Position numbers and translations under genes: made by a program. The notes beneath the pieces are model-generated. The model searched no databases, had not been told where the DNA came from, and saw nothing but the letters and a program-made list of their open reading frames with translations. Of a DNA stretch of 55,985 bases, positions 1 to 55,985 are shown one piece after another. Numbering within the stretch: position 1 is the stretch's first letter; each line of letters starts with the position of its first letter. The DNA is from Bacteroidota bacterium (GTDB lineage: Bacteria > Bacteroidota > Ignavibacteria > Kapaibacteriales > NICIL-2): positions 1 through 55,985 of the forward strand of contig JAIBAE010000022.1 of assembly GCA_019695345.1 (NCBI GenBank). Reading direction: 5' to 3'.

Positions 1-608
1 CAAACGCTTAAAGAAACAAGTTTGTTGTCTATCATCCCGTTGTTGCGCTCAACCCAGTGTTCGCCAAAATCAGAGGACATAAACATCCCCCCGCCGTATG
101 TTGCGGCAAAGAGTTTGGTTTTATATATACCTATCTCGCGTACATCTAAGTTGCTTAGTCCTTGATTACTACACAGCGACCACGACACGCCTTTATTCGT
201 TGAGATATAAATCCCTGTTTGCTTCCATGTAGTTGCAAAAACGGTATCGCCTATTACAGCGATTGACCTTATACTAATATTACCTGAGTCCGAAGGACTC
301 CAGTGTTTACCTTCGTCGGTGGAATAATAAATCGTAGTGCCGACAGTTGCAATAAGGTTACCATTTGATTTTGCAATGCTGCTAATTCTACTTTTTGGTA
401 AATCAGAATCAATAGGTTGCCATGTTATGGCACTATCTTTAGATACATATAAGCCACCCCATGCACAACCGGCATAGAGAACACCCTTATTTTCTATAAG
501 CGACGTAACAGCACCGCCATTTAAGCCGTTGTTAATTTCTTTCCATTGAGAGAACACCGATACGGTTGTGATTATACACAAAAGAGTTAGCGTGAGGAGG
601 TATTTCAT
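1..608 (-). CDS. Secreted Ycf48/BNR-like beta-propeller protein, 3' part beyond window edge
   Basis: An open frame runs from the ATG at 606-608 on the minus strand to the window edge without a stop, giving about 202 residues. The N-terminus is a clear signal peptide (MKYLLTLTLLCIITTVSVFS, then QWKEIN). The body has repeated propeller blades of the form LYAG..GGLYVSKDSA.TW, .IYYSTDEGKHWSPS, GIYISTNKGVSWS and GMFMSSDFGEHW, as in Ycf48-like/BNR (sialidase-type) repeats. The blades resemble those of the proteins at 48537-49733 and 51536-52753, which both end in a T9SS sorting domain, so this gene probably does too, outside the window. The role of such surface propellers in this group is unknown. 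No Shine-Dalgarno sequence is visible before the start. Confidence 0.85.
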   Translation of the reverse strand, partial: MKYLLTLTLLCIITTVSVFSQWKEINNGLNGGAVTSLIENKGVLYAGCAWGGLYVSKDSAITWQPIDSDLPKSRISSIAKSNGNLIATVGTTIYYSTDEGKHWSPSDSGNISIRSIAVIGDTVFATTWKQTGIYISTNKGVSWSLCSNQGLSNLDVREIGIYKTKLFAATYGGGMFMSSDFGEHWVERNNGMIDNKLVSLSV

Positions 609-728
609 ACAGACTGAAGAAAGAGTGGTTAAACAATTCAGTATCGCCATAATATACACAAATATACACATTTGGTTTTCAATAAAGGGTGCATTCCAGA
701 TACATGATAGCCTTACTTTTTTGTACGG

Positions 729-792
729 CATTCCCTACCGCCATGCACCGTTTTTACTTGCACGGCATTTGGTGCGGTCAGGCGTTAGCAAA
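729..792 (-). repeat. GCTATCGC-type structured intergenic repeat, copy 1 (degenerate)
   Basis: The conserved end GGTGCGGTCAGGCGTTAGCAAA (complement of the TTTGCTA.CGC end) lies at 771-792. The opposite arm is weak (ACCGCC near 737-742), leaving about four pairs with GCGG. The copy lies in the 609-931 gap between two divergent genes. I see no other gene in that gap. Confidence 0.6.
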
Positions 793-931
793 CCCATATT
801 TCTGCCTGCCTAAATTTTTTTTCGGATGAAATGTAACTTTCCTTTTGGTGTTCTCTCTTACTGTTTGAGTTTTGCGCAGAACTTACACGATTAACTAACG
901 AACCTTTACGAATCTGGGAATTACTCCGACC

Positions 932-1474
932 ATGAACCAGAACTCAAAACAAGAACGTTTCATGCTTCTGTTTAAGCCGCTTCAACCGCGGTTGGAACGA
1001 TACGCACTGACGCTTACACGAGACCGCGACGAAGCCAAGGACGTTGTAGGCGAAACCGTACTGAAAGCATTTGAACACTTTGAACAATTACGGGAAGAAC
1101 AGGCATTTTTAAGCTTTTTGTTCACTATTGCAACGCGGGTTATCCAACAACGGAAATTCCGCCGCGCCGATAGAATGAGCGAAAACCAAATAGAAGACCT
1201 GTTTGAAAACTACACAGCTCCCGATGTTGCTTACGATATTCAAATGCTTTACGAGCAACTTGATAAACTTCCCGCCGATATGCGCGATGCACTCGTGATG
1301 GCGGAAATTACCGGACTCAGCCACAAAGAGATTCAGGAAATTCAAGGCGGCTCGTTAACGGCAGTAAAAGTGCGCATCTTCCGCGCAAAACGCAAACTTG
1401 CAAAACTGATGGGCAGTACATTGTACGACGAAGATGTAGGCGTGCAATCGCTGGCTCTAAGCGGCGAAGAATAA
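932..1474 (+). CDS. RNA polymerase sigma-70 factor, ECF subfamily
   Basis: This 180-residue protein has the size and two-domain layout of an ECF sigma factor. Region 2 lies around residues 12-75, with the typical A..L..D.DEAKDVV.ET stretch followed by an F..W-like FLSFLFTIATRV segment. Region 4 lies around residues 110-160, with LP..MRDAL.MAEI.GLSHKEI.EI.G.S..AVK.R.FRAKRKL as a helix-turn-helix. It would bind core RNA polymerase and direct it to a small regulon. The next gene, 56 nt downstream, encodes a single-pass membrane protein in the usual position of an anti-sigma factor, and a VIT/VWA surface protein follows. The three probably form one operon. No zinc-binding anti-sigma motif is visible in the neighbour, so the pairing is an inference from order. 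Confidence 0.93.
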   Translation: MNQNSKQERFMLLFKPLQPRLERYALTLTRDRDEAKDVVGETVLKAFEHFEQLREEQAFLSFLFTIATRVIQQRKFRRADRMSENQIEDLFENYTAPDVAYDIQMLYEQLDKLPADMRDALVMAEITGLSHKEIQEIQGGSLTAVKVRIFRAKRKLAKLMGSTLYDEDVGVQSLALSGEE

Positions 1475-1530
1475 ATCACCAACGGTACTTTTTTGCAACA
1501 GAACATCGAATAAAAAACTAAAACACCGAA

Positions 1531-3030
1531 ATGAAAAAGAATCTTAATAACCTACTGAACAACGCGGCGGCGTTCGAGAACAAAACGGCACTCTGGTCGG
1601 AGGATGAGTTGCTCGATTTGCTTAAGAACGCTCCCGTTACTCCAACTCCTCCTCCGGCGGGCCGCACAGTTCAACCACTCACCAATACATGGAGGAACAT
1701 TATGTTTGGAACCACACTCCTTGCCGGGGCAACGGCAATTGTTCTGTGGCTTATGCCGCACAATGCAGAACAAATAGATACCAACGCCGATGTTGCATTG
1801 AACACAGTACAATCACAACAAAACAATGCAAACCAACGGGCTAATGTGCAGGCAGAAACAAAGGTAGAAATTAATAACTCGCTATCGCAATCGGCACCGG
1901 GCATTGCCGCTAACAGTAACGTTGCCATGCCGGAAAGAACCGTAGCCGAAAGCAACGCGTCACCGCAGATAGCTGATAACGTTGTACCAATACCCGAGAA
2001 AATCAAAGCACCAAAAGTGCTTGACCTAACAACACAGGAACTTGAAAAACTTGGTGTGAAAAAACAAAACAACACCTATGTGTTGATTGCAAAGCTTGGA
2101 GTTGATTACAACAAACCCTATGCAGTAAATGCCTTCTATGCAAACGCGGATAACCACCGCACAAGCATACAAGTAAACCAGAACATGGTTAAATCAAAAC
2201 TCGCACAATTTGAATACGATACAACACAACAAGCAAGTGTTATGAACTTTACTGTAACACTCGATGAACTTGATACAAAAGCAACACTGATAAAGGCAAA
2301 CGAAGCAACATCCGCAACGGTGTATCCCATTATCATCTCGCACGATAGTAAGGATGTAAACGGAAGCGAGGCAAGCAAAGTAATGATATTTGGCGAACCC
2401 GAAAACGAAAACGAGATGAACCGCCTGCGCGATGATGTTGCTTCGTTATTTGATGTGTTCAACCCTGTTGCACACAAACAAACCGAACGCAATGTTGCAC
2501 GTTTCCCATTAATAAGTAAACTGATTCCCGTGCGCATACAACACGCAGTGCCAAACAGCGGAAGCGCCGAGATAATTCTGTGGTACTACCCAACCGATGA
2601 ATTTATCAGCAAACTGCCATCACGCTATGCCGACCAAATTCGCAAAGAATCCGAGCGCATAGAACAAATAGAACAAAAGAACGAAAAAGACTCCGGCACC
2701 GCAACCATACAACAACGCTATGCAGGCGAATACCAATACACCGATGTAGCACGCTCACGCAGCGGAGCAGTAGAAATACTCTCGGTAGGACCCAATCCCG
2801 CACGCGAAAACGCAACACTACGGTATAAAGTATCCGAGCCACGCACCGTACACATTGTACTCTACGATATGCAGGGCGCAAAAGTAGCAGAGCTTGCAAC
2901 CGCCAACGCCTACACCGGCGAAACCGAAGCACAACTGCAACTAAACAACCTTGCATCGGGCGCATACCTGATAACACTGGTAACCGACCGCGGCGAACAA
3001 GCCATTCAACGATTGATAATTCAGAACTGA
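1531..3030 (+). CDS. Membrane-anchored putative anti-sigma protein with C-terminal T9SS sorting domain
   Basis: This 499-residue protein has no cleavable signal peptide. Residues 1-55 are hydrophilic with an acidic helix (ALWSEDELLDLLKNA), and residues 57-75 form one transmembrane segment (TTLLAGATAIVLWLM). A long N/Q/A-rich linker and a region of about 160-400 rich in predicted beta structure follow. Residues 418-499 match a T9SS type A sorting domain: VGPNPARENATLRY, IVLYDMQGAKV, LASGAYLITLVTDRG, ending IIQN. An N-terminal cytoplasmic helix plus one membrane span directly after an ECF sigma gene is the arrangement of anti-sigma factors. A T9SS CTD on such a protein is unexpected because cargo normally enters through a Sec signal peptide. 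Either the span acts as an uncleaved signal, or the CTD is used as an outer-membrane or T9SS contact domain. The anti-sigma role is an inference. Confidence 0.8.
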   Translation: MKKNLNNLLNNAAAFENKTALWSEDELLDLLKNAPVTPTPPPAGRTVQPLTNTWRNIMFGTTLLAGATAIVLWLMPHNAEQIDTNADVALNTVQSQQNNANQRANVQAETKVEINNSLSQSAPGIAANSNVAMPERTVAESNASPQIADNVVPIPEKIKAPKVLDLTTQELEKLGVKKQNNTYVLIAKLGVDYNKPYAVNAFYANADNHRTSIQVNQNMVKSKLAQFEYDTTQQASVMNFTVTLDELDTKATLIKANEATSATVYPIIISHDSKDVNGSEASKVMIFGEPENENEMNRLRDDVASLFDVFNPVAHKQTERNVARFPLISKLIPVRIQHAVPNSGSAEIILWYYPTDEFISKLPSRYADQIRKESERIEQIEQKNEKDSGTATIQQRYAGEYQYTDVARSRSGAVEILSVGPNPARENATLRYKVSEPRTVHIVLYDMQGAKVAELATANAYTGETEAQLQLNNLASGAYLITLVTDRGEQAIQRLIIQN

Positions 3031-3047
3031 GAGAGAGGAGAAACGAA

Positions 3048-6000
3048 ATGAAAACACAACAAAACTACCCGATACATAAAGGCATGTTCCGACTCTCAAC
3101 TCTGATTGCGGATACAACTCAACAAATACATACCCAACAACGTATAACAGATAATGGTAACCCGCTTCGGGTTTCAGGGCGCGCCTGCGCGGCAACCCTG
3201 TCCGCTCCCACCCGCCTGCGTCTTCCGCACGGAATGGTAAGTGTGGTTGTTATGATGCTTATACTTGTTGCTTCAACATTAACGGCACAGTACGGTCAGG
3301 TTGAACCGGTAATTGCACGATGCGGCTCACCACGGTTTCTTGTATCGCAAGGCGAAGCAAATGCGTTTGGGTTACGCTCTACCAATGTAACCGTAAATGT
3401 AGTTGGTGTAATAGCCGATGTAAACGTACGCCAGGTATATGTAAACAACGGCGCAACACCCGTAGAAGCAACCTACATATTTCCAGCATCAACACGTGCG
3501 GCAGTGTATGGCTTAACCATGACCATTGGCCCGCGCATCGTTAAAGCAGTAATCAAAGAAAAACAAGCCGCGCGTGCAGAATACACTGCCGCCATACAAC
3601 AAGGCAGAACTGCAACCTTGTTAGACCAAATAAAACCAAACGTATTCCAGATGCAGGTTGGTAACATCCCCGCACACGACTCCGTTGTGGTAGATATGCA
3701 CTACACCGAAGCTTTGGAACTACGCGAAGGCGAATACGAATTTGTATATCCCGGTGTTGTTGGCCCACGCTATGTTAGCGGTGTGCCATCATCCGAATAC
3801 GATAAAGTTCTTAACAGTTCCGATTTACCCAAAGAAGTTCCCGGAACATTTAACATTGTTACCAATATCTCGGCAGGTGTTCCCGTTGCCGAGGTAACAA
3901 GCCCATCGCACTCGGTAAAAACAACAACACTCGATGGCGTTAGCCGTGCGTTGCTTTCAACACCAAAAAAGAATAGCATAACATCGGTAAGCATGGCGCA
4001 TAACGATGCACTCAACCGAGATTATGTGTTACGGTACCGTTTAACAGGCCGTGCAATAGAATCGGGGTTGTTATTATACAAAGGCGAGAAAGAAAACTTC
4101 TTTATGCTAATGGTGCAACCACCAAAAAATGTTGAGATACCAAATATCGTTCCGCGTGAGTTTGTATTTATTGTAGATGTAAGCGGTTCGATGCAAGGCC
4201 AGCCAACAGTTATTGCTCGCGATATGATGAACAACCTGTTCAAAACATTACGCCCATCCGATAAATTCAATATCATGATGTTCAGCGGTGGCAATATGGT
4301 GTTCTCGCCAAATTCAGTAGAGGCCACGCCCGATAACATTAAACGTGCGTATGGCTTTTTAACAAGTGGCTACGGCGGCGGCGGAACGGAATTACTTCCT
4401 GCATTAAAGGTTGCGCTTGCTATGAAAGCCGAGCCCGGCTACGCCCGCAGTTTTATTGCCTTAACCGATGGCTATGTTACCGTAGAGCGCGAAGCATTTG
4501 ATTTGGTACGTAACAACTTAAACAATGCAAACTTCTACGCATTCGGTATAGGCACAAGCGTAAACCGTTGGTTAATGGAAGGACTTGCCCGCGCAGGTAA
4601 TGCCGAATCGTTTATTGTTACCAACTTAAGCGAAGCACCTGCAATGGCAGAAAAATTCCGTCAGTACATAGAGGCACCTGTGCTTACAGGCGTAAAAGTA
4701 GATTGGGGGAATATGAATGTGTATGATGTTGACCCGGGCACAATTCCATCGGCAACATCCAAACGCCCAATAGTAGTGTATGGTAAATGGAAAGGCGATG
4801 CAACCGGAACATTACGCTTAACAGGTAATGCAGCCGATGGCGCTTACACCTTCGATGTAAACATTGCCGCACAACCACAACTACCCGAGCACGCCGCACT
4901 GAAATACCTGTGGGCACGTAACCGTATTAAATTTATTGAAGACGGTATGGTTGGCAACTGGGGCTACGAGCGCGCCGCCCAACCCGATGAGCAACAGCTT
5001 ATAACATCAATTGGGTTAAACTATAACCTGCTTACCAAATACACATCGTTCATTGCTGTTGATAGCACAACACCGGTTAAGAAACCTGTGGTTAAAAAAG
5101 ATACGTCAGGGAAGCTACATGTGGCTTGCATCGAACCTTCGTATTTAAGAAAATATATCGTAGATGGAGAAGACATCACTGATGAGGTAACCGAACCACT
5201 TGGTCAAGTACCTCAAACCCCAAGCGGTACAAACTCCCCAACAGTAGGTAAAAAACAATCAACATCAGTTGGTAATTCATCTTCACCAAAAAGTAAACCT
5301 GCTAAACCTGCACCGCAACAGGTTACGGTAACTGCACAAAAAGAGAACGTAGATGCTAAAGAAGTTGGAAAAATTAAGAGTGTTAGCGCAGAACCCTTAG
5401 CAACAACCCGCGAAAGCGCAGTAAGCATTGCAACAACACAAGCTGGTGTGCAAGCAAGCGGCGGTGGGTTGGTTGTCCGTGGCAGTCGTAATAGTGATAA
5501 TAAATATCTTGTAGATGGCCAAGACTTAACCGATGTTGTTACTGGTACACTGGGTACTCCAGCATCTTCAGCAGGTGCAAATTACACACCTACTTCAAGC
5601 GCATTTGCTACCGAAGATGTACAAGTAGTAACCGGGAATGCAAATGCACAATATGGAAACGCATTAGGCGGCGTGGTAAATACAGTTATGAAAACAGGTA
5701 AGGCTAACAATAGTTCAGAAGCAAGAGATGCTAAAGGCACAACACCAACAGATAGCCGTAACCAAACAACAACTAAGGTTGATGAAAAGCACAATCCATC
5801 AAAAGAATCATTAGAGCAAGCTAATAGCAATGCTGCACCAACATTTAAGAGCACAACTACTAACTCAATACCAACAGAGCAACAACCTAAAACACAAGGC
5901 GTAACACCTCCCCCTCCGCCAACAACAACAGCGGTAATACCGGAAGCAAAGCCACAAACCGAGCCGGCTAAACAGCCACAGGCAGTTGTACCACAACGCA

Positions 6001-6791
6001 CGGTAGCACAATCAACAACACAGTCCACACCAACGCTTACGCAGTCGGTTGCTGTTACGTCGTCTGGGGATAGTGACGGCGGCGGCGGGGTAGACGGTGC
6101 AGATCCACTTATGCCGTGTTGTGCTCCATCACGTTTATACGTTGGTCCTGTATTTGGGTATAGCCAATCATTTCAAACAACTACATTTGATATGCTGAAT
6201 GGTACAACACAACAGGTAAGCAGTACAGGTAATGGTTTTATGGCGGGGTTAAGTGCAGAGTATCTATTGGGTGGACCCAAGTATTCAACAGCATCACTAA
6301 TCATAACCACACTATATCACAGCACTCCTGCAACATTCTCAACAAGTGGTACTGTTGCGGCATTCAAAGCAAACAGCCCCGATACAACTTCCGCCCTTGC
6401 TCAATTCCTTGCAGAGCGTAAAGTATCGCGCCTAACGCTTGGTATAATGTATAAGCACAACCTTGGCAATACACCATTGGTACTAATGGCGGGGCTAAAC
6501 CCATCGCTTATAATAAGTAATACGTTGGAAACCAAAGCAACGTTGCCAAGTACTGCGGCATGGGCGGCAAACTCAACAACAACCGAGCGCATGGTAACCA
6601 CGGGTGCAATGGCAAACACAAACAAGTTCCATCTTGGTGCACAGCTCGGGCTTGGGTACGAGTTCATCCTCAAGAAAATCTTTGTAGTTCCGTCCATCTG
6701 GTATAACTTAGGGTTAACAAACACAACAATCAGTGCAACAAATAAACTCAGCTCAATCGATTTTGTACTATCAATCCGTTTTGCGTTGTAA
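3048..6791 (+). CDS. VIT-VWA domain protein with TonB-plug-like segment and C-terminal beta-barrel-like domain
   Basis: The ATG at 3048 has a good Shine-Dalgarno (AGGAG at 3035-3039), giving 1247 residues. The signal peptide, however, starts only at residue 63 (ATG at 3234; MVSVVVMMLILVASTLTA), so the true start may be 3234. Domains in order: VIT about 88-245 (VNVRQVYVNN.A..P.EATYIFP, then E..AR.EY..A..QGR.A.L); VWA about 368-545 with MIDAS DVSGS near 376-380; a Ser/Pro/Gln-rich linker; a stretch at about 788-884 that mimics a TonB receptor plug (LVVRGSRNSDNKYLVDGQDL, then EDVQVVTGNANAQYGNALGG, then VVNTVMKTG); another Thr/Gln/Pro linker; and about 1028-1247, which looks like a small outer-membrane beta-barrel (alternating strands, VGPVFGYS start, IRFAL end). 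An echo of the plug motif (YIVDGEDITDEVTEPLG) occurs near residue 703. VIT-VWA proteins are secreted adhesive or metal-binding proteins. The plug and barrel parts suggest outer-membrane anchoring. Confidence 0.88.
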   Translation: MKTQQNYPIHKGMFRLSTLIADTTQQIHTQQRITDNGNPLRVSGRACAATLSAPTRLRLPHGMVSVVVMMLILVASTLTAQYGQVEPVIARCGSPRFLVSQGEANAFGLRSTNVTVNVVGVIADVNVRQVYVNNGATPVEATYIFPASTRAAVYGLTMTIGPRIVKAVIKEKQAARAEYTAAIQQGRTATLLDQIKPNVFQMQVGNIPAHDSVVVDMHYTEALELREGEYEFVYPGVVGPRYVSGVPSSEYDKVLNSSDLPKEVPGTFNIVTNISAGVPVAEVTSPSHSVKTTTLDGVSRALLSTPKKNSITSVSMAHNDALNRDYVLRYRLTGRAIESGLLLYKGEKENFFMLMVQPPKNVEIPNIVPREFVFIVDVSGSMQGQPTVIARDMMNNLFKTLRPSDKFNIMMFSGGNMVFSPNSVEATPDNIKRAYGFLTSGYGGGGTELLPALKVALAMKAEPGYARSFIALTDGYVTVEREAFDLVRNNLNNANFYAFGIGTSVNRWLMEGLARAGNAESFIVTNLSEAPAMAEKFRQYIEAPVLTGVKVDWGNMNVYDVDPGTIPSATSKRPIVVYGKWKGDATGTLRLTGNAADGAYTFDVNIAAQPQLPEHAALKYLWARNRIKFIEDGMVGNWGYERAAQPDEQQLITSIGLNYNLLTKYTSFIAVDSTTPVKKPVVKKDTSGKLHVACIEPSYLRKYIVDGEDITDEVTEPLGQVPQTPSGTNSPTVGKKQSTSVGNSSSPKSKPAKPAPQQVTVTAQKENVDAKEVGKIKSVSAEPLATTRESAVSIATTQAGVQASGGGLVVRGSRNSDNKYLVDGQDLTDVVTGTLGTPASSAGANYTPTSSAFATEDVQVVTGNANAQYGNALGGVVNTVMKTGKANNSSEARDAKGTTPTDSRNQTTTKVDEKHNPSKESLEQANSNAAPTFKSTTTNSIPTEQQPKTQGVTPPPPPTTTAVIPEAKPQTEPAKQPQAVVPQRTVAQSTTQSTPTLTQSVAVTSSGDSDGGGGVDGADPLMPCCAPSRLYVGPVFGYSQSFQTTTFDMLNGTTQQVSSTGNGFMAGLSAEYLLGGPKYSTASLIITTLYHSTPATFSTSGTVAAFKANSPDTTSALAQFLAERKVSRLTLGIMYKHNLGNTPLVLMAGLNPSLIISNTLETKATLPSTAAWAANSTTTERMVTTGAMANTNKFHLGAQLGLGYEFILKKIFVVPSIWYNLGLTNTTISATNKLSSIDFVLSIRFAL
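3159..3200. repeat. Palindromic GC-rich sequence inside the leader of the VIT-VWA gene
   Basis: A perfect hairpin AACCCG-CTT-CGGGTT lies at 3159-3173. It is followed at 3175-3200 by nested inverted repeats CAGGG/CCCTG and GCGC/GCGC. The sequence sits between the Shine-Dalgarno-linked ATG (3048) and the signal-peptide ATG (3234), and it is much more GC-rich than its surroundings. It looks like a REP-type insertion that has stayed in frame. Confidence 0.5.
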
Positions 6792-6844
6792 CCTGTGGTA
6801 AGGTAGGATAAACTGTTGCAGTCCTGAACACAACGCAAACGTGC

Positions 6845-6874
6845 AGGGTCGGTTTCCAACAAGAAGCCGACCTT
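6845..6874 (+). terminator. Hairpin downstream of the VIT-VWA gene
   Basis: AGGGTCGGTTTC and GAAGCCGACCTT form a stem of about 12 bp (with G-T pairs) around a CAACAA-type loop, 54 nt after the stop codon. The T-run after it (GTTGATTTT) is weak, so this may be an imperfect intrinsic terminator. Confidence 0.5.
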
Positions 6875-6892
6875 GTTGATTTTAAAAAGGTA

Positions 6893-6966
6893 TGTTCCCC
6901 GCCTCTGCCGAAGCAAAGCTCAAGCGCGCAAACCCGGTGCGAGCCCACCGTTCAGCATCGCGAATA
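6893..6966 (+). repeat. Family B GC-rich intergenic repeat, copy 1
   Basis: The copy begins TTCCCCGCCTCTGCCGAAGC, continues through AGCGCGCAAACCCGGTGCGA and ends near CATCGCG. It matches the sequence at 10252-10322 in the same orientation and a third copy at 19737-19813 in the opposite orientation. The rest of the 6792-7144 gap holds the hairpin above and AT-rich sequence before the next gene. Confidence 0.6.
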
Positions 6967-7144
6967 GTTTTTTCTACAATGGAACTATTAAAGAACAACA
7001 GGTGTTAAGTTCTCATATTCTTGGATGGCTAAACATCAAATAGTTTTCTTTTCAGACTTCATCATTTTGTTTATGTTGCATTAGGAAAATGGGAAGAGCT
7101 ACGTGTGTGATCCTTTGTTAAACAAATCTTCCGGAGAGTGTGTT

Positions 7145-7483
7145 ATGAATAAGGACGAGTTGATTGATGATTATACGAATGCAGGGTTAATGGTAGTGTT
7201 GTTCGAAAAAATAGTTGAGAAGTCTAAACTTTCCTACGATACTATGACGTGGTTCGAGAAAATTGATGTAATGATTGTGGTAGATATGCTGATGAAAGAA
7301 AAAGTTGTAGTACGTATGTGGAATGATGTTCATACCTTAATTACAAACAGATTTGAGAATCAGGATACGTTTGTAAAAACGATGGATAAAATTAAAATGG
7401 AGTTTGATAAAGGAATTGAATTCCTTTGGGAAGAAGAAAAAGTAAATACAATCATGATGCGGTTAATGACTACACCACGATAA
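7145..7483 (+). CDS. Small hypothetical protein, 112 aa
   Basis: I do not recognise this protein. The frame opens at 7103, but the ATG at 7145 (MNKDELIDDYTNAGLM) is preferred because GGAG (7131-7134) lies at a normal Shine-Dalgarno distance. The product is rich in Lys, Glu, Met and Val, looks alpha-helical, and has no signal peptide or membrane span, so it is probably cytoplasmic. No cysteine or histidine pattern suggests metal binding. It is followed by a 66-bp repeat and then the TPR lipoprotein gene, so the two are probably separate transcription units. Confidence 0.7.
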   Translation: MNKDELIDDYTNAGLMVVLFEKIVEKSKLSYDTMTWFEKIDVMIVVDMLMKEKVVVRMWNDVHTLITNRFENQDTFVKTMDKIKMEFDKGIEFLWEEEKVNTIMMRLMTTPR

Positions 7484-7522
7484 GTTTTTTTGTTCCTATA
7501 GATGTACATGAGAACCTTAACG

Positions 7523-7589
7523 TTCTCTCCCGCAAACACAAACGCCCTGCATTGCTGCAAGGCGCGGTGCGGTCTGCGTTAGCAAATAC
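7523..7589 (-). repeat. GCTATCGC-type structured intergenic repeat, copy 2
   Basis: The copy runs from TTCTCTCCCGCAAAC to GCGGTCTGCGTTAGCAAATA, with stem CCGCA/TGCGG. It is identical at all but one position over 66 bp to the copy at 8824-8890, so the two flank the TPR lipoprotein gene as direct repeats. A perfect inverted repeat GAGAAC/GTTCTC (7510-7527) caps its left end. Confidence 0.85.
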
Positions 7590-7671
7590 GTGTACTATGT
7601 ATGTAGTTTTATGTTATATTGTGATAAGAAAAACTAACATATCTTTTACCCATAAGCCGGAAAGATGTACT

Positions 7672-8805
7672 ATGCCTCTGCTAAAAATTATTGTGGTGTT
7701 ATGTGCCGCAATTGTATTGCAATCTTGCGCTACAAGTTATAAGTTACCCAACCCAGCTAAATCTCCTTCCAAACTAACTGATGAGCAACGTGAACTGATT
7801 ACCAAGGGAGTTCATAAGCACGATGCCGGCGCATATCAGGAGGCAATAGAATATTATAACAGAGTACTCTCGGTGAATCCTGATTGTGTTAATGCGTATT
7901 ACGAAAAATCGTACTCATTAAGTGCATTAGGGCGTCTTGAAGATGCTATTCAAGTTGCTATGCACGGTGCGCAGTACAACGATATGAATATGCTGCCACA
8001 GCTGTATATGATAATTGGGAATAATCTGGATGACCTTGGTAAAACGAAAGATGCTATTAATGTGTATAAGCAGGCAATTGATATTGTTCCCCAGTTGTAT
8101 TTACTGCATTACAATTTGGGATTATCGTACATGCGTATAAATAAGATTGCTGATGCAAAAGATTGCTTTTATAAAACACTGGAGCTAAATCCCGCACATC
8201 CATCCAGCCACTTATCTGTTGGAATGGTTGATGGAAGTGTGATGAACAGTAACTCGAAAAAAGTGTTAACCTATATGCACTTTCTTGCCGTAGAACCAAA
8301 CTCTAAACGCTCGCCCGAAATTGCAATGAAGTTGTATAATTTGGTATGTAACTCGTTTACTAAATCAGGACCTACATCCTTTACGGTTTATTTAGATGCC
8401 AAAGCGATGGATGATAAAGACAATGCCGTGTATGCAAGTGCCGATATGTGGCTTTCATTAGCTTCTATTCCTCTCTCGCCGGATTCAACTAAGCCTATTT
8501 CCGAGAAAGATGCTGCTAAACGAACACCAATGGGGAAGATGAGTAATAATATAGGTTTGGCTGTTTCTATTCTGACAAGGGCCGATTCAGCTACCAACAA
8601 AATACCAATGCGTACTCGCTTTGATAAAATTTACAAACCATTTATGAAGGCGCTTAATGATGAAGATGATTGGGAGGGATTTTGTTATTACATCATGCAA
8701 TCTACCAAGATGATTGAGCAGCCACCGCTATCCAACCGCGAGGAACGCTTTAAAAAGGTAAAAGCTTATATTGAGAAGTACCTCTCTTCAGTTCAGAACG
8801 ATTAA
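7672..8805 (+). CDS. TPR-repeat lipoprotein
   Basis: The frame is open from 7426, but the first 246 nt run through the intergenic repeat. The ATG at 7672 starts a textbook lipoprotein signal (MPLLKIIVVLCAAIVLQSC, lipobox LQSC, Cys19), giving 377 residues. Tetratricopeptide repeats cover roughly residues 45-200: GVHKHDAGAYQEAIEYYNRV, VNAYYEKSYSLSALGRLEDA, MIIGNNLDDLGKTKDAINVY and LHYNLGLSYMRINKIADAKD. The rest (about 200-377) is helical without a recognised family. The protein is expected to be lipid-anchored in an outer or inner membrane leaflet and to act as a protein-interaction scaffold. No partner can be named from its neighbours. Confidence 0.88.
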   Translation: MPLLKIIVVLCAAIVLQSCATSYKLPNPAKSPSKLTDEQRELITKGVHKHDAGAYQEAIEYYNRVLSVNPDCVNAYYEKSYSLSALGRLEDAIQVAMHGAQYNDMNMLPQLYMIIGNNLDDLGKTKDAINVYKQAIDIVPQLYLLHYNLGLSYMRINKIADAKDCFYKTLELNPAHPSSHLSVGMVDGSVMNSNSKKVLTYMHFLAVEPNSKRSPEIAMKLYNLVCNSFTKSGPTSFTVYLDAKAMDDKDNAVYASADMWLSLASIPLSPDSTKPISEKDAAKRTPMGKMSNNIGLAVSILTRADSATNKIPMRTRFDKIYKPFMKALNDEDDWEGFCYYIMQSTKMIEQPPLSNREERFKKVKAYIEKYLSSVQND

Positions 8806-8823
8806 GGCTGCTATGTTGAGAAG

Positions 8824-8890
8824 GTTCTCTCCCGCAAACACAAACGCCCTGCATTGCTGCAAGGCGCGGTGCGGTTTGCGTTAGCAAATA
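8824..8890 (-). repeat. GCTATCGC-type structured intergenic repeat, copy 3
   Basis: This is a near-identical twin of the 7523-7589 copy, with stem CCGCA/TGCGG. Read on the minus strand it begins TATTTGCTAACGC only 8 nt after the serS stop codon, so it forms the start of the serS 3' untranslated region. On the other side it also fills the short gap after the TPR lipoprotein gene. Confidence 0.88.
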
Positions 8891-8898
8891 CTAATTCC

Positions 8899-10161
8899 TT
8901 ATCCAATCCAATCGAACCGTGTGTATGGGCGTAATGCTTCCGGTATGCGGATGCGTCCGTCTTCGGTTTGGTGGTGTTCTAATAAGGCAACCATAATGCG
9001 CGATGTTGCCAAGCCACTACCGTTAAGCGTGTGTACAAATTCTAATTTGCCTTGCTCGTTGCGGAAGCGGATGTTGGCGCGGCGTGCCTGAAAACTCTCG
9101 AAGTTGGAACAACTGGAAACCTCCAGAAACTTTTGCTCGGCGGGCGACCATACTTCAAGGTCGTACGTTTTTGCACTGCTAAATCCGGTATCGCCTGTAC
9201 ATAACTGCAACACGCGGAATGGTAATTCTAATGCGCGTAATATATCTTCTACATCGCCTACTAATAATTCTAACTCGTTGTACGATGTTTCGGGTTTTAC
9301 AAACTTTACAAGTTCTACTTTATTGAACTCATGAACACGTAAAAAGCCGCGTGTATCTTTACCGTAACTGCCACCTTCGCGGCGGAAACATGCAGAGTAT
9401 CCGGCAAACTTTGTAGGAAGGTCTTTTTCGTTTAATACATCATCGCGGTAGTAATTGGTAAGCGGAACTTCTGCTGTTGGGATTAAAAACAAATCGTCCA
9501 CCGTGCAGTGATACATATCATCTTCCATTTTTGGTATTTGTCCTGTACCAAGCATCGAAGCGCGGTTTACCACAAACGGCGGCATCATTTCGGTATAGCC
9601 GTGTTGTGCAATGTGCAAGTCCAAAAACATGTTAATCATGGCGCGTTCTAACGTTGCACCTTTGCCTGTATAAAATCCAAACCCACTACCCGATACTTTT
9701 GCGCCGCGTTCAAAATCCAGAATGCCAAGTTGCTTTGCAATCTCTAAGTGGTTTTTGCGGAACTCTTGCGGAATGCGTTGTGCAGTTGAGCGAACTTCCA
9801 CATTGTCATCGGCCGATGCGCCAACAGGAACCGAGCTGTGCATCATGTTAGGGATGCGTAAAACAATAAACTGCATTTGTTCTTCAATCTCGCGTAGCTT
9901 ATCATCGTTAGCTTTTATGCTGTCGCCAACGGTGCGCATCTCTTCAATTTTAACAGTGGCGTCTTCTTTATTCTTTTTCAGTTTGGCAATTTCTTCGCTT
10001 GTAACATTACGTTGGTTTTTTAGCGCGTCGGTTTCCTGAACCAAAGTGCGGCGTTGTGCATCAAGGTCAAGTAACTCCTGAACATTAACTTTTTCGTTTT
10101 TATTGGCAACATTTTGCAAAACTGCATCCGGATTCTCCCGGATAAATTTCATATCAAGCAT
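8899..10161 (-). CDS. serS: Seryl-tRNA synthetase
   Basis: This cytoplasmic class II aminoacyl-tRNA synthetase charges tRNA-Ser (and tRNA-Sec) with serine using ATP. The 420-residue length is normal for the family. An N-terminal antiparallel coiled-coil arm (about residues 25-105, heptads such as LLDLDAQRRTLVQETDALKN) reads the long variable arm of tRNA-Ser. The catalytic domain shows GFGFYTGKGATLERAMINMF, the serine-binding TAEVPLTNYYRD, motif 2 around FRREGGSYGKDTRGFLRVHE, and motif 3 GSGLATSRIMVALLEHHQ. The C-terminus IRIPEALRPY is also typical. It is transcribed with or near the AlkC-like and methyltransferase genes, but gaps of 168-259 nt with repeats argue against a tight operon. Confidence 0.99.
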   Translation of the reverse strand: MLDMKFIRENPDAVLQNVANKNEKVNVQELLDLDAQRRTLVQETDALKNQRNVTSEEIAKLKKNKEDATVKIEEMRTVGDSIKANDDKLREIEEQMQFIVLRIPNMMHSSVPVGASADDNVEVRSTAQRIPQEFRKNHLEIAKQLGILDFERGAKVSGSGFGFYTGKGATLERAMINMFLDLHIAQHGYTEMMPPFVVNRASMLGTGQIPKMEDDMYHCTVDDLFLIPTAEVPLTNYYRDDVLNEKDLPTKFAGYSACFRREGGSYGKDTRGFLRVHEFNKVELVKFVKPETSYNELELLVGDVEDILRALELPFRVLQLCTGDTGFSSAKTYDLEVWSPAEQKFLEVSSCSNFESFQARRANIRFRNEQGKLEFVHTLNGSGLATSRIMVALLEHHQTEDGRIRIPEALRPYTRFDWIG

Positions 10162-10251
10162 TGGTGTAACTATAAACGTTAGTAAATATGGCGTGCACTA
10201 CGTTCAGTGCGGCGCAAAAATACAGAAATGTGTGTAAACGGGTTTATTTTG

Positions 10252-10322
10252 GTTTCCCGCCTGTGCCGTAGCAACCGTGCCAGCGCGCAGACCCGGCGCG
10301 AGCCGCACGTTGTGCGCCGCAA
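10252..10322 (+). repeat. Family B GC-rich intergenic repeat, copy 2
   Basis: The copy reads TTTCCCGCCTGTGCCGTAGC, then CCAGCGCGCAGACCCGGCGC, then GAGCCGCACG, and ends near GCGCCGC. It aligns over its whole length with 6893-6966. It fills the gap between serS and the alkC-like gene, starting 8 nt after the latter's stop on the minus strand. Confidence 0.6.
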
Positions 10323-10329
10323 GAAATTA

Positions 10330-11466
10330 CTACATAACCAACTCAAAGCTAAACGTATGCAATACCGTTCCATTTACCTGAATATCAACCGTGTGCGTGC
10401 CCGGATATAATTGACGGGTGGTCATGTTTGCTCGTAGCGGGTGACGCTTGGTTACCACCACCGGTGTATTCTTTTGCAGTGATAAAGTTTTAAGCTTAAA
10501 CACCTTTTTGTTTGCCGTAATGCCCTGCTTGTTTGTAAAGGTCAGGATGTAATCTACAATGGCTGATTTCTCTTGTTTGGATGTTATCTCAAACGAAAAC
10601 TCAAGCGCATTGCCCACCAATACAGTTGTGCTGTGTTGCACATTGTGTAATTGAATATGATTACTGTTGCCAAACCCTAACAAACGTAATGCTTCGGGGT
10701 TGCCTTGTTTTACTAAGGTGCGTAGCGCATGTTTAATGATAAAGTCCATTTCTTCCGGTTGTTGCTTGCCGGAATTTTTCCAAGCTGATAGAGTATCAAG
10801 TACAACTTGTGGTTCGGTTTTGGAAATATCGTTAAGGTGGTTTGCAACACTGCGCGTAACATACCGTGTTGAGTCGGCAAACAATGTAGTAAGAATTGGT
10901 AATGTAGTTTTTGTATCAAGTGTAACCTTTTGTGCCCACGGCAACGATGGACGTGTCCCCTCGCTACACAAGCGCCTCACATGATAGTTCGAATCGTTAC
11001 ACCAGTTGCTCAACTCCGCCATTGTCTCTTGCGGAAACGCATTGATAAAAAAACGAATTGCAAATTCGGTAGAGAATCTCTTTGTTATTTCTTTTAGTGC
11101 TTGTAACGAAATAGTAAGATGCGTTGAAGTACAACCGTACCTTGCAACAAACTCACCAAATGGTGCATAGATAAAATCACCAAAGTCGTTATCGGTTAAC
11201 GATTCATCAAGCGGTTCGGGAAGTGCGTTGCAGATGATGTGCACAGCCGTTGGATACGAATCTGGAAGATGCTTTTGTAAACATGTACTAATGTGTGTTA
11301 TGCGTTGCTTTAACTCCAACTGTGGAAACTCAGCAAGAACATCGTGTTTGAACTGTTGCACGTTGAATTGTGGATGGACATTGTATATGCGCTCAGCAAG
11401 AAACGCAACTTTCTGCTTGTTGAACAAATGGTCTTTCAGTAAGAACTTTTCGCTTGGTGTACTCAT
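10330..11466 (-). CDS. alkC: AlkC-like DNA alkylation repair glycosylase (HEAT-like repeats plus C-terminal Ig-like domain)
   Basis: This protein probably excises alkylated purines such as 3-methyladenine during base-excision repair in the cytoplasm. Residues about 1-265 form the HEAT-like repeat superhelix and contain the family signature WCNDSNYHVRRLCSEGTRPS followed by LPWA. Residues about 270-378 form a beta-sandwich (VLVGNALEFSFEI, YPGTHTVDIQVNG), which fits the Ig-like C-terminal domain known in one AlkC subgroup. The frame opens at 11589, but the ATG at 11466 (MSTPSEKFLLKDHLFN) is chosen because AlkC proteins start at this motif and the upstream extension has no homology-like character. 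Length is 378 residues. Confidence 0.88.
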   Translation of the reverse strand: MSTPSEKFLLKDHLFNKQKVAFLAERIYNVHPQFNVQQFKHDVLAEFPQLELKQRITHISTCLQKHLPDSYPTAVHIICNALPEPLDESLTDNDFGDFIYAPFGEFVARYGCTSTHLTISLQALKEITKRFSTEFAIRFFINAFPQETMAELSNWCNDSNYHVRRLCSEGTRPSLPWAQKVTLDTKTTLPILTTLFADSTRYVTRSVANHLNDISKTEPQVVLDTLSAWKNSGKQQPEEMDFIIKHALRTLVKQGNPEALRLLGFGNSNHIQLHNVQHSTTVLVGNALEFSFEITSKQEKSAIVDYILTFTNKQGITANKKVFKLKTLSLQKNTPVVVTKRHPLRANMTTRQLYPGTHTVDIQVNGTVLHTFSFELVM

Positions 11467-11570
11467 TGTAATAACACGATGGAGTTGTGGTTGTTTGGTG
11501 TAATGATTTATGAATATCCAACTTCTGAGTATTGATTTTATCATGCATTCTGTAAACAGCTGCCTTTTAT

Positions 11571-11603
11571 CTGTTCCGACGCGAAGCATCGCGTCGCTAC
11601 GAA
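11571..11603 (-). repeat. Family C palindromic repeat (GACGCGA/TCGCGTC), copy 1
   Basis: A perfect inverted repeat GACGCGA-AGCA-TCGCGTC lies at 11578-11595. With its flanks (CTGTTCC on the left, GCTACGA on the right) it is the reverse complement of the sequence at 15138-15170 with few changes. It lies in the gap upstream of the alkC-like gene. Confidence 0.6.
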
Positions 11604-11654
11604 AAATGAAATATATAATGTTATCATTTCTACATCATATTGGTGTTAGGCATT

Positions 11655-11719
11655 GTTCTTTCCCGCACAACAGACGTTGTGGTTACGTGCAAGGCACGGT
11701 GCGGATTGCGATAGCAACA
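11655..11719 (-). repeat. GCTATCGC-type structured intergenic repeat, copy 4
   Basis: Ends are TTCTTTCCCGCACAAC and GGTGCGGATTGCGATAGCAA, with stem CCGCA/TGCGG. Read on the minus strand it starts 6 nt after the stop codon of the RNA methyltransferase gene. Confidence 0.85.
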
Positions 11720-11725
11720 ACCTAT

Positions 11726-12976
11726 TTACTTTGATAGAAGGATTGCGATTTCCATGTTGGCGGTGCCGGCAAACATATCAAACGGCTGAATGTCTCTTGT
11801 TGCGTAGCCGTGTTGATTCCACAGGCGTAACGAATCGGGGATTTCGTCCACACCACAAAAGATGTGTACTACTTTTTCGGGGTTGCGCTCGGTTATTGTT
11901 TGTATTACGTTTTCTTCTACGCCTTTGCGTGGGGGGTCGAGAATGATGTGTTCTTCGGGTCCTTTGCGGGGTAGTTTGTGTTCGATAAAATCACCATTAA
12001 TGTTGCCGGTTAGGAATTTCATGCGGGCGGTGTGTTCTGTTTTTTCTGCCATGATGCGCGCCGCCTGTATAGACTCGCCTTCTTGCTCAATACCTACTAT
12101 TTCTTTGTAGGCATCGCCGTATGCAAACGAGAAGAGTCCGTACCCGCAGTATAAATCCAGCAGGCGTTGGTTTTCGCTTGGCGCAAGCATACTGCGAATG
12201 GATTGCACAAAGGGTGTTACCATGGATTCGTTTACCTGAGTGAATCCGGTTGGCGGTACAAAGAATGTTTTGCCTGCTAATGCTATGCGCATGTAATCAA
12301 ACCCAAAGAGTTTTTTCAGGCGTATGGTTTTAGAGTCGAGTGGTGTTTGGTCTAAGTAATACGCCGAGCGAGTTGGGTCGTGGTAGGCAAAACACGATAC
12401 AACTTTTGGGCATTCTTTTTTTAGTATTTCGGCAAGTGATTTTAGTTTGCGTACAACTTGTGCATCAATATCGCCAACGTTAAGTATAACAGTAAACTCG
12501 GTGTATGTGCCACGCACAACAACGTAATTCATGACCTGTGCTAAAGCAATATATGAGTTAAGAGTAAGTTTGTTTGCAATGGTGTGGTAGATATTATGGT
12601 GTTCGGGGCAATCGAGCGCAGATTCTGCTACATCACGTTTCATGGTACCGGAGCCATCGGCAAAACGCAATGATAATGTTCCGTGGTCGTCCCATACACG
12701 GCGTTTGCTTGTTGTGCGGTAACCACGTGCTTTAGGCGAAGGGATAAGCGGTTTAGGATTACCACGCAAACGGTGAACCTTCCAGAATTTCTGGATAGCA
12801 TCGTTTTTCCACTCGCATTCTTTTTGGTAGTCTTCTTGTGCAAACGGTTCGGCATTTCGGGTGGGAATACCCGAAATCCCTGCCATGATAACAGAAAAGT
12901 CGCGAGGGTTTTGCGGTTCTTCCCGCTTAAAAAACGGTTGTTTACGTGGTTTTGCAGACGTTGGTTTGTATGGCAT
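11726..12976 (-). CDS. RNA 5-methyluridine methyltransferase, TrmA/RlmD family
   Basis: This SAM-dependent enzyme would methylate C5 of a uridine in rRNA or tRNA. The 416 residues contain the SAM-binding motif LLDLYCGYGLFSFAYG near 272-286, GIEQEGESIQAA as motif II, LDPPRKG near 342-348, a cysteine in HIFCGVDE near 371 at the place of the catalytic nucleophile, and ANMEIAILL at the C-terminus, where a Glu acts as general base. An SPKARGYRTTSKRR segment near residue 80 is the RNA-side motif of the family. Oddities: the usual SCNP around the catalytic Cys is FCGV, and the four-cysteine iron-sulfur motif of RlmD is absent, as is a TRAM domain. The substrate (tRNA U54 or a 23S position) cannot be set from sequence. 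Confidence 0.85.
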   Translation of the reverse strand: MPYKPTSAKPRKQPFFKREEPQNPRDFSVIMAGISGIPTRNAEPFAQEDYQKECEWKNDAIQKFWKVHRLRGNPKPLIPSPKARGYRTTSKRRVWDDHGTLSLRFADGSGTMKRDVAESALDCPEHHNIYHTIANKLTLNSYIALAQVMNYVVVRGTYTEFTVILNVGDIDAQVVRKLKSLAEILKKECPKVVSCFAYHDPTRSAYYLDQTPLDSKTIRLKKLFGFDYMRIALAGKTFFVPPTGFTQVNESMVTPFVQSIRSMLAPSENQRLLDLYCGYGLFSFAYGDAYKEIVGIEQEGESIQAARIMAEKTEHTARMKFLTGNINGDFIEHKLPRKGPEEHIILDPPRKGVEENVIQTITERNPEKVVHIFCGVDEIPDSLRLWNQHGYATRDIQPFDMFAGTANMEIAILLSK

Positions 12977-13058
12977 TCTCGGTAATCCTAAAATTGATTC
13001 TTACAAAACTCCGTAAAAGAAAATTGCCGTGCGATTCTTTTTTCGTGGTATGGGGTTA

Positions 13059-13087
13059 TTGCTTTTTCGTTGATTTCCTGTATTTTG
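13059..13087 (+). promoter_or_regulatory. Candidate Bacteroidota-type promoter (TTG ... TATTTTG)
   Basis: TTG at 13059-13061 and TATTTTG at 13081-13087 are separated by 19 nt. This fits the -33 TTG / -7 TAnnTTTG promoter of Bacteroidota except for one missing T. It lies about 84 nt before the ATG at 13171, in a divergent gap. Confidence 0.35.
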
Positions 13088-13170
13088 TAGTAGAGAGTAC
13101 AGGGGATACGCCGCTAAGGTAGCGGTAATTGTATTTATGGTATGTTTTTGTTTTTCAGGCAGCAGTTCTT

Positions 13171-15000
13171 ATGACACCAAATTCAACTGATCATATCTTC
13201 CATATTCCGGTAATGGGAACAGCGTACACTATTGATACGCCTGTTAAAGTTGCCCATTACGGTATTACATCGGTAATGTCCATTATAGACCACAAGCTTG
13301 TGGAACAAATGCGGCACTATTATTCCCAACAGCAAGGGATTCCGTTTACACCAATTAAAGACGACGAACACGATGCACGTGCCCGTACGATAACAGGGTA
13401 TCTTGACTTAGTACAAGATATAGTGGATAAAAATTTTGCGGCACTGTTACAAACGCCATTCCAGCCCGGTAGCGAAATCACAAAATACTTCGAGATGCTT
13501 CCGGATTCCTCGCCATTAAAACAAGAATACAATCGTATGCTTGCGTTAGATGGCAGCGAGAAAGAGACAGTTCAGGAATACTTACGGAAATCCATCAAAC
13601 CCGGCGATATTGATGTAAACATCATGACGAAGGTTGATAGTGCTAACTATGCAAAGAACCGCGAACAACTACCCACCGAATACAACGATGCACATGCTTC
13701 GCTTAGGGGGTTTGCATTAAGTAAACTAAACTCTGCCGTGGAATTTTCTGCCGGAATGAACCCACGGTTGTACGGGTATATAGCAACGTTCGATGACTTC
13801 TTCCCCGATGCAAATGGGGTAATCAAGAAAAGAATAATTCTGAAAGTAAGCGATTACCGCTCTGCATTAATACAAGGAAAGTTTCTGGCTAAAAAAGGAT
13901 TATGGGTTTCGGAATTCAGAATTGAATCGGGGCTAAATTGTGGCGGACACGCGTTTGCAACCGATGGCGATTTACTTGGCCCAATTATGCAAAAGTTTAA
14001 GGACAACCGTCAGGAACTTGTGGCATCGTTATTTGAGGTTTATAAAGATGCATTAAAGTCCGCAGGTAAATTTGAATTTACAGCACCACCACCTGTTAAG
14101 ATAAGTGTACAGGGTGGTGTAGGTACTCAGGAAGAACATCAATTCCTGATGCAGTACTATAATGTAGATATAGTAGGTTGGGGATCGCCCTTTCTGTTGG
14201 TGCCGGAAGCTGTATGTATTGATGATTATACAATGGAAGTAGTTCGCCAAGCCAAAGAAAACGATTTATACCTAAGCGATGTATCGCCACTTGGCGTGCC
14301 GTTTAACAGCGTACGTGGCAGTTCCTCCGAGAGCGAAAAACTAGAACGTGTGCAAGAAGGAAAGTACGGATTTGCATGCCTTAAAAAGTTCTTAACATTT
14401 AACACAGAGTTTAGCGAAAAACCATTGTGCCTTGCTTCCAAGCAATACCAAAAACATAAAATTAATCAACTCAAAGAACTTAATCTGCCGGAGCCTGAGT
14501 ATAAGGCAGCATTAGATAAGATAACAGTAAAACAATGTTTGTGTGTTGGCTTAGGTAATGGTGCGGCAATCAAAAACGATATGGAAATGTATCAAGGAAC
14601 AAAAGGTGTTGCAATATGTCCGGGTCCCAACATTGCATACTTCGATAAAATTGTATCGTTACGAGAAATGGTTGACCACATCTACGGGCGCATCAATATC
14701 ATATCCCGCACCGATCGCCCCAACTTCTTTATCAAAGAACTCAAAATGTATATTGATTACATAGCCGTGCGCATAGAACGATGTGCGGGCGATGTATCCG
14801 AACAACAAGCAAAATACTTCGAGCTATTCCGCACTAACTTAGAGGAAGGTATCGCATATTACGAATCACTTTTCTCTACTATAGCACCGTTCTTCAGCGA
14901 TATAAAGGAACAAGTATTTACGGAGTTAAACAAACTAAAAGAAGAATTGGAAGTACGTTGTGCTGCTGCGCAAAGCCGCACCGAACTACAACCTGCATAG
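13171..15000 (+). CDS. Conserved protein of unknown function, 609 aa, possible TIM-barrel-like enzyme
   Basis: I cannot assign a family with certainty. The frame opens at 13129, but the ATG at 13171 (MTPNSTDHIFHIPVMGTAYT) is preferred because the upstream codons look like untranslated leader. The protein is soluble, with no signal peptide or membrane span. Motifs that look catalytic or ligand-binding are ESGLNCGGHAFATDGDLLGP (about residues 250-270), VQGGVGTQEEHQFLMQYY (about 312-330), VGWGSPFLLVPEA, LCVGLGNGAA and GVAICPGPNIAYFDK. The order Cys-Gly-Gly-His, then a Gly-rich GGVGT turn, then GWGSPFL recalls phosphate/FMN-binding loops of TIM-barrel enzymes such as nitronate monooxygenase or IMP dehydrogenase. 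That is only a resemblance. The C-terminal 120 residues are helical. It stands alone after a divergent promoter region. Confidence 0.9.
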   Translation: MTPNSTDHIFHIPVMGTAYTIDTPVKVAHYGITSVMSIIDHKLVEQMRHYYSQQQGIPFTPIKDDEHDARARTITGYLDLVQDIVDKNFAALLQTPFQPGSEITKYFEMLPDSSPLKQEYNRMLALDGSEKETVQEYLRKSIKPGDIDVNIMTKVDSANYAKNREQLPTEYNDAHASLRGFALSKLNSAVEFSAGMNPRLYGYIATFDDFFPDANGVIKKRIILKVSDYRSALIQGKFLAKKGLWVSEFRIESGLNCGGHAFATDGDLLGPIMQKFKDNRQELVASLFEVYKDALKSAGKFEFTAPPPVKISVQGGVGTQEEHQFLMQYYNVDIVGWGSPFLLVPEAVCIDDYTMEVVRQAKENDLYLSDVSPLGVPFNSVRGSSSESEKLERVQEGKYGFACLKKFLTFNTEFSEKPLCLASKQYQKHKINQLKELNLPEPEYKAALDKITVKQCLCVGLGNGAAIKNDMEMYQGTKGVAICPGPNIAYFDKIVSLREMVDHIYGRINIISRTDRPNFFIKELKMYIDYIAVRIERCAGDVSEQQAKYFELFRTNLEEGIAYYESLFSTIAPFFSDIKEQVFTELNKLKEELEVRCAAAQSRTELQPA

Positions 15001-15137
15001 CGCCATCAATTGCGGCGACAGAACCACTGTGCAAGAAACACCATCTATCGTGAATAAACGATAAGGAATACTTGTACTTATCACAACGTAGCCAGACCGA
15101 TACGATGTAGAAACAATCAAGTGTGAATATCTGTTTT

Positions 15138-15170
15138 ATCGTAGCGACGCGATGCCTCGTGTCGTAACAG
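15138..15170 (+). repeat. Family C palindromic repeat, copy 2
   Basis: The core is GCGACGCGATGCCTCGTGTC followed by GTAACAG. The inverted repeat GACGCGA/TCGTGTC has one mismatch. It is the counterpart of the 11571-11603 copy in the opposite orientation. The gap 15001-15254 otherwise shows no feature. Confidence 0.55.
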
Positions 15171-15254
15171 GATAAGGGAGCAGTTCAAAAAACGTTAAGG
15201 AAATATTGCTATACAGGTTGAACATTCTTATATCAGTTTAGTACAACATCAATC

Positions 15255-15677
15255 ATGGAAATCTCAAACGATACACAAGCCGTAATAGAATATCTTGATA
15301 ATTACTCGGGCAATAACCTGCGTAAGAAAAACGACATGGCTACAATCTTTGAGCTTGCCGCAACAAAAGACTCAGCGGAGATAATCAATACCATAGTGTT
15401 TTCGGGAACCTCGTTGTGGAAGGTATTTGGTGTGTTGCGAAAACAAACACCGCAAAGCGAGGGCTACAAACAATTAGAAAACGAGTTTGCTGCATCCATG
15501 AATGAACTCCGAAGCAACCTTTCTGTATTAGTAGAAGAAACCGAAGAAGAAATCCTGCAACGTTTTCACGACATCTACCTAAGCATGAACGGCGGCGTAA
15601 TACGCAACCTTACCGACTTAGCCCACGACCTTGCCCAGTTTAAAGAACTCCAAAACGAAATGAAGCGTAACGGTTAA
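15255..15677 (+). CDS. Hypothetical helical protein, 140 aa
   Basis: I do not recognise this protein. It is acidic, without signal peptide or membrane span, and almost entirely predicted helix, with long heptad-like stretches (FAASMNELRSNLSVLVEETE and LTDLAHDLAQFKELQNEMKR), so a coiled-coil or helical bundle is likely. It has no cysteine or obvious catalytic motif. Codon use matches its neighbours. It follows the 609-residue unknown gene at a distance of 254 nt that includes a palindromic repeat, so co-transcription is uncertain. Confidence 0.75.
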   Translation: MEISNDTQAVIEYLDNYSGNNLRKKNDMATIFELAATKDSAEIINTIVFSGTSLWKVFGVLRKQTPQSEGYKQLENEFAASMNELRSNLSVLVEETEEEILQRFHDIYLSMNGGVIRNLTDLAHDLAQFKELQNEMKRNG

Positions 15678-15710
15678 TTGCACGATACATGTTTTATATG
15701 GAGTAGTGCT

Positions 15711-15775
15711 GTTGTTTCCGGCAGTATACGCCGTGTAGTACATGGGCATGTTGGTGCCGTCCTGCAATAGCAAAG
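15711..15775 (-). repeat. GCTATCGC-type structured intergenic repeat, copy 5 (flipped stem pair)
   Basis: Ends are GTTTCCGGCAGTA and TTGGTGCCGTCCTGCAATAGC. The stem is CGGCA/TGCCG instead of CCGCA/TGCGG, so both arms changed together. The 15678-15981 gap holds this element and an AT-rich stretch before the Omp28 gene. Confidence 0.8.
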
Positions 15776-15981
15776 AATAGCTAACTATTTGCTATATAAG
15801 TAGCTTGCTTTATGTATATTTTTACCGGATATGGTACAACGTAGCTGGTTTTTTGTTATGTTGTAGTATTACGCAAGGGGAACCGCCAATTATTGAATAC
15901 ATCTCTATTATTACAACAGTGCGTAATTACCTATCGCAACGCAACTTGGTTTATCTTTCTTCATCAATATTAAGGTGTACT

Positions 15982-18387
15982 ATGATACGTTTTGCAACCC
16001 GATTTCTTCTTGTTGTAATTGCAGTGTGTTGTACCGGAAGTGTGTTTGCACAAACACCATTAAAGCGTGTACTTGTAGAGGAGTTTACCGGCGCATGGTG
16101 TCCGTGGTGTATTGACGGCCCGGTTAAATTAGCCATGCTACACGAAAAATACGGCAGTCAGGTTATTGCCATGGCAATACACGATAACGATTCGATGACC
16201 ACACAAGAGTACAACGAAACCGGAGGTCTAAAACTTATGGCTCCGTTTTTCCCGGCGGGTTGTATTAATAGAATATATTATGCCGAAGAAAAAACCGACA
16301 AAGTTGGAATTGACCGTGAAAATTGGGAGAAACGAACAGGTGAAGAATTAGCAAAACCTGCCGAGGCAGATGTAAAAGTTACCAATGTAAAATTTAACGC
16401 AGCAACCCGCGAGCTAACGGCTACCGTATGGGCAAAGTTTGCGCAAGATGTATCGGGCGATTTGCGTTTTAATTTGATGATTGCTGAAGATGGACTTGTA
16501 GGGAACGGAACCGGCTGGGACCAAGCTAATGCATACAATGCTTTAAAAGGACAGGAAAGCCATCCGTGGTACGGCAAGGGTAGTCCGGTAAAGGGGTTTG
16601 TGCATAATCACGTATTCCGCAAAGCACTTGGTGGTGCATGGGGAACAGCAAGTGTTATACCTCAATCGGTTAAAAACGGCGATGAATTCAGTAAAACATA
16701 CACCTATACCATTCCGGGTAACTGGGATGCAGAAAAACTTACGTTAATAGGTGTTGTTCAGCAATATGACACAGATGTAAACAACCGCCGGATTATTAAC
16801 GCATATGATGTTGAAATGGCAGCAGGTCCAACCAAAGTGTTATCAACTGGCGGAACAGTAATTGTAAAAAGCGGTACGGCTTATAACTATACATTTACTG
16901 TTGTAAACAGAACAGCCGAAGAGCAAGCATATACCATTACAACCAATAAATCTTCGCGTACGCCAAACGATTGGTTGTTAGTATTAAATGCTGATACAAA
17001 ATTTACGTTGCCTGCCGGCGCAAGCCAGACGGTAACAGTTACAATTACTGTAGGACAGACTGTTGGTATTGGCGATGTAGAGGCATATGTTGTTACCGAT
17101 AAAGATCCCGCAACAAAATACTATGCACGTAATCTGAGTGTTTTACACAATGGTATTACGGCTGTAGAGTTAATAGCAGAAAACAGTAAGTACAGTATTG
17201 GTATGCCGAAGTATGTATCGGTAGATATTAATGCCAACTTTGATATAATGAATCAGCTGGTGTTATTACCCAACTTGAAATCGGTTGTATATAATGCCGG
17301 CGAAACAGGTGGTATTAGTTCTACAAGCGCTAAAAAAGTTGCTGATTTATTAGATAGAAATGTAAACGTTTTACTAACAGGAAATAATGTATTGGTTAGC
17401 GCCAAAGCTTCGTACCCTGAACTATTATCGCAGATACTTGGCGTTCAGTTGTTGGGCGAATCTACCGTTGGGTACGAAGGAAGCAATAAAGTTGCCTTTA
17501 CGGTGCAAGGTGTTGCCTCCGACCCCATAACCAACGGAATGGAATTAACTAATTGTATGCTTGAGGAAACCAAGTTGCAAAAACTTTATGTGGCAGGCGT
17601 AAACTCTAAGGCAATTCTAAAAGCAGGTACGAACGAATCCATAGCATTCCGAACACAAACATCAACCGCACGTATAGTTGTGCTTCCTAACGTTTCGATA
17701 TTCGGAGCAAAGAAAGCCGAGCTTACCGAAAAAGTAATAACATGGTTAGAAGCAAATACAGCAAAGCCACAAGCAATTATGCACATAAGTTCAAACTTAC
17801 TTATGTTTGGCGATGTGGAAGTACGTGCGCGAAAAACACAAACAGTTACTATTAGTAATTCGGGAGCATTACCGTTAGTTATTAATAAAATGGAATGGCA
17901 ATCATCAACCGATGCAGATAATTACTCGGTTACTCCGGCGTTTCCGGTTACTGTAGAATCGGGTGGTACAGTGGATGTAAAAATTACATGTCATCCCAAA
18001 GAGGTAGGAAACGTTGGCACATCGTGTACAATGTACTCTAATGCGGTAAATTCACCATCTGTTGCATTCTTGGTTCGTGCTAATGCAACACCCTCTACAA
18101 GCGTAGAGCCATCTATTGTAGAAAGTAATAACGTTATACTTGGTGTATCGCCAAACCCTGCAAACGATGCAGCGCTTATTCACCTCTCGCTACCAACTGA
18201 ACAAAGCGTACGCATACTGATAACCGATGTGATTGGGCACGAAATAAAAACTATAACAAATGCCACCATGATAGCGGGCGAGCATACAATCAATATAGCA
18301 ACAAATACACTACCACAGGGTACATACAGAGTACACCTTGTATCGGGTTCAACATATTTACAGGTACCATTGGTAATTGTTCGCTAA
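15982..18387 (+). CDS. Omp28-like thioredoxin-fold outer surface protein with T9SS sorting domain
   Basis: The frame opens at 15805, but the ATG at 15982 begins a clear Sec signal peptide (MIRFATRFLLVVIAVCCTGS, then VFAQ), giving 801 residues. The first domain (about 25-280) is Omp28-like: RVLVEEFTGAWCPWCIDGPV with a CPWC thioredoxin-type motif near residue 40, and MAIHDNDSM further on. A region of beta structure follows (about 290-400, FnIII/Ig-like), then a segment of about 410-600 with alternating helix and strand, then a beta-sandwich (about 610-700, HISSNLLMFGDVEVRARKTQ). The final 85 residues are a T9SS type A sorting domain (VSPNPANDAALIHLSLPTEQ, LPQGTYRVHLVSG, ending VPLVIVR). It is expected to be secreted by T9SS and attached to the cell surface. 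The redox role of the CPWC motif is unproven. Confidence 0.9.
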   Translation: MIRFATRFLLVVIAVCCTGSVFAQTPLKRVLVEEFTGAWCPWCIDGPVKLAMLHEKYGSQVIAMAIHDNDSMTTQEYNETGGLKLMAPFFPAGCINRIYYAEEKTDKVGIDRENWEKRTGEELAKPAEADVKVTNVKFNAATRELTATVWAKFAQDVSGDLRFNLMIAEDGLVGNGTGWDQANAYNALKGQESHPWYGKGSPVKGFVHNHVFRKALGGAWGTASVIPQSVKNGDEFSKTYTYTIPGNWDAEKLTLIGVVQQYDTDVNNRRIINAYDVEMAAGPTKVLSTGGTVIVKSGTAYNYTFTVVNRTAEEQAYTITTNKSSRTPNDWLLVLNADTKFTLPAGASQTVTVTITVGQTVGIGDVEAYVVTDKDPATKYYARNLSVLHNGITAVELIAENSKYSIGMPKYVSVDINANFDIMNQLVLLPNLKSVVYNAGETGGISSTSAKKVADLLDRNVNVLLTGNNVLVSAKASYPELLSQILGVQLLGESTVGYEGSNKVAFTVQGVASDPITNGMELTNCMLEETKLQKLYVAGVNSKAILKAGTNESIAFRTQTSTARIVVLPNVSIFGAKKAELTEKVITWLEANTAKPQAIMHISSNLLMFGDVEVRARKTQTVTISNSGALPLVINKMEWQSSTDADNYSVTPAFPVTVESGGTVDVKITCHPKEVGNVGTSCTMYSNAVNSPSVAFLVRANATPSTSVEPSIVESNNVILGVSPNPANDAALIHLSLPTEQSVRILITDVIGHEIKTITNATMIAGEHTINIATNTLPQGTYRVHLVSGSTYLQVPLVIVR

Positions 18388-18412
18388 CATCAAAACGTAG
18401 TAATGTATTTTT

Positions 18413-18444
18413 ATGCCGGGGCGAGTAATTGTTCCGGCTTTTTT
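18413..18444 (+). terminator. Rho-independent terminator after the Omp28-like gene
   Basis: GCCGG and CCGGC form the stem (extended by GG/TT wobble) around GGCGAGTAATTGTT, followed directly by seven or eight T residues. It lies 26 nt after the stop at 18387. Confidence 0.8.
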
Positions 18445-18447
18445 TAT

Positions 18448-18515
18448 TCTATCGCACGTACCGTGCGCCGTATGTAGGTATAGCAAGCTATCTCCACTAT
18501 GTATATACGAGAGAA
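18448..18515 (+). repeat. Possible eroded GCTATCGC-type repeat
   Basis: TCTATCGCACGTACCGTGCG directly follows a terminator T-tract, and ACGAGAGAA lies at 18507-18515. Position and spacing match the repeat family, but the stem arms no longer pair, so this is listed only as a probable remnant and is not counted among the 18 copies. Confidence 0.3.
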
Positions 18516-18577
18516 TTTTTATGTTGTGTATGTATGTTAATCGTATATCTGCGATAATTGTTATTGTAAAAGCTAAC

Positions 18578-18647
18578 GTTCTGAAACCGCATGCGAGGGG
18601 GTTTGATTCTGTGGATTACGCTTGGTGCGGCAATGCGCAAGCATAAA
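18578..18647 (-). repeat. GCTATCGC-type structured intergenic repeat, copy 6 (degenerate)
   Basis: Ends are GTTCTGAAACCGCATGC and TTGGTGCGGCAATGCGCAAGC. The stem CCGCA/TGCGG is intact but the GCGATAGC end is altered to GCGCAAGC. It lies in the 18388-18723 gap together with a terminator and the possible remnant above. Confidence 0.6.
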
Positions 18648-18723
18648 ATTATCCTATTAACTTTTGAGCAGGAATTGTAGATTGCAGTATTGGGTTAACA
18701 CTCCACACACAAGGTATAAAGTT

Positions 18724-19632
18724 ATGAGATGGAAAGGCAGACGCGAAAGCGATAACGTAGAAGACCAACGCGGTGGCGATTCCGGTGGGCTTGGTGGTGC
18801 GTTAGGAAATTCTGTTGGAAGCCGAATTGGCGGGCGTGGCGGGCTTGCTGCCGGAGGGCTTGGCACCATAGTAATTATCATCATTGTAATGCTGATGGGC
18901 GGCGACCCCATGCAAATACTGCAACAACAAGGCGGTGCTACACAACAGTATCAACAGCAACATGCCCCACCGCAACAAACATCTGCCCAGGAAGAAGAGC
19001 TTGCCTCGTTTATTAAAGTAGTACTTGCCGATAACGAAGATATTTGGGGCGAGTTAATGAACAATATGAACAAACAATATCGCTACCCTAAACTTGTGAT
19101 GTTCCGAAACTCTGTACATTCCGGATGTGGCGGCGCAAGTGCCGAAACAGGCCCGTTCTACTGTCCGGCCGATGAGAAGGTGTATATTGATTTGGAGTTC
19201 TACCAAACCATGAAAAATCAGTTTAAGGCAAGCGGCGATTTTGCAATGGCGTATGTTATTGCGCACGAAGTTGGGCATCATGTTCAGCACGTGCTTGGCA
19301 TCTCGGACCGTGTTCACCGCATGCAACAAAGTGTAAGCGAAGAAGAAGCAAATCAGCTTTCGGTGAAGTTGGAATTGCAAGCAGATTTCCTGGCGGGTGT
19401 GTGGGCACATCACGACCAAAAAACAAAAAACATTTTAGAAGAGGGCGATATAGAAGAAGCATTGCGTACTGCCGAAGCAATTGGCGACGACCGTTTGCAA
19501 ATGCAGGCGCGCGGCTATGTTTCGCCGGAGTCGTTTACGCACGGTACATCTAAGCAACGTATGTATTGGTTTAAAAAAGGTTTTGAAACCGGAGATATAC
19601 GCCAGGGAGATACATTTAAAAGTATTAACTAA
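18724..19632 (+). CDS. Neutral zinc metallopeptidase (YpfJ family)
   Basis: The frame opens at 18664, but the ATG at 18724 gives the family's standard N-terminus (MRWKGRRESDNVEDQRGG), so the protein is 302 residues, as usual for the family. A Gly-rich stretch is followed by one membrane span (about residues 38-58, AAGGLGTIVIIIIVMLMGG) and a Gln-rich linker. The metallopeptidase-like domain follows, with CGGASAETGPFYCP and the zinc-binding helix AHEVGHHVQHVLG near residue 180. ELQADFLAGVWAHH supplies the third ligand region (Glu/Asp). The predicted topology is a membrane-anchored periplasmic or extracytoplasmic peptidase. The physiological substrate is unknown for the family. It stands between repeats and is probably a single-gene unit. 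Confidence 0.95.
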   Translation: MRWKGRRESDNVEDQRGGDSGGLGGALGNSVGSRIGGRGGLAAGGLGTIVIIIIVMLMGGDPMQILQQQGGATQQYQQQHAPPQQTSAQEEELASFIKVVLADNEDIWGELMNNMNKQYRYPKLVMFRNSVHSGCGGASAETGPFYCPADEKVYIDLEFYQTMKNQFKASGDFAMAYVIAHEVGHHVQHVLGISDRVHRMQQSVSEEEANQLSVKLELQADFLAGVWAHHDQKTKNILEEGDIEEALRTAEAIGDDRLQMQARGYVSPESFTHGTSKQRMYWFKKGFETGDIRQGDTFKSIN

Positions 19633-19699
19633 ATTTTTTGCTAACGCAGTCCGCACCAAATCGTAAGCACTACATGTATGTTTTTGTGCGGGAGAGAAA
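19633..19699 (+). repeat. GCTATCGC-type structured intergenic repeat, copy 7
   Basis: TTTTTTGCTAACGCAGTCCG begins immediately at the stop codon of the metallopeptidase gene, and the element ends TGCGGGAGAGAAAG. The stem is CCGCA/TGCGG. Confidence 0.87.
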
Positions 19700-19736
19700 G
19701 TGCTACACTCAATTAAGCCGTTATCGTTTAAGTGTG

Positions 19737-19813
19737 GTTGTATCTGTGCGACGCTGTAACGATTGGCTCCGCCCGTGTGACGGCGCAGAAGGCGCGCTTC
19801 GGCACAACAGCGG
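19737..19813 (-). repeat. Family B GC-rich intergenic repeat, copy 3
   Basis: Its reverse complement starts TATTCCCGCTGTTGTGCCGA and includes AGCGCGCC, CACACGGGCGGAGCC, CGTTACAGC and GTCGCAC. This aligns with the copies at 6893-6966 and 10252-10322. It lies directly upstream of the OsmC gene. Confidence 0.5.
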
Positions 19814-19844
19814 GAATACATTAAGAATTTAACTCTATACTACT

Positions 19845-20246
19845 ATGGTACGTTTTGAAATATCATATGAAGGCGATTTGCATTGCTCTCTTACGCACGG
19901 GCCATCCGGCTCGGTAATCAGCACCGATGCTCCGGTGGATAATCACGGACGTGGAGCAACGTTTTCGCCAACGGATTTATGTGCGGCATCGCTTGGAGCG
20001 TGTATGGCCACTGTTATGGGAATTGAAGCACAGAAGCGTAATCTTGATTTAACGGGATTACAGGTATCGGTTGAAAAAATCATGACCAACGTACCCGTAC
20101 GGAAAATACGAAAGCTAATTGTTGAACTTACCATGCCGCGTACATATTCGGATGAAGATTATGCCGTGCTGCAACACATAGCCCACACCTGCCCTGTAAA
20201 AGAATCGCTTAACCCCGATATTGACATTGAAATAATTTGGAAATAG
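19845..20246 (+). CDS. OsmC family protein (Cys-based peroxiredoxin-like)
   Basis: At 133 residues this has the normal length and sequence of the OsmC/Ohr superfamily YhfA-like branch. Signatures are YEGDLHCSLTHGPSGSVIST, FSPTDLCAASLGACMATVMG with the first redox cysteine near residue 53, and HTCPVKESLNPDI with the second cysteine near residue 116. The pair of cysteines reduces organic hydroperoxides in characterised members. The protein is cytoplasmic with no signal peptide. The start at 19845 (MVRFEISYEGDL) fits the family. It is separated by 72 nt from the next gene, which has its own leader. Confidence 0.94.
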   Translation: MVRFEISYEGDLHCSLTHGPSGSVISTDAPVDNHGRGATFSPTDLCAASLGACMATVMGIEAQKRNLDLTGLQVSVEKIMTNVPVRKIRKLIVELTMPRTYSDEDYAVLQHIAHTCPVKESLNPDIDIEIIWK

Positions 20247-20318
20247 TTGGCCTGTTATTAAAAATAGAATACGTATCTTTTAAGTGAAATATTTTTACCA
20301 CACTTTGGAGATACCCGC

Positions 20319-22808
20319 ATGAAAACGTCCCTTAGCGTTTATGCAATTGTTGTTGTACTTTTTACAGCAACAATGTTTACACAACCAACCAACCCATTAC
20401 AATTTAATAAACCCAGCAATGTTGGTACTGAATTTTACTTTTCTGTTCCACCCTGCTACGAAGTAGGCGGTACAAGCGCTATAAACTTGTATGTTGCTTG
20501 CCCTGTAAAAACAAAAGTAACTGTAGATGTAGAAGGAAGGGGTTTTTCTGTTGTGCGACAAACAGTTGCAAATGATATAATAGAAATCAGACTAAACCCC
20601 GGCGTAGCACAAGCATTTTCTAAGACGGATTCCGAGGGGATACCTGCCGAACAGGTCTGGCCAAAAGCTGCTGTACATGTTAAGGCGGATGTGCCAATTA
20701 CTGTTTATGTGTCTATTCGTTTTCCGTACACATCCGATACATTTTTGGCACTACCTGTAGAGTCGTTGGGTAAAGAATACATTGTTGCCTCCATGGCTGA
20801 TATGACGTGGATGTATGGCGGATACTCGCTGCCAAGTATTACAACTATTACAGCGATAGAAGACAGTACAATAGTAAATTTTAAACTTGGCGGTAATGCA
20901 GTAACAGTTACCAGTGGCGGTTTAAAATCGGGTCAGACAAAAACATTTACAATGAACCGCGGCGACGTGGTTGTTATTGGTAATAGTAAGGATAGTAAAG
21001 AAGGCGATATGAGCGGCAGTAAGATAACTTCCGATAAACCTATTGCCGTTACTTCGGGTAATCAATGTGCAAATGTACCAACAACACTACGCTGGTGCGA
21101 TTACATAGCAGAAATGGAGTTACCAACACAAATGTGGGGTAAAACATTGTTGGTGCCAAGGTTTTCCACCAGAAAAAACTCTGCTTTGATTAAAGTCTTT
21201 GCTAAAGATTCCAACACCATGGTCAGCAAGAATTGTTCTGCAGGTAAACTAATACAAAAAGCTGGTGGTGTTGAAGGTACAGGTTTTATGTACGAACGTG
21301 TAAACGCTAATGCAAACACAGTAATGGTTTATTCGGCAGATTCGCCAATTAGTGCTACATTTTTTAATTCGGGTCAGGAAGATGATAACGTAGTCTCCGA
21401 CCCATTCCAAATGAATATTTACCCTGTAGAACAATTTAGTACTTCGTACATCATAAATACACCGGGTATTAAAGGTGGATTTAAATTTGATTTTAACTAC
21501 CTGAATGTAATTTATCAGCTAACAGATAACAATACCATGCCCGAAGATTTGGAATTTGGTACTGCTGTAAACGGTGAGATAAAGTGGAGAAAACTAAGGG
21601 AAATGTTTGGTCCAAGTATAGGAGACGTGTTCTCGTGTTTGGTAAATGGAAAAAAATATGCAAGTAAAGAATGTATAGTACCCGGTGATAACGTGTATAT
21701 GATTCGGTGTGGTACACCGATTGGGCTATATATGTATGGCGTAAGTAACTATGATTCTTATGGTCATCTTGCAGGTGCATTCACGTTCGATTTGAATAAA
21801 AAAGGCGATACACAAAAACCAATACCGTTAATTATAACTTCCGATAAACATAAGGTAACTGGCAGTGTAACAGATATACCGTCGGACTCTGCAACTCGCA
21901 GTAACCTTTCTAAAATAGTATTAGGAATTACTTCTACAAACTGTACAGTAGTTCATGATAACCTGAAACCCGGCAATGTTGCTACAGCCAATTGGTCGGT
22001 TATACAAACAGATAGTACAAAAGATGCATCTGCAACGCTTACATTTACCGACCGCGCAGGAAATGATACAACTATAACGCTGCTATTTACAGTAACAATG
22101 GCCAAACCAATTATTACTACATCGGCTACAGGATATTGCGAAGGTGATCTCGCTGTACTAAATGTTTCCGGTTATTACCCACGGTATAAATGGTCAACGG
22201 GCGATACAACAAAACAAATAACAATTGCAAACGTTGCGCCCGGTACGCATATGTATAGTGTTACGGTGTATAATTCAATAGGTGATTCTTCTGTTTCCGA
22301 TAACTTTGCTTTGGTAGTAAATGCAAAGCCAACCAAGCCAACTATTGTACGCACTGGCAATACCCTTTCAATTGATACTGTTGCAGGGGCAATATATCAG
22401 TGGTTTTACCGCGGTGGTACACAAGTTAAAGGGGCAACGAAGTCAAGTTTAGCAGTACCGGTAGATGGCGAAGTGTGGAGTGTTGCAATTACAGTAAACG
22501 GATGCACAACTATTTCGGATGCATTTAGCGTGCCTTCTCTTGTTGGGGTAAGCGAAACAGATGAGAATACAGCTATACTAACAACGCCAAATCCGGTATC
22601 TGCAATGTGTACGGTACAATATGTAGCCGAGCAACCATCGGTATTGCGTGTGGTATCACTTAACGGCACCGAGGTACTACAACAAACAATCCCCGAAACA
22701 GGGAACATCAAACGAACAATAGAGATGAGCGGGTTGGCGCAAGGAACATACTTTATCAAAATAACAAGTGGCACGCGCGAAATAGTAAAGAAGATAGTAA
22801 AAGAATAA
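20319..22808 (+). CDS. IgGFc-binding-domain surface protein with T9SS sorting domain
   Basis: This 829-residue protein has a Sec signal peptide (MKTSLSVYAIVVVLFTATMF). Residues about 30-400 match the IgGFc-binding N-terminal domain found in many FCB proteins: NVGTEFYFSVPPC, PITVYVS, SLGKEYIVASM, ITAIEDSTIVNF and ITSDKPIAVTSGNQCANVP. Residues about 590-735 are two Ig/PKD-like beta domains (YCEGDLAVLNVSGYYPRYKW and YQWFYRGGTQVKGATKSSLA). The last 80 residues are a T9SS type A sorting domain (TTPNPVSAMCTVQYV, LAQGTYFIKITSGTREIVKK). It should be exported and attached to the cell surface. The ligand is unknown, and the domain name does not imply IgG binding here. GGAG lies before the ATG, and a strong terminator follows at 22831. 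Confidence 0.92.
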   Translation: MKTSLSVYAIVVVLFTATMFTQPTNPLQFNKPSNVGTEFYFSVPPCYEVGGTSAINLYVACPVKTKVTVDVEGRGFSVVRQTVANDIIEIRLNPGVAQAFSKTDSEGIPAEQVWPKAAVHVKADVPITVYVSIRFPYTSDTFLALPVESLGKEYIVASMADMTWMYGGYSLPSITTITAIEDSTIVNFKLGGNAVTVTSGGLKSGQTKTFTMNRGDVVVIGNSKDSKEGDMSGSKITSDKPIAVTSGNQCANVPTTLRWCDYIAEMELPTQMWGKTLLVPRFSTRKNSALIKVFAKDSNTMVSKNCSAGKLIQKAGGVEGTGFMYERVNANANTVMVYSADSPISATFFNSGQEDDNVVSDPFQMNIYPVEQFSTSYIINTPGIKGGFKFDFNYLNVIYQLTDNNTMPEDLEFGTAVNGEIKWRKLREMFGPSIGDVFSCLVNGKKYASKECIVPGDNVYMIRCGTPIGLYMYGVSNYDSYGHLAGAFTFDLNKKGDTQKPIPLIITSDKHKVTGSVTDIPSDSATRSNLSKIVLGITSTNCTVVHDNLKPGNVATANWSVIQTDSTKDASATLTFTDRAGNDTTITLLFTVTMAKPIITTSATGYCEGDLAVLNVSGYYPRYKWSTGDTTKQITIANVAPGTHMYSVTVYNSIGDSSVSDNFALVVNAKPTKPTIVRTGNTLSIDTVAGAIYQWFYRGGTQVKGATKSSLAVPVDGEVWSVAITVNGCTTISDAFSVPSLVGVSETDENTAILTTPNPVSAMCTVQYVAEQPSVLRVVSLNGTEVLQQTIPETGNIKRTIEMSGLAQGTYFIKITSGTREIVKKIVKE

Positions 22809-22830
22809 ACCTTGCTGCCACCACCCTGAC

Positions 22831-22869
22831 GGCTTGCTCAGACATGTATCTGGGCAAGCCATTTTTTTT
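22831..22869 (+). terminator. Rho-independent terminator after the IgGFc-domain gene
   Basis: GGCTTGCTCAGA and TCTGGGCAAGCC pair over 12 bp around CATGTA, followed by ATTTTTTTT. The T-run merges into the next repeat element. Confidence 0.9.
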
Positions 22870-22935
22870 GCTATCGCCTGACGGCACCCTGCGTTCAGTA
22901 ATACACCACCGTCACGATTGCCGCAGAGAACGATA
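22864..22935 (+). repeat. GCTATCGC-type structured intergenic repeat, copy 8 (flipped stem pair, paired with copy 9)
   Basis: Begins TTTTGCTATCGCCTGACGGC inside the terminator T-run and ends TTGCCGCAGAGAAC. The stem is CGGCA/TGCCG. It forms a head-to-head pair with 22941-23006. Confidence 0.8.
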
Positions 22936-22940
22936 GCGAA

Positions 22941-23006
22941 GGTTCTATCCCGCAAACTGTTGCTGTTTATTGAATGATGGTTGGTGCGGACTTGCGATAG
23001 CAAAAA
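22941..23006 (-). repeat. GCTATCGC-type structured intergenic repeat, copy 9
   Basis: Ends are GGTTCTATCCCGCAAAC and GGTGCGGACTTGCGATAGC, with stem CCGCA/TGCGG. It overlaps the T-run of the ftsH terminator on the minus strand. With copy 8 it makes a palindrome of about 143 bp between convergent genes. Confidence 0.85.
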
Positions 23007-23036
23007 GAAAACCCCATGCGTGTTGCGCACAGGGTT
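23002..23036 (-). terminator. Rho-independent terminator of ftsH
   Basis: On the minus strand ACCCTGTGCG and its partner CGCATGGGGT fold around a short loop and are followed by TTTCTTTTT. It lies 27 nt after the ftsH stop. Confidence 0.75.
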
Positions 23037-23062
23037 GTACAATAGTTGATGTGGTATAGTTG

Positions 23063-25078
23063 TTACTGTTGGCCTGCTTCTTTGCGGAGCCCGTTCATAG
23101 CGTTGGCTACATCGGCATCGAATGTTAGCACACCTTGCTTGGTTTTTTCAGCAACCGGCGGAAGTGTTTCGCCGCGCATAAGTTTTGCAAGTTCTTCGCC
23201 GTCTAATGTTTCGCGCTCTAACAGTTTCTCCGAAAGTGTGTGAAGCATGTCGAGATTATCTCTTAAAAGCTTCTCGGTTTGGTCTGATAATGAGTGAAGA
23301 ACGTGCGCTACTTCGGCATCAATTTTTTGTGCAGTTAGTTCGCTGTATTCGCGTTGCTGCGCGTAGTCTCGCCCAAGAAATACCTCGTGGTCTGCCTGAC
23401 CGTAACTAACCGGACCAATGGTGTCGTTCATACCCCATTTTGTTACCATGCTACGTGCAAGCGATGTAGCACGTTCAAGATCGTTACTGGCACCAGTTGT
23501 AAACTGATTGAATACAATTTTCTCGGCTGCGCGCCCTGCCATTAAACACATAATACGGGTTTCGATATACTCTTTACTCATGGTGTGTGCATCTTCTTTT
23601 GGGAGGTATGCAGTAACACCAAGTGCCGGCCCGCGTGGGATAATAGTTACCTTATGAACGGGGTCGCTATGGGGAAGCAGTGTACCTGCCAAAGCATGAC
23701 CCATTTCGTGGTACGCTGTTGTTTTCTTTTCGTTATCGGATAGTACCATACTTTTGCGCTCTATACCCATGATAACTTTGTCTTTTGCACTTTCAAAGTC
23801 GTACATGGTTACTATGGAACTATTGCGGCGTGCTGCAAATAATGCGGCTTCGTTTACAATGTTTGCTAAGTCTGCGCCCGAGGCACCCGGAGTTCCGCGT
23901 GCAATTACATTTAAGTCTACATCGTTGCCAAGCGGAATGTTGCGTGTATGTACTTTTAGAATTCCCTCGCGGCCTTTAATGTCGGGTCTATCCACTACAA
24001 CGTGTCTATCAAAACGTCCGGGACGTAACAGTGCGGGGTCTAACACATCGGCGCGGTTTGTAGCGGCAATAACTATAACACCGTTGTTTGCTTCAAAGCC
24101 ATCCATTTCTACAAGTAACGCATTTAACGTTTGTTCGCGCTCATCGTGTCCGCCGCCTAAGCCGGCACCGCGGTGGCGCCCAACGGCATCAATCTCATCA
24201 ATGAACACAATACATGGCGCGTTGCGTTTTGCTTGCTCGAATAAATCGCGCACACGGCTTGCACCAACACCTACAAACATTTCTACAAAGTCTGCACCGG
24301 AAATAGAAAAGAACGGAACATTCGCCTCGCCGCTTACTGCTTTTGCAAGCAATGTTTTACCCGTACCCGGAGGTCCTAACAACAACACACCGCGCGGAAT
24401 TTTACCGCCAAGACGTTGATACTTCAACGGCTCGCGCAGGAAGTCCACTATTTCTTGTAATTCGTATTTAGCTTCTTCTGCACCGGCTACATCAATAAAT
24501 GTAACGCGTTTTGCATTTTCATTGTTCATGCGGGTACGCACCTTCCCAAACGAGAAGATATTGCGCCCGCCACCACCGCCACCTTGCATGCGGCGCATCA
24601 TAATAATAAACACGGCAAACAATGCAACCCACATTAAAATGGTAAGGATGGTTCCCATCCAAGAGTTATCGGTTTGTTCGTACGTCCAGGTAATGCCTTT
24701 CGATGCCCATAATTCTTCGGTGCGTGCATCAATGGTTCCGAGTTTTGTGGTGAATGATTGTATTTCGTGTGGGCGGCCATCGGCACCTTGTACGGTAACC
24801 TTTTGTTTTAGCTGTCCGCGGAATTCATAGTCATTTAGGCCGGACTTTGTAATCACAGCTTTTTCGATATAATTCTGATCTAAAAGGCGGATATACTCGG
24901 TGTAGGTAATTGGGGAGCCATCTCTGTTTGCACCTGTATAAAACATATACAGCAGGATAACACCGGCAAAAATTCCCACCCATATCAAAACAGAACGAAT
25001 TACTTTCCCTACCTGAGAGTCGTCGTCGTCGTTATTGTTGTTATTCATGTTGTTAAAGTTCGGATTCTGGTTGCTCAT
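23063..25078 (-). CDS. ftsH: ATP-dependent zinc metalloprotease FtsH
   Basis: This is a membrane-bound AAA+ protease that degrades misfolded membrane proteins and regulators. The 671 residues show an Asn/Asp-rich N-tail, a first membrane span (about residues 27-48, [20 protein letters not shown]), a periplasmic FtsH-ext domain, and a second span (about 142-162, [18 protein letters not shown]). A Gly-rich linker leads to the AAA domain with Walker A GPPGTGKT, pore-loop [10 protein letters not shown], Walker [14 protein letters not shown], and the second region of homology [20 protein letters not shown]. The zinc motif is [11 protein letters not shown]-terminal coiled coil follows. All catalytic residues are present. 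The gene is monocistronic in the window, convergent with the IgGFc-domain gene, and starts at the ATG complementary to 25076-25078. Confidence 0.99.
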
Positions 25079-25374
25079 TGTGTTGTAAAAAGTGTAATAA
25101 GAATCAAGAAAAATGTAGCAATACTGTTAATGCCCGCATACTGACGTTTAATCCCAAAAAAGAATTGTTTTATAAAAAACGATAAATACCAAAAACAGTG
25201 TATTGGGACTTATGTTTTTTGTATTGTTCTAAAGTAAATTTAACGTAAATTGTCGTAGCCACGATAAAATTATGGGCATTCATCCACATTATAAAGGAAT
25301 ATCTTTCATACAAAGAAATTTCGGCACTACACCAGTTAGTATAGTTGTAGTAACATAAGGGGTACTTTATGTTA

Positions 25375-25441
25375 TTCTGCTATCGCAGGACCGCACCGCA
25401 CATCAACTTCCATACAACCACGTGAGCTGCGGGAAAACAGC
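25375..25441 (+). repeat. GCTATCGC-type structured intergenic repeat, copy 10 (paired with copy 11)
   Basis: Ends are TTCTGCTATCGCAGGACCGC and GCTGCGGGAAAACAG, with stem CCGCA/TGCGG. It is the first half of a head-to-head pair in the long gap upstream of the giant Ig gene. Confidence 0.8.
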
Positions 25442-25506
25442 AATACTTTACAAAAGAACCTTACAGAAAAATAATACGATACCATAGGGGATAATTAAGG
25501 GCAACA

Positions 25507-25578
25507 AGGTTCTTTCCGGCATTGTGCTGTTGTATATATAACATTAACGATTGGTGCCGTCGGGGCGACAGCAAAAGA
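25507..25578 (-). repeat. GCTATCGC-type structured intergenic repeat, copy 11 (flipped stem pair)
   Basis: Ends are AGGTTCTTTCCGGCATTG and GGTGCCGTCGGGGCGACAGC. The stem is CGGCA/TGCCG. It is the second half of the pair with 25375-25441. Confidence 0.8.
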
Positions 25579-25702
25579 ATACTACAGAAGCGTGAACAAT
25601 AGATTCAAAGGCAGAATTCGAGCCGTAGGCAGGGGAAAAAGAGAGTTCCAACAAGAAAGTAAATAATTATAAATATATTTCTTACACATTTTAGAGGTTA
25701 CC

Positions 25703-28700
25703 ATGAACATACGTAGTTATTGTTCATTGATTATTACAATGCTTTTGTGCGTAGCAGGGATGCAGGCGCAGAGTGTTAATTCATTTGCTTTCCATAATAG
25801 TACAGCCACCTTTACTTCGATTGTAGGACAGGGTGGTACAAATGATATTGTGTACCCCGGTAGCGGAGCGGGAACAGATTGGGATGACGACTACTTTACA
25901 GGCATTCCAATCGGTTTTACATTTAGTTATTTAGGGAATACATATACTACTTGTGCTGCGAATGTAAACGGGTTTATGATGCTTGGGGGAACAGCTGTAA
26001 GCGGAAGTTCGTGGGTTCCGGATTTAGATGGTAGCTCCGGCTCAAGCGGCCGCCCTGTACTTGCCCCATTTTGGAGTGATATGGAGTTGTTGGATGGTGG
26101 AAACGGATATTTATCGTACAGAACAGATGGAACATCACCTAATCGTGTTTTTACTATAGAGTGGAATCATGCCGAATGGACGTATACAAGTGGGGTGGAA
26201 AGTATTTCGTTTCAGGTTAAATTATATGAGACTACCGGTATTGTTGAGTTTAATTATCAGCAGGAAGACGCACAGGCATCAACACAGTCTATAGGTGTGG
26301 GTATTTCTGCAGCGGCTACAGGTAGCGGCTCTTTTATAAACATAACAAATGCTAACTACAATACAATATCAACTACAACCGAAACAACTGTTTCAACTAG
26401 ACCCAATAGTAATACACGGTTGCGTTTTACACCAATTGGTGGCTCGCAAACAGCCCCAACCAGCATTGGCTTCACCAATGTTACAAATTCAAGCATGACA
26501 GTAGGTTGGACAAATAACTTGGCAAATGCGGTGGCAAATGTTGTGTTTATTTCAACTGATAATACCAACTTTACACAAACAGGATTTGTTAATACCACGG
26601 GCACAGGTGCGTATTCGTTAAATGTTACGGGATTAAGTGGAAATACAACATATTACGTTAGAGTATATGCAGTAAATAATAGTGGTAGTAGTACAGCACT
26701 AACTGGCTCGCAGACAACTGCTTCCGGTACAATGGTAGGTACATATACAATTGGACCCAGCGGTGCTAGCTTTACCTCGGTTAAAATGGCGATAGATACA
26801 ATGAATGCAAAAGGGTTGGCTGGTGCGGTAGTGTTTGAATTATTACCCGCTTATACAAGTTCGGTTGAAACATTTCCATTAACATTTGGATCTATAACGG
26901 GTGCATCTTCTACAAATACGATAACATTCCGTCCGGCAACTGGAGCCACAAACCTTACAATTACTGGCTCTAATGCAACTGCAATATTAGATTTAAACGG
27001 AATAGACTACTTACGTTTCGACGGGCGTCCCGGAGGTAGTGGTATAACATCGCAGTTGACGATTTCCAACACGTCGGCAACGACTACAACATTATCAACA
27101 GTACGTTTTATTAACGATGCTACCTTTAATACATTTACATATTGTACAATACTTGGGGCAACAATTAATACAACAACTGGTTCGGTATCGGGTGGGGGTA
27201 CAATCCATTTTAGTACTGGTACATCTGCTGGTAATTCAAATAACACAATCAGTAATTGCAATATAGGTCCGGTTAACTCCACAACAGCAGTACCCTATAA
27301 AGCAGTGTATGCCTATAATGCCACAACATCTGCTATGAGTTTGAATAATACATTTTCAAACTGTAATATCTATGATATGTTTTATCCGGCCGGTACCAAC
27401 TATTGGTTTTATTTAGGAACAGGTAATGCCGCTTGGGTATTTAACGGGAACAGTATATACCAAACCCAAACACGTTCGCATACAGCGAGTAACAGTAACT
27501 ATGTTTTTTACTGTGCGAGTTCAAGTGTTAATCAGAAATATACCTTTAACGGAAATTATATTGGTGGAACAGCGCCACAGTGTGGTGGAACACCTATGAC
27601 GATTAATATTGGTGCATCTACAACATTAACGCCACTATTTTATGGCATATATGGTACACGGTCATCATCGTTAACTGATACGATGTTTATTACAAATAAC
27701 ACGTTTAGTAATATTAGTTGGACGACTGCTTCAACCAGTAGTTTAGGTTTTAATTGTGTGTATTCGTTTTCAGGTCCCCAATACATTGTAGGTAATACAT
27801 TTGGTAGTGCAACAGCCACCGGCAGTATTGTGATTAACTGTGTTGCTACTGGTACAACTGGAACAGGTTTTACAGGTGCTTATGCATACTCAAGTTCAAC
27901 ATCACTACCAACTATTATGAATAATAATACTGTTGGTGGTATATCAATGGTAAACACCGCAACTGCTTCAGGATGTTATTTTCAAGGATTGTATCTAAGC
28001 AGTACAACGGGTCCGGGTTCAACTATAAGTAACAATGTGATAGGAAATGCAACAGTTAGTAACTCAATTTCAACAAGTACAGGCATCACCGGTACTGTGA
28101 ATATGAGAGGTATTTACTTGGCAACATCAACAGGTGCTGTTGCAGTAGGTGTAACCAATAATCTAATCGCTAATATTACCTGTAACGGTGCATCTACTAC
28201 TTCGGGTGGTCAGTTTGTGCATGGTATTTATGGCTCAAGCGGCATCCATAATATTGCAAATAATACTATCAGAGATTTACGTAATTCAGCACCAAATGCA
28301 AGTTCTACGAATACAACGGTATCGGTAGTGGGGATAAATCAAGCATCAACTACTACCCCTGCCGGTCCAAGCGGGCATACAATTTCCGGTAATACAATCC
28401 ATACGTTAATAAATACAAATACAACAACAACGGGGTTATGGGTTGTTGGAATCAGTGCAAACAGTGCAACAGCAAGCTCAAACTTGGTTGAAAGAAATAC
28501 AATACATTCATTACGCTGTGCTACAACCACAACAACCGCATCGTGTCCAGTGGTAGGAATGTTAGGATTTGGCGGGCCAACCACCTATCAAAATAACATG
28601 ATACGATTAGGGTATGATGAAGGTGGAAATCCTATCTCATTATTAAATGGATATCAGGGATTCCAAAAAGCTTCAACAACTACCATTAACTTTTGGAATA

Positions 28701-31700
28701 ATAGTATTTATATTGGTGGTACAGTTGCAACCGGAGCTGCAAATTCTCTTGGTATATGGCGGAACGGTATTCCATCTTCCGGTACTGATGACATACGGAA
28801 TAATGTAGTGCAAATAGCACGTTCTGGTGGAACTGGCTCATATATTTGTATGAATGTTGGCAGTGCAACTCCAACATCAGTTGCTGCTGCAATAGCCGGG
28901 TTAAACATTAATAATAATGTGTATTACCATAATGGAGCCGGTGGATTTATAGGTGCGATTCAAATTTCAACATCGTACACCGGATATTCTACAATGTCCG
29001 CATGGCGGGGCGCGGTTGTTGGTGACGGTGCTTCTGGATATGGAAACCCCAATTATATCAATCCAACAGGATCGTCATCTTCCGGCGATTTACACATTTC
29101 CTCTACAGGGGCAACACCTATCGAGGGGAACGGTGCTGCAATCAGTTCTGTTGTAAATGACTATGATGGACAAACACGTTCCGGTTTAACACCAAATGAT
29201 ATTGGTGCAGATGCAGGTAATTTTACAGCAACGGATATATTTCCACCTACTATATCATATACACCAATTGCAAACTCGCCTGTAGCAAGTACAAAAGCTG
29301 TATCAGGCGTGGATATAACAGATTACTCTGGAGTTAATACTACAAGCGGTACACGCCCCCGATTATATTACAAAAAGATTGCAGAGGCAAATACATATGC
29401 CGGTAACACTAGTACCGATAACGGTTGGAAATGGGTAGAGGCAAACGGAACTACAACACCATTCTCCTTTACTATTAATTACTCGTTACTCAATAGTTCT
29501 TTAGCGACAGGTGATACTATTGTATATTTTGTTATTGCACAGGATGTTGCTACAACACCAAATGTGGGATTTAATACAGGTGTATTTACAGCCGACCCAA
29601 CATCTGTGAATTTAACTGCCACAAACTTCCCGATGAACATAGTACGTTTTTATAGAATTCTTCCTTCTGTTAGCGGTACAATAAATGTGGGACCAACAGA
29701 AACGATCAACTCAATTACAAACACCGGCGGATTGTTTGAATATATCAACAACAGAGTTGTTGTAGGTAATGTTACAGCGCAAATTACCGGTAACTTGATA
29801 AGTGAAACGGGAACTGTTGCGCTTAACCAAACTTCCGAAGATGGTACTGGTGGATATACAGTTACTATACGTCCTGCAGCGAGTACAACAGATACAATTA
29901 GTGGTTCTTATGCAGGAGGGTTAATCAGATTGAATGGTGCAGATAGGGTTGTTATTGACGGTAGAAGAGTAGGTGATGCAACAGGAAGAAATTTGACGGT
30001 TCATAATACAAGTACAACGGGATCTGTTGCAACAATTCAGTTGGTTAGCTTGGGTATTGCTGCGGGTGCTGTAAATGACACCATTAGGTATTGTAATTTA
30101 GGTGGTGGGCAGAATACCAATAGTACATCAAACGTTATATTCTCCGGAAGCACAATAAATACAGCAGGTTCAGATAATGATAATTTATCAATTGAGAATA
30201 ATGCTATCTATCGTAGCTATTACGGAATCAGATTATTGGGTGTTAGCGGAAGTGCGCATGACAATATAAATATATCCGGAAACTTTATCGGAGCGCAATC
30301 AGTTATTGGTAATACAGCTTCAGGCGATAGCTTGAAGTATAATGGTATTACGCTTTCTCAAGTTAATACCTCAAGCATAACAAGCAACACTATTAAAAAT
30401 ATATCAACTGCTACAACAAACGGGGCAGGGATTCTTACGGATAACAGTTCGGGATTACTTATAAGTAAAAATGTTATAGATGGTATAATCGGAAATGCAT
30501 CCAGTACATATTATACTCGTGCAATATGGCTCAATACTAACACGATAAACAGTACTGTATCTTCAAATGTAATGAATAATATTAAGTACATTAATACAGG
30601 AAACTGGGGATCATATGGACTAGAATGTTCAAGTGGACTTCAAACAACAAATTCTGTAATCATCAATAACATGATATCAAATGTTGCTCACGATTACGGT
30701 GGAGGAGCAGGTAGTACTTTTGCAGGTTATGGTATTCGAATAAATGGAAGCGGTGGTATACAGGTTATACACAATACCGTTTTATTAAGAGGTACAAACG
30801 GTACACCGGCAAGTGGCACCAATAACTCACATGCTTTTGCATGTATTGGTACTGCGCAAAATATGGATGTTCGAAATAATATCTTTTCAAATAGAATGTA
30901 TGGCTCATCCGGCTCTAAGTCATGGTGTGTATATGCTACCTCGTCGGCGACATTTACCAATTTTGATTATAATATTTTAGATACAGCCGGTAATACATTG
31001 CAGGGTGTGTTGGGGTATTATGGTGGTGATTTAGTAACGATAGCAGCATTTAGAACGAGCATGGGGGGAAATCAAAATACTTTCATGACCTCAGTTCCTT
31101 ATGCGGATTCATCAGCAAATTCAAACTTGCACTTAGGTCAGATAGTTACTAATTACAAAGGCACATCAGTCGTATCATCCATTGTATCAACGGATATCGA
31201 TGGCTTAACACGTTCAAACTATATTATAGGCGCAGATGAGGTTAAACCTGTGATCCAGTTTACCCAACAGCCATCGGGCTCAACAATATGCGAAGGCAGC
31301 AACTTTAGTGTTACCTCCGCAATTACTACTCCTATAACCTTTGATGACGGTGTAACACGTACAACACCAACACCAACATATCAATGGTTGTTAAACGGCA
31401 CTCCAATAACCGGAGCAACCAATGCAAGTTATAGTGTAACAGGTGCAACAACGGCTAATGCCGGAAGCTATGCACTACGCGTATATGCATCGAGTATAGA
31501 CTCGGCAACATCCAATGCTGCAACCGTTAATGTATATACCAATGCAAGCATCACAACACATCCAAGTGGAACGGGTAGTAACCTTTGTCCGGGCAATACA
31601 ACATTTACCTTAAGTGTTACAGCTACAGGTACAACACCAACGTATCAGTGGCAAAAACTTGTAGGTGCTACATGGACAGATATCTCTGGTGCAACAGCCT

Positions 31701-34700
31701 CAACATACCGTCCGGTAGCAGGGTGGGCAACAGCAGATAGCGGTAGTTATCGTGTAGTTGTATCCTCAACATCACCATGTTCACAAAGTAATAATAGTAA
31801 TGTTGCGGTTGTAGGTGTATTTACTGCTGCAAGTATAGCAACTCAACCAACCGTTACCCCATCCAACTCGCGTTGTTTAGGCGATGCCTTTACGTTAAGT
31901 GCTTCGGGAGCCGGTTCTGGGGTGCAGTACCAATGGAGATTAAACAGTACCAATATTACAGGTGCTACAAACTCAACGTATAGCGTAACATCGGCTACCC
32001 TGAGTGATTACGGTACATACGATATTGTTGTTTCTAATACATGTAATAGCGTTACTTCCAATACTATAGTTGTTTCACAAACAACACCAACATCAATAAC
32101 AACACAACCTGTAGCAAGCACAACATTATGTCCGGGACAAACGTACAATGTTAGTGTTGTTGCCGCAGGTGCTTCGTTAACGTATCAATGGCAAAAACTA
32201 AACGGCGCTGTTTGGAGTAATATCAGTGGAGCAACAAGTACATCATTTAGCATAGCATCTGTTACAGCAACCGATGCTGCAAGCTATCGAGTTAATGTTA
32301 CCGGTACATGCGGTACGGTTACCTCGGGCAATGCAGTACTGAACGTGAATGTAACAACAGCAATAACAACCCAGCCAACCCAACCAAGTGCCTATTGTGT
32401 AGGTGATAATATCTCTATTAGTGGTTTGGTTGCCGCAGGAACAAACGTAACATATCAATGGCAAAAACTGAGTGGTGTTACCTGGAACTCTATATCCGGT
32501 GCAACAAGTAGTATATACAGCCAAACAAATGCACAGGTTACAGACTCCGGCTCATACCGTGTGGTAGTTAGCGGTACATGTGGTACGGTAAACTCCAATA
32601 CAATAACAATCATTGTTAATTCACCAATTACGGTAACAACTCACCCAGCATGGAACAATCCAAATAAATGTACGGGCGAATCTGCTATAATAAGTGCTAC
32701 CATAGCAGGTACTGTATCAACCTACCAATGGCAAAGATTTAATGGTACCACTTGGGTAAATATCAGCGGTGCATCAGCATCAAGTTATACACTAAATAAT
32801 ATTGCGCTGGCTGATTCGGGCGATTACCGCTTATTACTCACCGGACCTTGTAGTTCGCCAACAACAACAAATTCAGATAGGTTGTTTGTACAACAAAACG
32901 TACAGATAACAGCAAATCCTCAAGGTTCGGCTGTGTGTGCAGGAAACTCAATTTCACTGTCAGTAACAACTATCGGAACAGTTGTATCCTATCAGTGGCA
33001 ACAAGACCAGCTACGCAACGGCACATGGACTAATATCAGTGGTGCAACAAGTTCTTCATATTCCAAATCAAATGTAACAGTTGCGGACTCCGGTAATTAC
33101 AGAGTATCAATAATTGGTACATGTAGTGCAATACCGGTTGTTTCAACAGGTGCTTCTATAGTAATTCAGTTACCATACTCAGTTACATCGCAACCAACAT
33201 GGCCAACTACACCTACAAATGTAGGTCAGGTTGTTTCGTTAACAGTTGGTTATACCGGTACAGCAAACTTCCAGTGGCAACGCGATCAACAGCGTAACAA
33301 CAACTGGGTTAACGTTGGTACCAACACAGCTACATATTCCTATACGGTTAATACTGTTGCAGATTCAGGTAATTACCGTTGTATAGTAACCGGACCTTGT
33401 ACAGCTGGAAGTGTTACAACAAGTACAGCTGCGGTATATACATGTCAGCCACCAACATTTACTTCGCAGCCACAACAACCGGGTACGTTGTGTCCGGGTG
33501 GTACGTTATCGTTAAGTGTACAAGTAAATACACAAGGTCAAACAGTAACCTATCAATGGCAACGTGATGTTAACCGAAATGGCACATGGACAAATATTAG
33601 TGGCGCTACAAATACATCGTATGTAAATAGTAACCTACAAACTACCGATGCAGGGTTCTATCGTGTACAACTGACAAGTTCTTGTAACGCTGTTCCAGTT
33701 AACAGTAATACGGTAGATGTTGTTCTTAACCAGCCAATTACAGTTACAACTCAACCAACATCACAGACAGTATGTGTTGGAGCAAATATTTCGTTTACGG
33801 CTGCCGCAACCGGCAATAACCCAACGTATCAATGGTTCTATAACAATGCGCCAATCAGTACAGGATTAAATGCTACTGCTGCATCTGCTACATTACAGTT
33901 AACCAATGTATCGGCAGCTAGTGCGGGTTCGTATAAATGTTTTATTAGTGGTACGTGTTCACCTAACGGCGTGTTTACCAATGCGGCAACATTAACAGTA
34001 AACAGTACTGTAACTATATCGCAACAACCACAGAACACAACCGGATGTGCAGGAACTCCTGTAACCTTTAGTGTTGCTGCGCAAGGTACAAATGTTGCCT
34101 ATCAATGGAAGTTCGGTGCTAGCGTAATTAGCGGTGCAACAAACGCCACATATTCTATTGCAAGTCCAACAACAGCAAACAACGGTTCCTATAGTGTAGA
34201 TGTAACAAGTACCTGTGGTAATACTACCAGTAACAGTGCAACATTAACAATTTACATTCCGGCAGCATTCAGTACACAACCTTCAGCTCAAACTGTATGT
34301 CAGGGTACAAATATTTCTTTATCAATTGGTATTAATGCAGATGCAAGCGGACCAACATACCAATGGCGTAAAAATGGTGCCGATATCAATGTGGCATTAA
34401 ACCCAACAGCATTATCTACAACACTTGTATTAAATAATGCTACACCTTCCGATAACGCTACCTATACCTGTATGGTGAAAACAGCATGTCAGCCAAATGG
34501 TATCGTTTCCAACGGAGCAACATTAACAGTAAACCCGGCTACTTCAATTGCAACCCAGCCAACAGGCACAACCGTATGCGAAGGAACTTCGGCAACACTG
34601 AATGTAGTAGCTCAGGGTACATCGTTAACATATCAATGGAAGAAAAACGGAACGGATATCTTTGGTGCAACCAATTCAAGTTATGTAATACCAAGTGTTG

Positions 34701-36970
34701 TACTCAGTGATGCCGGCAATTACACCGTAGTAGTAAATGGCACATGTGCACCATTAAGCGTAACATCCAATACCGCTACGTTGGCAGTAAACCAACGCGT
34801 GCAGATAACCGGAGCAACGTTGCAAAATCAAACAGTTTGCCAAGGTGCAAACGTTCAGTTTGTAACAAGTGCAATTGGTACAGGTGTTACCTATCAATGG
34901 CGTAAAAACGGAGCGGCAATTACAGCCAACTCAACAGCATTAACGGCAACACTATCGTTAACCAATGTAACACCAACTGATAACGGTACGTACGATTGTA
35001 TTGTAACCGGTACTTGTAATCCAAATGGTGTGGCTACTAACTCAGCTTCATTGGCAGTGAACTTACCTGTTATCATACAAACAACACCACAGAACCAATC
35101 GGTTTGCCAAGGTGCAAATGTTCAGTTTACAACAAGTGCAACCGGCTCGGTGTTGGGATATCAGTGGCGTTACAACGGACAACCGATTTCCGGTAATGCA
35201 ACGGCAACAACAACAACGCTTGTATTAAATAACGTAACGGCAGCTAATAACGGAACCTACGATGTAATTGTGAATGGTGTATGTAACGTTCCAACATCGG
35301 CACCTGCTACATTAACGGTAAATCAACCAATTGCAATTACAACACAACCATTAGCACAAAAAGGTTGTATCGGTTCAACCATAACAACCTTTGTAACCAC
35401 AAGTGGTAATGTACTAAGTTATCAGTGGCAGAAAGACGGAAATGATATTCCGGGTATGACGACAGCAGTGCTTACAATTACTAACCCAACAAGTGCTTCT
35501 TCGGGTATTTACCGTTGTGTGGTAAATGGTAGTTCGGCATGTGGCACACCGCAAATAATTTCCAATGCAGTTGGTGTGGTAATTGGTACACCGGTAGTAA
35601 TTACAACACAACCACAAGATAAATCCGTAGCATACGGTTCAACAGTGACGGTAACTGTGGATGCTAGTGGCGCAGGGTTCGGACAAAACGATCAACTCTT
35701 CTACCGTTGGTATAAAGGAACAACACAACTAAACGACGATAACCGTATCAACGGTTCAACAACCGGAACGCTTACCATACGTGGTATTCAGCCAAGCGAT
35801 GTAACGGCAGATTACACCGTTGTAGTACTTGGCTCATGTGGTCAGGCAACAAGCCGTCAGTTTGCAATTGTGGTTCCAAGTGCAAGTATCAACTCACAAC
35901 CACAGGGTTCAACCATCTGTGCCGGACGCCCGACAGTGTTCTCGGTATCGGCAGTAGCAACCGTACCAAACAGTACACTTTCGTATCAATGGTATCGCGG
36001 TGCAACAGCATTAACCGATGGCGGTACAATTAGCGGTGCATCAACAGCACTGTTACAAATATCAAGTGTTGCCGCAGCCGATAGCGGAGACTACACTGTA
36101 CAAATACTTGTACAACCAGGTGGTGCACGTGTAACATCTAATGTTGCACATCTCACCGTAGGCGAAACACCAACAATAACCACACAACCTGCAAGCCAGG
36201 AAGTATGTGCCGATAGCAAAGTAACCTTAAGCGTAGCTGCAAAAGGTATTGGGCTAACATACAAATGGTTGGTATCAGGTTCAACAACAGTACTTGGTAC
36301 ATTGCCAACATTAGAGATTGCACAAGTACAACCATCAATGGCGGGCTCGTATACGGTAGAGATAACAAACATCTGTGGTGCTGTAACAAGCAGTGCAGCA
36401 GTGATTACCGTCAATACATTGCCAAGTATAACCGAGCAACCACAAGGGGCTACAGTTACCGTTGGTGGCAACTTTACTGTACGTGTAGTAGCAACCGGAA
36501 GCGCGCCAATAACATATCAGTGGCGTAAAGGCGGCACCGATATTCCAAACGCTACAAACTCAACATTTACAAAAGCAAACGCCGATAAAACCGACGAAGC
36601 AGAATACACCTGTATCGTTCGTAACGGTTGCGGCGAAGTTACAACAGCTAAAGCCAATGTATTGGTAAGCACGGTTAGTGTTGGCGATGCAGAACAATTT
36701 GGATACAGCATACAATCTACCGAACCAAATCCGGTTAGCGATGTAGCAACAGTACGTTACACAGTAGCGCAATCGGGTGTTATTAAAATCACTCTTACGG
36801 ATGTAAACGGCAGAACCATTGCAACACTATGCAACGATATGCAAGAAGCCGGTAATCATTCGGTTCTGTTACGCAGTGGCGATTTAGATATAGCTTCGGG
36901 CACATATCAAATCACGCTGGTAACACCACAGGGATACACAACAACAAAACGAATAGTAATTGTTAAGTAA
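25703..36970 (+). CDS. Giant Ig-repeat surface protein (3755 aa) with T9SS sorting domain
   Basis: One uninterrupted frame encodes 3755 residues. The order is: signal peptide MNIRSYCSLIITMLLCVAGM (then QAQS); a nidogen-like beta domain about 25-250 (TGIPIGFTFSYLGNTYTTCA, PFWSDMELL); one fibronectin type III domain about 253-345; and a right-handed beta-helix-like region about 350-1200 with many N.I....F.N turns. A second beta-helix-like region spans about 1330-1840. About 1850-3660 holds 20 Ig-like repeats of roughly 90 residues, each with I.TQP....VC.G, a central YQW and a closing G.Y...V.G.C. The final 85 residues are a T9SS type A sorting domain (TEPNPVSDVATVRYTV, IASGTYQITLVTPQG, ending IVIVK). 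Such proteins are long adhesins or S-layer-like fibres in Bacteroidota, and a role in adhesion or gliding is inferred. A strong terminator follows at 36991. Confidence 0.95.
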   Translation: MNIRSYCSLIITMLLCVAGMQAQSVNSFAFHNSTATFTSIVGQGGTNDIVYPGSGAGTDWDDDYFTGIPIGFTFSYLGNTYTTCAANVNGFMMLGGTAVSGSSWVPDLDGSSGSSGRPVLAPFWSDMELLDGGNGYLSYRTDGTSPNRVFTIEWNHAEWTYTSGVESISFQVKLYETTGIVEFNYQQEDAQASTQSIGVGISAAATGSGSFINITNANYNTISTTTETTVSTRPNSNTRLRFTPIGGSQTAPTSIGFTNVTNSSMTVGWTNNLANAVANVVFISTDNTNFTQTGFVNTTGTGAYSLNVTGLSGNTTYYVRVYAVNNSGSSTALTGSQTTASGTMVGTYTIGPSGASFTSVKMAIDTMNAKGLAGAVVFELLPAYTSSVETFPLTFGSITGASSTNTITFRPATGATNLTITGSNATAILDLNGIDYLRFDGRPGGSGITSQLTISNTSATTTTLSTVRFINDATFNTFTYCTILGATINTTTGSVSGGGTIHFSTGTSAGNSNNTISNCNIGPVNSTTAVPYKAVYAYNATTSAMSLNNTFSNCNIYDMFYPAGTNYWFYLGTGNAAWVFNGNSIYQTQTRSHTASNSNYVFYCASSSVNQKYTFNGNYIGGTAPQCGGTPMTINIGASTTLTPLFYGIYGTRSSSLTDTMFITNNTFSNISWTTASTSSLGFNCVYSFSGPQYIVGNTFGSATATGSIVINCVATGTTGTGFTGAYAYSSSTSLPTIMNNNTVGGISMVNTATASGCYFQGLYLSSTTGPGSTISNNVIGNATVSNSISTSTGITGTVNMRGIYLATSTGAVAVGVTNNLIANITCNGASTTSGGQFVHGIYGSSGIHNIANNTIRDLRNSAPNASSTNTTVSVVGINQASTTTPAGPSGHTISGNTIHTLINTNTTTTGLWVVGISANSATASSNLVERNTIHSLRCATTTTTASCPVVGMLGFGGPTTYQNNMIRLGYDEGGNPISLLNGYQGFQKASTTTINFWNNSIYIGGTVATGAANSLGIWRNGIPSSGTDDIRNNVVQIARSGGTGSYICMNVGSATPTSVAAAIAGLNINNNVYYHNGAGGFIGAIQISTSYTGYSTMSAWRGAVVGDGASGYGNPNYINPTGSSSSGDLHISSTGATPIEGNGAAISSVVNDYDGQTRSGLTPNDIGADAGNFTATDIFPPTISYTPIANSPVASTKAVSGVDITDYSGVNTTSGTRPRLYYKKIAEANTYAGNTSTDNGWKWVEANGTTTPFSFTINYSLLNSSLATGDTIVYFVIAQDVATTPNVGFNTGVFTADPTSVNLTATNFPMNIVRFYRILPSVSGTINVGPTETINSITNTGGLFEYINNRVVVGNVTAQITGNLISETGTVALNQTSEDGTGGYTVTIRPAASTTDTISGSYAGGLIRLNGADRVVIDGRRVGDATGRNLTVHNTSTTGSVATIQLVSLGIAAGAVNDTIRYCNLGGGQNTNSTSNVIFSGSTINTAGSDNDNLSIENNAIYRSYYGIRLLGVSGSAHDNINISGNFIGAQSVIGNTASGDSLKYNGITLSQVNTSSITSNTIKNISTATTNGAGILTDNSSGLLISKNVIDGIIGNASSTYYTRAIWLNTNTINSTVSSNVMNNIKYINTGNWGSYGLECSSGLQTTNSVIINNMISNVAHDYGGGAGSTFAGYGIRINGSGGIQVIHNTVLLRGTNGTPASGTNNSHAFACIGTAQNMDVRNNIFSNRMYGSSGSKSWCVYATSSATFTNFDYNILDTAGNTLQGVLGYYGGDLVTIAAFRTSMGGNQNTFMTSVPYADSSANSNLHLGQIVTNYKGTSVVSSIVSTDIDGLTRSNYIIGADEVKPVIQFTQQPSGSTICEGSNFSVTSAITTPITFDDGVTRTTPTPTYQWLLNGTPITGATNASYSVTGATTANAGSYALRVYASSIDSATSNAATVNVYTNASITTHPSGTGSNLCPGNTTFTLSVTATGTTPTYQWQKLVGATWTDISGATASTYRPVAGWATADSGSYRVVVSSTSPCSQSNNSNVAVVGVFTAASIATQPTVTPSNSRCLGDAFTLSASGAGSGVQYQWRLNSTNITGATNSTYSVTSATLSDYGTYDIVVSNTCNSVTSNTIVVSQTTPTSITTQPVASTTLCPGQTYNVSVVAAGASLTYQWQKLNGAVWSNISGATSTSFSIASVTATDAASYRVNVTGTCGTVTSGNAVLNVNVTTAITTQPTQPSAYCVGDNISISGLVAAGTNVTYQWQKLSGVTWNSISGATSSIYSQTNAQVTDSGSYRVVVSGTCGTVNSNTITIIVNSPITVTTHPAWNNPNKCTGESAIISATIAGTVSTYQWQRFNGTTWVNISGASASSYTLNNIALADSGDYRLLLTGPCSSPTTTNSDRLFVQQNVQITANPQGSAVCAGNSISLSVTTIGTVVSYQWQQDQLRNGTWTNISGATSSSYSKSNVTVADSGNYRVSIIGTCSAIPVVSTGASIVIQLPYSVTSQPTWPTTPTNVGQVVSLTVGYTGTANFQWQRDQQRNNNWVNVGTNTATYSYTVNTVADSGNYRCIVTGPCTAGSVTTSTAAVYTCQPPTFTSQPQQPGTLCPGGTLSLSVQVNTQGQTVTYQWQRDVNRNGTWTNISGATNTSYVNSNLQTTDAGFYRVQLTSSCNAVPVNSNTVDVVLNQPITVTTQPTSQTVCVGANISFTAAATGNNPTYQWFYNNAPISTGLNATAASATLQLTNVSAASAGSYKCFISGTCSPNGVFTNAATLTVNSTVTISQQPQNTTGCAGTPVTFSVAAQGTNVAYQWKFGASVISGATNATYSIASPTTANNGSYSVDVTSTCGNTTSNSATLTIYIPAAFSTQPSAQTVCQGTNISLSIGINADASGPTYQWRKNGADINVALNPTALSTTLVLNNATPSDNATYTCMVKTACQPNGIVSNGATLTVNPATSIATQPTGTTVCEGTSATLNVVAQGTSLTYQWKKNGTDIFGATNSSYVIPSVVLSDAGNYTVVVNGTCAPLSVTSNTATLAVNQRVQITGATLQNQTVCQGANVQFVTSAIGTGVTYQWRKNGAAITANSTALTATLSLTNVTPTDNGTYDCIVTGTCNPNGVATNSASLAVNLPVIIQTTPQNQSVCQGANVQFTTSATGSVLGYQWRYNGQPISGNATATTTTLVLNNVTAANNGTYDVIVNGVCNVPTSAPATLTVNQPIAITTQPLAQKGCIGSTITTFVTTSGNVLSYQWQKDGNDIPGMTTAVLTITNPTSASSGIYRCVVNGSSACGTPQIISNAVGVVIGTPVVITTQPQDKSVAYGSTVTVTVDASGAGFGQNDQLFYRWYKGTTQLNDDNRINGSTTGTLTIRGIQPSDVTADYTVVVLGSCGQATSRQFAIVVPSASINSQPQGSTICAGRPTVFSVSAVATVPNSTLSYQWYRGATALTDGGTISGASTALLQISSVAAADSGDYTVQILVQPGGARVTSNVAHLTVGETPTITTQPASQEVCADSKVTLSVAAKGIGLTYKWLVSGSTTVLGTLPTLEIAQVQPSMAGSYTVEITNICGAVTSSAAVITVNTLPSITEQPQGATVTVGGNFTVRVVATGSAPITYQWRKGGTDIPNATNSTFTKANADKTDEAEYTCIVRNGCGEVTTAKANVLVSTVSVGDAEQFGYSIQSTEPNPVSDVATVRYTVAQSGVIKITLTDVNGRTIATLCNDMQEAGNHSVLLRSGDLDIASGTYQITLVTPQGYTTTKRIVIVK
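31250..36690 (+). repeat. 20 tandem Ig-like domain repeats inside the giant gene
   Basis: I counted 20 units by their start (I.TQP or similar, then C.G) and their central QW. Units 2, 4, 5 and 6 share YQWQ-type strands with a W.(D/N/S)ISGA insertion. Units 7 to 9 share a Q/R-rich RNGTWTNISGA-like variant. Units 12 to 15 share RKNG or KKNG. This grouping suggests block duplications instead of single-unit growth. Confidence 0.85.
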
Positions 36971-36990
36971 CCTGTAACGTATACACTATA

Positions 36991-37022
36991 AAAGGTCTGG
37001 TAGAAATATCAGACCTTTTTTA
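36991..37022 (+). terminator. Rho-independent terminator of the giant gene
   Basis: AAAGGTCTG and CAGACCTTT pair over 9 bp around GTAGAAATAT, followed by TTTTTAT. It lies 21 nt after the stop codon. Confidence 0.92.
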
Positions 37023-37087
37023 TTTGCTATCGCCCGACCGCTCCTAATGGCTGCTATTAAGATACCGTACTTGTGCGGGATAGTTCC
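37021..37087 (+). repeat. GCTATCGC-type structured intergenic repeat, copy 12
   Basis: It begins TATTTGCTATCGCCCGACCG in the tail of the terminator and ends TGTGCGGGATAG. The stem is CCGC/GCGG, with the fifth pair lost. Confidence 0.85.
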
Positions 37088-37751
37088 ATTACATCATCAA
37101 AACAGTTGCTGTAATAGGATTAGTTGTTACTTCAACTAGAATAGACATCTTTCATAATAGAATTGGTAAGGAATAAAAAAGCCGCAAGAGAGTGATAGAA
37201 TTGTAGAATATGTACCAATGAAAATGTAGTCCCGGAGGGATGAGATAATCGTGATTACGGAACACTTAATGATTCAGGGAGAAGCTTTCTATTATACTAT
37301 TGCCCTTTCAGGGCTAATTGTGGTGAATGTTTCATCTATATTCCATTATGAAGGAGGGTAAATATTGTAAGTAGGATACAGCATAGCGGAACGATTTCTT
37401 ATTTTAGGGTATGTTTTAATTCTTTATACTGTGATATTACTTCTTCAATTTTGGATAAAATGCGTAGAAAATGCGTACTGCATTTTAAGTGTATTTTATA
37501 ATTTTTGTATAATGTTTATTTTCTGTTCGGCAATCTAGATGTGTAGGGATGTACGTACTCTTACAATTTAGTTAGTGATACGATTCTTGTAGACTGCATT
37601 GTAAAAAAATAATACTAGAAACTAATTAGAGTTGTATTCGTGCTTATCATTAATCCTGTTATTTAAATCAATTTTACGGTTATCAATGTAGCTCATTAAT
37701 CTGTATAGTATGATTGGGTGTTTTTTATTTCGATTGTATGGGGGAATATAA
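37088..37751. other. AT-rich non-coding region before the TPR/LuxR-type regulator
   Basis: No ORF is credible here. At 37228-37316 there are two short palindromes, CCCGGAGGG (37231-37239) and GCCCTTTCAGGGC (37302-37314). They resemble dispersed palindromic elements seen in other Bacteroidota/Chlorobi genomes, from memory only. The rest is very AT-rich and probably holds the promoter of the regulator. Confidence 0.4.
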
Positions 37752-39452
37752 ATGCCAAAAACAAAAAATAATGATATTGAACTACTTCTGAGTAAAGCAG
37801 AAGAGATCTACGAATTATATAAAATTGATGAATGCGAAGAATTATTACTTGATATTATTATTCGTCTTAATCCCACTTATAAAGAATTGAGTATTGAAAT
37901 AAGTGATCCAGATACCGTGATTGGTAGTATAAAAGAAATGCCTACCTCAAAAGTTAGTGCAACACATATTGCTAAATTGCTGTTGTTATGCGGCAATGTA
38001 ATAAGTAGGAAAAAAAATAGAGATATGCTCTCTGTAAAATATTATAATGAAGCTGTAAAATATACCAATCCAAAAAAAAATGAATTACTCTATGCCCAGA
38101 TTAATAATGAAATGGGTACAATGTATAGATTAAAAGGTGAAATTGATACAGCTATACATAAACACTTTGATGCTTTAAGGGTATTTGAAATACTAAACAA
38201 TGAAAATGAGATTGCCCATGCTAAAAGTAATATAGCAGAAGTGTATAAAGATATCGGAAGATATAAAGATGCGCTTGATTACTTGTATGAAGTACAATTA
38301 TATGCTTATAAATCAACAAATAAAATTAAGTATGCAGGAGTCTTAGTAAATATAGGTGCTATTTTTAAATCAATGCGTGATTCACAAACTGCATTAGGGT
38401 ACTACTATAAGGCATTGGCTATTTTTGAGGAAATGCAGTACAGACAGGGGTTAGCTGTTGTAATTGGTAATATAGGTTCAACCACGGAAAATCAAAACGA
38501 AGCAAGAAAATGCCTCTTTTGTGCATTTGAGTTGTTTAGACAACTCGATATGAAATATGATGAGGCAAGAATTCTTGGTAGTATAGGATTGTATTATGCT
38601 TCACTTTGTGATTATGATAACGCTATGATTTATTTTCAGAAATCATTAAGAAATAATAAAGCATTGGGAAGAAAAAAATTAATATCTCATAGTTATCATA
38701 ATATTGGAGTGGTATATTGTTTACAAGAGTATAGTGGTTTCGACCTTAAGAAGTCTGAATATTATATTCATTCTGCATTAAAAATTGATGAAGAAGTTCA
38801 GAACTACGATCACATGATTTATCCACTAAGGGCATTGGCGGAAGTTTATGAACGTCAAGGACGTTGGGAGTTATGTAGTGCTATGTATAAACGATGCGAT
38901 ATGCTAAAGGAAGAGGTGCGGAATCATCATTTATTAATTGATGCCAAGAACAAAGAGTTTGAAAAGCTACTGAACGAAAAAGAAATGGAGCGAAAATCAG
39001 CATATGATGAAGTGTCTTGTCAGTTGCGTAAGGCACAAGAGCAAATTTTGAGAAAGTCACTTGAGTTAACAAGTTATATCGACTCTCAAAAACGTATGCG
39101 TTTGGAAATAGAAGATGCATTTAATCAATCAATAACAACAACACAGGCAATTCAGAAAGTAAAGAAACTTGTTGAGGATATTCCGGAGTCAGCAATGAAC
39201 TGGCAAAAGTTTTATCTTGAGTTTCAAGTAGTATATCCTGATTATCAAAGAAAAATATATACAAGAATTCCAGCACTAACTCAAGCTGAATTTAGAGTTT
39301 CTTGTATGATACTGATTGGCTTACATACAACAGATATAGCCACAATGTTGTTCATCTCAGAGCGGACCGTAGAGCGCCACAGACTTCATCTACGCCATAA
39401 GCTAAACATATCAACTGCTACCTCATTACAATCAGTGTTAGCTTCGTTATAA
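37752..39452 (+). CDS. TPR-repeat transcriptional regulator with C-terminal LuxR-type HTH
   Basis: This 566-residue protein has about six tetratricopeptide repeats between residues 110 and 370 (NEMGTMYRLKGEIDTAIHKH, SNIAEVYKDIGRYKDALDYL, VNIGAIFKSMRDSQTALGYY, GSIGLYYASLCDYDNAMIYF). A Lys/Glu-rich coiled coil follows at about 385-450. The C-terminal HTH at about 505-560 reads LTQAEFRVSCMILIGLHTTD, then IATMLFISERTVERHRLHLR, then HKL, which is the LuxR/GerE pattern. Many Bacteroidota relatives carry a membrane span between TPR and HTH. None is seen here, so it is probably a soluble sensor-regulator. It is followed on the same strand by two secreted-protein genes, which are candidate targets. 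Base composition is visibly more AT-rich than the flanking housekeeping genes, suggesting separate ancestry. Confidence 0.9.
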   Translation: MPKTKNNDIELLLSKAEEIYELYKIDECEELLLDIIIRLNPTYKELSIEISDPDTVIGSIKEMPTSKVSATHIAKLLLLCGNVISRKKNRDMLSVKYYNEAVKYTNPKKNELLYAQINNEMGTMYRLKGEIDTAIHKHFDALRVFEILNNENEIAHAKSNIAEVYKDIGRYKDALDYLYEVQLYAYKSTNKIKYAGVLVNIGAIFKSMRDSQTALGYYYKALAIFEEMQYRQGLAVVIGNIGSTTENQNEARKCLFCAFELFRQLDMKYDEARILGSIGLYYASLCDYDNAMIYFQKSLRNNKALGRKKLISHSYHNIGVVYCLQEYSGFDLKKSEYYIHSALKIDEEVQNYDHMIYPLRALAEVYERQGRWELCSAMYKRCDMLKEEVRNHHLLIDAKNKEFEKLLNEKEMERKSAYDEVSCQLRKAQEQILRKSLELTSYIDSQKRMRLEIEDAFNQSITTTQAIQKVKKLVEDIPESAMNWQKFYLEFQVVYPDYQRKIYTRIPALTQAEFRVSCMILIGLHTTDIATMLFISERTVERHRLHLRHKLNISTATSLQSVLASL

Positions 39453-39605
39453 CTTCAATAGAAATGCGTAGTAAATGCGTAGTGAGCCTAATCAATTCCT
39501 TATCATCTTTGTAGTGAAATGAGTTTATTGCAATTATGCTCTTGAATAATGAGATGCATAATTATATAGTAAGTAATAATACTACATAACTACAAAGGGT
39601 ACATC

Positions 39606-40583
39606 ATGAAAGTAATTACGTTTGTTAACTATTGTGTTATTCTCCTTTATGTATGTGTGGTTAGTACCACATCTCAACCTGTTAGGTCCCAAAAACCAGG
39701 TATGAATCCGGTAAACCGAGGAAACCAACAACAGGGCAATACTATGGTTCAACCAAATACTAATAACAGACAGGGACCCAGACCACAACAAAATACCAAC
39801 TCTCAAGGTACGGCAAACGGACAACCATCACTACAACCCAACAATACTAACAATGCTAGGCAACAGGGCTTGCAACAACAAAATAATAGTGTACAATCGG
39901 CAAACGGAGGTACTGCTCAAGGAGGACAAAGACAACCAACAACATCGAATGTACAAAATCTAAATAACTCAGGTACAACGCAATCTACTAATTCAAGTAG
40001 CAATAAAACGGCGGACATTATCCAATCTGCAGCAAATATTGGGAAAGAGATAATATCAATATTCAGTTCAGATGACGAGAAGAAAGGTGCTTCTGACCCC
40101 ACTAATACCGGAACATCCGCTCCCGGAAATCAAACTACTGGAAACCCGGGAGCAGTAAATATGAACTCAATGAATAACAACAGACCGCCAAGGGATAAAA
40201 CTAAGTTTGTATTTACCTATACACAAGGTAAGTCTGTTCTGAATGGTGATACAAAAACATGTGAAACCGGGAATGGAATTTGTGCTTTTTCCATATATCC
40301 AGAAAATCAAGTACCTAAAGAAAGTAAATCAGTTTTGGTGAACACACAGATGATGCCAAGACAAAAGAAACTAATTATAGATTTTGTTACCCCTATTGAT
40401 GCAACAATGCAAAACGACGCCGGAAAAACTATACTTACTGTACGTCGGACTCCAACAGATAGCACAAATGCAGATGGTGCTATTATGATACGAGATAGAA
40501 AAATTTTTATCGTTAATGGTGATTATGAAGTAGTAAACAACCATGTGGAACTTACAATTGATGTTCCTGCACTTCCTAAATAA
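39606..40583 (+). CDS. Secreted Asn/Gln/Gly-rich low-complexity protein, unknown function
   Basis: The family is not recognised. An N-terminal hydrophobic stretch (MKVITFVNYCVILLYVCVVS) looks like a Sec signal. Residues about 25-130 are low-complexity Asn, Gln, Gly, Thr and Pro (for example RQGPRPQQNTNSQGTANGQP). A short helix (ADIIQSAANIGKEIISIFSS) follows, then a second linker to about 195. The last 130 residues look like a compact beta domain (KFVFTYTQGKSVLNGDTKTC, CAFSIYPENQVPKESKSVLV), with two cysteines that could form a disulfide. No T9SS sorting domain is present. The next gene begins 20 nt downstream with a strong Shine-Dalgarno, so the two are translated from one message. Function could be an adhesive or surface-matrix role, but this is a guess. 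Confidence 0.8.
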   Translation: MKVITFVNYCVILLYVCVVSTTSQPVRSQKPGMNPVNRGNQQQGNTMVQPNTNNRQGPRPQQNTNSQGTANGQPSLQPNNTNNARQQGLQQQNNSVQSANGGTAQGGQRQPTTSNVQNLNNSGTTQSTNSSSNKTADIIQSAANIGKEIISIFSSDDEKKGASDPTNTGTSAPGNQTTGNPGAVNMNSMNNNRPPRDKTKFVFTYTQGKSVLNGDTKTCETGNGICAFSIYPENQVPKESKSVLVNTQMMPRQKKLIIDFVTPIDATMQNDAGKTILTVRRTPTDSTNADGAIMIRDRKIFIVNGDYEVVNNHVELTIDVPALPK

Positions 40584-40603
40584 CTTTAATTAAAGGAGTT
40601 TGT

Positions 40604-41995
40604 ATGAATAAAATCACAATGCTTATCTGTTGTGTTGTAACACTTTTTGTTAACCAAGTGATGGCACAAAATGGTAGTCAACCAAAGGTTAACTCAACAT
40701 CAGGTGTTCAAACAAAACAACTTTCGAAAAAAACTATTACAACGGCGGATCTAGTAATTAATAAACTCACTGCCAAGACGTACAAAAAAATAGATATAAT
40801 TAATCCTAAAACTGGAGCACCAACAAGTGAAGATACAGTTTTTAATTATACAATTACAAACAGAGGTAAGGAACAGAAAGTTAGTATCAAAGCTAAGGAT
40901 TATTACGAACAAATAAATAAAATAGAGAAGGGATTGAACGAGCTAGGTTATTCTTTGAGAGATGTAACAAGTTCATCAAACAATACACAAAGCACAATCA
41001 AGTTACAATCTTCAAAGATAGATCAGAATGTATTAACTACTCAGATTACGAACGCTCCAAAAAGCATAGGAACAAAATCGTCAGCCACTACAATAAGTTC
41101 AAAGTTTGGAACAAAGTCTACTAAGCTAACTACTAATACTGTAAAGGTTGGAAGTTTAGGAGCAGTTGCGAATGCATCTAAATCAAAAGAGATCAATAGA
41201 AGTGAAACAAAGAAATGGGAGTTTGGTAATAAATCATCGTTCGAGGCATTTTTAGAAGTTCAATTAAAAACGAGTGGTAAGTTTTTTCCAACAGAAAAGC
41301 AAGGCGAAGTGTCTGCAAATGATGAATGCAAAATGGAAGTTACTGGAACAGGAGGAGGATATATATTTCATGAAGAGTTTGATGTGATTCAGGCAAAGGC
41401 ACAATTTCAATTACCACCAGACAATGGAGACTTAAAGGCAGATATCAGTGTTGATGTGTTAGGTGTTACCGTCTATGATTTAGAGGAAACGCAGAAAGTA
41501 TCATGGTCAAAGGAAAAAGACTATCACAAAGATTTAAAAGTATCAGCACCTTTTTACGTACCACTAGGTCCATTTAATATAAGTGGCGAAGTTGGTATGA
41601 AAGGGTCGGCGGGTGTTAAGTATGATGTTCTTCTTAACCGTAGTGGAGTAACAGGCTCCGTAACACCATATGTTAAAGTATCGGGATATGCTGAAGCAGG
41701 TCTAGATATATTGGTAGCAAGTGCCGGTATTGGCGGCAGTTTAACGGTTTGTGATGCAGAAGTTCCACTGTCAGCTTCAGCAATAGTTGCATGGCAAGGT
41801 AGTAAGCTTTCGTTGATTGATGAGTTTAGTATTGACTATGATGTGACTTTTCTGAGTGGTAGATTGTATCTTTATGCAGAAGTAAAAAACCCATTTGGAA
41901 AAGATCCGAGATATGAATATGATTTATTTAATTGGAGTGGTTATAAAAGTTCCGGAAATATTGTGAACATCTCTAACTCAACACAATTAAACTAG
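40604..41995 (+). CDS. Secreted beta-rich protein of unknown function, operon partner of 39606-40583
   Basis: I do not recognise this protein. The start has AAAGGAG nine nucleotides upstream. A signal peptide (MNKITMLICCVVTLFVNQVM, then AQNG) opens a 463-residue protein. Residues about 25-200 are rich in Thr, Ser and Lys. Residues about 205-450 alternate strands with Gly turns (EVSANDECKMEVTGTGGGYI, PFYVPLGPFNISGEVGMKGS, VSGYAEAGLDILVASAGIGG, LYLYAEVKNPFG). The pattern could be a long beta-sheet or beta-solenoid surface protein. No T9SS sorting domain and no lipobox are seen, so the final location is uncertain. An intrinsic terminator follows 33 nt after the stop. Confidence 0.83.
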   Translation: MNKITMLICCVVTLFVNQVMAQNGSQPKVNSTSGVQTKQLSKKTITTADLVINKLTAKTYKKIDIINPKTGAPTSEDTVFNYTITNRGKEQKVSIKAKDYYEQINKIEKGLNELGYSLRDVTSSSNNTQSTIKLQSSKIDQNVLTTQITNAPKSIGTKSSATTISSKFGTKSTKLTTNTVKVGSLGAVANASKSKEINRSETKKWEFGNKSSFEAFLEVQLKTSGKFFPTEKQGEVSANDECKMEVTGTGGGYIFHEEFDVIQAKAQFQLPPDNGDLKADISVDVLGVTVYDLEETQKVSWSKEKDYHKDLKVSAPFYVPLGPFNISGEVGMKGSAGVKYDVLLNRSGVTGSVTPYVKVSGYAEAGLDILVASAGIGGSLTVCDAEVPLSASAIVAWQGSKLSLIDEFSIDYDVTFLSGRLYLYAEVKNPFGKDPRYEYDLFNWSGYKSSGNIVNISNSTQLN

Positions 41996-42027
41996 AGTAC
42001 CAGTAATTAGATTTTCAGGACTAAGTT

Positions 42028-42057
42028 AAACGGCAGGTTTATACCTGCCGTTTTTAT
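42028..42057 (+). terminator. Rho-independent terminator of the two-gene secreted operon
   Basis: AAACGGCAGG and CCTGCCGTTT pair perfectly over 10 bp around TTTATA and are followed by TTATTAT, a modest T-run. Confidence 0.92.
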
Positions 42058-42105
42058 TATGATGAAATTACAAGTAAACAATTATGGATGTAAATTGCTG
42101 GAGAT

Positions 42106-42168
42106 ATTGTCCCGCATAGATATTGATGTTTATTGCTAAACGCTCAGTGCGGTCGGGCGATAGCAGTG
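42106..42168 (-). repeat. GCTATCGC-type structured intergenic repeat, copy 13
   Basis: Ends are TTGTCCCGCATAG and AGTGCGGTCGGGCGATAGC, with stem CCGCA/TGCGG. Read on the minus strand it begins 6 nt after the stop codon of the 42175-42711 gene. Confidence 0.85.
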
Positions 42169-42174
42169 TAATAA

Positions 42175-42711
42175 CTAATTGTGATTTGATGGGTTAATCC
42201 AGTATATCTGTTTATGGTGCATTGATTCATATTCACGAAGTAAGCATTCGGCGTATAGTCTACTAATGCCTGGTTCAAGGCAAAAATTATTTCCGTTATC
42301 ATCTTGTCTGTATAAATTATAATCAACTGCATTGGTAAAATACCCTCGTGTTAATCCATACGATTTTGGCTCAGGATTCACCCAATCCGGGCGTAGTGGA
42401 ATCCTTAGATGATGATAGAGGTGATTGATACAATAATCAGTTTGTGCTACAATAAAATTATGTTTGTGTAAAGCATGTATGATGCTTACAGCAAAGCCAC
42501 AATCGCACACAAAATACCAATAAACTGAAGGTCCGGGTTCTATATCGTTTTCATCCATACTTCTGTGATATGTTCCAATAGATTTTTCAAACACCTCCAT
42601 TTGAGATGTATAGGATGCCATAGCTATAAAGGGTGGTTCATTAGGAATTTCATTAATATCAACCCTATGCATCTTAAAAAGATAGTCTGAATCTTCCATG
42701 CTATACCTCAT
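42175..42711 (-). CDS. Hypothetical cytoplasmic protein, about 178 aa
   Basis: I do not recognise this protein. Two in-frame ATGs, at 42711 and 42699, are possible. The second (MEDSDYLFKMHRVDINEIPN) has GAGG 5-8 nt upstream and would give 174 residues. There is no signal peptide or membrane span. The protein is rich in Tyr, His and Cys, with VYWYFVCDCGFAVSIIHALH and LCRE-type surface, and an aromatic C-terminus (SMHHKQIYWINP). The CDC pair and several histidines could bind metal, but spacing matches no motif I know. It sits at the edge of the AT-rich block, and the element at 42106-42168 follows its stop. Confidence 0.75.
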   Translation of the reverse strand: MRYSMEDSDYLFKMHRVDINEIPNEPPFIAMASYTSQMEVFEKSIGTYHRSMDENDIEPGPSVYWYFVCDCGFAVSIIHALHKHNFIVAQTDYCINHLYHHLRIPLRPDWVNPEPKSYGLTRGYFTNAVDYNLYRQDDNGNNFCLEPGISRLYAECLLREYESMHHKQIYWINPSNHN

Positions 42712-42818
42712 TCTCTATTTTTACAAAATTACTGATGTGTGGCAAATGGAGTGTATATTCCCCACCGCATAAACACACCGTTTGCATTATATTCGCACAC
42801 TCATAATTCAGGTGAAGA

Positions 42819-43325
42819 ATGGTACGTTTGATTCTCTATATATTTTGCGGGTGCATACTGCTTGTAGCCAATGGTTGCGACGGCGGCTTAGACCCCGCAA
42901 TGGTTCCGCTAAGTAGTTTTATTGGTGGAATGATTCGGTTTAAAGGCGGCAAGAACTCGTACCCGCCTGCCGATAGCGTTAAACTGCTTACCGTAGTTGC
43001 CTTCCGCGAAGTACCGCGCGATACTAACGTTTTGCAAACTGTATTAGCGGGCAATGCCTATTACTTACAAGATGCATTAGTGTATGGGGCAGATTCATCG
43101 GAATACAAGTTAGAGATTACCAAAACGCCCGATACCTTGCGGTACATTTGCGTTGCACAGCAATATAGCGGTAATATCTTTTCCGATTGGCGGGTGGTTG
43201 GTATTTACTCACTAAAAACCGACTTCACTCCGGAAACAGTAATGATGGTTGGCGGCCAGCGGAAGAGCAACCTTGATATTACGGTAGATTTTACCAAACT
43301 TCCTCCACAACCATTTAAACGTTAA
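42819..43325 (+). CDS. Lipoprotein, unknown, upstream of TonB-dependent receptor
   Basis: The 168-residue product has a lipoprotein signal peptide (MVRLILYIFCGCILLVANGC, lipobox ANGC, Cys20) followed by an acceptor-poor DGG. The mature part is a single small beta-rich domain (SVKLLTVVAFREVPRDTNVL, YICVAQQYSGNIFSDWRVVG). The TonB-dependent receptor gene starts 31 nt downstream, so the two are probably co-transcribed. The lipoprotein may be a substrate-binding or plug-capping partner, as SusD-type proteins are for SusC, though it shows no SusD similarity and is far too small. Confidence 0.85.
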   Translation: MVRLILYIFCGCILLVANGCDGGLDPAMVPLSSFIGGMIRFKGGKNSYPPADSVKLLTVVAFREVPRDTNVLQTVLAGNAYYLQDALVYGADSSEYKLEITKTPDTLRYICVAQQYSGNIFSDWRVVGIYSLKTDFTPETVMMVGGQRKSNLDITVDFTKLPPQPFKR

Positions 43326-43356
43326 GCGTACATTTTCTTCTTGTAGGGAAACAATC

Positions 43357-45564
43357 ATGCGAAGTACTTTGTTAGTTGTTGTTATTGTTATAGTGAATGT
43401 TGTATTGCTTACTGCACGCGGAACAGTAAGCGGGGTTGTGCGTGATGCCGAAACACATGAGCCGTTACGCGGCGTAACTGTGCGTGTTGAAACCACTGCA
43501 CTTGGCGGCAACACCAATAAGAATGGTGTGTTTGTTATTCGGGCCGTGCCCGATGGCAACTACACGCTACTTGTTTCTATGGTTGGATACAACAGTGCCA
43601 AAAAAGAAGTTAGAGTAAAAGAGAACGATTCTGTTTTTGTACAGATTGAAATTAAATCGCAGGCAATACAAACAAGCGAGGTTGTGGTATCGGCAAACAA
43701 GCGTGTGCAAGCCGTACAAGATGTTCCCATGAGCGTCTCTACTGTTGATGCTCGTGCTGTTCAACAACGCAATGCCACAAGGTTAGATGATGTGTTGCGC
43801 TATGTGCCTGGTGTAAATATCTCACAATACAATGTAAACATACGCGGTGCATCGGGGTTTGCGTATGGATTGGGTTCGCGTACAATGGTGTTGCTTGATA
43901 ACTTTCCGTTATTAAGTGGCGACAACGGCGATATATCATTTGATGCGCTTCCTGTTTTTGAAACCGAACGTGTTGAAGTTGTAAAAGGTGCGGGCAGTGC
44001 GTTATACGGAACCAGTGCACTTGGTGGTGTAGTGAATGTTATCACCCGCGAGCCAAAAGATTATCCCGAATTCCGTTTCCGTGGCTACAGTGGTTTATAT
44101 ACACGTCCGCGTTTTGATACGTGGGAATATCAGGAACGCCTGTCTCAAATTCATGGGTTCGATGCAAGTTACTCGCAACGTATTGGTACGGTTGGTTGGA
44201 TTATGAGCGGTGGTATGAAAGGTGATGACTCGTATCGCCAATTCGATGACTCCTTCCGTTGGAATTTATATAACAAATTTACGTTTGCGCCAACGCCACT
44301 AAGCAACGTGTTGGTATATTCGCAATATGCTTACGAAGACCGCGCTAACTGGCTTAATTGGTATAACCTGCAATATGCAACACGTCCGCCACTGGGAACC
44401 AACATGGAAGACAGAGTTCGCTCTCACAAGTATGCCGCAGGCGCAGAGTACAAACAAATTATCAGTGGTAATACCTTTGGAATTATTCGTAGTAGTTACT
44501 ACCGCACATCATACGAAAACAATGTAGGTTTCGACCAACCCGATTACCTTGCGTCAACCGCAGGGGCTATCAATCTGGAAGGACAAGTAACAACATACCT
44601 CAACGAAAAAATCTTATTTACTGCCGGAGTTAACTTGTTGCGTAACGATGTATCCGCACCCAACCTTAATGGCGATAAAGGACAAAGTATAACAAGTGCA
44701 TACGCGCAAACGGAGTTTACTAACTTAGAAGACGTGATAGTGACTGTTGGCGGACGTTTTGATTTAGAGAAAACATTTGGGCAAGAGAGTAATGCACAGT
44801 TCTCGCCTAAAGTTGGCATCAGTTACAAAACACCCGGCGATGGAAGTTTACGCTTAAGTTTAGGGCGTGCATTCCGTGCCGCTTCAATAACCGAGCGATT
44901 TGCAGCAATTCGCTTTTCCGGGTTTACCGTTGGGCGTAACTTGGATTTACGCTCGGAAACCGGATGGTCGTTTGAACTTGGAGCTACTCAATCGTTCGAG
45001 GTTTTCTCCATGCCATTCCAAATGGATGCAGCGTTATTCCAAAGTGAGTTGTACGATTTAATCGAGCCGCAGTTTGTAATAAACAGCACCAAATCAGAAA
45101 TACAATTTGTAAACATTACACGTGCACGGATACAAGGTATAGAAGCCGGATTAAAAGGTTGGTTTGCCGATAAACTTGTAGGCGTAGAAACATCCATTAC
45201 TGCTATGAATCCACGCAACCTTACGCTCGATAAAACTCTCACCTATCGCCACAACCTGATGTGGACATCGCGCATACTCATTCCCATCAACCCCGTAGAA
45301 ATACAATTCGATTACCGCTATCTTTCGCGTCAGGAAGAAGTAGATGAGCGCATAGTAAATCTGGGCTTAGTAGTAAACGGCGACATTCGTGTACCAATTC
45401 ACGTTGTGGATGTCCGCGTGTTAATGGACTTCAACAAATTCAACAACATCCCGGTAACAGTGTCCATCAACATCAAAAACCTGTTCGACTATTACTATGT
45501 AGAAGTGCTTGGCAACTTAGCCCGCACACGTCAGGTTTCAATTCAGTTCGATGCAAAGTTGTAA
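43357..45564 (+). CDS. TonB-dependent outer-membrane receptor with carboxypeptidase-regulatory-like N-domain
   Basis: This 735-residue protein has a signal peptide (MRSTLLVVVIVIVNVVLLTA), then a carboxypeptidase-regulatory-like domain at about 24-105 (VSGVVRDAETHEPLRGVTVR, GVFVIRAVPDGNYTLLVSMV, GY). The TonB plug lies at about 115-225 (VPMSVSTVDARAVQQRNATR, LDDVLRYVPGVNI, NIRGASGFAYGLGSRTMVLL, ERVEVVKGAGSALYGTSALG, GVVNVIT). A 22-strand-type barrel takes up the rest (GRAFRAASITERFA region, C-terminus VSIQFDAKL). It would take up a large or scarce solute with energy from the TonB complex. The substrate cannot be deduced. The neighbouring lipoprotein gene (42819-43325) is the only contextual partner. 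GTAGGG lies before the ATG as a weak Shine-Dalgarno. Confidence 0.96.
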   Translation: MRSTLLVVVIVIVNVVLLTARGTVSGVVRDAETHEPLRGVTVRVETTALGGNTNKNGVFVIRAVPDGNYTLLVSMVGYNSAKKEVRVKENDSVFVQIEIKSQAIQTSEVVVSANKRVQAVQDVPMSVSTVDARAVQQRNATRLDDVLRYVPGVNISQYNVNIRGASGFAYGLGSRTMVLLDNFPLLSGDNGDISFDALPVFETERVEVVKGAGSALYGTSALGGVVNVITREPKDYPEFRFRGYSGLYTRPRFDTWEYQERLSQIHGFDASYSQRIGTVGWIMSGGMKGDDSYRQFDDSFRWNLYNKFTFAPTPLSNVLVYSQYAYEDRANWLNWYNLQYATRPPLGTNMEDRVRSHKYAAGAEYKQIISGNTFGIIRSSYYRTSYENNVGFDQPDYLASTAGAINLEGQVTTYLNEKILFTAGVNLLRNDVSAPNLNGDKGQSITSAYAQTEFTNLEDVIVTVGGRFDLEKTFGQESNAQFSPKVGISYKTPGDGSLRLSLGRAFRAASITERFAAIRFSGFTVGRNLDLRSETGWSFELGATQSFEVFSMPFQMDAALFQSELYDLIEPQFVINSTKSEIQFVNITRARIQGIEAGLKGWFADKLVGVETSITAMNPRNLTLDKTLTYRHNLMWTSRILIPINPVEIQFDYRYLSRQEEVDERIVNLGLVVNGDIRVPIHVVDVRVLMDFNKFNNIPVTVSINIKNLFDYYYVEVLGNLARTRQVSIQFDAKL

Positions 45565-45568
45565 ATTG

Positions 45569-45634
45569 TTTTTTGCTATCGCCCTGACCGCACCGCACGC
45601 CAACAATGTAACACCAATGCGTTGCGGGGCAGAA
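45569..45634 (+). repeat. GCTATCGC-type structured intergenic repeat, copy 14 (paired with copy 15)
   Basis: TTTTTTGCTATCGCCCTGAC starts 4 nt after the receptor stop codon, and the element ends TTGCGGGGCAGAATC. The stem is CCGCA/TGCGG. Confidence 0.88.
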
Positions 45635-45669
45635 TCACATATCATGATAACCGTTGTTTGTAGCTGTAT

Positions 45670-45736
45670 TGTTCTTCTCCGCCAGTAATTGGTTATGTAT
45701 AGAAAGCCGCTTGGTGCGGCTTGCGGTAGCAACAAC
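45670..45736 (-). repeat. GCTATCGC-type structured intergenic repeat, copy 15
   Basis: Ends are TGTTCTTCTCCGCCAG and TTGGTGCGGCTTGCGGTAGC. The stem is reduced to CCGC/GCGG. It forms the second half of a head-to-head pair. The remainder of the 45565-45950 gap is an AT-rich leader of the WD40 gene. Confidence 0.75.
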
Positions 45737-45950
45737 ACCTACAATAGTTACACAGCCCCCTACTTGCCAGTATACCAACACCATATCAAAGGAAATTGTT
45801 ATTTAGCTAAGTGTTCTTATATTGTAGCACTTATGCGGTGCAGTATAAGTATAATACTTGTTAGCCAAACCCCTTTGGCGTGGAATTAACCTATGCTGTA
45901 TGTACATAAAGAACAACCGTATAGATTTATTAACAATATCATACTGCACT

Positions 45951-48347
45951 ATGAGACATCTCTATATTGTTGCGCTCGCCCTGTTGTTAGGAAACACTTT
46001 TTTATCTGCCCAAACTACTTTATACCCTTCGTGGTCAACACCGGTGGTGGGTAATGGCGTGTTTAGTCCCGATGGTTCAAAAATTTGTACGTGGGGTAGC
46101 AGTAGTAAATTCTTTGGTGGCGGTAGTAATACCCTAAGTATCTGGAATGCAAATAGTGGCGAGCTAATAACGGTTATTGCTGATACTTCTGCCGGAGTGT
46201 TTACCTCTGCCTCGTTTAATGCTACAGGAGATAAAATAGTTGCAACACAGGCTAACGGGTTAGCACATATTTGGAATACAAGTACGGGCGCTATTATCAA
46301 TACACTTTCAGGTGCATCGGATAAACATTGGGCTACCTTTGTCACGTTTAATAGTAAAGGTGATAGAGTTCTTACCGTTGCAGATATAGATTCAATGGCA
46401 GTGTTGTGGGATGCTACTACCGGGGCGGTTATTAGCAGAATAAAGGTTGATAAATCTAAAGTAACTATTGCTGCTTTTAATACTACAGGTGATAAACTGT
46501 TTACACAAGATAGTCCGGACCATGCTAATATCAAGGTATGGAATGCAAGTACCGGGGCGTTAATTGCAGCCTCAACCGAAGCAAAATTTTATAAAATTAC
46601 TTCTGCATCATTTAACAATATAGGCGATAAAATTATTACTGCCGATGATTACGGTTCGGTGCTGATATGGGATGCTGCTACGGCATCGCTGTTAAAAGAA
46701 TTTAAAACGCCGGGTAAAACATGGAGCAGCGTTTCCTCTGCTTACTTTAATACCTCCGGCGATAAATTTGTTACTACGCATTACCCCGATTCGGTTGCTA
46801 AAGTTTGGAATGCTACAACAGGCGAAGTGCTTAAAACATGTGGCGGGCATAAAGGAAAAGTAGGAATGGCAGTTTTTAATAATACTGGAAACAACATACT
46901 CACTACAAGCGAAGATGGAACAGCAAAGTTGTGGGATGTAAACACCGGAACGCTACTATACACTTTTAATAATCAATATAGCCTCAGATTAACAACAGCA
47001 ATGTTTAGCAGCGTAGGTGATAAAGTAATAACAAACTATAACGGTGTATCAAAAATATGGAATACATCAACCGGCGCAGTACTGTTTGATGTTAACGGGC
47101 ATACTGCACAAATAAATAAAGTACTCATAAATACCCAGGGTACAAAAGTGGCAACACTTTCGGGCGATACCACAAGAATAAACGCAAAAGTGTGGGATAC
47201 TAATACAGGGAAATATCTCTATTCGCTTATAGGTCACAACTTCCCAATACGATGGGTGGAATTTAACGGCGGGGGCAATAATATACTTACATGCAGCAAC
47301 GATAGTACAGCAAAAATCTGGGATGCAAATACAGGTAGTGTGTTAAAAACACTAACAGGACATACCTCTTTTGTGTACTCAGCACGATTCAATAATTCCG
47401 ATGATAAAATTATTACAGCAGGTGGCGATAACACTGCAAAAATTTGGGATGTAGCAACAGGCGCAGTACTAAAAACTCTTACACATAACAAAGCTGTAAT
47501 TTATGCTTGTTTTAATAAGTCCGGCGACAAAGCATTAACAGTTTGTGTGGATACAACAGTAAAAGTTTGGAATGTGAATACCGGAGAGATAGTTGCAATA
47601 TTAAAGGGGCACACCAATAGAATTAACAATGCCGATTTTAATACAACAGGCGATAAGATTGTAACGGTAAGCGAAGACAACACAGCCAAAATCTGGAACT
47701 CCGCAACGGGCAATATGATAGCCAATCTTAACGCACATACCAATTTTGTAAAAAGTGCTATGTTTAGCACCGACGGCAGCAAAGTAGTTACGGCAAGTTG
47801 GGATGAAACAGTTAAAGTATGGAATGCAAATACAGGAACGCTAATTGTATCTTTACTTAACAAAGGCAAAAACTTTCAGCATGCTATGTTTGATAACACC
47901 GGTAACACAATACTAACTGCCGGAAGTACTGGGGTGTACATCTGGGATGCAAATACCGGAAACATAGTATATAAGTTAAACGGATATAACTCATCTGCAA
48001 ATTATGCAATGTATAATAGTGCTTATGATAAAGTGGTTAGCGCTAACTCCGATGGCACTGTACGGCTTTGGAAACTCAACAACAACTCTTCATCGGCAGA
48101 TGATGATGCTGAACAACAATATTTAGAAGCTTATCCAAACCCAACCTCTGGTATTATAACAATCAACATCCCCTACCAGATATTGAATGCCAATACCCAA
48201 ACAACTATAGAGGTGTACTCTGCACTTGGGCAGCTTGTATTACGCCAAGCCGCAACTCAGCCAACAACAACAATTACTCTAACAGCATTACCACACGGAA
48301 CGTATAACGTGCAGTGCGGGGCGTATCACTGCACGGTAGTCCGGTAG
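45951..48347 (+). CDS. Secreted WD40-repeat protein with T9SS sorting domain
   Basis: The frame opens at 45858, but the ATG at 45951 starts a signal peptide (MRHLYIVALALLLGNTFLSA), giving 798 residues. I count 16 WD40-type units by their (K/I)(V/I)W(D/N)..TG signature, for example SIWNANSGELI, HIWNTSTGAII, KIWDANTGSVLKTLTGH and KVWNVNTGEIVAILKGH. This suggests two propellers of 7-8 blades. Residues about 720-798 are a T9SS type A sorting domain (LEAYPNPTSGIITINIPYQI, LPHGTYNVQCGAYHCTVVR). WD40 proteins are mostly cytoplasmic; here the domain is fused to a secretion signal, so the product is probably a surface interaction platform. The TonB receptor gene upstream is separated by a paired repeat. 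Confidence 0.93.
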   Translation: MRHLYIVALALLLGNTFLSAQTTLYPSWSTPVVGNGVFSPDGSKICTWGSSSKFFGGGSNTLSIWNANSGELITVIADTSAGVFTSASFNATGDKIVATQANGLAHIWNTSTGAIINTLSGASDKHWATFVTFNSKGDRVLTVADIDSMAVLWDATTGAVISRIKVDKSKVTIAAFNTTGDKLFTQDSPDHANIKVWNASTGALIAASTEAKFYKITSASFNNIGDKIITADDYGSVLIWDAATASLLKEFKTPGKTWSSVSSAYFNTSGDKFVTTHYPDSVAKVWNATTGEVLKTCGGHKGKVGMAVFNNTGNNILTTSEDGTAKLWDVNTGTLLYTFNNQYSLRLTTAMFSSVGDKVITNYNGVSKIWNTSTGAVLFDVNGHTAQINKVLINTQGTKVATLSGDTTRINAKVWDTNTGKYLYSLIGHNFPIRWVEFNGGGNNILTCSNDSTAKIWDANTGSVLKTLTGHTSFVYSARFNNSDDKIITAGGDNTAKIWDVATGAVLKTLTHNKAVIYACFNKSGDKALTVCVDTTVKVWNVNTGEIVAILKGHTNRINNADFNTTGDKIVTVSEDNTAKIWNSATGNMIANLNAHTNFVKSAMFSTDGSKVVTASWDETVKVWNANTGTLIVSLLNKGKNFQHAMFDNTGNTILTAGSTGVYIWDANTGNIVYKLNGYNSSANYAMYNSAYDKVVSANSDGTVRLWKLNNNSSSADDDAEQQYLEAYPNPTSGIITINIPYQILNANTQTTIEVYSALGQLVLRQAATQPTTTITLTALPHGTYNVQCGAYHCTVVR

Positions 48348-48351
48348 TATC

Positions 48352-48418
48352 TTTTTGCTATCGCCCGACCGCACCAAATGGCGCATTACACAAAGCCGTT
48401 CTTCTGCGGGAAAGAAAC
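48352..48418 (+). repeat. GCTATCGC-type structured intergenic repeat, copy 16 (best consensus)
   Basis: TTTTTGCTATCGCCCGACCG starts 4 nt after the WD40 gene stop. The element ends TTCTGCGGGAAAGAAACG, with stem CCGCA/TGCGG. It is the clearest reference copy. Confidence 0.9.
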
Positions 48419-48536
48419 GTAATGTACACACTCACAACAATCGTATAAAAATCAAATAAGAATGATATAGAAGAAAGAAAAAAACAAACACAACTAAACT
48501 CACAGTATAAAACCTCAGAAACACAGAAGGAATTGT

Positions 48537-49733
48537 ATGCGTTTATTACTAATAATTCTTGTAACTGCAACAACATTGTATACAACGCTTCTTGCACAAT
48601 GGGAACGATGCAACGTTCCAAACAACACGGCAATCTCTTGTTTTGCTTTATCGGGCACTACTATATATGCCGGCACATCGGGCGCATTACTGCAATCAAC
48701 CAATTCAGGCACAAGCTGGAATAGAATAAATATCAACAGCCAGAGTATGCGTGCCGTTGCTATCGACATCTACGAAAATCGAATTACCGTAGCCGCCCAG
48801 GGAATTTTGGAAAGTGCAGTTATTACATCAACTGATAACGGTTCAAGTTGGACTGTAATAAACACAGGGCTTACAAACAGCGAGGTTAATTCTCTAGCCC
48901 GTATGGGTGTAACGCTTTTTGCAGGAACACCCGCAGGAGTATTTCTTACAACAAACAACGGGGTAAACTGGGTGCAGGCTAATTCCGGTTTAACAGATAC
49001 TGCTGTAGCGGCATTGGCAGTAATGGGCACAACTGTTGTTGCCGCTACAAGTAGCGGCAATATATTTCTTTCTACAAACAATGGAACAAACTGGATGCAA
49101 ACTGCACATCCAGCAACAACTTCGTTTAATTGTATGGCGGTCAGCGGAACCAACCTGTATGTTGGAACACACGGAGATGGATTATTTGTTAGCACTAACA
49201 TAGGAACAAGTTGGAGTGCTATCAGCACCGGCTTAGGCGATAAGAAAGTTCTTACGTTATATGCAGATGCCCCCAACCTTTTTGCAGGAACGTACGGTAC
49301 CGGCGTAGTGCGCTCCACAAACAACGGCACAAGTTGGGAAGAAATTAATACAGGGTTACTCGATTTGCGTGTTCGTGCAGTAATAGTTCATAACCAATAT
49401 CTCTTTGCCGGTTCTTCGTTTGGTATCTGGCGGAGAAAAACGTCGGAGGTACTATCCTCGGCGGAGTCATCATCAACCGCAATAACAACCACATGGTGTT
49501 TTCCCAATCCTGCAACAGAAATTATCACAATAACAACTCCACCAAGTTTAGAAAACAGTACAGGCACAATCCGTTACTCAGTTGTAAACGTACAGGGCGA
49601 AGAAGTGATGCACATAGATAGTGATAACAAGAACGTACCAGTATCAACCAGTGTTCTACCAAATGGTATGTACACCATTGTTGCAACGTGTGGTATTCAA
49701 CGTGCGGCAACTACACTCTCAATACTTAGGTAG
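48537..49733 (+). CDS. Secreted Ycf48/BNR-like beta-propeller protein with T9SS sorting domain
   Basis: This 398-residue protein has a signal peptide (MRLLLIILVTATTLYTTLLA). Blades of the form TIYAGTSGALLQSTNSGTSW, TLFAGTPAGVFLTTNNGVNW, NLYVGTHGDGLFVSTNIGTS and NLFAGTYGTGVVRSTNNGTS cover residues 25-310, as in Ycf48-like/sialidase-type propellers. The final 85 residues are a T9SS type A sorting domain (TWCFPNPATEIITITTPPSL, VQGEEVMHIDSD, LPNGMYTIVATCGIQR). That tail is closely similar to the tails of the next two T9SS genes. AAGGAA lies before the ATG. The product is expected at the cell surface. Its ligand is unknown. Confidence 0.92.
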   Translation: MRLLLIILVTATTLYTTLLAQWERCNVPNNTAISCFALSGTTIYAGTSGALLQSTNSGTSWNRININSQSMRAVAIDIYENRITVAAQGILESAVITSTDNGSSWTVINTGLTNSEVNSLARMGVTLFAGTPAGVFLTTNNGVNWVQANSGLTDTAVAALAVMGTTVVAATSSGNIFLSTNNGTNWMQTAHPATTSFNCMAVSGTNLYVGTHGDGLFVSTNIGTSWSAISTGLGDKKVLTLYADAPNLFAGTYGTGVVRSTNNGTSWEEINTGLLDLRVRAVIVHNQYLFAGSSFGIWRRKTSEVLSSAESSSTAITTTWCFPNPATEIITITTPPSLENSTGTIRYSVVNVQGEEVMHIDSDNKNVPVSTSVLPNGMYTIVATCGIQRAATTLSILR

Positions 49734-49796
49734 TTATTGTACTCTTTTTCTTGTATTGCAGGCAGCTTTGTACAATACAATGATTCACACATAAAG

Positions 49797-49817
49797 TTAG
49801 AACAATACATGTTCTAA
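49797..49817. promoter_or_regulatory. Candidate operator: inverted repeat TTAGAAC-N7-GTTCTAA
   Basis: TTAGAAC and GTTCTAA are exact inverses with a 7-nt spacer, 31 nt before the ATG of the delta-60 gene. A further TTCTAAC half-site lies nearby at about 49822-49828. No protein is known to bind it. Confidence 0.4.
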
Positions 49818-49848
49818 TAGTTTTCTAACAACTTACGTATCAGCTAAT

Positions 49849-51408
49849 ATGAAAAATAAAGGAACCAACTTTCTTACTGTATTATTTGTAGTGTCGGTAT
49901 TCCTGTTACCAATTCATATCAAGGCACAGGATGGATCATTGGATAAAACATTTGGTAGCAACGGAATAGTAACTACAGACTTTAGCGAAAGCGATGCAGG
50001 TTTTTCCGTTATCGTTCAGCCCGATGGTAAAATTATTGTTGCAGGTACTAGTGTTACTGGATTTGCTATAGCACGCTATAATAGTAATGGTAGTTTAGAT
50101 AACACATTTGGTGTTGGCGGAAAGCAAGAAACATCATTTAAAGATGATATTCACAGTGAGTTGTGTACGGGCGGTGCTGCGGTACTGCAAACCGATGGGA
50201 AAATACTTATGGCGGGCGATGTTTATTTTAAAGGTCAAGGACTGCAAGGAGATTTTGCTGTATTACGGTACAATAGTAACGGCACGTTAGATACAACATT
50301 TGGTAAGGGCGGTAAAGTAACAACCAATGTAAGCAACTACGAAAACCATGCCTACGCTATTGCCGTACAGGCCGATGGCAAAATACTTGTTGCCGGTGAT
50401 GCAAATGGTTCTGCCGGTACACATTATGGTATGGCACTTGTGCGATATAACACTGATGGTAGTTTGGATAAATCATTCAACGCCAATGGTATAATTGTGT
50501 ACCCGCTTAGTGTTGATTCTATAAACTATGCTACTGCTTACACCATTGCAATTCAAAAGGACGGCAAAATACTTATAGCAGGAGGCGGTAAAGCAGCCAA
50601 TGGAAATATTACTCTTCTTCGGTTTAATAACAATGGCAGTATAGATAATAGCTTTGGTAACAACGGCAAAGTAGTAACCGAAGTAGCAAACACCGAACTG
50701 GATATAGCGTATTCTATGGTACTGCAAAGCGATAATAAAATTGTTGTTGTAGGTACTACCGATGTCGGTGGAACAAATAGTAACATCATTCTACTGCGCT
50801 ATAATGCAAATGGCTCGCCCGACAACACGTTTGGCACAAACGGAATGGTAATTACCGATGTGGATACTGAGGATGCCGGTACCTCGGTTGTAGTACAACC
50901 CGACGGTAAAATTATAGCGGTGGGTGCATCCAACGGCAACATTGTGGTACTACGATTCAATAACAACGGAAGTTTAGATAAGAGCTTTAACAACAACGGA
51001 AAAGTAATTACAACCATAGGGGGCAATAGTGCTGCTATCTCTGTTGCTCTGCAACCAGACCATAAAATTGTAATTGCCGGACTCGATAATGATGACTTTG
51101 TAGTTGCTCGGTATAACAACTCAATCACATCTGCTGTGGACGAGCAATCACAGTTTACAACATCCACATGGTGTTCTCCAAATCCTGCAACAGAAATTAT
51201 CACTATAACAACTCCACCAAGTTTAGAAAACAGTACAGGTATCATCCGTTACTCGGTTGTTAATCTACAAGGTGAAGAGGTGATGCACACAGAAAGCGAT
51301 AGTAAGAACATCAGTATCCCAATACATGATTTTGTAAGTGGTGTGTACACTATTGTTGCAACGTGCGGCATGCAACGTACAACAACAATGTGTACAATAG
51401 CACCATAA
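49849..51408 (+). CDS. Delta-60 repeat surface protein with T9SS sorting domain
   Basis: This 519-residue protein has a signal peptide (MKNKGTNFLTVLFVVSVFLL, then PIHIKAQ). Seven delta-60 repeats follow, each G(S/T)(L/I/P)D..F...G then QPDGKI.(V/I)AG: DGSLDKTFGSNG, NGSLDNTFGVGG, NGTLDTTFGKGG, DGSLDKSFNANG, NGSIDNSFGNNG, NGSPDNTFGTNG and NGSLDKSFNNNG. Residues about 438-519 are a T9SS type A sorting domain with STWCSPNPATEIITITTPPS, LQGEEVMHTESDSKNI and SGVYTIVATCGMQR. Delta-60 repeats build beta-propeller-like surface proteins of unknown ligand. The sorting-domain DNA is nearly identical to that of the following gene, while the rest of the two proteins is unrelated, pointing to gene conversion. 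Confidence 0.93.
   Translation: MKNKGTNFLTVLFVVSVFLLPIHIKAQDGSLDKTFGSNGIVTTDFSESDAGFSVIVQPDGKIIVAGTSVTGFAIARYNSNGSLDNTFGVGGKQETSFKDDIHSELCTGGAAVLQTDGKILMAGDVYFKGQGLQGDFAVLRYNSNGTLDTTFGKGGKVTTNVSNYENHAYAIAVQADGKILVAGDANGSAGTHYGMALVRYNTDGSLDKSFNANGIIVYPLSVDSINYATAYTIAIQKDGKILIAGGGKAANGNITLLRFNNNGSIDNSFGNNGKVVTEVANTELDIAYSMVLQSDNKIVVVGTTDVGGTNSNIILLRYNANGSPDNTFGTNGMVITDVDTEDAGTSVVVQPDGKIIAVGASNGNIVVLRFNNNGSLDKSFNNNGKVITTIGGNSAAISVALQPDHKIVIAGLDNDDFVVARYNNSITSAVDEQSQFTTSTWCSPNPATEIITITTPPSLENSTGIIRYSVVNLQGEEVMHTESDSKNISIPIHDFVSGVYTIVATCGMQRTTTMCTIAP
51167..51390 (+). repeat. T9SS sorting-domain DNA cassette, copy shared with 52508-52731
   Basis: Over about 224 bp this stretch matches 52508-52731 with only around 15 differences, by eye. 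It starts TCCACATGGTGTTCTCCAAA and covers most of the C-terminal sorting domain. The cassette at 49488-49700 is a more diverged third copy. Confidence 0.8.
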
Positions 51409-51535
51409 GCAAAGAACAGCACAGCAAGATCAGGTATAAAGGACTATCTACTCTGACACTTAAACAGAAGTTATGTATTCATATATTACAGTAATCAATT
51501 TGTACTAAAATTATTAACTAACTACACCGACTGTT

Positions 51536-52753
51536 ATGAAAAAAATGAACATACTAAGAATATTGTGCGTGCTTTTTTTAGTGAGCAGTACTTCGCTTTA
51601 TTGCCAATGGAAAAGAGATAGCACTTTAAAAAGTAACATAGTAAAATTTATAAATAACTCTACCACCGTATTTGGAGTAGGATTTGCCTTGCAAAAAAGG
51701 GACAATAATGGTACTACATGGGAAAAGATTACCATTGAACCAAAAAACTCCAGAGTGTATGATGCTGTCCTGCACAATCAACTTATAATTGCTTCTACAG
51801 ATGAAGGAATATACAGATCTACTGATAACGGAAGCACGTGGACTTCTGTAACTAATAACTTGCCCATTCAGCCATCTAAAATATTTGCAACTAATTTACT
51901 CTATGTTAATAATACAATGGTTGCCTGTGTTACCGGTAAGGGGCTATATTCTTCAACAAATAGTGGTGATTCATGGCAAGAAGTAAACAGTGGATTTGAT
52001 GTAGCCAACTTTGTTATGTGTACTTTGGTCTATGATAACAATATGTACATTGGTACAAGTAGTAATGGAATATATGTTTCCACAAATAATGGATTGAATT
52101 GGAGAACAAGAAACGATGGTTTTTCAACTACAAACGCAGCAGAAAAATCTATTAGGGTTTTAATATCACATCAAGGCAATATTGTAGCTGGAACAGGTAA
52201 TGGTGTTTTTATCTCAAGTAATAACGGAGTAAAATGGAGCCCAACTCCTACGAAAATTCCGGAATTAGACCCTTTGTGTATGGCTACAAAGAATAAGAGT
52301 CTGTTTGTTGGTACTGAACGGGGACTATTTGTTACCTCGGATAATGGAATGACATGGGAAAAATTAGAAGCTGAGTTTTCGTCCTTTCCTATTGAGAGAT
52401 TAGCTATACTTGGAGACCAAATGTTCGTGGGTACTTATGGCGGGCTATTATATACAAGGAATGTGTTCGAAATCATCTCTAATGTAAACGTTGATAACAC
52501 ATTACCATCCACATGGTGTTCTCCAAATCCTGCAACAGAAATTATTACTATAACAACTCCACCAATTTTAGAAAAAAGCACAGGCGTAATTCGTTATTCG
52601 GTTGTTAATCTACAAGGTGAAGAGGTGATGCACACAGAAAGCGATAGTAAAAACATCAGTATCCCAATACATGATTTTGCAAGTGGCGTGTACACCATTG
52701 TTGCAACGTGCGGCTTGCAACGCACAACAACTATGGTTAGTATAGTGCAGTAA
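51536..52753 (+). CDS. Secreted Ycf48/BNR-like beta-propeller protein with T9SS sorting domain (second)
   Basis: This 405-residue protein has a signal peptide (MNILRILCVLFLVSSTSLYC preceded by MKK; the start at 51536 is the first ATG). Blades: LIIASTDEGIYRSTDNGSTW, MYIGTSSNGIYVSTNNGLNW, NIVAGTGNGVFISSNNGVKW, LFVGTERGLFVTSDNGMTWE and MFVGTYGGLLYTRN. The last 85 residues are a T9SS type A sorting domain almost identical to that of the previous gene. It is paralogous to 48537-49733 and to the partial gene at 1-608. AT content is a little higher than in the neighbours. Its role is unknown, and export to the cell surface is expected. Confidence 0.92.
   Translation: MKKMNILRILCVLFLVSSTSLYCQWKRDSTLKSNIVKFINNSTTVFGVGFALQKRDNNGTTWEKITIEPKNSRVYDAVLHNQLIIASTDEGIYRSTDNGSTWTSVTNNLPIQPSKIFATNLLYVNNTMVACVTGKGLYSSTNSGDSWQEVNSGFDVANFVMCTLVYDNNMYIGTSSNGIYVSTNNGLNWRTRNDGFSTTNAAEKSIRVLISHQGNIVAGTGNGVFISSNNGVKWSPTPTKIPELDPLCMATKNKSLFVGTERGLFVTSDNGMTWEKLEAEFSSFPIERLAILGDQMFVGTYGGLLYTRNVFEIISNVNVDNTLPSTWCSPNPATEIITITTPPILEKSTGVIRYSVVNLQGEEVMHTESDSKNISIPIHDFASGVYTIVATCGLQRTTTMVSIVQ
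52508..52731 (+). repeat. T9SS sorting-domain DNA cassette, copy shared with 51167-51390
   Basis: This is the counterpart of 51167-51390. The upstream halves of the two genes (Ycf48-like versus delta-60) show no similarity, so the identity ends at the domain boundary. Confidence 0.8.
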
Positions 52754-52890
52754 GGAAATCAACTGTACTTCATTACAAACGTATCATAGGTATATCATTC
52801 GAGATTTTTTTGAGAACCTGGTGGCGGTAACAGGTCAAGTGTTGATTCTCAAACACTAATATTATTAATTATATTCTATTATTAAGTATC

Positions 52891-53910
52891 ATGAAAAATA
52901 AAACAAACATTCGCAAGTACATGTTGTTATTTCTATCATGTTTATTTGTTCTGGTTATCGGCTGCAATAACGATACAAATAGCACAGGTACTACCGGAAA
53001 CGTAGAAGGAATTCCGGTGGTAACAACCTTGGATGTATCAAATATCGGCAAGTATTATGCAACCTGCGGTGGAGAAATTACCTCTACAGGTACTGCAATA
53101 GTTTATGCTCGTGGAGTGTGTTGGAGTACAAGCTCCACTCCAACAATTTCGGACAACAAAACAACGGATGAAAATAGGTTGGGTATTTCTAAGGGTGATT
53201 TTACTAGTGTAATCAGCGGACTGGCACCCAATACAAAATATTACTTCAGGTGTTTTGCTACTAATGCTAAGGGAACCGGATATGGGAATGTTATGTCGTT
53301 TACTACGCGCCAGATTAGCACTAACAATAGTTTTACAGACCCTCGCGATGGAAAAGTATACGAAACAGTAACCATTGGTACACAAGTTTGGATGGCAGAG
53401 AATCTTGCTTATTTACCAAGTGTTGTACCTTCCGGTACCGGATCTGATACAATTCCCTATTATTATGTGTATGATTACAATGGCACAAATGTAAAGGAAG
53501 CTAAAGAGTCATTGAATTATTCTGTGTATGGTGTTCTTTACAATTGGAAAGCCGCTACTATTTCTTGTCCACCCGGTTGGCATTTACCAACTAATGCAGA
53601 ATGGCAGCAATTGGATAACTTTTTAGGTGGGGTAGGAGGCAAATTAAAACAAACCGGAACTGCATTATGGAAGAGTCCAAACACTGGAGCAACTAATGAG
53701 TCCGGATTTTCAGCATTGCCGGGTGGTTATCGTGTTAAACAAGATGATTGGTTCTTTGATATGGGAAACAATTGTTACTTCTGGAGTGCATCAGAGCAAA
53801 ATCAATACTATGCATTTTATAACCAATTGAATTATAGTTTAGGGGGTTTTATTACGGCAAGTAAAGAAGTAAAGGAGATGGGGTATTCTGTTCGCTGTAT
53901 TAAAGACTGA
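52891..53910 (+). CDS. FISUMP-domain lipoprotein with FnIII-like domain
   Basis: This 339-residue lipoprotein has signal MKNKTNIRKYMLLFLSCLFV and lipobox VIGC (Cys25). Residues about 48-140 are a fibronectin-like beta domain (VTTLDVSNIGKYYATCGGEI, LAPNTKYYFRCFATNAKGTG). Residues about 148-339 match the Fibrobacter succinogenes major paralogous (FISUMP) domain: DPRDGKVYETVTIGTQVWMA, ENLAYLPS, YGVLYNWKAATISCPPGWHL, PTNAEWQQLDNFLGG, SGFSALPGGYR, FWSASE and MGYSVRCIKD. FISUMP proteins are abundant surface lipoproteins in Fibrobacter and Bacteroidota. Function is unknown. It is anchored by lipid and not by T9SS, unlike its neighbours. Confidence 0.94.
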   Translation: MKNKTNIRKYMLLFLSCLFVLVIGCNNDTNSTGTTGNVEGIPVVTTLDVSNIGKYYATCGGEITSTGTAIVYARGVCWSTSSTPTISDNKTTDENRLGISKGDFTSVISGLAPNTKYYFRCFATNAKGTGYGNVMSFTTRQISTNNSFTDPRDGKVYETVTIGTQVWMAENLAYLPSVVPSGTGSDTIPYYYVYDYNGTNVKEAKESLNYSVYGVLYNWKAATISCPPGWHLPTNAEWQQLDNFLGGVGGKLKQTGTALWKSPNTGATNESGFSALPGGYRVKQDDWFFDMGNNCYFWSASEQNQYYAFYNQLNYSLGGFITASKEVKEMGYSVRCIKD

Positions 53911-54046
53911 GGGTATACTATATATGTAAATGTTAAACAGCTTTAAGGAAGATATTGACAAAATGATACAATGAAAGATAGAACTTTGTTTGCATTCTTC
54001 CGGGGTTTACTGTAAATATTATGTTTAGACTTTCCTTCTGTCCTAC

Positions 54047-54074
54047 AAGCAGTTTCGTATGAGACTGCTTTTTT
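54047..54074 (+). terminator. Rho-independent terminator after the FISUMP gene
   Basis: AAGCAGT and ACTGCTT form the stem (extended by TC/GA) around GTAT, followed by TTTTTAT. Confidence 0.8.
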
Positions 54075-54080
54075 ATTGTG

Positions 54081-54149
54081 CGGTTCTTTCCGGCAGTATT
54101 ACGGGTTTGTAAATATTGTGGGGCGGTGCCGTCCGGCGATAGCAAAAAA
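54081..54149 (-). repeat. GCTATCGC-type structured intergenic repeat, copy 17 (flipped stem pair)
   Basis: Ends are CGGTTCTTTCCGGCAGTA and GCGGTGCCGTCCGGCGATAG, with stem CGGCA (54091-54095) / TGCCG (54127-54131). The remainder of the 53911-54258 gap holds a terminator, this element and a hairpin at 54213-54236. Confidence 0.85.
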
Positions 54150-54212
54150 CTACGTAGTAATTACGTATGCCCCCCAGTTAAAAACTGAACGATATTCGTA
54201 CCAAGAAATTTT

Positions 54213-54236
54213 TGTGGCGCGTAAAGCCACGTTTTA
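54213..54236 (+). terminator. Small hairpin with T-run, 5' of the lipoprotein gene
   Basis: GTGGC and GCCAC pair around GCGTAAA and are followed by GTTTTATTA. It lies 22 nt before the ATG at 54259. It may be a weak terminator or a leader structure. Confidence 0.4.
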
Positions 54237-54258
54237 TTATTAATTCATAAGGTGCAAT

Positions 54259-54900
54259 ATGAAGTATTTTGCTTTTGTTCTTCTGTCGGTTAGCGCAATT
54301 TTGTTTTCTTCATGCTCGGGCGATAATAACCCGGTTAATTCTACCACTGGCGATGCTAATCAATATATGCCTACCACCACGGGTACTACCTGGACGTACA
54401 ACACACCAAACGGACTAATGGTAGAAACTATAACAAAAGATACTACCATAATAGGTAATGTGTACAGAAAACATGATGTAACTTTCTCCGCAATTCCGGG
54501 ACGAGTGTACTTTAACGCTTTGCGGAATAGTGGCAATACCTGCTACGGAATTGTGGATGACAACGGTGTGTTAAAAGAAATTGTAAATCTGAAGGATGCA
54601 GTTGTAGGAGAAAGTTGGACGTATTCAATTTCCGGGGTTCAGAACGGCACACCGTATGTTGCTAACTATAAGGCAAAAATTGGGGCAAGAGATTTAACCC
54701 AAAGTGTTGGGAGTAGTTCGTATTCTAATGTTATACGGGTTGATATTACCATTGATATTGTTTCAAATGGAGTTACCTATGCAAATGCTGGTACTAAGAA
54801 TATTTTTTACGCCAAAGGTGTTGGCTTGATACAAGCAACAGAAACCACCGGAACAAATACCATAGTAGCACAACAACTAATTTCCTACTCTATTAAATAA
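54259..54900 (+). CDS. Lipoprotein of unknown function, 213 aa
   Basis: This protein is not recognised. It has a lipoprotein signal (MKYFAFVLLSVSAILFSSCS, lipobox FSSC, Cys19). The mature domain is beta-rich with a repeated turn (GTTWTYNTPNGLMVETITKD, GRVYFNALRNSGNTC, VVGESWTYSISGVQNGTPYV, NIFYAKGVGLIQATETTGTN). Such sequences are common among uncharacterised Bacteroidota lipoproteins. It is followed at 23 nt by the LamG T9SS gene with its own AAAGGATA Shine-Dalgarno, so both may be one transcript. Confidence 0.85.
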   Translation: MKYFAFVLLSVSAILFSSCSGDNNPVNSTTGDANQYMPTTTGTTWTYNTPNGLMVETITKDTTIIGNVYRKHDVTFSAIPGRVYFNALRNSGNTCYGIVDDNGVLKEIVNLKDAVVGESWTYSISGVQNGTPYVANYKAKIGARDLTQSVGSSSYSNVIRVDITIDIVSNGVTYANAGTKNIFYAKGVGLIQATETTGTNTIVAQQLISYSIK

Positions 54901-54922
54901 TACCAATAAAAGGATAACAACT

Positions 54923-55897
54923 ATGAAACTACTTACAACGTTGGTGGTAATAGTAGTGTGTATGTGCGGTACATATACCCAAACGTATGCTCAGGAACCA
55001 ATGTACAAATACTTGTTTAATGGAAATACGTTTAATAATGAGAACCCGAATGTAGAAAGAGGGCAGGCAATTAACCATAGTTACGGAATTGGCAGAGACG
55101 GCATGGCAAATGGCTCGATACAGTTTGCAGCCGATGGTGGATTTTATATGTATCCACGTGCTTTAAACCCTTTGGATATGCAAAGTGTAACAATCGCTTT
55201 TTGGTATAAATCTGTAGCAAGTAAACAACCTGTTACAAGAATATTAAATATACAGGATAGTACAGCAAATGATGCATCCGTACTACTTGTAACAAAACGT
55301 AAAGATGCACAACAACAAACAAATCTCGAATTCAAAATTGGATTAAGCTTTGGTAGTAATATTACTATAACAACACCAATAGACGCGGTTTGGAATCACT
55401 TTGCACTAAGTTACTCTGTTGCCGATAAAAAAGTAACGCTTTATAAAAATGGAAAACAGGTGGATACCAAGCAGGCAAACTGCCAACTTGATATGCAGAT
55501 AGTATCATTGTTTTCCCTACAACTAGATGCGCAAGGCAACCCTACAACCGATACCGACCCAAGTCTGGTAGATGATTTGTTTATATACGACCGCGCCATT
55601 ACAGCTGCCGAAGCACTTGCTTTAGGCGGAAGTGGCGGCACAAACGATGTTACAGAAACTACACACAACACTATGCAGATATATCCAAATCCTGCATCAA
55701 CGTATGCAACACTTTCTGTACCAACCGATGCACAGCCCGATGTACTTATTGTGCGCACAATAACCGGTGCAGAAGTGTTACGCACAACCTATACACAACA
55801 CATTGATGTGCAACAACTACCCGCAGGTGTTTATACGGTAGAGCTTTATTCTAACTTGGTGATACTGAACCGTAGTTTACTACAGCTTGTTCGGTAA
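54923..55897 (+). CDS. LamG/concanavalin-like domain protein with T9SS sorting domain
   Basis: This 324-residue protein has a signal peptide (MKLLTTLVVIVVCMCGTYTQ, then TYAQ). Residues about 25-235 are a LamG-like jellyroll (YKYLFNGNTFNNENPNVERG, SVTIAFWYKS, AVWNHFALSYSVADKKVTLY, KNGKQVD, DPSLVDDLFIYDRAITAAEA). This fold binds glycans or proteins in characterised homologues. Residues about 245-324 are a T9SS type A sorting domain (IYPNPASTYATLSVPTDAQP, LPAGVYTVELYSNLVILNRS). It is expected to be a cell-surface carbohydrate-contact protein. A strong terminator follows at 55935. Confidence 0.93.
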   Translation: MKLLTTLVVIVVCMCGTYTQTYAQEPMYKYLFNGNTFNNENPNVERGQAINHSYGIGRDGMANGSIQFAADGGFYMYPRALNPLDMQSVTIAFWYKSVASKQPVTRILNIQDSTANDASVLLVTKRKDAQQQTNLEFKIGLSFGSNITITTPIDAVWNHFALSYSVADKKVTLYKNGKQVDTKQANCQLDMQIVSLFSLQLDAQGNPTTDTDPSLVDDLFIYDRAITAAEALALGGSGGTNDVTETTHNTMQIYPNPASTYATLSVPTDAQPDVLIVRTITGAEVLRTTYTQHIDVQQLPAGVYTVELYSNLVILNRSLLQLVR

Positions 55898-55934
55898 AAC
55901 CATACCACATGTATGCACCTACGTGTGGTAGCTT

Positions 55935-55973
55935 AACGGACGCAGAACGTTGATTCTGTGTCCGTTTTTTTTT
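55935..55973 (+). terminator. Rho-independent terminator of the LamG gene
   Basis: AACGGACGCAGAA and TTCTGTGTCCGTT pair over 13 bp with one G-T, loop CGTTGA, followed by a run of T. It runs into the next repeat copy. Confidence 0.93.
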
Positions 55974-55985
55974 GCTACCGCCTGA
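55966..55985 (+). repeat. GCTATCGC-type structured intergenic repeat, copy 18, cut by window edge
   Basis: TTTTTTTTGCTACCGCCTGA sits in the terminator T-run as in copies 8 and 12. The rest lies outside the window. Confidence 0.7.

Follow-up and report, generated by a model that had tools for sequence, protein, structure and literature searches.

How does the plug of a TonB-dependent receptor come to lie inside a protein that begins with VIT and VWA domains and ends in a small β-barrel, and what could it be doing there? The protein, P0001 (1247 residues), is the product of an open frame at 3048..6791 on the plus strand of the window, that is, the whole stretch of 55,985 nucleotides analysed here, from a contig of a Bacteroidota bacterium of the order Kapaibacteriales. 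A Shine-Dalgarno-like AGGAG precedes the ATG at 3048, and a copy of a GC-rich dispersed repeat (3150..3222; at least 40 matches in the genome at E ≤ 3e-5, with a core of about 30 bp) separates this ATG from a hydrophobic, signal-peptide-like segment at residue 63, MVSVVVMMLILVASTLTAQ (3234..3290, plus strand), which aligns with the signal segments of orthologs; translation starts at 3048 or possibly at 3234, the choice being uncertain. Rfam and tRNA scans across the window gave no matches. The domains of P0001, all encoded on the plus strand, were assigned from Pfam matches that pass the curated cut-offs. A VIT domain (residues 109-219, 3372..3704; PF08487, 2.6e-33) is followed by a VWA domain (residues 371-530, 4158..4637; PF13768/PF00092, with VWA_3 at 371-518, 9e-17), which bears out the earlier description of a VIT-VWA protein and places P0001 in this class in its general sense. 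The narrower TIGR03788 profile (marine sortase target) spans residues 111-689 with 366.7 bits and does not reach its cut-off of 551.65. Downstream lie the plug, a low-complexity linker rich in Pro, Thr, Ser and Gln (residues 885-1012, 5700..6083) and the barrel (residues 1029-1247, 6132..6788).

Is the plug-like stretch really a plug? The first-pass annotation had recognised one at residues 788-884 from motifs and had named profile searches as the way to overturn it. Instead, Pfam Plug (PF07715) matches residues 761-876 at 1.1e-6, past its gathering score, and a TonB receptor encoded on another contig of the same genome (C119) matches residues 753-886 (E 5e-47, 63% identity). In a pairwise alignment of residues 757-884 with the plug of this receptor, 85/128 residues are identical (66%), and homology begins in the TonB-box region and ends with the KTG that closes the plug (5316..5699); the annotated end at 884 was right, and the start has to be moved upstream to 757. 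On homology, then, the stretch is a true TonB-receptor plug, far beyond chance. At the TonB box, QQVTVTAQ of P0001 aligns with KEIVVFGK of the receptor, so that the putative box QVTVTAQ has diverged from EIVVFGK. Single-sequence AlphaFold2 of residues 746-896 gave a pLDDT of 34, and the fold of the plug therefore rests on homology; a PDB sequence search with the conserved donor receptor found no match. A partial second copy overlooked earlier, KYIVDGEDITDEVTEPLG (residues 702-732, 5151..5243, plus strand), directly follows the VWA core. It scores 75 against a maximum of 55 among 2000 shuffles and reaches E 0.007 in the same-genome plug search, and plug similarity in the linker 885-1012 is not above shuffles.

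Which receptor did the plug come from? The genome has 25 Pfam Plug hits, 23/25 within receptor-sized frames, and a search with the P0001 plug gave 162.7 bits for itself, 118.9 for the C119 receptor and 23.7 for the next receptor. The C119 receptor, its barrel included, is encoded on contigs C119 plus C159. The genome holds three clear copies of this type of plug. By sequence similarity, the plug inserts resemble one receptor only, out of about 23 in the genome.

Could the plug be gating the barrel at the end of its own chain? The C-terminal part matches OMP_b-brl_2 (PF13568, residues 1029-1226, 2.8e-8) and folds into eight strands in an AlphaFold2 model (pLDDT 68, pTM 0.61). Foldseek matched this model to OmpA, OmpX, NspA, Ail and OmpW, with E about 1e-5 for OmpA, OmpX and NspA and TM-scores of 0.3-0.6, in keeping with a model of moderate quality; the predicted barrel thus has the strand number and fold match of the OmpA/OmpX/OmpW class. 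A stand-alone barrel on contig C96 of the same genome is 41% identical to it. With 32% identity to L014, the barrel of P0001 shows less conservation than the plug. P0001 has no match to a receptor barrel, and no 22-stranded barrel follows the plug, just as the earlier reader had judged from its length. A plug does not fit inside a barrel of eight strands, and the plug of P0001 hence does not gate the protein's own barrel. Might the chain then be an artefact, either a chimeric assembly or the fusion of a VWA gene with the remains of a receptor gene? The odd domain order, and nothing else, speaks for such a fusion, against which the first-pass annotation had cautioned. The frame is intact, the barrel belongs to the OmpA/OmpX size class, and VIT-VWA-barrel orthologs without a plug exist. 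An assembly chimera is rejected, as orthologs from other genomes carry plug pieces in the same linker, and the reading as a whole is scarcely credible.

The locus had also been read as a sensor or gated adhesin under the control of the linked ECF sigma factor. The link itself is sound. The operon opens with the sigma factor gene (932..1474, plus strand; Pfam Sigma70_r2/r4_2 and synteny), followed by a gene at 1531..3030 on the same strand, a conserved neighbour of the sigma factor and VIT-VWA genes, whose product has an N-terminal part, a hydrophobic segment, a long extracytoplasmic part and a T9SS sorting tail (Por_Secre_tail, 1e-10). The position of this gene suggests a role as putative anti-sigma factor. 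The sigma, anti-sigma-like and VIT-VWA-barrel genes are closely spaced, and the trio occurs in four genomes (G000, the genome studied here; G030, locus L193; G118, with L069; and G015, locus L194). This tight operon is what would speak for a FecA-like P0001 signalling through its anti-sigma-like neighbour to the sigma factor. However, G015 keeps the operon with a VIT-VWA-barrel protein that lacks the plug; the association with the sigma factor is therefore independent of the plug. Given this, the narrow barrel and the failure of the Pfam scan to find an STN signalling domain in P0001, a plug-dependent sensor is not supported. In known surface signalling systems, moreover, it is a 22-stranded receptor that contacts the anti-sigma factor, by way of an additional domain at its N-terminus (PMC9249621). 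A cell-surface sensor of this kind is accordingly an unlikely explanation of P0001.

What, then, do the relatives of the VIT-VWA core tell about the plug? The core is spread over Deltaproteobacteria, Nitrospirota, Acidobacteriota and Bacteroidota, with Candidatus Kapaibacterium and an Ignavibacteria MAG among the named close relatives, and solved relatives of P0001 include PARP4 (8e-36) and ITIH4 (3e-26). TonB_C was found at E ≤ 0.01 in 43 of the 75 tails of VIT-VWA relatives, and the Pfam scan found none in P0001, whose architecture is as unusual as it had seemed at first. Such tails occur within the order too (L011, TonB_C with FKBP; further tails are TonB_C-like as judged by eye). In the VIT-VWA tree, P0001 clusters with L008 (from G030) and L069 (support 99), and the next to join are L070 and L009 (from G015 and G049; support 100), which have the barrel and no plug. 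The barrel therefore most simply predates the plug in this branch. On its sequence relationships, the P0001 lineage would most simply have lost a TonB_C tail and gained the small barrel, and then the plug pieces. A different route to a similar end is seen in L126 from Dysgonomonas sp. 511, where VIT-VWA sits between CarboxypepD_reg and a TonB box with plug, followed by a long, receptor-like C-terminus of the SusC type. VIT-VWA proteins are thereby tied to the Ton system in three ways, by TonB_C tails, by fusion to SusC and by borrowed plugs; these bacterial proteins are widespread yet uncharacterised.

The donation of plugs by one receptor subfamily, the other envelope proteins that carry them and the TonB_C tails of relatives all lay beyond the view of the first-pass annotation. 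We searched 61 genomes of the order with a profile of the P0001 plug, retrieved the odd frames and checked most host families with Pfam. Besides the VIT-VWA-barrel proteins (P0001, L014, L008 and L069), the plug is carried by DUF4139-type proteins (L188 in the same genome, L186 and L185), by alpha-2-macroglobulins (L187 and L181, with inserts immediately ahead of the A2M domain), by VIT-VWA-TPR-DUF2135 proteins (L179, L180 and L183, two of the three also with CarboxypepD_reg) and by a YfbK-type VWA protein (L184). The inserts always sit in loops or linkers of their hosts, and DUF4139 orthologs in G015 and G049 have an empty loop at the insert site. Common to the inserts is a core, RGxR...VxGxDV (also RGxR...VDGxDV), which is incomplete in L186 and L187 and decayed in L179, whose insert is eroded. 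The pieces are permuted in L181 and L186, the latter with a YGN..GG-SR junction, and a DUF4139 paralog in the genome of P0001 (L219, on contig C113) keeps a plug remnant only, SVRGGRESSSSYRTD. The presence of these plugs in four other kinds of envelope protein suggests, from sequence, that the plug may be reusable as a portable connector.

Is the connection simply one to TonB? TonB pulling on the TonB box of P0001 could move or unfold VIT-VWA at the outer membrane. The TonB-box region is retained in P0001, L014, L180 and L184, the genome encodes TonB-like proteins on contigs C78, C27, C47 and C124, VIT-VWA relatives carry TonB_C, and vWA proteins have been proposed as force transducers (PMC12204202). 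But the box is missing from the DUF4139 inserts, from the A2M insert of L187 and from two VIT-VWA-barrel inserts, which rules out TonB binding as a function shared by all inserts. Energy coupling on its own also leaves the single donor receptor unexplained and has to make do with the diverged box of P0001; we regard it as quite improbable.

How closely does each insert follow the receptor of its own genome? For nine inserts the receptor of the same genome is part of a panel of 31 genomes, and it ranks first of 31 for seven; for the other two it ranks second, behind a sister species, and fifth, for a piece of 44 residues. In the plug tree the eight longer inserts are scattered, each adjoining a receptor of its own genome, genus or family, and the C119 receptor, P0001 and the DUF4139 insert of the same genome form a trio with support 100/98. 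A single common origin is rejected (AU p 1.5e-7) and the inserts are polyphyletic. Judged from the sequences, there are two possibilities: repeated copying of the plug, or early copies that have since been kept in step with the receptor. The donor's barrel (823 columns), more than three times longer than its plug, was searched against 15 genomes and matched in receptor-sized frames only, most receptors being identified by frame length and not by full annotation; copying hence appears confined to the N-terminal part of the receptor.

Could pieces of the receptor gene occasionally be copied into tolerant linkers, after the manner of in-frame mobile elements, without any function for the host? 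The affinity of inserts to their own genome, the permuted pieces of L181, the junction in L186, the erosion of L179, the remnant in L219 and the consistent choice of loops and linkers would all suit such duplicative insertion, and the P0001 gene harbours a genuine dispersed DNA repeat as well. Against it, no barrel pieces were found despite the length of the barrel, a single donor was used among about 23 receptors, and the P0001 insert stops at domain borders. The plug of P0001 and that of the receptor share 66% of residues, with 39% identity at third positions, 28% at four-fold sites and dN 0.29; between P0001 and the DUF4139 insert the figures are 70% of residues, dN 0.22 and dS 1.7. With 70% of residues retained and synonymous similarity mostly lost, the two non-receptor copies are under purifying selection. 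In-frame mobile elements of the Rickettsia palindromic element type occur as many near-identical DNA copies, whereas the plug copies share just 66-70% of amino acids, have synonymous sites near saturation and are represented in the genome by three clear examples. The constraint and the barrel control both weigh against neutral insertion, which is conceivable for the eroded copies and improbable as the general explanation.

The reading we prefer, with a probability that falls just short of even, is that the P0001 plug acts as a receptor mimic, working in trans on a partner of the receptor's plug. P0001 would be held in the outer membrane by its 8-stranded barrel, with VIT-VWA and the plug facing the periplasm. 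Between the two, the copied TonB box and plug of the genome's conserved receptor would bind in trans the usual partners of the plug in that receptor: inserts with a TonB box could reach TonB by it, and the shared RGxR...VDGxDV core may bind the receptor's own barrel, its ligand or an accessory protein. The VIT-VWA module would in this way be connected to the Ton system or to the donor receptor. Three features favour such a mimic over pure TonB coupling: a minimal core common to the inserts, one donor only, and the match of inserts to the receptor of their own genome. The eroded (L179), permuted (L181, L186) and remnant (L219) inserts count against it, and fit weak or lost function. A broader proposal is distinctly more tentative: throughout the order, plugs of one receptor subfamily may serve as a portable adaptor in at least five envelope families, alpha-2-macroglobulins and VIT-VWA proteins among them, each copy being matched to the receptor of its own genome and recruited to it, or regulating it, in trans.

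To our knowledge, the prevailing view is that a plug is a gate, functional solely within its own barrel. If the receptor-specific reuse of plugs under constraint is functional, the plug alone would carry a binding function, and borrowed plugs would provide a sequence-based way to search for the partner of the donor receptor, which is conserved in most sampled families of the order. Plug-like pieces occur in A2M and M56/BlaR1-type proteins of Bacteroidota. The literature covered, mostly outside subscription journals, had nothing relevant on plugs outside receptors, on plugs with M56/BlaR1 or on VIT with TonB.

How does P0001 compare with known systems? With TonB-dependent receptors (PF07715) it shares the TonB-box region and a complete plug, but the 22-stranded barrel is theirs, and P0001 has an 8-stranded barrel of another family and VIT-VWA in front. 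The VIT and VWA core is common to P0001 and the TIGR03788, ITIH and PARP4 proteins; where its bacterial relatives mostly have a TonB_C tail, P0001 has plug and barrel instead. In L126, too, VIT-VWA precedes a TonB box and plug on a single polypeptide, but its plug is of the SusC type with a long receptor-like barrel, and that of P0001 belongs to another subfamily and precedes a small unrelated barrel. In the vWA force transducers, VWA has been proposed to replace the C-terminal domain of TonB/TolA, in proteins linked to trans-envelope motors (PMC12204202); these are tethered to the inner membrane and have a motor-binding helix, whereas P0001 has an outer-membrane barrel. Finally, FecA-FecR-FecI resembles the P0001 locus in combining an ECF sigma factor, a putative anti-sigma factor and an outer-membrane protein in one operon, from which P0001 differs in having neither STN domain nor receptor barrel and in belonging to a type of operon that also occurs with no plug at all.

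Conserved within the order is the donor receptor, the TonB-dependent receptor subfamily whose plug recurs inside non-receptor envelope proteins (L192, L191 and L189, about 1040-1105 aa). Most of the families sampled in the order encode it, at roughly one copy per genome, and in genome G030 an ECF sigma factor and an anti-sigma-like gene lie upstream of it. In the VIT-VWA-TPR-DUF2135 proteins L179, L180 and L183, the stretch between VWA and TPR holds CarboxypepD_reg, TonB box and plug, either in full or shortened. In the G049 protein of this architecture the VDG motif has decayed to FDN, and the G015 protein has lost CarboxypepD_reg. Two alpha-2-macroglobulins, L181 (1326-5846; G022) and L187 (1055-7258; G030), carry receptor-plug pieces immediately N-terminal of the A2M domain, close to the bait-region position; in L181 their order is permuted.

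In P0001, the VIT-VWA-plug-barrel protein of the window, a GC-rich dispersed DNA repeat (3150-3222) separates the first ATG from the signal segment. Its core, GCGCGGCAACCCTGTCCGCTCCAACCCGCC, has at least 40 matches in the genome (40 listed out of 114 candidates). Given this placement, the 62-residue N-terminal extension of P0001 may derive from the repeat or may not be translated. In the same operon, the putative anti-sigma protein (1531-3030) ends in a T9SS sorting tail, a combination retained in G030 and L069 and roughly in G015. Elsewhere in the window, a 3755-aa open frame (25703-36970) encodes numerous Ig-like repeats and an apparent C-terminal sorting tail.

Other VIT-VWA proteins (L011, L244, L245, L246 and L256) combine a C-terminal TonB_C, which Pfam assigns in L011, with an FKBP-type prolyl isomerase domain behind it. 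A short motif similar to [ND]PL.P stands upstream of barrels and of TonB_C domains alike; it is carried by the linkers of P0001, L008, L012, L013, L244, L246 and L256 and by the stand-alone barrel L004.

VIT-VWA is also found within a receptor: in the 1641-aa SusC-like receptor L126 of Dysgonomonas sp. 511 (4536-9458) it forms an insertion that separates the CarboxypepD_reg domain from the TonB box.

Follow-up and report, generated by a model that had tools for sequence, protein, structure and literature searches.

Hairpin repeats behind stop codons and terminator T-runs in a Candidatus Kapaibacterium relative resemble the two ends of a mobile DNA unit of a little-known kind

The stretch examined here, a window of 55,985 nt from a 4.56 Mb genome in 163 contigs (G000, a relative of Candidatus Kapaibacterium), carries repeated copies of a hairpin-bearing element, one of which (19635-19701, + strand, 59.2 bits) follows a Zn-peptidase gene at 18664-19632. 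With distances measured from the G of the GCTATCGC head to the co-directional stop codon, the head G of this copy (19640) lies 7 nt behind the Zn-peptidase stop, and the original prediction that six copies sit just behind stops was confirmed at distances of 7-13 nt (heads at 8885-, 11715-, 19640+, 42164-, 45575+ and 48357+), its positions being correct to within the definition of the element end. The other five are 8822-8890 (-), 13 nt behind serS (8899-10161, -), whose seryl-tRNA synthetase is closest (65%) to that of a Candidatus Kapaibacterium genome; 11653-11720 (-), 10 nt behind a tRNA-U5-methyltransferase-like gene (11726-12976, -); 42102-42169 (-), 10 nt behind the gene at 42175-42711 (-); 45570-45637 (+), 10 nt behind the gene at 43357-45564 (+); and the best-scoring element, 48352-48419 (+, 72.9 bits), 9 nt behind the gene at 45858-48347 (+). 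Three more copies had been placed inside terminator T-runs. This holds for 22865-22933 (+, head 22870), 61 nt behind the stop at 22808, and for 37021-37088 (+, head 37026), which lies 55 nt behind the stop at 36970 and adjoins a hairpin at 36987-37022 (inverted repeat I7), whereas the third, noted at 55966 and matched at 55969-55985 (+), about 71 nt behind the stop at 55897, is cut by the window end. A further copy at such a distance had been missed, at 22940-23006 (-, head 23001), 61 nt behind the stop (23063) of an ftsH-like gene on the minus strand.

Also missed was that copies pair. The elements 22865-22933 and 22940-23006 are the left and right ends of a short unit, 22865-23006; in a second short unit, 45570-45735, the copy at 45570-45637 faces one at 45669-45735 (-) across a 33-nt spacer that holds the middle motif atgataaccgttgtttgt; and in a third, 25374-25577, both ends (25374-25442, +; 25507-25577, -) are model matches. 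A longer unit, 14960-15776, can be read from a weak copy on its left (14960-15026, +; 22.8 bits, E=3e-4) and a model match on its right (15709-15776, -), with a single gene of 140 aa and no Pfam hit (15255-15677, +) between them. The remaining copies are model matches at 728-794 (-), 18577-18647 (-, 36.8 bits) and 54081-54148 (-, 68.5 bits), an element at 7520-7588 (-) that is 97% identical, with no gaps, to 8822-8890, and one at 1876-1942 (+) within the long ORF 1531-3030, which the copy keeps open and whose product has a C-terminal sorting domain. Between the inverted copies that bound 48352-54148 lie three 253-nt repeats (75-100% identical) at 49486, 51161 and 52506, and a single 3755-aa open frame with internal repeats (25703-36970) runs between two element pairs.

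The consensus TTTTTGCTATCGC matches the window 20 times with up to 2 mismatches, against 2.2 expected, and with an E threshold of 1 a model based on 18 copies finds 23 matches (best E 6e-17); an Rfam search of the window returned 0 matches at the gathering score. A model search of all of G000 gave at least 150 scored candidates. In 1.2 Mb of this genome there are 409 copies against 0 in a reversed decoy, and in 1.94 Mb there are 640, or one per 3 kb, from which we extrapolate to a total of about 1,500. These 1.94 Mb, 42% of G000, are the basis of the genome-wide statistics below, and the gene coordinates used for placement come from our own gene calls.

Each end is 67-100 nt long and consists of TGCTATCGC, 3-4 nt, a hairpin of the form CSGCA(28-35 nt variable loop)TGCSG, GAAAGAAC, about 20 nt and CGTTATCGTGA. 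The stem is 5 bp and the loop, mostly 30-33 nt, is variable, with few G residues on the sense strand; copies that have the second conserved motif, CGTTATCGTGA, carry it 32-34 nt downstream of where TGCGG begins. Stem pairing is kept, with the strongest covariation at one position that is C-G in 232 copies, G-C in 99 and T-A in 18 (n=362), and which, when the alignment is made without reference to structure, is C-G in 13, G-C in 5 and broken in 0. Tested at fixed register, the second (CGTTATCGTGA) hairpin showed no covariation support. In some copies the loop is longer (47-52 nt), and the one at L162:7456-7539 encloses a nested palindrome, GGGCGTATTGCATACGCCC, that looks like another small repeat inserted there. 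The T-run ahead of the hairpin was considered as part of the element and rejected, as duplicated copies (68-91% identical) differ there; because their homology ends at TGCTATCGC, the T-run belongs to the target and lies outside the element.

The suggestion that distance to the stop is non-random holds genome-wide. Across the 1.94 Mb, 216 of 594 anchored copies have a co-directional stop 0-20 nt ahead of the head, against 27.8±5.4 under random intergenic placement; in the comparison that re-places each copy within its own gap and in its own orientation, 200 of 549 are observed and 57.2±6.0 expected. The distances peak at 4-11 nt. The tail end has almost no such preference, with 16 tails at 10 nt or less compared to 118 heads and 8.8 expected for either. 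Ahead of the heads at 0-20 nt, TAG stops are over-used (76/216 versus 279/1439) and TGA stops under-used (8/216 versus 177/1439). Another 68 heads form a second group, at 40-110 nt from the stop. For 39 of them, a hairpin like that of an intrinsic terminator ends no more than 18 nt ahead of the head, with a T-run following it, compared to 0 after shuffling. Since a T-rich tract precedes heads of all position classes, terminator T-runs are so often occupied, and two sites are empty in a sister genus (see below), the proposed target-site preference is borne out. The companion proposal, a role in termination from the 3' untranslated region, fared differently: the T-run comes before the hairpin, a terminator is already present ahead of many copies, and roughly half of the heads do not face a stop. 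An intrinsic terminator, in which a GC hairpin is followed by a T-run, was rejected because the T-run is on the wrong side and outside the unit, and a terminator role for the element is not supported.

Orientation alternates from one copy to the next (302 opposite versus 93 tandem in 1.2 Mb), and among neighbours 300-1500 nt apart 40 are arranged tail to tail, 18 head to head and 13 in tandem. In short pairs the tail-to-tail spacer, which ranges over 8-60 nt, is 8 nt or mostly 31-57 nt and holds a central palindrome. Duplicated units match from head to head, that is, they duplicate as blocks; the copies constitute both ends of inverted units, which have the inverted terminal repeats of MITEs and, as in REPs and REPINs, replicate as inverted doublets. 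The fixed orientation described in the original prediction is indeed seen behind stops, but it is explained by the pairing: since the two ends of each unit face outward, whichever unit lies behind a stop turns a head towards it. At two sites of conserved gene order, occupied in G000, the unit is absent from the sister genus G002. One is on contig C123, where a 220-nt unit stands between genes at 343-1815 and 2182-3519, and its counterpart keeps a terminator-like hairpin and has no unit; the other is at position 71290 of contig C78. It counts against reading the elements as mobile units that a partner within 400 nt was not detected for 426 of the 640 copies (about two thirds), that target duplications showed no excess over shuffled flanks in 103 units, and that no excision or insertion was seen.

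Where 400-1600 nt separate the two ends, 43 of 55 units hold exactly one gene. The cargo genes are AT-rich and apparently accessory: the GC content of inside genes is 0.37-0.38, compared to 0.42, and homologues in 400 kb of the relative G001 were found for 16 of 259 inside and 98 of 605 outside genes, although with lengths matched the difference (2/52 versus 41/337, p = 0.09) is not significant. As read from their sequences, the cargo would include acetyltransferases, glyoxalase-like proteins and toxin-antitoxin pairs.

Among 123 genomes of the order, model matches at E <= 1e-4 occur only in G000 and in G002, which represents another genus of the same family and is 91% complete. The G002 version has diverged and has the same build (GCTTCGCARACGGCACC ... 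TGCCGGAAAG ... AATACC; at least 125 hits), and its pairs likewise enclose genes. The bare pattern GGCACCN{26,36}TGCCGGAAAG occurs 60 times in G000, 71 times in G002, and 0 times in ten others and in the control. At 23 orthologous gene ends, the element is present in both genera at 2, only in G000 at 4 and only in G002 at 2. The shared positions, behind tyrS and one more gene, allow for inherited, functional placement. Behind tyrS, the orthologous site in G000 (L038, C55:102061-105264) has a RAYT-like Y1 gene with a lipoprotein-like gene on either side, and that in G002 (L163:1261-3494) an integron-integrase-like gene.

What might move such units? Of three Y1 genes in G000, two are open and one is broken; two of the three lie between elements. 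Y1_Tnp was not detected in G002, though that genome has at least 125 element hits (at 91% completeness the absence carries that doubt), and G001 has a Y1_Tnp gene and no elements; Y1 as a common mover was rejected on its non-detection in G002. DDE_Tnp_1, found only in G000, and rve, not detected in G000, were rejected as not shared between the two genomes, and an intact IS200-type tnpA was rejected because it has its own, different flanking hairpin repeats. An IS200-type tnpA lies inside a tail-tail pair at L036:1250-2240 (G000:C123:45770-46765), with tandem hairpin repeats CATAGCTACGGAGTAGC downstream and GCTCCGATGGAGC upstream that constitute a second repeat family, of the REP kind. Common to both element-bearing genomes is a tyrosine recombinase closest to integron integrases (XerA-like; the two proteins 49% identical), encoded at C37:7625-8743 in G000 and C355:1261-2148 in G002, which in each lies just inside an element; the G002 protein scores 216.5 bits against TIGR02249, below the family cut-off of 265. 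In five g2 genomes that are element-less by model R2, only Xer-like matches of about 30-45% identity were found. At L162 the IntI-like gene lies behind one end and the contig stops before any second end. Because about 20% of genes lie inside element-bounded segments, the position of the recombinase is a lead and not proof, and the existence of related recombinases in other genomes of the order without the motif counts against the link. We regard this recombinase as the best candidate for the mover, albeit a tentative one whose chances are well short of even.

We consider it probable that the repeats are the inverted ends of mobile units that form a family and lack their own moving enzyme, and they look like such ends rather than transcription terminators. 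Paired ends meet tail to tail, separated by 8-60 nt in the short form and by a cargo gene in the long one. Units would enter T-rich tracts, above all those a few nt behind stops and in terminator T-runs, without detectable target duplication, and would be kept at such sites because insertions there spare genes; movement may rely on the single strand in its folded state and on a trans-acting enzyme. It is tempting to go further and imagine a dispersed gene-cassette system, in which single genes between inverted hairpin ends are moved as folded single strands by the integron-integrase-like recombinase and placed behind stops and terminators across the chromosome rather than in a tandem array, but this extended version seems to us unlikely.

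One alternative is an ordinary REP or REPIN family moved by a Y1 (RAYT) transposase, its cargo units being accidental pairs of decayed REPINs. The inverted doublets, high copy number, extragenic location and proximity to 3' ends are all as reported for REPs, and the Y1 genes between elements in G000 fit as well. Yet GTAG stands beside the 5' side of the stem in 0 of 588 copies (CTAC is present in the tail window of 82 of the 588), the stem halves are separated by a loop of ~31 nt, one-gene tail-tail units exceed other arrangements, the intact IS200-type gene is flanked by hairpins of another kind, and Y1 genes and elements part company in both G002 and G001, so that we hold this explanation, too, to be doubtful. 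An RNA element of the 3' untranslated region, acting as a Rho-dependent terminator or mRNA stabiliser and kept by selection at gene ends, would account for the concentration 4-11 nt behind stops, for the conserved pairing, for the positions shared at tyrS and one more gene, and for an excess of C over G on the sense strand, weak as it is (skew 0.061 versus 0.005 behind other stops); as quoted in PMC12306157, translation in E. coli is reduced where a REP stands near the stop codon. The heads that face no stop, the copies behind existing terminators, the positions that mostly differ between genera and the duplication of units as blocks all speak against it, and it is less likely still. Least probable is that the elements are integron attC sites and the enclosed genes classical cassettes. 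A site just behind the stop, a hairpin with a variable loop, putatively cassette-like cargo and an integron-integrase-like gene (216 bits with TIGR02249) are what one would look for, but the RYYYAAC ... GTTRRRY boxes occur at shuffled level (3 versus 2.85), the elements are arranged in alternating orientation and not in tandem, and the integrase falls below its family cut-off. Classical attC sites thus fail on boxes and orientation, though the elements could conceivably be a divergent relative of attC.

Within known systems, we file the inverted-unit family as a REPIN/MITE-like variant that is a member of neither. It shares with REPINs and their RAYTs (PMC3116915, PMC3733652) the hairpin-forming inverted doublets, published for REPs as mobile units (PMC3116915), as well as lineage specificity and a place near ORF 3' ends; since REPs next to (<20 bp) the 3' end of ORFs have already been described (PMC3733652), the placement within 20 nt is not new in kind. 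It differs in having GCTATCGC at its ends in G000 where REPs have a GTAG/CGTC tag, in its 5-bp stem, long variable loop and 67-100 nt per end, in its single-gene cargo and in the lack of a Y1 gene found in G002. Like MITEs and mobile insertion cassettes, the units are non-autonomous, with inverted ends and both short empty and longer gene-bearing forms, although here there is no target duplication, no parent transposase was found, and the ends are structured where those of MITEs are simple terminal repeats. Integron cassettes resemble them in the site behind the stop, the variable-loop hairpin, the type of cargo and the IntI-like recombinase in the genome, and differ in their attC boxes and tandem orientation, whereas the present units are opposed and dispersed genome-wide. 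New here are the family itself, its 31-nt variable loop, its single-gene cargo and a second host, G002, in which no Y1 transposase was found; we found no such report for Candidatus Kapabacteria in the literature. The REP/REPIN/MITE world thereby gains a family with one copy per 3 kb, gene cargo and one host without a detected Y1 enzyme. Should the link to the recombinase prove true, the units would amount to relatives of integron cassettes spread over the whole chromosome, and ideas on how attC-type sites arose could be put to the test.

Follow-up and report, generated by a model that had tools for sequence, protein, structure and literature searches.

The window analysed here is a 55,985-nt stretch of the genome of a Bacteroidota bacterium (Kapaibacteriales), near the right end of which a short repeat lies upstream of a called gene. 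A weight-matrix scan of the window found 18 copies of this repeat (Table 1), ten with the arms CCGCA/TGCGG, five with the flipped arms CGGCA/TGCCG and three in which four of the five stem pairs are formed. The first-pass annotation had placed the flipped arms of the copy at 54081 exactly, and its counts of ten, four (flipped copies at 15711, 22864, 25507 and 54081) and three were reproduced by the scan, apart from a fifth flipped copy on the minus strand, which had been overlooked, as had the second hairpin, the rule of placement at gene borders and the wider extent of the family described below. The copies at 7523 and 8825 are 97% identical over 71 nt and differ in their flanks. At gathering scores Rfam gave no match in the window, so the repeat has no described RNA family there, and a tRNA search of the window found none.

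Other features of the window are an open frame of 3,755 amino acids with many internal repeats (25703-36970) and, near it, a protein (54962-55897) with a Por_Secre_tail match, which by its sequence suggests type IX secretion. Neighbouring open frames end in a 253-nt segment that occurs three times (49486-49738, 51161-51413 and 52506-52758), its copies being 75-100% alike.

Table 1 Copies of the repeat in the window, with the parts of the copy at 54081
Feature	Position	Strand	Arms	Context
Copy	731-789	+		right core GCGTTAGC; four of five pairs in register
Flipped copy	1881-1939	-	CGGCA/TGCCG	within called gene, opposite strand
Copy	7523-7583	+	CCGCA/TGCGG	hairpin within loop
Copy	8825-8885	+		adjoins stop codon of minus-strand gene ending 8899
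Copy	11656-11715	+	CCGCA/TGCGG	adjoins stop codon of minus-strand gene ending 11726
Flipped copy	15712-15771	+	CGGCA/TGCCG	
Copy	18579-18642	+	CCGCA/TGCGG	core GCGCAAGC
Copy	19640-19698	-	CCGCA/TGCGG	adjoins stop codon of plus-strand gene ending 19632
Flipped copy	22870-22930	-		head-to-head with 22943 copy, between convergent genes
Copy	22943-23001	+	CCGCA/TGCGG	paired with 22870 copy, 12 nt between the left ends
Copy	25379-25439	-	CCGCA/TGCGG	head-to-head with 25510 copy
Flipped copy	25510-25572	+	CGGCA/TGCCG	core GCGACAGC
Copy	37026-37085	-	CCGCA/AGCGG	four of five pairs; right behind intrinsic terminator of gene ending 36970
Copy	42105-42164	+	CCGCA/TGCGG	
Copy	45575-45634	-	CCGCA/TGCGG	adjoins stop codon at 45564; head-to-head with 45672 copy
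Copy	45672-45730	+	CCGCC/TGCGG	four of five pairs
Copy	48357-48416	-	CCGCA/TGCGG	adjoins stop codon at 48347
Flipped copy	54081-54149	+	CGGCA/TGCCG	start-facing; called gene at 54259
Part of 54081 copy: TTCTTTC	54084-54090			
Part: left arm CGGCA	54091-54095			
Part: right arm TGCCG	54127-54131			
Part: mini-hairpin GCGATAGC	54136-54143			
Part: A tail				

Stem pairing in a dispersed repeat family

The repeat has the consensus TTCTTTC-C[C/G/T]GCA … TGC[G/C/A]G-linker-GCGNNAGC-AAA. With a two-block weight matrix (chosen cut-off, scan score 20), 279 copies were found in a first set of 855,874 bases and, with the matrices fixed, 310 in a further 1,120,948 bases; the reversed sequence gave none in either set, and a strict pattern had 65 matches in the whole genome vs. 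none for its reverse, so the repeat is not a product of chance. These 589 copies lie within the 1.98 Mb read of the 4.56-Mb genome, and the genome-wide total is about 1,360, assuming an even spread.

A basal stem of 5 bp encloses a loop of mostly 29-35 nt. The earlier statement that this loop varies freely is nearly correct: its sequence is free, but additional length comes as self-complementary hairpin inserts (GGGCGTATGCAATACGCCC, GGGGCAGAAAATTTTCTGCCC and CGCCCTGC..GCAAGGCG), and the effective loop stays near 32 nt. The inserts are nearly confined to the element, 16/16, 5/5, 11/12 and 2/2 of their occurrences lying inside it. On the left flank the motif CACGATAACCGTTGTTT stands at about -29 in 116 of 279 copies, and copies in G002, a genome from the same family but a different genus, carry AGCATAACGCAAGAACGCTTGG on the same side; given these motifs, the full unit may be some 110-120 nt long. 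Covariation within the left motif fits a motif with shifting register. A pseudoknot between AACCGTT of the left motif and AACGGTT of the loop, hinted at by a few copies, is absent from the list of covarying positions and was rejected.

A base-pair flip on both sides of the stem had been taken by the first-pass annotation as covariation, and thus as selection on the stem as a structure. The flipped pair (pair 2) is of Watson-Crick type in 242 of 248 copies left after removal of near-duplicates at 80%, with the arms placed blind to pairing (C-G 152, G-C 75, T-A 14, A-T 1, other 6), and in 297 of the 310 copies from the separate DNA (C-G 168, G-C 115, T-A 14, other 13). In an R-scape-like test with a tree-aware null, its covariation score was G = 354 vs. 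a maximum of 33 among 25 simulated alignments, which upholds the flipped pair and supports the structural reading. Pair 1 (score 30, E about 0.2) is the sole other stem pair near significance; pairs 3 and 4 are nearly invariant and pair 5 is paired in only about three-quarters of the copies. Departures at pair 1 (T-G 10 vs. C-A 2) give a weak hint of a plus-strand RNA. Among 70 of the 279 copies, picked for high score, absence of a long loop and low mutual identity, 96.9% of cells are paired vs. 14.7-55.7% with the partner displaced by 1-3 columns, and RNAalifold recovered the two helices unaided. Another count of pairs shifted the arms to maximise pairing (12 copies moved), and our conclusions lean on the pairing-blind counts. 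Nor do the flipped copies stem from one recent duplicate, as the five in the window are 18-33% identical in their flanks and 17-42% in their loops, which is about chance. Joint changes of the paired stem bases are so frequent that the fold must be of importance.

The same genome has another repeat family, to all appearance extragenic, whose cores are cTTCGg (exact TTGCTTCGGCAGA and AACCCGGTGCGA, 39 and 65 exact matches in the 1.98 Mb); it sometimes adjoins the main repeat.

A second hairpin and the strand that folds

To the right of the stem, 270 of 279 and 304 of 310 copies carry GCGNNAGC (NN = AT, TT, GT, AC, CA, AA and others), which by sequence would place a GNNA loop on two G-C pairs, the criterion for a stable DNA mini-hairpin. 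The accessible text of PMC4686876 describes DNA mini-hairpins with a GNA or GNNA loop on two G-C pairs as extraordinarily stable and nuclease-resistant, and a DNA tetraloop study is cited in that of PMC2984261. The d(GCGNAGC)/d(GCGNNAGC) mini-hairpins match the conserved right core exactly in both genera; in the accessible text of PMC4686876 they are DNA structures in vitro, whereas here they belong to a natural repeat. In G002, 9 of 35 distinct tails have GC-GAA-GC where the mini-hairpin would stand, and the other 26 form hairpins of differing sequence (score 3.13 vs. 1.79 in shuffled sequences, sd 0.34). We know of no natural repeat family built on such mini-hairpins, and a literature search for one found none.

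The stable loop class in RNA would be GNRA, which 17 of 270 loops fit and 253 do not. At pair 2, G·T accounts for 3 of 19 non-Watson-Crick cells (0/6 and 3/13), about the level of random mismatches. The conserved mini-hairpin sequence and the lack of a G·T preference thus favour single-stranded DNA (ssDNA) over RNA, and the folded form appears to be DNA, on the strand TTCTTTCC...GCGNNAGCAAA. Computed DNA folding of six stretches of the window gave z values from 1.41 to -1.25, no clear gain over shuffles, and RNA folding of six window strands gave z from -1.61 to 0.75. Since the stem is thermodynamically weak and its DNA folding resembles that of shuffled sequence, a protein would have to hold it.

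Placement at gene borders and in relatives

While 86% of the sequence is coding, just 3 of the first 279 copies fall within called genes. The right end of a copy usually abuts a gene border, that is a stop codon, a terminator T-tract or a promoter. Among 439 spacers of at least 60 bp, 219 have no copy, 175 have one, 45 have two in the order (-,+) and none has another order; in the further DNA the 560 spacers comprise 323 without a copy, 193 with one, 42 with (-,+) and 2 with (-,-). Two-element spacers thus have the order (-,+) in 87 of 89 cases (45/45 and 42/44), and the right ends of paired copies therefore nearly always point outward to both genes.

A copy stands at 146 of the 436 stop edges and at 119 of the 442 start edges (265 in total). 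The median distance between stop-facing copies and the stop codon is about 8-10 nt, 96 of 152 and 94 of 151 of them at 0 to about 16 nt; a second group stands 50-100 nt off, and in the class at 30-110 nt an intrinsic terminator directly precedes 22 of 30 copies. Start-facing copies lie about 85 nt upstream of the called start codon, and in 31 of 104 a TANNTTTG box, which we take to be a Bacteroidota-type promoter, stands between copy and start codon (about 7 in shuffles). The right end is the one nearer the gene in 135 of 152 stop-facing vs. 78 of 124 start-facing copies, and for solitary start-facing copies the border polarity is less clear-cut. Two other readings were rejected. A substitute for terminators would show a trade-off, and none is clear (intrinsic terminators at 15 of 111 stop-adjoining copies vs. 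50 of 295 copy-free edges); for gene cassettes, occupation of both ends in 36 of 319 genes (odds ratio about 2) is too weak.

A model of the repeat (R1) had 56 matches in G002 and 0 or 1 borderline match in each of 29 other relatives; the sister genus g2 has no clear match, and the 400,000 bases read of genome G001 hold no comparable repeat. The same border rule applies in G002, where the right arms of 28 listed matches lie 0, 1, 6, 8, 15, 15 … nt from the stop codons that they face, 3 of the matches being flagged inside genes and 2 of these probably spurious. In both genera the element stands upstream of rtcB, with arms and core kept and the loop diverged. Orthologous stop edges that bear the element in G002 also bear it here in 4 of 4 cases, vs. 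22 of 41 overall (p = 0.11), and start edges in 1 of 2, some of the G002 loci having been chosen for having the element; the conservation of orthologous edge positions is suggestive only. Near-identical copies within the genome share about -5 to +12 around the unit, beyond which their flanks are unrelated, and two such copies (C95 and C87) are 95% identical over 100 nt. The duplicates in unrelated flanks and the element kept before rtcB together indicate that the repeat both spreads and persists.

Upstream of an RtcB-family gene at L057:6295 there are also two matches to YrlA (Y RNA-like, RF02553) on the plus strand (L057:5929-6056 and 6074-6183; E 6.4e-10 and 6.8e-5, neither reaching the gathering score), and the region upstream of the gene shows strong conservation in G002.

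Comparison with known elements and interpretation

REP, BIME and REPIN elements are described in the accessible parts of PMC3733652, PMC6006769 and PMC8266576 as short, extragenic, high-copy elements of species-specific sequence with a hairpin on one strand, solitary or in head-to-head pairs and mostly near gene ends. The repeat behaves like a REP element and shares these traits, inverted pairs among them. Unlike REP/RAYT systems, it has a second mini-hairpin and also sits upstream of promoters. Membership of the GTAG-REP/RAYT group was rejected. Their mark GT[AG]G, 0-2 nt 5' of the hairpin foot, stands beside the stem in 0 of 279 copies on either strand, and they have a stem of 7-20 bp with a loop of 2-5 nt or a long bulged hairpin, in contrast to the 5 bp and mostly 29-35 nt found here. 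The RAYT gene at C55 (NF047646, 81.9 bits, cut-off 80) is flanked by unrelated hairpins, the nearest copy being about 700 nt off, beside another gene. Y1_Tnp gave no match in G002, where the repeat is present; that genome is 91% complete, and a miss is possible. Copies stand about 130 and 250 nt away from the open frame of the IS200-type gene at C123, as is common for genes in this genome.

The RAYT gene at L080:1249-1794 (minus strand) has hairpins of its own, AGTCAGGTG..CACCTGACT and AGGTCAGTTG..CAACTGACCT, unrelated to the repeat. At L082:1216-2181 and 2693-3532 (minus strand) a reverse transcriptase like that of retron St85 (233.7 bits against a cut-off of 235) and a PRTase-CE neighbour were found, a pair that, from sequence, probably constitutes a retron defence system.

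CGTC-type REPs are reported, in the accessible text of PMC3733652, from Chlorobi, Bacteroidetes and others, mostly as head-to-head dimers with no known transposase; they differ from the repeat in their stems of 8-9 bp and loops of 4-5 nt, and the CGTC run that marks them occurs in the repeat only within the flipped class. Three other candidates were rejected. For a MITE of a DDE transposon, with terminal inverted repeats and a target-site duplication, no offset stood clearly above permuted controls. For a TnpB/omega-RNA (IS605) right end, PF07282 had no match in the genome and matched 6 of 14 controls. For a composite REPIN-like pair as the unit, a search at relaxed threshold for hidden inverted partners of 185 solitary copies yielded 7 on the left (6 left-arm, 1 right-core) vs. 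9 on the right, the side used for comparison. The Y2 transposase family (IS91/Helitron-like, PF04986) stands apart from these three: it gave 0 matches in five genomes, and its controls gave none either.

Integron attC sites are folded ssDNA whose structure is kept as the sequence varies, with a variable hairpin tip, and they lie directly after stop codons. The repeat is like them in its proposed ssDNA fold, kept structure, hairpin-bearing tip and stop-codon adjacency. Unlike attC, which has one orientation after the cassette gene, it also faces starts, at 119 of 265 occupied edges. None of ten tyrosine-recombinase matches exceeds the TIGR02249 cut-off for an integron integrase, below which all 14 controls match too, and no GTTRRRY box, the attC motif, was seen at the repeat ends. 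The occupied start edges and the absence of an integrase above cut-off led us to reject this reading. A literature search returned REP work and no account of the repeat, subscription journals being mostly outside its coverage.

The best reading is a new REP-like, ssDNA-folding extragenic element. We assign a probability of roughly 0.55 to an element of this type that acts as folded ssDNA on the strand named above and is spread by a putative ssDNA enzyme. The 5-bp stem would close a free loop of about 30 nt, and near the 3' end of the unit the nuclease-resistant mini-hairpin of two base pairs (cGNNAg here, cGNAg in the related genus) may protect the 3' side of the ssDNA. The putative ssDNA-specific enzyme would recognise the fold and copy or insert the element while the strand is exposed. 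Copies would survive only where transcription units stay undamaged, and would consequently end flush with stop codons, terminator T-tracts and promoters. The polarity of the right end could come either from a polar insertion target, with the A-tract on the right, or from a one-way boundary useful to the host. Against this reading stands that no mobilising enzyme was found, the RAYT gene having its own hairpins and G002 lacking a Y1 match at 91% completeness, and that no target-site duplication was seen.

A possible, if rather unlikely, alternative is that a bound host protein makes the element a one-way block to transcription or some other process, so that each unit is insulated from both sides. 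The polarity toward the unit at both ends, the (-,+) order of paired copies and the same rule in G002 are in accordance with such a polar boundary, and the positions common to both genera, at the four stop edges and upstream of rtcB, would also fit a host function. However, many stop and start edges have no copy, intrinsic terminators are about equally frequent beside copies and elsewhere, g2 shows no clear match, and the near-identical copies across loci show spread. Less probable again is an RNA element, transcribed at mRNA ends, whose stem-loop would stabilise, process or terminate the transcript or stall ribosomes past the stop codon. The close spacing to stop codons speaks for it, and the accessible text of PMC12306157 gives REPs that lie no more than 15 nt from the end of an ORF a potential part in translational control. 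Yet the strand that carries the stable mini-hairpin serves as template at stop edges, whereas at start edges it is the coding one, the loops are not of the GNRA class, RNA folding of the window strands is unremarkable, intrinsic terminators already precede most copies in the 30-110 nt class, and many copies lie upstream of genes.

The covariation could in principle be neutral, with template switching copying arm mutations (quasipalindrome correction) and no selection on the fold. Where two copies share at least 75% identity in the rest of the sequence, pair 2 is the same in 190 comparisons, differs on both sides in 88 and on one side in none, an unusually clean pattern that would suit such templated repair, but each arm has just 5 nt and some 30 nt separate the two, pairs 3 and 4 hardly vary, and the second hairpin and loop type are kept in two genera with different sequence, all of which makes this origin very improbable. 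Scarcely credible is a flip that arose once or twice and was then inherited by copying within subfamilies: it correlates with a linker base (scores 41.8 and 43.6), but there are several pair types, flips occur within a 92-94% identical subfamily, at least 62 state changes (78 with shuffled labels) on a tree from which pair 2 was left out make them recurrent, and the tree-aware null contradicts it.

The REP-like, ssDNA-folding element preferred here may, more speculatively, be part of a family-level system, in which the putative ssDNA enzyme would spread the mini-hairpin element and the host would keep copies as one-way borders round transcription units, many units then lying between inverted boundary elements; we regard this extension as doubtful. 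The polarity to borders at both ends of a unit is stricter than in the accessible descriptions of REP elements (PMC3733652, PMC6006769, PMC8266576), and its cause, be it a polar mechanism of insertion or a polar function as boundary, would if true be new. The enzyme, if found, would extend the short list of ssDNA-folding mobile systems. Judged by its right core, this would be a natural repeat family that matches the most stable DNA mini-hairpins known, and its hundreds of copies offer material for testing the role of a folded single strand in a living chromosome.
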